Below, in pieces: positions 1 through 22,578 of a DNA stretch of 22,578 nucleotides. This DNA is from a virus. The stretch lies in IMG/VR virus record IMGVR_UViG_3300000318_000082, positions 1-22,578 of that record. One strand, written 5' to 3'. Below the pieces are notes generated by a model. That model had not been told where the DNA came from. It ran no database searches and worked only from the letters and a program-made list of their open reading frames with translations. The number at the start of each line of letters is the position of its first letter. Position 1 is the first letter of the stretch. The translations under genes and the position numbers were made by a program.

Positions 1-3000
1 CAGGAAGTTATCTTCCACGGTCACGGCCTGAGTGTAATAAGACTCCGAGCCGCTACACGCATTCACCAACAAAGCTAGCTCACGTAATGGCCTGTACTGA
101 TAACCGCCCCACTTTGTATTCGGGTCTGGTCCGCTCCAAGTCCATGTGTTCGCTGCGCCGTATGTAACCGCGTCTTTCCGATTTGGAATGTATACAGGCG
201 CGAATGGTCCTGTTCCTTGGCCGGTCACACTCGCATACTCAGTTTGAGCATCGGCAAGGAATTGTATATTATCAGCGGTTAAAGTCTCGTTCCCTATTTG
301 CTTGATGGCCCACGGTGATTGATAACCCGTATAATATGGGCCTCTCCATGACACTTGTACACCATCCGAAAAGTTTGAAGTAAATGGAAGCACAGAACCA
401 GCCGCATACGTTTGAGCAACGTCAGGAAGCTGACGAATACGGGTCAGCGTAAGAGTATGCTCTTCTACCGCTGTATCTGTAATTCCAACGCTATAAACGC
501 TAGAAGCTGCCGCCAGTGCAGTGCCAGAGGCATTCACAAAGGAAGCCAAGGTTAGCGTATAGGTAGCCGTGCCTCCCGCCGGTAGCGTAATGGATGCAAA
601 GTACCTGTTCGCCGCATTGTAGGTGGACTGGCTAGCCGTATCGATGTAGACCTGTAGCGTTTGCGCGATGGTAGAGCCCACGGTAATCTCGGTGGAGTCT
701 GTAGAGGCATAGGCATCCCCTACACTCGCCTCACCATACTGCACTTCACCACCTGCTGAATCTGCGGGAATATCGATCAACACATCGCCGTAACTATCGC
801 AGGTAAATGTTGGTGCAGAAGCCCTTGCACTGTATTTGAATCTAGCGCCATCACTGAACGCTGATCCAGACCATGAAACAGGAATCCAATCGCGGGCATC
901 ATCCACGGCATAACTAAGCGCCATCTGCTGCAAAGTAGCTGCTGCTGCCGTCCTCCATAGTGGATCACCCATAGATGAGGTGGCCTCTTTGTATGCTCGA
1001 TATGCCCAATTTAGCGAATCGATAGCACAATCTATTTCACCATCATCCAGTGCTCTCCAATCCGGCCATGCCTCCATATCTGTATTGACCGGGATAGTTG
1101 CCCCGTCTTCTGTCGAATAGATAATGGTTAGAGTTGCGCTGACGGTGGTATCTGTGAGCGTAACTATGGTTGCATTCTTTGTTGAGTCATAGACAGAGGA
1201 TGCAATCGGATAAACACGGCCAGATGTCAAAGCAGAATAGGGGTTATCCCAAAGCAAAGTATACGCATCGCTTACGCATTGAAATACATTATGAACTTTT
1301 CCATTTTCAGTAATCGAAACAAGATCAGATTCTGAGGCCAATGGTATTACACTTCCATTTGCAAGCAAGCAGAATTGTTTTTCGGAATAAACACCCGAAC
1401 GGTATCCAATCTCGAATGGATATAAACCTGCTGCCGGGAACGAAACGGTGAAGGTAGACAAAGCACCCCATGCTCCCTGTTTTTCTGCTGCCCATGCAGT
1501 AGCGTCCTGCATGGCACCAACAACGGTATAGCTCTTATTAGGCGTTGTGGTTATTCCACCTGTGTAGAGGTCACCTGAAACATAGGTTGCGCCGTCTATG
1601 CCCATAACATAAAACGAATTTACATAGGCCGTGAAGGTATATGTTCCGGCAGCTTTGATGAATATAGAGCCCGTCAAATCAAGCTGAAATTGTCCTGTGC
1701 CGTAACTTATAGGAGTATCACCAGCATATTCGCCTTCTGAATCAACGTTGTTACAAACCATTGGATCAGCTTGATTGCCAGATTCGTGAGGATCGCCCGG
1801 AAAGATGCTCTGTGGATGGGCATTAAACATTAACGATGATACGTCTTGTTCAGAAAGCATCGATGCACCGGATAGTGTAAAGGTAGAGCTAGGAGCGGTC
1901 CACGTCTGTACATGCACACCAGTCGTTGCAATGCTCGGCGCGGATGAACTAATAGACATTGTAAAACCCTCATCCGGTATAGATGCAACACCATTTGTAA
2001 AAGCAAAGCTCTTATTGTAATGAATCTTGCACGCTGTCGCTGGTCCCTTTACGGTATAAAGCCAATGAGGAGCCCATGCATTCGATTGCGTCACACTAAC
2101 AGGCGGGTAAGCGCCACGATATAGCAAATCAACAATAGGACTCATGACCTTTGTCGCCAATGACAATGCAGTTACATTTTTTGTAGCTTGATATGCATCG
2201 AGCAAGCCGCAAGCCATAAGAAACTGACCTTCAGACGTGCCACATACACCGGGGAAATATTCTCCACGTCCTTCGGTGTCGTTATAACTGTTGACCACCA
2301 AACCCTGAGAATTGATAAGCATATTTTTACTTACTTGACTGCTATCTGTGGTGCCAGATTCGCCGATGGTGGTTGTGGCTCCAGTCCATGCGGCAGGATG
2401 CACAACAAACTCTCCACCGCTATAGGTCAAACGTCCACCACATGAGGTAAGTAAGTTTTCCAATACCTCGCCTCGCTTGCTTGCCGTGGTGAATGTACCA
2501 TTACAGGTATAGCGTGATTCAGTATTTCCATTTGCCAAATCAATGGATTCATCGCATATGTTTGCCGCTGAAATAAGGTCAGTCGTTGGAATCTCTGTTC
2601 CATAGGTGCAATCGAAACCATACACGGAATTGTTCAAATAATCTGCAATACAAAGGGCTGGATTTTCCGAGTATCCATAGGTAGAGGTACGTGGATCAAA
2701 GATAGTGTTCTTGCCATGAACCAGAAATGAAATATTGGGCAAGCCATTGGCAAAGATCGAATCATTGTAATGAAATTTCAAATAGACAGCCGTGCGACCA
2801 TATAGCATATGCTCTGATGTCCACAAGCCGCTGGAATCGTTGAGCAAGCCGGGGAACGTGCTCGTGTGGTTGCCTAGTACCGTTTCCATGTGGATTTTGT
2901 CCGCGTAATCTGGAAACAGCGTCTTGGCATAGCCCCCGGATGTGGTTTTATCATCTCCACCACAGATGTAGCTGAAGCCCATATTGTCAGAGTCAGCCGT

Positions 3001-3546
3001 TATCTGGAAGGTTCCGTTAAACGTAGTGTCAGAGACGTTCGCAATTTGTAGCTGTTGACCGTCATACATCTCTGTCATGGCCGAAGAGAGCGTAACGTAG
3101 ACTACGCCATTATCACGTTTGATCGTTGAAATATTAATCTGTTGTTGGGTCGGTGTGTAGCTATTTCCATTACCGTCCAGCAAAACTATCTGATCATCGA
3201 GCAAAAGATGATCTACAGATTTGCACTGGTGACAAGCGAGGACGAAAACCATGTATAGGTATTTGTCATCATCGCCGTTTTCCTCAAGGTAGACAATGGT
3301 ACCGCCCACTTTGGCGCGTCCATAAATCACATCCCAAGGTTTGATAGGATTACGGCTTGCCGCACTGATTCCTGCTGAGGGATTGCCCTCTAGTAAGGTG
3401 CCAAGGCCGCTCATAGCCATGGCACTGCCCGTACCAATCAAAAATGATGATAATTGTGGTGTTAATGCGATTCCGATTTCTGGCGCGAGAAAGTCAAAGG
3501 CGATAAGCCCGGCCCCGATTCCGATTTCTGCTATAGCTTTACTCAT
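1..3546 (-). CDS. J-like tail tip / receptor-binding protein, partial (left edge)
   Basis: The reading frame starts at ATG 3546, overlaps the stop of the preceding peptidase gene (ATGA), and stays open for 1182 codons to the window edge, so the C-terminus is missing. Residues about 1-45 are hydrophobic and Gly/Ala-rich. Residues about 67-400 look like the phage tail tip (lambda gpJ / GTA megatron) core: NPIKPWDVIYGRAKVGG near 67, then a tip-hub section ending around NICDESIDLANG. From about 425 the content is unusual: a helical stretch near 438-478, a beta-rich region near 626-730 resembling a PA14 carbohydrate-binding fold, a second Trp-rich helical stretch from 823 (AWPDWRALDDGEID), and from about 1073 a stretch with SPWAIK and a GPDPNTKWGGYQYRPL motif. 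The helical stretches resemble an (alpha/alpha)-barrel glycosidase split by inserted beta domains. Tip role is fairly sure from position and N-terminus; the enzyme assignment is inference. Confidence 0.85.
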   Translation of the reverse strand, partial: MSKAIAEIGIGAGLIAFDFLAPEIGIALTPQLSSFLIGTGSAMAMSGLGTLLEGNPSAGISAASRNPIKPWDVIYGRAKVGGTIVYLEENGDDDKYLYMVFVLACHQCKSVDHLLLDDQIVLLDGNGNSYTPTQQQINISTIKRDNGVVYVTLSSAMTEMYDGQQLQIANVSDTTFNGTFQITADSDNMGFSYICGGDDKTTSGGYAKTLFPDYADKIHMETVLGNHTSTFPGLLNDSSGLWTSEHMLYGRTAVYLKFHYNDSIFANGLPNISFLVHGKNTIFDPRTSTYGYSENPALCIADYLNNSVYGFDCTYGTEIPTTDLISAANICDESIDLANGNTESRYTCNGTFTTASKRGEVLENLLTSCGGRLTYSGGEFVVHPAAWTGATTTIGESGTTDSSQVSKNMLINSQGLVVNSYNDTEGRGEYFPGVCGTSEGQFLMACGLLDAYQATKNVTALSLATKVMSPIVDLLYRGAYPPVSVTQSNAWAPHWLYTVKGPATACKIHYNKSFAFTNGVASIPDEGFTMSISSSAPSIATTGVHVQTWTAPSSTFTLSGASMLSEQDVSSLMFNAHPQSIFPGDPHESGNQADPMVCNNVDSEGEYAGDTPISYGTGQFQLDLTGSIFIKAAGTYTFTAYVNSFYVMGIDGATYVSGDLYTGGITTTPNKSYTVVGAMQDATAWAAEKQGAWGALSTFTVSFPAAGLYPFEIGYRSGVYSEKQFCLLANGSVIPLASESDLVSITENGKVHNVFQCVSDAYTLLWDNPYSALTSGRVYPIASSVYDSTKNATIVTLTDTTVSATLTIIYSTEDGATIPVNTDMEAWPDWRALDDGEIDCAIDSLNWAYRAYKEATSSMGDPLWRTAAAATLQQMALSYAVDDARDWIPVSWSGSAFSDGARFKYSARASAPTFTCDSYGDVLIDIPADSAGGEVQYGEASVGDAYASTDSTEITVGSTIAQTLQVYIDTASQSTYNAANRYFASITLPAGGTATYTLTLASFVNASGTALAAASSVYSVGITDTAVEEHTLTLTRIRQLPDVAQTYAAGSVLPFTSNFSDGVQVSWRGPYYTGYQSPWAIKQIGNETLTADNIQFLADAQTEYASVTGQGTGPFAPVYIPNRKDAVTYGAANTWTWSGPDPNTKWGGYQYRPLRELALLVNACSGSESYYTQAVTVEDNFL

Positions 3547-3959
3547 ACTTTATATGCCTTAATTCTTTTGTAAGTATCACTAATATTTATCCATCCATTA
3601 TCTGATGGCGATATAATTCGGCCATCTAATCCAATTATGCCGAGCGAATATATATTATGCTGCAAAAGTACAATATCACCTCGTTGGGCTTGCGATATTG
3701 GTATCTCTACTAATCCATATTCTTTTGTGACAATTGCCAGTAAATCTTTAAGACTTCTTGCATCTTTCTTGATAAGTTTCACCGCCTCAATTTTTGACGA
3801 GTACTTTCCTCGAAATTTTTCAGCTATATCTATACCTGTCATGGAAAATACTGCGCCAGCGACAAACAGACAGCAATCATGCTTGCCATAGGCAAAGGGT
3901 CGATTCCTCGCAGCTATGAGGTATCGGCTTAGTCGTGTTTCCCAATCGTGGTATCGCAT
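3543..3959 (-). CDS. DUF6950 / NlpC-P60-like tail peptidase
   Basis: A 138-aa protein with the GKHDCCLFVAGAV motif (residues about 25-37), which carries the predicted catalytic cysteine of the DUF6950/NlpC-P60-like papain fold. GDIVLL near residue 93 matches the usual second core strand. No clear catalytic His is visible where GIIGLDGR occurs, so activity may be altered or the family may use another residue. It sits between the hub protein and the giant tip protein, the slot of the cell-wall peptidase in gene transfer agents and many siphophages, where it helps the tail cross the envelope. Its start overlaps the upstream stop (TAATG) and its stop overlaps the downstream start (ATGA), which indicates translational coupling. 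Confidence 0.8.
   Translation of the reverse strand: MRYHDWETRLSRYLIAARNRPFAYGKHDCCLFVAGAVFSMTGIDIAEKFRGKYSSKIEAVKLIKKDARSLKDLLAIVTKEYGLVEIPISQAQRGDIVLLQHNIYSLGIIGLDGRIISPSDNGWINISDTYKRIKAYKV
3584..3590 (-). promoter_or_regulatory. ATAAATA element before tip protein gene
   Basis: The element (minus strand GGATAAATATTAG) lies within the end of the peptidase gene, 37 bases upstream of the tip protein ATG. This is the farthest member of the set and the weakest. Confidence 0.2.
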
Positions 3960-4537
3960 TATAGATTATTCTTTGAATTTGGAGAACGTCCCCAATATAT
4001 AGTCACTTGTTGAATCGAGTTCACATACTCTAAACCACGGTCGCCGGGGTAATCTATTTGCTGATCTTCATTGGTATAACGCCTTTGAATAGAGTTATTC
4101 ATCATCAACAATTTGTTTTCACATGCAATGGAAATGGAACAAGTATCCTTTGAAACATCAATCGTTGGCTGGTCGGTTCTTCCAGAAAATGCGCATACAG
4201 GACTATCGATCAGACTCCCACTGTCATCAAACAATCCCATATAGATAATTACTGGCAAACCAATCTGGAAATCATTCAGCGTGCTAGAAAGTAGATTCTT
4301 ATTGATTCCAGACAGTGTGAGAGTCACACCACGAGCCTCAACATTTGATCCTTCTTCGATTCCAGATAAATTGCCAAATGCTCCAAGTCCAATCCATGTG
4401 TAACCATTCCATGTGATTGACTGATAACCAGTCCATACATATACAGGACCAGATGTAAAAGTTAACTTGCAGAAAAAGGCAGGTCTAATAATAGGTCGAG
4501 CTAAAGCTGTTGCAAAATCATTTGTACAGTCACGCAT
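3959..4537 (-). CDS. baseplate hub protein, DUF2163-like
   Basis: A 192-aa protein beginning MRDCTNDFATAL, preceded by AGAGAGG and separated by 3 bases from the upstream stop. It is beta-rich (VYVWTGYQSITWNGYTWIGLG) and ends with a conserved-looking DRGLEYVNSIQQVTIYWGR segment, which I recognise from DUF2163-type phage hub proteins (GTA gp13 type). In that family the protein forms the ring between the distal tail protein and the tip protein. Position between the distal tail gene and the peptidase agrees. Identification rests on recognition of sequence pattern plus gene order, not on a search. Confidence 0.75.
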   Translation of the reverse strand: MRDCTNDFATALARPIIRPAFFCKLTFTSGPVYVWTGYQSITWNGYTWIGLGAFGNLSGIEEGSNVEARGVTLTLSGINKNLLSSTLNDFQIGLPVIIYMGLFDDSGSLIDSPVCAFSGRTDQPTIDVSKDTCSISIACENKLLMMNNSIQRRYTNEDQQIDYPGDRGLEYVNSIQQVTIYWGRSPNSKNNL

Positions 4538-4540
4538 AAT

Positions 4541-5167
4541 TTAAATAGCCTCTCTAATTTGGAACATCATGCCATACCATTGTGTTTCTGTAATTGACCA
4601 CTGGCGCTTATTACTCGATAGTCTGAACAGACCTTTTGGATTGTTCAGAATAATGGAGTCGCCATCTGAAGGGGATTCTCTAAGCTGAGGCCATATATTG
4701 AAAGTCGCATCACCGTTTGCATCTGCGCTCACGGTATCCAAACATTTATAAAGTCTGTATCCAATTTGTAGCCAATCGCCCGGGAGCAGAACGTTCTCTG
4801 CACTGGCCGTCCATCCCTTTGTAGCAAGCTGGTAGCCTGTCTGGCTTGCTCCATTCACCACTGGTGTTCCTGTGCCTGATCCCATCGGGATACTGGCAAT
4901 AGGTGCGGGAAGTTGGAACATGTTGAGCTGCCCGCGCATCTGTAGCAGCCAAGCAATCCATACTTGGGCCTGTGCGTGTGTCATCGGTGGCATCGTAACG
5001 GTTGCCTCAAGCCAAGAAACACCCCAATCTTGTGCCTGTTGATAAGCTGAAAATTCCCCTGTCGATGTTGCCACCAAATCATTAGCCGTAAATTCTATAG
5101 ACCTCGGACCGGGACTTGATGGCATATCGTATATGTTGTAATCATTAAATGTTCCGATAATACTCAT
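4541..5167 (-). CDS. distal tail protein (Dit-like)
   Basis: A 208-aa protein immediately after the tape measure. The N-terminal half (PRSIEFTANDLVATSTGEFSAYQQAQ) resembles distal tail proteins that cap the tail tube. The second half has a PGDWLQIGYRLYKCL stretch followed by FNIWPQLRESP and NNPKGLFRLSS, a pattern common in phage tail proteins of this position, probably an inserted beta-barrel lobe. The start ATG at 5167 follows ATAGGC only, so the ribosome site is weak; the gene may depend on coupling to the tape measure or on the ATAAATA element upstream. The role is inferred from order and pattern. Confidence 0.75.
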   Translation of the reverse strand: MSIIGTFNDYNIYDMPSSPGPRSIEFTANDLVATSTGEFSAYQQAQDWGVSWLEATVTMPPMTHAQAQVWIAWLLQMRGQLNMFQLPAPIASIPMGSGTGTPVVNGASQTGYQLATKGWTASAENVLLPGDWLQIGYRLYKCLDTVSADANGDATFNIWPQLRESPSDGDSIILNNPKGLFRLSSNKRQWSITETQWYGMMFQIREAI

Positions 5168-5172
5168 GCCTA

Positions 5173-5179
5173 TATTTAT
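5173..5179 (-). promoter_or_regulatory. ATAAATA element before distal tail gene
   Basis: The minus strand reads GATAAATATAGGCATG. The element overlaps the tape-measure stop codon and ends 5 bases before the start of the distal tail gene. The same TAAATATAGG(C/T)ATG string occurs before the small terminase start at 16281. At this short distance it would give an almost leaderless transcript if it were a promoter, or it may act as an A/U-rich translation element. Confidence 0.3.
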
Positions 5180-7629
5180 CGCTGAACTGTTCTTGCATTT
5201 TGATCGCGGCCAGCTTGCAATGAAGTGGAGACAGCCGAATTATGGCTTGCCAATATAGCCGTTCTGACTCTTGACTCTACTAATGCAGGGTCAGTTCCGC
5301 GTGCATCAATATTGTAAGTATGGGTCGTATTTCCACCAATATTATTGAGTTGGTTGTTAGGTATAACACTGCCTGACATACCGGGCACTAACAGTTCCGG
5401 TCCACGCTCACCAACAATATAGGGAGTGTTTCCAGCCACTGGTCCACCTAATGCACGGAAGCCGCCAAACAAACTTCCAGACCCGAAGAGTTTACCGCCA
5501 AACATCCCACCTAATTTATCACTATCGTTCAATGCTCCAAACAATCCACCCAACAATGATGACGCGCCGCCCATAATGGATTTTGCCGTACCGCCGCCCG
5601 ATGATGATTTAGACAATAGGCTAGAGGTCGCACCGCCGATACCCGTCAGCATTGCGCCACTATCATTCTTGCCGTCTACAGTTCCGCTCAATGCTGACGG
5701 TAAATTTGTTGCCTCAACGAATAAAGGCATTGATTTAGACTCACCACGCTTTGACTGTACGCCAAATAATGCGCCCTCAGCTTTTTGCAGTCCAGTTTTC
5801 GCCAATGATCGACTACTTTGTGCAAGAGTGTTTCTCCAATTCCCTTTACCAGTTATTAATTGATTTACTATCGAATTATTGACACCATCTATTAACTGTT
5901 TTGCAGTCTCGGCAATCTTTTGCATGCTATCTTGGCCATTTTGAGAAATTGACGCAAAAACATCGGTTATTGTTCCCTTGACGGTATATGCTGCGTCTGC
6001 CATTTGATATTCGAGTTCTGCAAGTTTATTTGCTGCATCCAATGCACCAATCTGATTCTGAATTTCTACTATCTTGGCTTGTTCGGCTGGCGTATCAGTA
6101 AAAAAATTAATACGACTTTTTATAGAATTTAGTTCAGATTCAAGAGCCTTACGCTCGGCCATGTAACCAGCATTGCTATTTGACTGAATTCCACGCGCAT
6201 AATCTCTATTGGCAATTCTCCCTCTTGCAAGATCATTTTTAAGCAACGCAGATGATAATGCCAACTCTTGTTTTGTATTGGCAATTCTCTCTTGCGCTAT
6301 TGCCTTATCATAAACATCGGAATTTTCTTCAATTTTAAAACCTTGCTTTGGTTCTTGTCCCTCTAGCCCTGAGATAGTCTTTTGGATGGTGTTCATCTCT
6401 TTGATTTTTACTTGCAAAGCAGCATGGAACTTATTGGCAGATTCATTGATTTTTGCATCAATCTTTTCAATGCTATCTTTTGCCCATTGATGAGTTGCCA
6501 ATATATTTTCCCAATATTTCAAATCATACGATGCATCTAAAGTGTAGAGATTATGTTTTTCGGCAAGGCTATTTGTTAAAACCGTTATCTCTTTTTCTTC
6601 TGCTTCTTTTCTCTTGGAGGCTGCTGCTTTGGATTGTTCATCCTCAAGTTTTCTATCTTTATCGTGATCAAGTCTGCCGGTATTGTTTAAAATATCCTGT
6701 GTTAACTTTGTCGTGGTGGCATTGCTCCCAAACATATCGATAATGCTGGCCATTGATTCGCGGTAATTATTTCCGTTGACATGCACACCTGTACGCGTCA
6801 TATTGTTTTGGTCAACGTCACTATTAAATGATGCAAGAGAGTTTTTAGCAGCATTGGAATACCAATTTGATTTACCGATTATTGCTGCGCTCTCTTGGGA
6901 CCGTAATGCATCAACATCTTTTTGATTTGTTGCATGAGAAATCTTATCCTCGTACTCTTCTTTTATTTTACGAATATCCGCTTGATAATTATGCAGATAA
7001 TCTCTTGCTTCATTGTTATCAATGGTATTGCCCAAAGTCTGCATGATGTGACCGGATTGCATTGTCTGCAATAATGTAGACTCTTCGGTTATGTTTTTCT
7101 GTAATGTTTTTGATAGATTTTGTGATGATTCTATGGCCTCATCCAATGATAGTTTTAGACCGTTGAATGGCTTGTGCTCGATCATTGCAATCTGTTTTTC
7201 TAACTTGTCATTTGTAACAGATAATGTTGCATTTGATTCGTGCCAGCCGTCTGATAATTCTTCGGCCTTTTCTCTTGCCTTTTGTGCAGCCTCTTCCGCT
7301 TTTTTAAAATGCTCGACAATCTTTTCGCCAGTTTCATAGGCTATCTGCGCAAAGGCAACCACAGCGATAACGTTAAATGCGCTTGAAATGGCCGAGGATA
7401 CTCCCGGTAATTTCGCCAACACGCCCTGTAATGCACGCGGGATTTTCACGCCTATTTCTTCGCTGACCAAATGGATGCCATGTTTGGCTTCCGTCATTTC
7501 GGATGCCATAGTTCGGCGAAAACTCTTCGTTGCACTTTCCGAATCTTTTAGCGCTGCGCGAAACTTCGCTGTATCTGCTTGAAGTTGGACGTAAATTTCG
7601 GCGACTTTTGCGTTAGATGCTGCTGCCAT
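5176..7629 (-). CDS. tape measure protein
   Basis: An 817-aa protein, the longest complete gene here, located just after the chaperone pair. It sets tail length and is threaded through the tube. The N-terminus is alanine-rich, with a membrane-like segment near residues 80-100 (VIAVVAFAQIAYETG), then long charged helical and coiled-coil stretches (about 110-130 and 310-560). A Gly/Ser-rich part follows (about 650-720). The C-terminal ALGGPVAGNTPYIVGERGPELLVPG near 725-745 is split here as ALGGPV and GERGPELLVPG; this motif is typical of lambda-type tape measures. At about 0.15 nm per residue the tail would be near 120 nm, an estimate. The start ATG 7629 has AGAGG nine bases upstream. Confidence 0.93.
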   Translation of the reverse strand: MAAASNAKVAEIYVQLQADTAKFRAALKDSESATKSFRRTMASEMTEAKHGIHLVSEEIGVKIPRALQGVLAKLPGVSSAISSAFNVIAVVAFAQIAYETGEKIVEHFKKAEEAAQKAREKAEELSDGWHESNATLSVTNDKLEKQIAMIEHKPFNGLKLSLDEAIESSQNLSKTLQKNITEESTLLQTMQSGHIMQTLGNTIDNNEARDYLHNYQADIRKIKEEYEDKISHATNQKDVDALRSQESAAIIGKSNWYSNAAKNSLASFNSDVDQNNMTRTGVHVNGNNYRESMASIIDMFGSNATTTKLTQDILNNTGRLDHDKDRKLEDEQSKAAASKRKEAEEKEITVLTNSLAEKHNLYTLDASYDLKYWENILATHQWAKDSIEKIDAKINESANKFHAALQVKIKEMNTIQKTISGLEGQEPKQGFKIEENSDVYDKAIAQERIANTKQELALSSALLKNDLARGRIANRDYARGIQSNSNAGYMAERKALESELNSIKSRINFFTDTPAEQAKIVEIQNQIGALDAANKLAELEYQMADAAYTVKGTITDVFASISQNGQDSMQKIAETAKQLIDGVNNSIVNQLITGKGNWRNTLAQSSRSLAKTGLQKAEGALFGVQSKRGESKSMPLFVEATNLPSALSGTVDGKNDSGAMLTGIGGATSSLLSKSSSGGGTAKSIMGGASSLLGGLFGALNDSDKLGGMFGGKLFGSGSLFGGFRALGGPVAGNTPYIVGERGPELLVPGMSGSVIPNNQLNNIGGNTTHTYNIDARGTDPALVESRVRTAILASHNSAVSTSLQAGRDQNARTVQR

Positions 7630-7650
7630 TTAGATGTACCTCTATAGTTT

Positions 7651-7657
7651 TATTTAT
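7651..7657 (-). promoter_or_regulatory. ATAAATA element before tape measure
   Basis: The minus strand reads CAATAAATAAAACTATAGAGG: the element lies directly downstream of the 7665-7693 hairpin and 21 bases upstream of the tape-measure ATG. The segment up to GAGGTACA is nearly identical to the leader at 10786 except for a 2-bp insertion. A candidate late promoter restarting transcription after the hairpin. Confidence 0.4.
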
Positions 7658-7664
7658 TGACAAT

Positions 7665-7693
7665 AAGAGCGCGGATTAATTCTCCGCGCTCTT
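7665..7693 (-). terminator. hairpin, probable (weak) intrinsic terminator
   Basis: A perfect 11-bp stem (AAGAGCGCGGA / TCCGCGCTCTT) with a 7-base loop that contains the TAA stop of the chaperone extension. On the minus strand it is followed by ATTGTC, so the U tract is poor (only UU-A-UU). It could be a leaky terminator or an RNA-processing or stability element separating the chaperone and tape-measure messages. Confidence 0.55.
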
Positions 7694-8023
7694 GAATCCT
7701 GAAAACATTGCCAAAATATGATTTTTAGTTTCTGTTACAGAATATTGTTTCTGTTTCTCTTTTTTGCCAACTTGCGATGGCATAAAGTCTGATGGTGAAC
7801 ATGGTTTTTCAGGATGAGCCATTGAAAAGTTAACAATCGTACTTGCAATGATTCCGGCATATAGTTCCTGCCGTTCTATTGATGATTCCCATCGTTTAAT
7901 CAGTGCGTGAAACATCCTTGGCGTGAGTTTCCCAAATTGTTCATCAGATAATTGCAAATCGTACCGAGCAATGGACCAGAGATTAAGCCAATATTGATCG
8001 GCTGTTACTTCTGGTCCTTCGGA
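7676..8023 (-). CDS. tail assembly chaperone frameshift extension (gpT-like)
   Basis: This is the -1 frame continuation of the chaperone at 8005-8346. The region 7676-7957 (LQLSDEQFGKLTPRMFHALIKRWE...) could be called as a separate 93-aa ORF from TTG 7957, but that start has no ribosome binding site, and the same frame continues upstream with coding-like sequence (PEVTADQYWLNLWSIARYD) without any ATG. Shifting back one base at the TTT codon 8023-8025 gives a fusion of 108 plus 115 residues (223 aa). In lambda, gpGT made this way bridges tape measure and tail tube protein. The gene lies exactly between those two genes here. SLTPR-type motif (KLTPRMF) is typical of such chaperones. Confidence 0.8.
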   Translation of the reverse strand, partial: SEGPEVTADQYWLNLWSIARYDLQLSDEQFGKLTPRMFHALIKRWESSIERQELYAGIIASTIVNFSMAHPEKPCSPSDFMPSQVGKKEKQKQYSVTETKNHILAMFSGFKSAEN

Positions 8024-8028
8024 AAACT
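7973..8028 (-). promoter_or_regulatory. programmed -1 ribosomal frameshift signal
   Basis: In frame 0 the codons read AGT TTT CCG. The run T-TTT (8023-8026) lets the Phe tRNA re-pair after slipping back one base. Five bases later begins a perfect 8-bp stem, GGACCAGA (8010-8017) with TCTGGTCC (7973-7980), which encloses an inner 6-bp hairpin GCCGAT / ATTGGC (7997-8002 and 7987-7992, one G-U pair, loop 7993-7996). Slip site, spacer length and structure fit a lambda G/GT-type signal. The heptamer is not a classic XXXYYYZ, so the exact slip point is less certain than the event. Confidence 0.75.
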
Positions 8029-8346
8029 TTCTTCTTCCTCGTTTTCTATAACTGAATCAGACCATGCTTCGAGAACGGTATTCCAAACTTCGACCAATGT
8101 TTTCGATGTAACAAGTGGACGTACATCATCGATTGTTAAATCATGGTGGTTAGCATGGGCACAAGCAAAAAACATGTTTCGCACTTCACTAACTTTTGGA
8201 GTTGTTACCATACGTTGACTGATGCCGGTTACAAGTGGGACATTTAATAGGTCTTCCGCTTCAGCAATTGCATCAAAATCCCATGTTAGTTTATATGTTA
8301 TATCTTGTAATGTAATCTTACGTTCTGGTCTAACTTTGTTACTCAT
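8005..8346 (-). CDS. tail assembly chaperone (gpG-like)
   Basis: A 113-aa acidic, mostly helical protein located between the major tail protein and the tape measure. Its start ATG 8346 has AGGAG about 10 bases upstream (AGGAGAAAAAATTTATG). The text KLTWDFDAIAEAEDLLNVPLV near the N-terminus is the typical pattern of siphophage tail chaperones (GTA-TAC-like and lambda G-like). It ends in an acidic EEEESFPKDQK tail, where a -1 frameshift just before the stop yields the longer fusion. It is expected to coat the tape measure during tail assembly and not be in the virion. Function inferred from position, pattern and the frameshift. Confidence 0.82.
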   Translation of the reverse strand: MSNKVRPERKITLQDITYKLTWDFDAIAEAEDLLNVPLVTGISQRMVTTPKVSEVRNMFFACAHANHHDLTIDDVRPLVTSKTLVEVWNTVLEAWSDSVIENEEEESFPKDQK

Positions 8347-8377
8347 AAATTTTTTCTCCTGATTTTGTTAATTATTT

Positions 8378-8893
8378 TTATGCGCCAGCGGTAACGGTAA
8401 AGTCGCTGTTGACTTGTATTTCGGTTTCAAAACTCATTGCCTTACCGTCAGACGCAATACTGGTGGGAACGGGTTGAGAAAGAAGGAATCCAGAAAATGT
8501 AAATGTATCGCCGACATTGGCTTGTGATTGTTCATAATTTACAGGTAGAGCAATTTTAAAATCACAGGTTGCAGCGTTACCAAAAGCGTTTTGCAAGGCT
8601 TTCTGTCCAGCGTCTGAACCGCTCGTGTAAAGAGCCTCTATTTTTACGCTGGCAGGGGAAAGACTTGATAAATGCAATTCTTTACGAACGATATTGTTAC
8701 TTTTTGTGGTTGCTGATCCTGCCATGTATGGTGAGGAGAGATTGGTAACATCCTCAGTATCATATTTTGCTGCGGTAACGGCACAAGATTTAACCTCACC
8801 GATTGTGACATAAGTATTGCTGCCAGTTGGGTAGGCAACAGAAAAAACTGTACCAGCCGCATATAAAGCACTGGATGTATTGTAACTTGACAT
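8378..8893 (-). CDS. major tail tube protein
   Basis: A 171-aa beta-rich, Ser/Thr-rich protein (GEVKSCAVTAAKYDTEDVTN, then SGFLLSQPVP and a terminal TEIQVNSDFTVTAGA). This pattern, including the ISxVP-like loop and terminal strand, matches lambda gpV-type tube proteins of long non-contractile tails. No sheath gene lies nearby. It starts ATGTCAAGT, preceded by ACGAGG and an A-rich spacer, very like the leader of the major capsid gene, suggesting both are tuned for high expression. It lies downstream of the tail terminator gene and upstream of the chaperone pair, as in most siphophages. Confidence 0.88.
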   Translation of the reverse strand: MSSYNTSSALYAAGTVFSVAYPTGSNTYVTIGEVKSCAVTAAKYDTEDVTNLSSPYMAGSATTKSNNIVRKELHLSSLSPASVKIEALYTSGSDAGQKALQNAFGNAATCDFKIALPVNYEQSQANVGDTFTFSGFLLSQPVPTSIASDGKAMSFETEIQVNSDFTVTAGA

Positions 8894-8910
8894 ATTTTTT
8901 AACCTCGTAT

Positions 8911-9291
8911 CTAGATGTAGGTGATGGAGAAATGTAAGGATGATTTATACAAAATAATGTCACCCGAAACATTACCATCAACTTTATTTATTAATTCTGC
9001 AAATTGGATTCGAGTGCCGCCAGATAGTTCGCCATAATATCCGTTGAACATCGTTTCAATAGCGTTTTCTATGACAATCAAATTTTTATATGACTGGCTG
9101 AAAACATTCAGCACAAGACGAATAGTAGAGGCAGAAGAAACGCTGGAAATGGTTTTGTCAGTATTTTGCTGTGATGCAATCTGATACGTGATACATGGAA
9201 AATTGTCCAAATCGTCTGGCGCAACCACGGCATATATTTTAGGCACTGATGTATTGGTGTGCAGATATGTTATAAGTTCATCTATAATCAT
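8911..9291 (-). CDS. tail terminator / completion protein (DUF3168-like)
   Basis: A 126-aa protein starting MIIDELITYLHTN with PDDLDNFPCITYQ near residue 30 and ending with beta strands (GDIILYKSSLHFSITYI). This resembles the DUF3168 / lambda gpU-type proteins that end tail polymerisation and join the tail to the head. Its ATG overlaps the stop of the upstream HK97 gp10-like gene (ATGA), so translation is probably coupled, and 17 bases separate its stop from the major tail gene. Family assignment is by position and general pattern. Confidence 0.75.
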   Translation of the reverse strand: MIIDELITYLHTNTSVPKIYAVVAPDDLDNFPCITYQIASQQNTDKTISSVSSASTIRLVLNVFSQSYKNLIVIENAIETMFNGYYGELSGGTRIQFAELINKVDGNVSGDIILYKSSLHFSITYI

Positions 9292-9746
9292 TTTCCCTCG
9301 TTTAACTTTTCACGCAACTTTTCAATAAATGCTTGTAATGCTGGCTCCGCACCACTATCAAAACCAGCCTCCATAAAATGTTTGCCCGGTATATCTTTAA
9401 TCTGTTTACGCCAACGTTTTTTCCCATGCGTAGTAAGAGTCCATCCATTATTGATCCATCGCGCAACATGCCCTGCAATCTCAGTCGGGCCCACATGTAC
9501 AGATTGCTTGCTCGGATTAACATCGACCTGTATATCTTCGCGAAGGATACCGGGTGGCAGAGCATTAGAGTCTGGTGTGGGCATCTCTTGAGCCATTGGT
9601 GTAACTGTGCGAATAGCATCCTGCATCACTTCGCCTGATGCTTGTAATGCTGCTGTTAGATTCTCTTTCGCAACTTTTTCTGGCAATTGTGCTAATAAAT
9701 CATCTAACTCGTGTGTGTCTATTTCAAAGCTAAAATCGTCTGCCAT
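9288..9746 (-). CDS. HK97 gp10-like head-tail connector / tail completion protein
   Basis: A 152-aa protein with the hallmarks of the HK97 gp10 family (PF04883): an N-terminal helix (HELDDLLAQLPEKVAKENLTAALQ spans 12-35), a TPxDSNALPPGILREDI loop around 57-72, a VHVGPTEIAGHVARWINNG block near 84-100 and a terminal GKHFMEAGF...AL..F helix. The family helps join tail to capsid. It sits one base into the upstream gene (TAATG overlap) and overlaps the downstream start, as a tightly coupled connector operon. Confidence 0.88.
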   Translation of the reverse strand: MADDFSFEIDTHELDDLLAQLPEKVAKENLTAALQASGEVMQDAIRTVTPMAQEMPTPDSNALPPGILREDIQVDVNPSKQSVHVGPTEIAGHVARWINNGWTLTTHGKKRWRKQIKDIPGKHFMEAGFDSGAEPALQAFIEKLREKLNEGK

Positions 9747-10120
9747 TATTTTGAATCCTCATCTACCGATTCGCAGAAAATCTTTAACACACGATTTCTT
9801 TGCATCACATTGTCCAATGCGGCAATACGCCAAGTATTATTCGAGAATACAACTCTATAACCCGGCTCGATTGTTATCGAATTATTTGGATAACGAATCG
9901 TCAAAACATGCGTGGATTGACTCGATATGACATCGTTAACCGATTCGCGATAGGCTGCGCCAGTTGTGCTCTCGATTAGCGCCCGAGTAGTTAAAATATT
10001 GGTGTAGGTAACAGTTGTCTGGTCACCAAACCCATCTAACGTTGTCGCTGGTGATTGTATTGTTATCTTAGAGCGCAGTTGTGATGGATCAATATATAGT
10101 CCTGTGTTTACAGATGCCAT
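9746..10120 (-). CDS. head-tail joining / head closure protein (SPP1 gp16-like)
   Basis: A 124-aa beta-barrel-like protein starting at ATG 10120, 3 bases after the preceding stop. The arrangement PSQLRSKITIQSP...DGFGDQTTVTYTN followed by an Ala-Leu-Ile-Glu segment and a final TWRIAALDNVMQRNRVLKIFCE is the pattern of phage head-tail joining proteins (PF05521), which close the head after packaging. Position between the connector and the gp10-like protein is the expected one. Confidence 0.85.
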   Translation of the reverse strand: MASVNTGLYIDPSQLRSKITIQSPATTLDGFGDQTTVTYTNILTTRALIESTTGAAYRESVNDVISSQSTHVLTIRYPNNSITIEPGYRVVFSNNTWRIAALDNVMQRNRVLKIFCESVDEDSK

Positions 10121-10123
10121 AAT

Positions 10124-10786
10124 CTATAACTCTCCCAAATAGTTGCAATCAAAAACGTATGGATCAAGTAAACTTTCAACTCCAAACTGCAAAGATTTAG
10201 TTCCAAGTGGACTAGATGCTTCACGGTTGGCATACCAATTTGATGCAAGTAATAAGATAGCTTGCTCAATTGCTGCGGGTACGGTTGCAAAACATTTTGT
10301 TGTAAAGTCAATTTGCACACTACCCGGCATGTATGTGGTTGCAGTCGGCCATGAGCAATTGTATGCAGGGCAGACTATGGCAGGTTCGCTAGTCGTTTGG
10401 GCATTATATGTTGATGGATCAACAGTAAACTGCGTACCACCACAATCAATATAAATTATAGACGTAATGGCACTGGCAGGTATCGGAAGGATAAAAGATA
10501 ATCGACGCCAATATTTTGTAGACAAATAATATCGCTCACTTGCCTGTATAGTCCCACCCCAATAACCCAAGGGAAAACCATCATAATAAGCAGTTGCTGA
10601 ACGATTGGTCAATGATCGATGGCAATAATTTTCTACCCAATTTTGTGCAGCAAGAAGATATGACGACAATAACAAGTCATCATCTGTAAAATCGGAATCT
10701 ATGGTAAGCTGTAGTTTTAGCTGATCTAGAGAAACAATTAAATTTGTGCTGTCTACATCATTATATTGGTAGGATATTCGGGCCAT
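10124..10786 (-). CDS. head-tail connector (HK97 gp6-like)
   Basis: A 220-aa protein. The start chosen is ATG 10786 (MARISYQYND), with AGAGG seven bases upstream; an in-frame ATG at 10849 would add 21 residues that run through a terminator hairpin, so it is rejected. The N-terminal part (DQLKLQLTIDSDFTDDDLLL then YLLAAQNWVENYCHRSL, about 25-60) is the helical core of the phage gp6-like connector family (PF05135), the ring that sits on the portal. The C-terminal half is longer than in HK97 gp6, with an extra beta-rich region and a terminal helix AAIEQAILLLASNWYANREA near 180-200, typical of the longer YqbG-like form. Confidence 0.87.
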   Translation of the reverse strand: MARISYQYNDVDSTNLIVSLDQLKLQLTIDSDFTDDDLLLSSYLLAAQNWVENYCHRSLTNRSATAYYDGFPLGYWGGTIQASERYYLSTKYWRRLSFILPIPASAITSIIYIDCGGTQFTVDPSTYNAQTTSEPAIVCPAYNCSWPTATTYMPGSVQIDFTTKCFATVPAAIEQAILLLASNWYANREASSPLGTKSLQFGVESLLDPYVFDCNYLGEL

Positions 10787-10803
10787 TGGTGTACCTCTAG
10801 TTT

Positions 10804-10810
10804 TATTTAT
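10804..10810 (-). promoter_or_regulatory. ATAAATA element after capsid terminator
   Basis: The minus strand reads GCATAAATAAAACTAGAGG: the element begins 2 bases after the U tract of the capsid terminator and lies 17 bases before the connector ATG. A start of new transcription directly after a terminator is the best single argument that this element is a promoter. No matching -35 box is visible 17 bases upstream. Confidence 0.42.
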
Positions 10811-10812
10811 GC

Positions 10813-10842
10813 AATAAAAATCCGCGCCAGATTCGACGCGGA
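10813..10842 (-). terminator. intrinsic terminator after major capsid gene
   Basis: On the minus strand an 8-bp stem TCCGCGTC / GGCGCGGA (one G-U pair, 6-base loop) is followed by TTTTTATT. It lies 27 bases downstream of the capsid stop codon. Complete or partial termination here would raise capsid message relative to connector genes. Confidence 0.82.
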
Positions 10843-10869
10843 CAATCATCAGGAGAAAATTGTTATATG

Positions 10870-12051
10870 CTACTTGCCAACCAATCCAACGATTGCTGAT
10901 GGATTGACTGTGGCTCCACCGATACGGCCAAAAGCAACCACACCGTATGCATTTTGATCGGCGTAACGCTCTTGCAGGATAGTCAATGCATATGGTTGAC
11001 CGGCAGTATTAAGGACTCTGCGGAAAGTATATGCAGCGTTATGATCGCCAAAGGTAGCAAAAGTGGTGCCAGTGGCTTGTGAGCTATAGTCGTAGGCCAA
11101 ACGGACAGGGAAGCCAAGAATGATGCCAACAACTGCGGCATCATAGGTGCCGGTCTGTAATCCACCCATGAACGGAATGAATAATGGTCTGCCGTTACTA
11201 TCTACAAGACTTTCTACGGCTGCAAATGTAGACTGGTTAAACATATAGGATGCATTGAGCATGTATGCTGGATCAAGATTAGCTTTGAGATTAACCAAAT
11301 CCTTGTAGCTGACAGATGCATTAGAGGTGCTTGTAACGCTATTACCAACACTGGCGGTAATAGCTGATACTGCACTGCCATTGCCCTGTGCAATTACTTT
11401 ATTAGTCGAGCGCATATAGCGTTGGTCAACGGCATCTTGAGTCCATGCTACAAGATCAAAATTTACATCATTGACTAATTCCTTATCTAGTAAGATTGGT
11501 TGAATTTTATATTGATCAACGGAGATAGTAACGGATGAGATTGCAGGATCGGCGGTATTGCTGGTTGTGCTTTGTAAAACAAAACCGTTTGTACGATCAT
11601 CCAATACAGGTACGCGGACGGGTGCGCCGGAAATGGTGTCAAGATGGTTAACTTGATCATATAAATAACCGTATCCCTTTTTTACGGTTACAGGTTGTGA
11701 TACATCGGTTGGGAGAAAGATGCCACCATCGGCTGCAATAGTAATATCGCGGGTTTCTGAAGCCTGACCACGGCTCTTAATGTAATTGCGCAATTCTCGA
11801 TTAGCATTTTCGCGGACTTCATCCTTTGAGCGATTTTCACCAACTGCACCACGTTTAATTGGCTCTGCGGCAAATTCTTTCTCAATATTTTCAAGGTTGC
11901 GAATCTGAGTCTTGATAGCCTCAGCATCATTAATCATTGCTTCGGCTTTTGCACGGTCTTCTGTGGTTAAGGTTTTATCGGCGGTTAAAATTGAGCGGGC
12001 ATCACTGAGTAGTTTTGCTCTATTTTCTTGTAATTCATTGATACTTGACAT
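10870..12051 (-). CDS. major capsid protein, HK97 gp5 fold
   Basis: A 393-aa protein. Residues 1-60 are a charged coiled coil (INELQENRAKLLSDARSI, later RNLENIEKEF), the delta-domain scaffold of HK97-type capsids, with a likely protease cut near residues 95-103 before the conserved DGGIFLP (108-114). The rest matches the fold: VPVLDD, a KIQPILLDKELVNDV section, a polymerisation region with NASYMFNQSTFAAVESLVDS, and GFPVRLAYD with FGDHNAAYTFRR near the C-terminus. The gene is flanked by the prohead protease upstream and a terminator downstream. ACGAGG lies 12 bases before the ATG; the spacing is long but the leader is A/T-rich and similar to that of the tail tube gene. Confidence 0.95.
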   Translation of the reverse strand: MSSINELQENRAKLLSDARSILTADKTLTTEDRAKAEAMINDAEAIKTQIRNLENIEKEFAAEPIKRGAVGENRSKDEVRENANRELRNYIKSRGQASETRDITIAADGGIFLPTDVSQPVTVKKGYGYLYDQVNHLDTISGAPVRVPVLDDRTNGFVLQSTTSNTADPAISSVTISVDQYKIQPILLDKELVNDVNFDLVAWTQDAVDQRYMRSTNKVIAQGNGSAVSAITASVGNSVTSTSNASVSYKDLVNLKANLDPAYMLNASYMFNQSTFAAVESLVDSNGRPLFIPFMGGLQTGTYDAAVVGIILGFPVRLAYDYSSQATGTTFATFGDHNAAYTFRRVLNTAGQPYALTILQERYADQNAYGVVAFGRIGGATVNPSAIVGLVGK

Positions 12052-12070
12052 ATTTTATAAATTCCTCGTG

Positions 12071-12104
12071 AAACAATATTGTTTTTTAGGAGCGATTACC
12101 GCTC
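12071..12104 (-). promoter_or_regulatory. structured leader of the capsid gene
   Basis: Between protease and capsid genes lie a perfect 14-bp palindrome AAACAATATTGTTT (12071-12084) and a 5-bp hairpin GAGCG-attac-CGCTC (12090-12104). Neither is followed by a U tract on the minus strand, so they are not a typical terminator. They could form a processing site or a protein-binding operator that sets capsid expression. Confidence 0.35.
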
Positions 12105-12118
12105 ACAAATCTATTTAG

Positions 12119-12886
12119 TTAATCTTCATATGCGTCTAACAACTTGATCCAAAGACTTCTTTTATCGTTGCTATCAATTTCTAAATCGTATTGGTTAGCT
12201 AGACAGTTTTCATCGGTACAGTCAGGGTCGGAACAGTCGGCGCAATTATTGTCATGACATTCTGGGCAACCGCATTGACAGCCATTGTCGTTAGGTTCCG
12301 CATCATCTGTTGATGCATTTTCTATATCGTCGTCAGAATTATCATCACGTTTTGAAATTTTGGCGCGTAACTCTTTAGGGCATGATTTAATAAGTGATCT
12401 TGATACAACGCTTGAATCTGGATATGCGGGAAAAGAACAGGCAGAAATTTCAAGCAACGTTACATCTAACAATGTGCGCAGCAAAGTTCCATCTGGCATT
12501 TCCTGCCAATCACAATCATTGCAGACAAATCCAAAACTATTACCGGACAAATCTCCGCGCTGAATTGCTTTGTAAAGACTGTCGGCCTCTGCGGTATCTG
12601 GTAAGGTGCAAGAAAAATGTAAACCATCTGGCTGCTTATCTAGTGTGAGAGTTCCAGCGATAGTGCGGCCAAACAGTAAAGATGGCTTATGGTCACGTAA
12701 AAATAGCACATCGGCATTAGGCATTAACGCCGAGTCAAAAGCTGATGGAGAAATTGCCTCTACAAAACCGCCAAGGTCTTCAGAATTTACGTTGAAAACA
12801 ATGACACCTGTTATAACTTTTTCGCCGTTATCGTTTTGTTGTGCGCGAAATTCTGACTTGTTAAGTGATCTATATTCCTGCTTCAT
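12119..12886 (-). CDS. prohead protease, HK97 gp4 family (U35), with Cys-rich tail
   Basis: A 255-aa protease that cleaves the capsid delta domain and itself during maturation. Residues 1-165 fit the family: FRAQ and ITGVIVFNVNSEDLGG, then LRDHKPSLLFGRT with likely catalytic His66, GDLSGNSFGF with Ser114 or Ser117, and LLEISACSFPAYPDS with Glu146. After residue 180 comes an acidic linker (DDNSDDDIENASTDD) and a cluster of eight cysteines (203, 205, 207, 210, 215, 218, 223, 228) with CxCxCxxC and CxxC spacing, followed by a basic-ending helix KRSLWIKLLDAYED. The cysteine tail is not part of the family norm as I know it. The start ATG 12886 overlaps the portal stop (TAATG). Confidence 0.9.
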   Translation of the reverse strand: MKQEYRSLNKSEFRAQQNDNGEKVITGVIVFNVNSEDLGGFVEAISPSAFDSALMPNADVLFLRDHKPSLLFGRTIAGTLTLDKQPDGLHFSCTLPDTAEADSLYKAIQRGDLSGNSFGFVCNDCDWQEMPDGTLLRTLLDVTLLEISACSFPAYPDSSVVSRSLIKSCPKELRAKISKRDDNSDDDIENASTDDAEPNDNGCQCGCPECHDNNCADCSDPDCTDENCLANQYDLEIDSNDKRSLWIKLLDAYED

Positions 12887-14199
12887 TATCTTTTTGAGCC
12901 CTCACTATTTTTATTTATGTTTTGCTGATCCATATTCCCTGCATATGATTGGTCTAAAAGTTTTTCGGCGTTCATGTAATTTGCTGGCACTGATAACAAA
13001 TCGCACTCTGGTTTGTTAATTCGCTGCATCCCCATTGCGGTACGTACATCATTGATGCTTGCAACTCCCATTTGACGGGCAAGATTCCAATTTGTCCATT
13101 GGGTAGATGTATCGGCACGTAATAATTGGCTCACATCAAACTTTACAAAATATTTGTTAGCCTTGCGCCCAACGGTCGGCAAAAGTTTAACCATGATTTC
13201 GGCTTCAAGATTGGCCAATAATGGATGTAATGTATTCGTCAAAAACTCAAGATTTAATTGTGTGGCATTGGTTCCTGAAAGTTTTTCGTCAAGTCCAAGT
13301 TTATAAGGTGATAACTTATAGAGTCCGGCAATTTCTTGGATAGACATTTTGCGAGACTCTAAAAACTGCGCCTGATCCGGGGTGACCCCTATGGACTTGT
13401 AATCCCAATCGCCTGATAAAACTAAGGTCTTATGCTGATTGATACCGGCAACGCTTGCCTGTATATCCTCTTTTGCAGACTGGATTTTTTCGGGTTTGGT
13501 GTTAACTGATCCCGGCTTGAGCATTAAAACGCCTGATGGGGTTGCGCCATTACTAAAAAATCTTGAGCTATATTTTGTTTGAGCGGCTGCTAGTCCAAGC
13601 TGATTTCTTGCAACATCAATAGGACTAATACCAACCAATCCATCAAGACTAAACAGACGAAAATGCAAAACGTCACCCATTGGAATATAACGTTCCGAGC
13701 CATTATCAACACCATCAGATGTTTTAACCCATAGTTTGCCATCATCACGGCGCACCACAGTAGTTTTAAGCGGTGACAACGGCCAGATACCAACCACTTG
13801 CCCAACACCATTACGTTGTATTTGGCTATATGCATTGCCAGATAGCAGCAACGATGCAATCATACTCTCGATCCAGTTATAGGCAGACATTTCTGGATTA
13901 GGCGAAATAGCTAACAAATCATACAGATCATTGCCGACTGCTTTAACGGCACCTGACGATGTACGCTCATGCAACTCTAAGGGCAATGATGCGATGGACT
14001 CCGATATGCATCGGATACACGCATAGACCGTTGACACTTGTCGCATGGCATTATGTTGGCCAATCGCTTCACCTGATGGTGTAATGTTCATCCCATCGCC
14101 AAATAAACTTATAAATCCGCTCGACAAAGGTACGGCGGCATTTTCAAGTGATCGTTTTTCACCGCGAAATATATGTGTAATGTTATCTATAATGCTCAT
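12886..14199 (-). CDS. portal protein, HK97 gp3 family
   Basis: A 437-aa protein of usual length for the HK97-type portal (PF04860), which forms the dodecameric DNA entry ring at one capsid vertex. Recognisable blocks: VYACIRCISESIASLPLEL near 58-76, YDLLAISPNPEMSAYNWIESM near 92-112, GNAYSQIQRN near 120, a PLKTTVVRRDDG stretch near 148, VLHFRLFSLDGLVGISPIDVAR near 172-194, and the FSNGATPSGVL segment near 217. The C-terminal region (LANLEAEIMVKLLP, QWTNWNLARQMGVASINDVR) is the crown and barrel end. Start ATG 14199 has no good ribosome site; it follows the terminase stop by 17 bases. Confidence 0.95.
   Translation of the reverse strand: MSIIDNITHIFRGEKRSLENAAVPLSSGFISLFGDGMNITPSGEAIGQHNAMRQVSTVYACIRCISESIASLPLELHERTSSGAVKAVGNDLYDLLAISPNPEMSAYNWIESMIASLLLSGNAYSQIQRNGVGQVVGIWPLSPLKTTVVRRDDGKLWVKTSDGVDNGSERYIPMGDVLHFRLFSLDGLVGISPIDVARNQLGLAAAQTKYSSRFFSNGATPSGVLMLKPGSVNTKPEKIQSAKEDIQASVAGINQHKTLVLSGDWDYKSIGVTPDQAQFLESRKMSIQEIAGLYKLSPYKLGLDEKLSGTNATQLNLEFLTNTLHPLLANLEAEIMVKLLPTVGRKANKYFVKFDVSQLLRADTSTQWTNWNLARQMGVASINDVRTAMGMQRINKPECDLLSVPANYMNAEKLLDQSYAGNMDQQNINKNSEGSKR
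12912..12918 (-). promoter_or_regulatory. ATAAATA element before protease gene
   Basis: The element (minus strand ACATAAATAAAAATAG) lies inside the end of the portal gene, where it encodes part of NINKN, 25 bases upstream of the protease ATG. There is no terminator in front of it. Lower confidence than the copies that follow hairpins. Confidence 0.28.
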
Positions 14200-14204
14200 A
14201 CACT

Positions 14205-14211
14205 TATTTAT
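14205..14211 (-). promoter_or_regulatory. ATAAATA element before portal gene
   Basis: The minus strand reads TCATAAATAAGTGTATG: the element fills the 17-base gap between the large terminase stop and the portal start and ends 5 bases before the ATG. The gap holds no clear Shine-Dalgarno site. Confidence 0.28.
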
Positions 14212-14216
14212 GATTG

Positions 14217-15902
14217 TTAAATCGCGAAACAGAAAAACTCTTGCTCTTCTTCTGGTGGTATATATCGCATTTGTACGGTTAATGCCATAATTGCAGCAAT
14301 AATGCCATCAATCTTTTTTCGGTGACCTTTATCGGTTTGCGGTTTGATGTTGCCGTTATTATCGCTATATATAACTACATTTTCTGCCATCCATCGCGTT
14401 AATGATCCACTATTATGGGCCATTGTTTTAGCGAGTATTTGCGCATCAAACTCTTTGGATGGATTGCTTATATTTTGCATTTTTTGCGATACATCGATCA
14501 CAACAAAATCCTGTAGATCATTGGCAAAATCGGATAACCCCCATGGGTCTTGACCAATTGCAACGATGTTATACTGCTCAGATAATGCTCGTATATCGTC
14601 TAACAATCGTTGCTGATCGGTAACAACACCGTCTGTAACGATTAGCTCACCAGATTTTTGCCATTGCTTCCAGCGATTATCACCCAACTGCGTCAATTGA
14701 TCGACCTTATTTTTTGGTAAATAGTGTTTCCAAAAATATCTGTATGGTTCGCCCTCATCTTTGGGAGGTATCAAAATACAGATGGACGTAAGGTCAGCTT
14801 TTTGGGCATAATCGATGCCGAGAAAAATATCACGTCCATAAAAATCAGATAATTGCATATCTGCTTTTTTACAGGCATCCCATTTTACAAGGTCAAGCCA
14901 TGATGAGTTATTTTGTTGCCATAGACAACATCGCTTGATTAAAAAATTGGTTAGATCGCTGGTTGAGGCTTTAGCTGTTATAGATGCTGCCTCAAGGTCA
15001 GCCATAATAGACGGCATATATGGTAAGTTAGGATTGGCCTTGATCCAATTTTTAGAGTCAAGATAATCATCGTTTTTGTCTAGTGCAGCAATAAAGCAAA
15101 ACCATCCATCGTTATCCAATTGGCCGTTTAAAATCTTTTCGGCCATCTGATGTTTTTGATAACCAATGCCTGATAAATTGGTTCCGGCGGTGGTAATGGT
15201 CAAAATCAATGGTTGCTTACGTGCGCCAGTCGATGAGTCCAAAAGCTCCCATACATCGGCGGTAGGATGGGCATGTAACTCATCTACCAATCCACATGAT
15301 GTAGACAGTCCATCTAATGATTTGCTATCAGATGCAAGCGGGACAAATTTACTATTTGTGGATGGGCATGTGATTTGATCACGATATATGCGACACATTT
15401 TATACAGCAATGTAGACTTGCGTATCATGCGGCAAGCCTCGTCCCATACAATCTTTGCCTGATCGCGTTTAGTGGCTGCGCTGTATACTTCGGCTGCTTC
15501 CTCGCCGTCGAATAAAAGCATTATCAAACCTATTGCAGCCATCAAAGTTGACTTGCCATTTTTACGGGCAACCTCTATATATGCACGTCTATATCTGCGA
15601 GTATGGTTATCTTTTCTGAGCCAACCGAAAATAGATGCAATGATAAATTGTTGCCAAGGATTAAGTACAAACTCCTGCCCTGCCACCTCACCTTTGGTTA
15701 GGCGAAACAGTTTAAAAAGATTTATTGCGGCATTGGCTTTAGCGGTCGAGAAATAGTATGGGCAATCGTCTCGTGACGATTTTTTAAGGTCATCAATATG
15801 GCGCTGAACAGCAAGGCGCGTAAGATCACCAACAATGACGCGACCTTGTATTACATCGTCAATATACGATTGATAACTCTTATTGTGCGTTGCGGAAATC
15901 AT
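14217..15902 (-). CDS. terL: terminase large subunit
   Basis: A 561-aa packaging motor with the HK97-type (Terminase_1, PF03354) layout. The ATPase part has the adenine-binding region FVLNPWQQFIIASIFGW (78-94), Walker A VARKNGKST (111-119), and Walker B CGLVDELHAH (203-212). A coupling Thr-rich ITTAGTN follows at 236-242. The nuclease domain begins with DIFLGIDYAQKADL (358-371), with Asp364 as first metal ligand, a middle IVAIGQDPWG, and a final Asp near 534 in KKIDGIIAAIMAL. ATG 15902 lies 23 bases inside the small subunit gene, so the two are translationally linked. All key residues look intact. Confidence 0.96.
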   Translation of the reverse strand: MISATHNKSYQSYIDDVIQGRVIVGDLTRLAVQRHIDDLKKSSRDDCPYYFSTAKANAAINLFKLFRLTKGEVAGQEFVLNPWQQFIIASIFGWLRKDNHTRRYRRAYIEVARKNGKSTLMAAIGLIMLLFDGEEAAEVYSAATKRDQAKIVWDEACRMIRKSTLLYKMCRIYRDQITCPSTNSKFVPLASDSKSLDGLSTSCGLVDELHAHPTADVWELLDSSTGARKQPLILTITTAGTNLSGIGYQKHQMAEKILNGQLDNDGWFCFIAALDKNDDYLDSKNWIKANPNLPYMPSIMADLEAASITAKASTSDLTNFLIKRCCLWQQNNSSWLDLVKWDACKKADMQLSDFYGRDIFLGIDYAQKADLTSICILIPPKDEGEPYRYFWKHYLPKNKVDQLTQLGDNRWKQWQKSGELIVTDGVVTDQQRLLDDIRALSEQYNIVAIGQDPWGLSDFANDLQDFVVIDVSQKMQNISNPSKEFDAQILAKTMAHNSGSLTRWMAENVVIYSDNNGNIKPQTDKGHRKKIDGIIAAIMALTVQMRYIPPEEEQEFFCFAI

Positions 15903-16281
15903 CTACTATCTTTTGCAATATATCCATATCATTATCTTTTGCATCGTTAAGCGATCCTCTGGCAGATGGTGACATACCAAACTGTGCAAGGATATGGTCA
16001 AGATCACGCCCAGCCTCAGCCATTGCGTGTAGTGCTGGATTGCTCTTTACCGCCTGTCCAATTTCTAACAATGCTCCGTACTTGTCGCGTGCATCCTTTG
16101 CCAATAAATAGGTGTACATTGTGGCGCAGTATCGTCCAAGCAACTCTCCATCATGGCGAGTAAGATGGCCCGCATCTTCAATCTTGGGTATGATGTAATC
16201 CCAAATTCGTTTTTCGGCGGCGTTGAGCCAATATGGTATATCGGGACGCTCTACAATCTCATTTTGTGGTTTGGTGATCAT
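15880..16281 (-). CDS. terS: terminase small subunit, P27 family
   Basis: A 133-aa DNA-recognition subunit from ATG 16281 (MITKPQNEIVERPDIP). The frame continues upstream to ATG 16392, but the added 37 residues are Cys/Arg-rich and run over inverted repeats, so I reject them. The pattern PYWLNAAEKRIWDYIIPKIEDAGHL then DGELLGRYCATMYTYLLAKD and the NPALHAMAEAGRDLDHILAQFGMSPSARG end is characteristic of the P27 family (PF05119): the first part is the DNA-binding helices, the last the oligomerisation part. It is adjacent to and overlaps terL. Confidence 0.88.
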   Translation of the reverse strand: MITKPQNEIVERPDIPYWLNAAEKRIWDYIIPKIEDAGHLTRHDGELLGRYCATMYTYLLAKDARDKYGALLEIGQAVKSNPALHAMAEAGRDLDHILAQFGMSPSARGSLNDAKDNDMDILQKIVDDFRNAQ

Positions 16282-16315
16282 ACCTATATTTAGGGCAAAA
16301 AAACATAACATTCGA

Positions 16316-16386
16316 CGATATTGCAAATGAGAGCCGGTATATGGTCGTGTGGGGGTGGTCTTCTGGCAATATCGATAGGGCCACCC
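16316..16386. repeat. nested inverted repeats upstream of terS (cos/pac candidate)
   Basis: The 117-base gap between the secreted-protein gene and terS contains a perfect 9-bp inverted repeat CGATATTGC (16316-16324) / GCAATATCG (16366-16374) interlaced with GGGTGG (16353-16358) / CCACCC (16381-16386). There is no U tract on either strand, so it is not a standard terminator. Small terminase binding or cos sites are often located next to terS in HNH-carrying phages, hence the suggestion. Confidence 0.35.
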
Positions 16387-16398
16387 TTTCACGTCGCA

Positions 16399-17124
16399 TT
16401 ACTTTTTAATATGACGGTATGGGAATTGATATACAGTATCGCCAACTGGCAAAGATATAGTCATTGATTCCCAATGTTTATCACGTTCAAAGAGGACTGC
16501 GCCGCCAGAATAATTATTTGGCTGTATCGTATTTTCTCGTAGTTCTTCGTTCATGAGTTTATCAGAGTCATTATTAAACTGTGCGTTTCGCTCCTGTATC
16601 ATCGCGTTTGTACGGGCTTGTGCTGCATAGTCTGGCGTTGTGGTGGTAGAAGTTGAAACACCATTATAAGTACCATATGCACTCGTACCGTTTGAGCTAT
16701 AGGCGTTGACACTGCCAATGCTGTTTGTCGTAGTGGTAGAAGTTGTGGTTGCCAGTCCTGCTCCCATCGCAGCAAATGCATTAGACCATGCAAGACGGCG
16801 CTGTGATGATTTAACAACCTTTTGCATGCTTATGCGCTTTAATGTCTTTACTTTTGGATGATCTACATTAATGACAAAATCATTTGGCAATACATCAACG
16901 TTTTTAGATGTACTGTTGAACACATCGACTTCGGCGCGAAAATATTTTCCAGTATCGGACATGCTTAGAGTAATGGTTATACCATTGTTCTTTAAGATTT
17001 TGGTCTTCGCTCCATTCCGATATTGCTGCTCACAGTTTGTTTCGTCGCAGACTACAATATGCTGCTGTGCATGTACAAATATTGCTGACACACAAAACAG
17101 CCAAATGGCGATAGACTTTCGCAT
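16399..17124 (-). CDS. secreted accessory protein of unknown function (moron candidate)
   Basis: A 241-aa protein from ATG 17124, preceded by GGGGG-AACC. A longer frame to 17169 exists but would hide the signal peptide. Residues 1-19 (MRKSIAIWLFCVSAIFVHA) are a clear Sec signal peptide with a likely cut before QQH. Then a beta-rich domain (GITITLSMSDTGKYFRAEVDVFNSTSKNVDVLP is spread over about 48-80), a basic stretch KVVKSSQRRLAW, a Ser/Thr/Gly low-complexity part (126-164) and a C-terminal ERDKHWESMTISLPVGD with final strands. It resembles, from memory, hypothetical proteins of Acidobacteria with the same DTGKYFR and WxNAxxAMGA features. It is not a usual phage packaging protein, so a host-altering periplasmic role is possible. 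Confidence 0.75.
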   Translation of the reverse strand: MRKSIAIWLFCVSAIFVHAQQHIVVCDETNCEQQYRNGAKTKILKNNGITITLSMSDTGKYFRAEVDVFNSTSKNVDVLPNDFVINVDHPKVKTLKRISMQKVVKSSQRRLAWSNAFAAMGAGLATTTSTTTTNSIGSVNAYSSNGTSAYGTYNGVSTSTTTTPDYAAQARTNAMIQERNAQFNNDSDKLMNEELRENTIQPNNYSGGAVLFERDKHWESMTISLPVGDTVYQFPYRHIKK

Positions 17125-17207
17125 GGTTCCCCCATAAATTATTTGCTGACGTTGGCAACAATATAACACACTGATGGGAGCCTCTAGGTAATCATCGATA
17201 GTAACAG

Positions 17208-17543
17208 TTACTCATTATTTGCTGTGCGTACACTATGACAACGATGACACAAGCATAATAGATTATCGTCGTCGTACTTTAGCTCCGGGTGCAACGCAAG
17301 TTTTTGGATATGATGTATTTCTGTTGCCACGGTTACAATGCCCTTTGCAGCACAATCGGCACATAATGGATGCTCTCTCAAATATGATTCTCGAAACTGT
17401 CTCCATCGATAATCATAACCTCTTGCGTTACTATTTCCACGATTATCATCAGCAATCTTAGAGGGCGACTGTTGCAAATGTTTACTACAATAGCCTCCCT
17501 CGGACAGTAGTTTGCTACAGGTTGGGTAATTACAAAACTGCAT
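17208..17543 (-). CDS. HNH endonuclease
   Basis: A 111-aa nuclease. An N-terminal zinc-finger-like CNYPTC (4-9) and YCSKH (18-22) pair precedes the HNH core: HPLCADCAAKG (59-68), TEIHHIQKL (75-82) with the His pair 77/78, DDDNLLCLCHRCHS (91-104) with Asn94 and His103, and structural Cys61/64/99/102. Such proteins encoded beside the terminase genes assist DNA packaging and cohesive-end cleavage in HK97-like phages. The start overlaps the upstream stop (TAATG). An inserted accessory gene separates it from terS here. It is unlikely to be a homing endonuclease given its place and lack of intron. Confidence 0.92.
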   Translation of the reverse strand: MQFCNYPTCSKLLSEGGYCSKHLQQSPSKIADDNRGNSNARGYDYRWRQFRESYLREHPLCADCAAKGIVTVATEIHHIQKLALHPELKYDDDNLLCLCHRCHSVRTANNE

Positions 17544-17725
17544 TACACTTCTCTATGAGGCTTCGGACCGGGCTTGAATTCTCCACGCAAATATTCCGGG
17601 TATTTTAGACTAATCTCCCGATAGTATTCCCCAACTTTCTGCGAGCTTTCAACGCGCTTTTTACGCTCTGTCTCGGGACGTAACCCGTTATCTGTATATG
17701 GTAGATCAATATATTTTTTTGACAT
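17543..17725 (-). CDS. small protein of unknown function, first gene of late operon
   Basis: A 60-aa basic protein (MSKKYIDLPYTDNGLRPE...KYPEYLRGEFKPGPKPHREV). I do not recognise it. It is supported by a strong AGGAG 9 bases before ATG 17725, by 1-base overlap with the HNH gene (TAATG) and by being the first gene after a terminator. The middle (TERKKRVESSQKVGEYYREI) is probably helical; the end is Pro/Lys-rich. Its position before the HNH gene suggests a packaging-related or regulatory role, but nothing in the sequence proves that. Confidence 0.72.
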   Translation of the reverse strand: MSKKYIDLPYTDNGLRPETERKKRVESSQKVGEYYREISLKYPEYLRGEFKPGPKPHREV

Positions 17726-17753
17726 TGTTGTTTTCTCCTGATGTATCTATATC

Positions 17754-17761
17754 TATTTATA
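17754..17761 (-). promoter_or_regulatory. TATAAATA element, candidate late promoter
   Basis: The minus strand carries a full TATAAATA, identical to the T4 late promoter core, 28 bases upstream of the first late gene and downstream of the 17799-17833 terminator. A second A/T-rich GATATAGATA follows before the AGGAG. No -35-like TTGACA is seen at the proper distance. Likely start of the late transcript. Confidence 0.5.
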
Positions 17762-17798
17762 CAAACGACGCAAAAATGGCCTTTTAACGTCTAAGCAC

Positions 17799-17833
17799 AA
17801 AAAATCCCCGGCCAAAGGAGATAATGGCCGGGG
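17799..17833 (-). terminator. strong intrinsic terminator of accessory cassette
   Basis: A perfect GC-rich 9-bp stem CCCCGGCCA / TGGCCGGGG with a 10-base loop, followed on the minus strand by ATTTTTTG. It lies 43 bases beyond the stop of the 94-aa gene and separates the accessory genes from the late operon. Confidence 0.92.
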
Positions 17834-17875
17834 AACATAGTAGGATATTAATGGTATTGACTGACACCATCATTG

Positions 17876-18160
17876 TTATTTAGCTTTTAACTTTGCCTCT
17901 TTTTCTTCGGCCTCTTTGAGGTAATCACTAAACTGTTTCGGCACAATTATCTTGCCATCAACAATATCGATAAACTTTCGCATATCATTAACAACTTGAC
18001 TCGTGCGATCTAACGGGTGCAAAATGTACTCTACTTTGTTTGATGGGTTTTGTTTGATTCCCCACCAAGACATAACTCCTACAGATGACACACTTACCAT
18101 TACCGAGCTAGTGTTGATTGCATCACCTGACAAAACACATATCCCGTGATGGGTTGGCAT
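17876..18160 (-). CDS. hypothetical protein, accessory cassette
   Basis: A 94-aa protein (MPTHHGICVLSGDAIN...). I do not recognise it. The start chosen is ATG 18160, with GGAGG 10 bases upstream. A longer form from GTG 18250 overlaps the DUF2971 stop by 4 bases (GTGA) and adds 30 hydrophobic residues, but has no ribosome site; it cannot be excluded. The N-terminal half is beta-like (VMVSVSSVGVMSWWGIKQ), followed by a VEYILHPLDRTSQVVNDMRKFIDIV region and a Lys/Glu/Ala helix at the end. It is the last gene before a strong terminator, so it probably shares a message, and maybe a task, with the DUF2971 gene. Confidence 0.65.
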   Translation of the reverse strand: MPTHHGICVLSGDAINTSSVMVSVSSVGVMSWWGIKQNPSNKVEYILHPLDRTSQVVNDMRKFIDIVDGKIIVPKQFSDYLKEAEEKEAKLKAK

Positions 18161-18246
18161 AATGATTAATCCTCCAAAAATGATTTCGTGCTGCACTAAT
18201 ATAATCGGCACAAAACAATCAGCAATCGCATATGTGTTAATATGAT

Positions 18247-19137
18247 TCACGCAGGTAATGAGCTAAGTCTATACTTAGCCCTATCAATGTGCATTTTATA
18301 TAACGAAATCCCTTTATCCTGACATATCGAATGAACCATATTTTCAGATTCAAAACTTATTTTTGACCCCAAATATATAGCACTGGGAGTATCACACAAC
18401 ACATAGTCTTCTTTGCTATTAATTGGCTTATTGACAATAAAGCGCCACTCTTCTTCATATGCCCACATGTAATACTTGAACAGGCTCGGGAGTACATATA
18501 AAACATATAATTCTCTATCAACATTAGGAATTTTTCCCACACATTGATCAAACATAGACGATGCAGAATTTTGATATTCTCGTCTTAATACTACCTTATC
18601 GGAATACAGCACTGGATATATCCATGAACGAACAAATCTCATGCCTTCCTTACTGAGGTCATATTCCACACATATTCCTTTATGACTATCTGCATAATGG
18701 GACCACATAAGCATTGAATCATTTACCGCACTAAAGCAACTCACATAGATGTTATTACTTCGCAACGTGTTATATCTATTCAGCACATCTTCTTCTGAAT
18801 TTATAATTTTTAGCGCATTTTCTTTAGCCTTTAAATCTGTTTCTTTATTCATAATAAGTTGCACAAAGCGTTCCCACCCACCTGTAAACTCATTATTGAG
18901 GATTTCTTCCATATCGTATCCCATCAAGCTATCGTATGGGTCATTAAAATTGCTAGGGCTACTACAATGAAGAAAATTCATTTTAATTGACGACAATCTA
19001 GGCACATCTACCGGCATATACTTATACAGCTTTCGCGGTATGTTTTTATCTATTATATCTATCGACATCCTCAAATGTTCCAGTGTCGGTTCAGATAGTA
19101 ACTTCGCTAACTCTTTACGCCATTCCTGATCAGACAA
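18247..19137 (-). CDS. DUF2971 family protein
   Basis: A 296-aa protein with the typical DUF2971 blocks in order: LYKY (37-40), FNDPYD (64-69), CFS (134-136), MWSHYAD (144-150), KGICVEYD (153-160), YEEEWRF (227-233) and IYLGSKI (254-260). Biochemical function of the family is unknown to me; members occur widely on mobile elements and phages. It starts at TTG 19137 with GGAGG seven bases upstream, a strong site with a rare start codon that would moderate output. It lies in a leftward cassette between the iteron region and the late genes, with its own terminator, as expected for an accessory or superinfection-exclusion gene. That role is inference. Confidence 0.88.
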   Translation of the reverse strand: MSDQEWRKELAKLLSEPTLEHLRMSIDIIDKNIPRKLYKYMPVDVPRLSSIKMNFLHCSSPSNFNDPYDSLMGYDMEEILNNEFTGGWERFVQLIMNKETDLKAKENALKIINSEEDVLNRYNTLRSNNIYVSCFSAVNDSMLMWSHYADSHKGICVEYDLSKEGMRFVRSWIYPVLYSDKVVLRREYQNSASSMFDQCVGKIPNVDRELYVLYVLPSLFKYYMWAYEEEWRFIVNKPINSKEDYVLCDTPSAIYLGSKISFESENMVHSICQDKGISLYKMHIDRAKYRLSSLPA

Positions 19138-19164
19138 GGTATTACCTCCAAATGTTTTTGGTGA

Positions 19165-19368
19165 TCAATGATTATCTGTATCGTTTCCAGAGGTTGGCAA
19201 CTCTGATATTGGCGGCTGTATTTTTTGAGTAATGTACTCCGATGCCGTCATATTGACGATGTTTGCTGTTATTTCTTTGCAAAAAAATACTTGATAATTT
19301 CCCATGCTATCCAACAGAGCTTTAACGCCTACATATTCTGTCATCTTACGCATGCCATCGGATTTCAT
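19165..19368 (-). CDS. small hypothetical protein at iteron border
   Basis: A possible 67-aa protein (MKSDGMRKMTEYVGVKALLDSMGNY...). It has no good ribosome site; ATG 19368 lies inside a TGTATGAA repeat, and ATG 19353 is an alternative start. The composition (KALLDSMGNYQVFF, SEYITQKIQPPISELP) looks coding, and it ends 27 bases before the DUF2971 start, so it may be the first gene of that cassette. If it is translated, its start codon within a repeat would allow autoregulation by whatever binds the repeats. No family recognised. Confidence 0.45.
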   Translation of the reverse strand: MKSDGMRKMTEYVGVKALLDSMGNYQVFFCKEITANIVNMTASEYITQKIQPPISELPTSGNDTDNH

Positions 19369-19645
19369 ACACTAATGATACATTATGTACATAGATGCAT
19401 TCCTTCATGCACTACTTAACTTCTTTATTTACAGCATATTACGTCAATAATGTATGAAGTGTATGAAGAAATGGCCATCTTGCTCTCAGAAAGTAATTTT
19501 TGTTTTTTATTTTTTTGGAGAAATTATTAAAATTACATACACTTCATACACTAATTGACTTAAACTGCTGATTTTAAATGATATATGTAATGTATGAAGC
19601 AAAATAAGTTCATACATTTTCATACACTTCATACATATTCATACA
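19363..19645. repeat. iteron-like array of TTCATACA / TGTATGAA
   Basis: Nine exact copies of an 8-bp core. TTCATACA orientation: 19364, 19543, 19609, 19619, 19628, 19638. TGTATGAA orientation: 19451, 19460, 19591. The right group has four copies spaced 10, 9 and 10 bp, and the left pair is a perfect 9-bp tandem (TGTATGAAG twice); the isolated copies have a degenerate neighbour (19533-19541 and 19582-19590). This phasing of about one helical turn fits arrays bound by a replication initiator or repressor. The region lies between divergent transcription units, next to primase and helicase genes, so it is a candidate phage origin and/or operator. Confidence 0.8.
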
Positions 19646-19693
19646 CAAAATCTTTACTGACTTATTGAATTGTTATTTTTTTGCTGGCATGAT
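19555..19693 (+). promoter_or_regulatory. candidate rightward promoters in iteron region
   Basis: Two weak sigma70-like candidates are visible. TTGAAT (19665-19670), 17 bases, CATGAT (19688-19693) lies just downstream of the four-copy repeat group. TTGACT (19555-19560) with TGATAT (19579-19584) at an 18-base spacing overlaps the repeats and so could be controlled by their binder. Either would drive the primase and helicase genes. The rest of 19646-19893 shows no gene I can support; it would be a leader of about 190 bases. Confidence 0.3.
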
Positions 19694-19843
19694 GTACATA
19701 TCAAGCCGTTAAGTGCCATGTTTTTTCGCATTGTGCTAAATACATATGTAAGGGTGAAGTCCAGATCATCTAGCAATCATACCAACACAAGATTTTAAGT
19801 TGGCCCGATTGAGCCTTATCAATCACAAACATGATTGCTCAAA

Positions 19844-19872
19844 CCCTCAACTATCTGGACAATGGTTGGGGG
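19844..19872 (+). promoter_or_regulatory. leader hairpin before primase gene
   Basis: An 8-bp stem CCCTCAAC / GTTGGGGG (one T-G pair, 13-base loop), ending 12 bases before the AGGAG of the primase gene. It could limit ribosome access or act as a weak attenuator (tacattatttt follows). A smaller inverted repeat GATTGA-gcctta-TCAATC lies at 19807-19824. Confidence 0.25.
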
Positions 19873-19893
19873 TACATTATTTTAGGAGTAGTT

Positions 19894-21057
19894 ATGTTAT
19901 CAATTAAAGGATCAGTATCATATATTATCGGCAAGCATGATTTAGATAAATCACACAATGGATGGATTAATACAGAATTGCCTCTCGAAGATTGGTATGC
20001 AATTTCATCCGAATATGGTCATGCAATTTGTGCAGAATTAAAAGATGGGCATCGTGCCAATGCCAACGTGTTGTCCCGTCAATTGTTTTACTTGGATATT
20101 GATGATGCACATGTAACATTACAGGAATCTCTCTCAGATGATTTTGTAAAGGCTCGTGCAGCATATATCTATACTACTTGCAACTATAAGGAAGCTGGTC
20201 CACAAAAGCATCGTATCGCATACGCTATAGCCGAGCCTCTAAACGATCATGATGACATACGCAATCTAACGTATGCCCTCATCTATGCTCGCGAATATCC
20301 TTACTTGGACAATCCGATATATGATGCAACTCACAAGCGAAAAACCCGTTGTGATGCTGCATGCATTGATCCATCCAGATTGTATACTGGCAATCCAACA
20401 CCTGCTCATCGATATTATTTTGGCAATGTCATATCTATGGATGAGGTACACATATTAATTGACGAGTACGCCGCCAAAGGCAAGGAGTTAATACATGGAC
20501 GTCCAGCACAATCACATATAACCATACCTGCATCACGTACAATGCAGGATGACGATAAACAATCATTGTTAGAATCATTGATGACATCATGCACCATACT
20601 TGTACCATCTGATAGTTACCGCACTATCCATAAAATTGCCAATGCCATGTTAAATATCGGCTATATGCCATACGATGTTGATTGTGTTGTGCGTCATATC
20701 GGTCAATGCCGTGCTGACATCAATAAACTAATTATCAATTTTGCTGACCGTCAGAATGATCATAATAGTCACTGGTCAGGTAACAAAGTTGGATATACAA
20801 CCATTAAACAATTTTTGCAATCATGCGGACACCCCGATTATATAACTGGCAAAACCCCAATGCCGAGTTGGGTAATCCCAAAAATCCGTAAAATTATCAT
20901 CTCTAATATGTCTGCACATGACACTTATCTGCAATTTTATGACTATTGCAATAAATACATTATGAATAACATTGGTCCAGCAATCGTCAGTATTTTTGCA
21001 GATAAGTATCCGGCAGAAAAACTACACATACAGCAACTAACCGATTTAATTAAATAG
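19894..21057 (+). CDS. archaeo-eukaryotic primase (AEP)-like replication protein
   Basis: A 387-aa protein. I place the start at ATG 19894 (MLSIKGSVSYIIGKHD) because AGGAG lies five bases upstream; the upstream in-frame ATG 19831 lacks a ribosome site. Expected AEP motifs: hydrophobic-D-x-D-D (FYLDIDDAH, Asp68/70/71) for metal binding, HRIAYAI (His106, Arg107) for nucleotide binding, and DPSRLYTGN (158-166), a block common in phage primase domains. A helical C-terminal part (SYRTIHKIANAMLNIGY, later WVIPKIRKIIISN) probably contacts the helicase. It would make primers at the phage origin, together with the downstream ATPase gene 18 bases away. The family call is by motif recognition. Confidence 0.75.
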   Translation: MLSIKGSVSYIIGKHDLDKSHNGWINTELPLEDWYAISSEYGHAICAELKDGHRANANVLSRQLFYLDIDDAHVTLQESLSDDFVKARAAYIYTTCNYKEAGPQKHRIAYAIAEPLNDHDDIRNLTYALIYAREYPYLDNPIYDATHKRKTRCDAACIDPSRLYTGNPTPAHRYYFGNVISMDEVHILIDEYAAKGKELIHGRPAQSHITIPASRTMQDDDKQSLLESLMTSCTILVPSDSYRTIHKIANAMLNIGYMPYDVDCVVRHIGQCRADINKLIINFADRQNDHNSHWSGNKVGYTTIKQFLQSCGHPDYITGKTPMPSWVIPKIRKIIISNMSAHDTYLQFYDYCNKYIMNNIGPAIVSIFADKYPAEKLHIQQLTDLIK

Positions 21058-21075
21058 GAGCAAATCATAAAAATC

Positions 21076-22578
21076 ATGTTTGACACGAATAAAGCATTAT
21101 CAACTCTCAACAACGCAATTAACGAAACCTATACGGATAGCAGTATTATTAAAGGAGAAGTAACCCAATATCTATTAGATGCAAAGGTTAATCCAACCGC
21201 ATTTTGCCCGACCTCATGGACTCTCTATATGGATAGAGCATATGGCACACCCTATCAAGATGACATGGCGCAATATTTGTTGCTGGTGTGGCCGCGTTTA
21301 AAATCAAAAGATATACATATGTATCTGCATAAGAAGGATGTATGTAAGGTATATGGCAATTATCCAGCAACTACCGCCGATTTTGTACATCTCTACACAT
21401 CATCAAAAAATATTACCGCAAACTTTTCAACGATTTTGCAGGGTAAAACTAAAATGAGTATGACCGATCTAGAGCGCGATGCATACGAGCAAATCATAAA
21501 TTTGAGAATGCACGACTATAAAATCATGCCATACACTGATAGATTGCTATCTAACTGCATCGGCAAATGGCACGACGATCAACAAGCATCGTGCCGGGCA
21601 ACCTTGTTGGCATCTCTCACCGGCAAATGTAACGCAGACTTGGCAAACACCGAATGGCGCAAGTTTGTTGAAATTATTGACAAAAACCCCGCAGCACGCG
21701 AAAAAACTATTATCGTACTCAAGCATTGGATGTATAACTTTAAACGTGCAATGGCTGGTCATGTTGCAAAAAATCCAATTATGCCAGTGCTTACAGGACC
21801 GCAAAATAATGGTAAGTCATCGGCTGTATCCAAGATGCTTGCCAAGATCGACAAAGCAGAAGGAATGTGGGTTACTGACATTAAGCAATTGACCGACCCC
21901 AATGCATATTTACAATGCGCAAATATGCCAGTTGCTTTCCTCGATGAAATGGACAAGTTTGATAAGACTAGCGCAGCAACCACAAAAGCATTTTTGACTA
22001 AAAACAATGTGACGGCCCGTAAATTATTCACTCAATTTTTTGATACCAAGGCCAAATTAATTCAAATGATCGGCACTGCCAACGAGGAATTAAATTCAAT
22101 TATTACGGACACCACTGGCACCCGTCGATTCTGGGAAATTCAGACACCATTTGACATGTGTAAAAAACTTGATTGGTGGGATAATATTGATTTCGATTTA
22201 CTTTGGCAGTCTGTTGATATAGACGTTGACCCAATGGATCGTGACGCATATCTAGCAATATTCGACTATCAACAAGAATATCAACGCTGCAAGAGCTATG
22301 TTGAGGAATGGATCGACGCCGAAAATGTATCAGGCACTAAATTGATTTCAGAATGGTTTGTGGAATGGCAAGAATGGGCGAAAATCTACCAAATCAAACA
22401 GGCAACAAACACATTTAGATTTTTTGGAAAGACAATTCGTGCAGTACCGGGAATAACCTCTGGTCGCACAAGCAAAAGTACGACAATAACTATTCCTGAT
22501 AAGTTATTATCACATAAAGTTTGCGATGATACTCTATCATCTAAACTAGCGGATTTAAGATGCAAGATTATGGACTAA
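21076..22578 (+). CDS. VirE-family (PF05272) SF3-like ATPase / replicative helicase
   Basis: A 500-aa protein whose stop codon is the last three bases of the window. After an N-terminal region of unknown fold (1-200), the ATPase part has Walker A GPQNNGKS (241-248), Walker B VAFLDEMD (287-294), a sensor MIGTANEELNSIITD (331-345) and arginine-finger-like TTGTRRFWEI (346-355). This set is the signature of virulence-associated E / DUF5906-like replication ATPases found in phages and satellites, related to superfamily 3 helicases. The upstream KHWMYNFKRAM near 216-226 also fits. ATG 21076 is 15 bases from the nearest AGGAG, an unusually long gap, but no better start is in frame. It forms an operon with the primase. 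Confidence 0.88.
   Translation: MFDTNKALSTLNNAINETYTDSSIIKGEVTQYLLDAKVNPTAFCPTSWTLYMDRAYGTPYQDDMAQYLLLVWPRLKSKDIHMYLHKKDVCKVYGNYPATTADFVHLYTSSKNITANFSTILQGKTKMSMTDLERDAYEQIINLRMHDYKIMPYTDRLLSNCIGKWHDDQQASCRATLLASLTGKCNADLANTEWRKFVEIIDKNPAAREKTIIVLKHWMYNFKRAMAGHVAKNPIMPVLTGPQNNGKSSAVSKMLAKIDKAEGMWVTDIKQLTDPNAYLQCANMPVAFLDEMDKFDKTSAATTKAFLTKNNVTARKLFTQFFDTKAKLIQMIGTANEELNSIITDTTGTRRFWEIQTPFDMCKKLDWWDNIDFDLLWQSVDIDVDPMDRDAYLAIFDYQQEYQRCKSYVEEWIDAENVSGTKLISEWFVEWQEWAKIYQIKQATNTFRFFGKTIRAVPGITSGRTSKSTTITIPDKLLSHKVCDDTLSSKLADLRCKIMD

Follow-up and report, generated by a model that had tools for sequence, protein, structure and literature searches.

Recurrent ATAAATA elements ahead of the structural genes of a lambda-like siphovirus fragment: probable late promoters of T4-like form

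Introduction

What drives transcription of the structural genes in this phage fragment, and which factor reads the short AT-rich element that recurs ahead of them? The window analysed here, the whole of virus record IMGVR_UViG_3300000318_000082 at its full length of 22,578 bases, appears to be part of the genome of an unclassified tailed phage. An earlier note on this DNA had drawn attention to the word ATAAATA on the minus strand and to its resemblance to T4-type late promoters. Those promoters consist of an 8-bp TATA box approximately one helical turn upstream of the transcription start, and their -35 region is not conserved (PMC2988020). Cyanophage S-PM2 uses NATAAATA upstream of its late genes (PMC2984593), and in phages phiEco32 and 7-11 a short motif, tAATGTAtA, stands ahead of the structural genes and is read by a phage-coded sigma factor (PMC4331800). 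Here we examine the arrangement of the element, the sequence that surrounds it, and the candidates for the factor that may recognise it.

Results

Protein family scans place a siphovirus structural block of lambda/HK97-like order on the minus strand, running from an HNH endonuclease through small and large terminase, portal, head protease, major capsid protein and connectors to the major tail protein, tail chaperones, tape measure, distal tail protein, a tail protein, an NlpC/P60-like protein and a J-like tail protein; the plus strand opens with primase-like and VapE-like helicase genes. The structural genes belong to siphovirus/HK97-type PHROG families, and the nearest terminases are those of phages such as KS9, Pm34 and K396. 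Queries with the terminase, portal, capsid, J-like tail and VapE proteins, run on collections of phages, genomes and viral contigs, returned no relative closer than approximately 40–44% identity. Several other features of the fragment merit mention in their own right. The HNH and small terminase genes flank a reading frame of 256 residues (16399-17169) that matches no family, and the T-like tail-chaperone frame is open back to 8056 (8056-7957), overlapping the end of the G-like gene in a manner that fits the expected programmed frameshift. A DUF2971 protein with relatives in a few phages, e.g. SSU5, is encoded at 18247-19137, within the leftward genes that precede the putative late promoters. 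Where the leftward and rightward gene groups diverge, nine TTCATACA/TGTATGAA copies at 19364-19650, some of them arranged as 18-nt inverted pairs, form an operator or origin iteron array.

The eight minus-strand coordinates given for ATAAATA in the earlier note are all exact, and seven of the copies do lie near a late-gene start, with 5-37 nt between the end of the element and the start codon. The proposed first late promoter is the copy at 17754..17760 (-), which stands behind a terminator, 28 nt from the ATG at 17725, with a predicted transcript start at 17748; together with its preceding T it reads TATAAATA and so carries the full T4 late promoter core, as had been pointed out, and the base before the element in the other seven copies is C (three), A (two) or G (two). 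The copy of the portal gene (14205..14211, minus strand) is followed after a gap of 5 nt by the gene's start at 14199, which is also the predicted transcript start, and that of the head maturation protease gene (12912..12918, minus strand) lies within the 3' end of the portal gene, 25 nt from 12886 (predicted start 12906). Ahead of the head-tail adaptor gene, the copy at 10804..10810 (-) has a predicted start at 10798 and stands 17 nt from the ATG at 10786; as this is the true ATG, the start at 10849 (ORF 10124-10849) being a mechanical over-call by 21 codons, the element lies upstream of the gene and not within it, and the over-called frame passes through both a terminator and the element. 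The tape-measure gene is preceded at 21 nt (start 7629) by the copy at 7651..7657 (-), with a predicted start at 7645, and the distal tail protein gene at 5 nt by the copy at 5173..5179 (-), which overlaps the tape-measure stop codon and for which the gene start and the predicted transcript start are both 5167. Last, the copy of the J-like tail gene (3584..3590, minus strand) sits within the preceding NlpC/P60-like gene, 37 nt from the ATG at 3546, with a predicted start at 3578. Only the copy at 8985..8991 (-), within the tail-terminator gene, is removed from a gene start, again in agreement with the earlier note; from there it is 91 nt to the start of the major tail protein gene at 8893, and the copy, which keeps the pyrimidine-purine step described below, may be a promoter whose transcript (predicted start 8979) has a long leader. 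Some copies overlap or sit within coding sequence, and the genes that they precede are late (structural) ones, as is the case for T4-type late promoters. The exact word is absent within 60 nt of the major capsid gene start, and no copies occur among the leftward genes at 17876-19368.

Taken over both strands of the whole window the word is ordinary in number (11 copies against 9.1 ± 3.2 by shuffling). The sense strand of the late region carries eight copies and the antisense strand two; Markov models of order 1-4 predict 3.0-3.6 for the former, near the approximately four that had been estimated for the late region by the earlier note. Its contention that the clustering is unlikely to be fortuitous is upheld, as the 50-nt zones at starts, which make up 5% of the sequence, take in seven of the eight copies (binomial 8e-9). 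Among all 7-mers, ATAAATA is the most frequent in the 50-nt zones ahead of leftward gene starts (7 of 23 zones). Under a null model preserving zone composition, any 7-mer at all reached seven or more in 8 of 1500 runs (0.5%), ATAAATA itself never exceeded five, and its mean was about 1 or less. A similar start-zone test with automatic gene calls ranked the window first of 171 loaded sequences; the second (L104, an AT-rich Firmicutes locus with four copies, p 0.005) represents a result expected about once in that many tests, and its copies precede strong Shine-Dalgarno sites. Variants of ATAAATA with one mismatch have neither comparable enrichment nor the pyrimidine-purine step, from which it follows that the core is strict. 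The sample behind all of these promoter statistics is seven to eight copies.

Behind every one of the eight elements a pyrimidine-purine (YR) step occupies positions +5/+6, with T at +5 in seven and A at +6 in six, against a background frequency of 0.26 in the window and 0.29 behind 338 ATAAATA copies in other loci. The corresponding chance is approximately 2e-5 to 5e-5 before correction for the 19 offsets inspected, and at the other offsets the step reaches at most 5 of 8; it is also present in two of the three plus-strand copies. As this is where a -10 element should set the start of transcription, the step supports a promoter reading. A pyrimidine 10 nt upstream of the element, likewise present in all eight copies, fails correction for approximately 70 columns and was dropped. 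The copies lack any conserved -35 sequence or upstream block when aligned, in keeping with the earlier statement that no -35 box is apparent. Relative to the predicted starts the (T/N)ATAAATA core lies at about -13 to -6 without a -35, as in T4-type late promoters. In T4 itself, used as a control, 13 TATAAATA sites lie within 120 nt of gene starts, mostly 14-28 nt before the start codon, and a YR step is found at +4/+5 or +5/+6 in 12 of the 13; our expectation that it would be equally fixed there was not borne out, as it is split between the two offsets.

At two copies, those of the portal (14205) and distal tail (5173) genes, the +6 purine falls on the first base of the start codon ATG, and no Shine-Dalgarno sequence is present at the usual distance from either start. 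If the predicted starts are right, these two mRNAs would be leaderless; translational coupling to the gene upstream could still yield the proteins.

When hairpins with a T-rich stretch behind them were sought, three strong ones emerged in the intergenic sequence of the late strand, and each stands just ahead of an element. The intrinsic terminator at 17805..17834 (-), with a stem of -21 kcal/mol and a T6 run behind it (z -5.1), marks the end of the leftward genes to which that of the DUF2971 protein belongs and lies 44 nt upstream of the 17754 element. A second intrinsic terminator (10821..10842, minus strand) follows the major capsid gene and ends 10 nt ahead of the 10804 element, and a terminator-like hairpin at 7666..7692 (-), of approximately -19 to -22 kcal/mol (z -5.7), follows the tail-chaperone genes, 8 nt upstream of the 7651 element; the T-tract of this last one is weak, and it may serve the opposite strand as well. 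Such an arrangement suggests transcription units that end and restart, not one long read-through transcript.

Enrichment of the motif in related phages, to which the earlier note had looked for confirmation, was not found: no relative tested, none of them close, shares it. The contigs of the nearest terminases (at most 40% identical) show no ATAAATA enrichment, and comparison over the 171 loaded sequences gave no shared motif. A scan of viral contigs for ATAAATAAAACTA..GAGGTA returned four matches that look like chance, and in a paper on SPbeta that contains ATAAATA the word sits in an attachment site, not a promoter. As a separate observation, an unrelated viral contig (L004) carries four GTATAAATA/GCATAAATA copies in a non-coding stretch (8066-8670); read whole, it shows no GTATAAATA enrichment at gene starts.

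Discussion

We consider the ATAAATA set to be real and probably to consist of functional late promoters. Our reading, to which we give a probability of roughly 70%, is that the copies are -10-only late promoters of the form NATAAATA-N4-YR, without a -35 and like those of T4 and the cyanophages, and that they are probably read by a phage sigma factor. ATAAATA would then serve as a -10-like core, with transcription starting at the purine 6 nt behind it. Late transcription would begin behind the 17834-17805 terminator at the end of the upstream leftward gene group, and would restart within the structural region at additional promoters, of which two stand directly behind the terminators of the capsid and tail-chaperone genes. 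The reader of the element would most likely not be the main sigma of the host but another specificity factor, probably a phage-made sigma that works with the host RNA polymerase in the manner of T4 gp55 and is encoded in the missing part of the genome outside the 22.6-kb fragment. A late-promoter role has good support from the position and spacing of the strict 7-mer, the YR step, the adjacent hairpins and the lack of a conserved -35, and from these we infer promoter activity and timing. To this extent the T4-like late promoters of the earlier note stand, and the resemblance to T4 is real; a gp55-type or phage sigma reader is not supported by the window, where no such gene was recognised. Weighing against our reading are the small number of copies, the placing of some of them over or within coding sequence, the failure of the tested relatives to share the motif, the YR step at two plus-strand copies, the major capsid gene without an exact copy nearby, and the negative result for sigma and polymerase genes in the window.

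On present evidence the element appears to work like a T4 late promoter. The promoters of T4 (TATAAATA, dependent on gp55, gp33 and gp45) likewise have a near-invariant AT core without a -35, placed 5-6 nt before a purine start and mostly 14-28 nt before late-gene starts, with inverted repeats just upstream of some copies. In contrast to T4, the present phage has structural genes of siphovirus/HK97 type and not of T4 type, the first base of its core is free, gp55, gp33 and gp45 were not found in the fragment, and two of its copies predict leaderless mRNA. The degenerate first base is shared with the late promoters of T4-like cyanophages (NATAAATA, S-PM2), which also stand upstream of late genes; those phages, however, are myoviruses sharing T4 genes including g55. 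The sigma promoters of phiEco32 and 7-11 are comparable as short motifs ahead of structural genes in non-T4 phages, but their core differs, and the phages that carry them are of another type and have a known sigma gene. With lambda the fragment has in common the order terminase, portal, protease, capsid, connectors and tail, whereas late transcription in lambda (Q antitermination) proceeds from one late promoter with read-through, and here terminators are followed by repeated promoter-like elements. The best analogy is the T4/cyanophage late promoter or, in mechanism, the phiEco32 sigma promoters.

Temperate-type siphoviruses usually use the host polymerase, and it is reasonable to ask whether a host alternative sigma, or host polymerase with its main sigma and a phage activator, uses the elements instead. 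We regard this as unlikely, given that a conserved upstream activator site and a -35 are both absent and that the core makes a poor -10 hexamer. ATAAATA fits the sigma-70 -10 consensus poorly, sigma-70-like sites in total fall below the shuffled mean, and among the listed pairs of TTGACA/TATAAT-like hexamers 16-18 nt apart none ends at an element. Furthermore, we know of no sigma factor that prefers ATAAATA.

Acquisition by a siphovirus of a true T4 gp55 homologue, reading the elements with sliding-clamp coupling, would account for a core sequence and spacing that match T4 and cyanophage late promoters. The earlier note had reported no gp55/gp33-like gene in the window, and a T4 gp55 family search likewise recognised no such protein there, a weak negative because the control genomes of that search were also empty; the same search gave none in 40 related or chance-matched viral records. 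In the protein family scans the gp33 and gp45 families were not seen in the fragment, which is part of an incomplete genome. As much of the genome is probably missing, the absence of gp55 from the fragment says little. The gp55 relatives sampled across matches in 50,697 phage records sit in genomes of approximately 155-490 kb, mostly T4-like, the exception being two short T4 gene entries. A true homologue is in our view an improbable reader.

We hold a phage-encoded RNA polymerase, whether single- or multi-subunit, to be similarly improbable. Short AT-rich elements close to the start, and leaderless mRNAs, are compatible with such enzymes; against this, single-subunit polymerases usually need longer conserved promoters that include the start, where here there are 7 bases and a YR step, and protein scans of the 22.6-kb fragment recognised no polymerase gene, nor any sigma gene.

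That chance and composition produced the set, with AT-rich junctions, TAA stops and A-rich leaders generating ATAAATA and the most visible word then being picked, accords with the ordinary total over both strands and with the 0.5% of null runs in which some 7-mer does as well, and yet seems very improbable in view of the low averages of the zone-composition nulls, the first rank of the window among the sequences compared, and a YR step and terminator adjacency that are independent of the choice of word. An archaeal TATA box is rejected because two copies end 5 nt before the ATG, too near to it for transcription to start 25 nt downstream, and an RNA element is rejected likewise, there being no Rfam matches.

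In our preferred reading of the elements as -10-only late promoters, the predicted starts, the two leaderless ones included, are exact enough for a test in one experiment, and the interest of the set hinges on which factor reads it. Within the open literature searched, subscription journals lying mostly outside it, such promoters are without precedent in phages of this kind. Among the phage records sampled, only large phages, most of them related to T4, have late transcription of the T4 type. We offer tentatively, as something short of an even chance, the fuller proposal that a small lambda-like siphovirus transcribes its structural genes from many strict -10-only promoters by means of a sigma or polymerase of its own, either borrowed from T4-type phages or arrived at by convergence with them, and that leaderless mRNAs give rise to its portal and distal tail proteins. 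If a small siphovirus does use the T4 promoter form, this mode of late control would have moved between phage groups or arisen twice.
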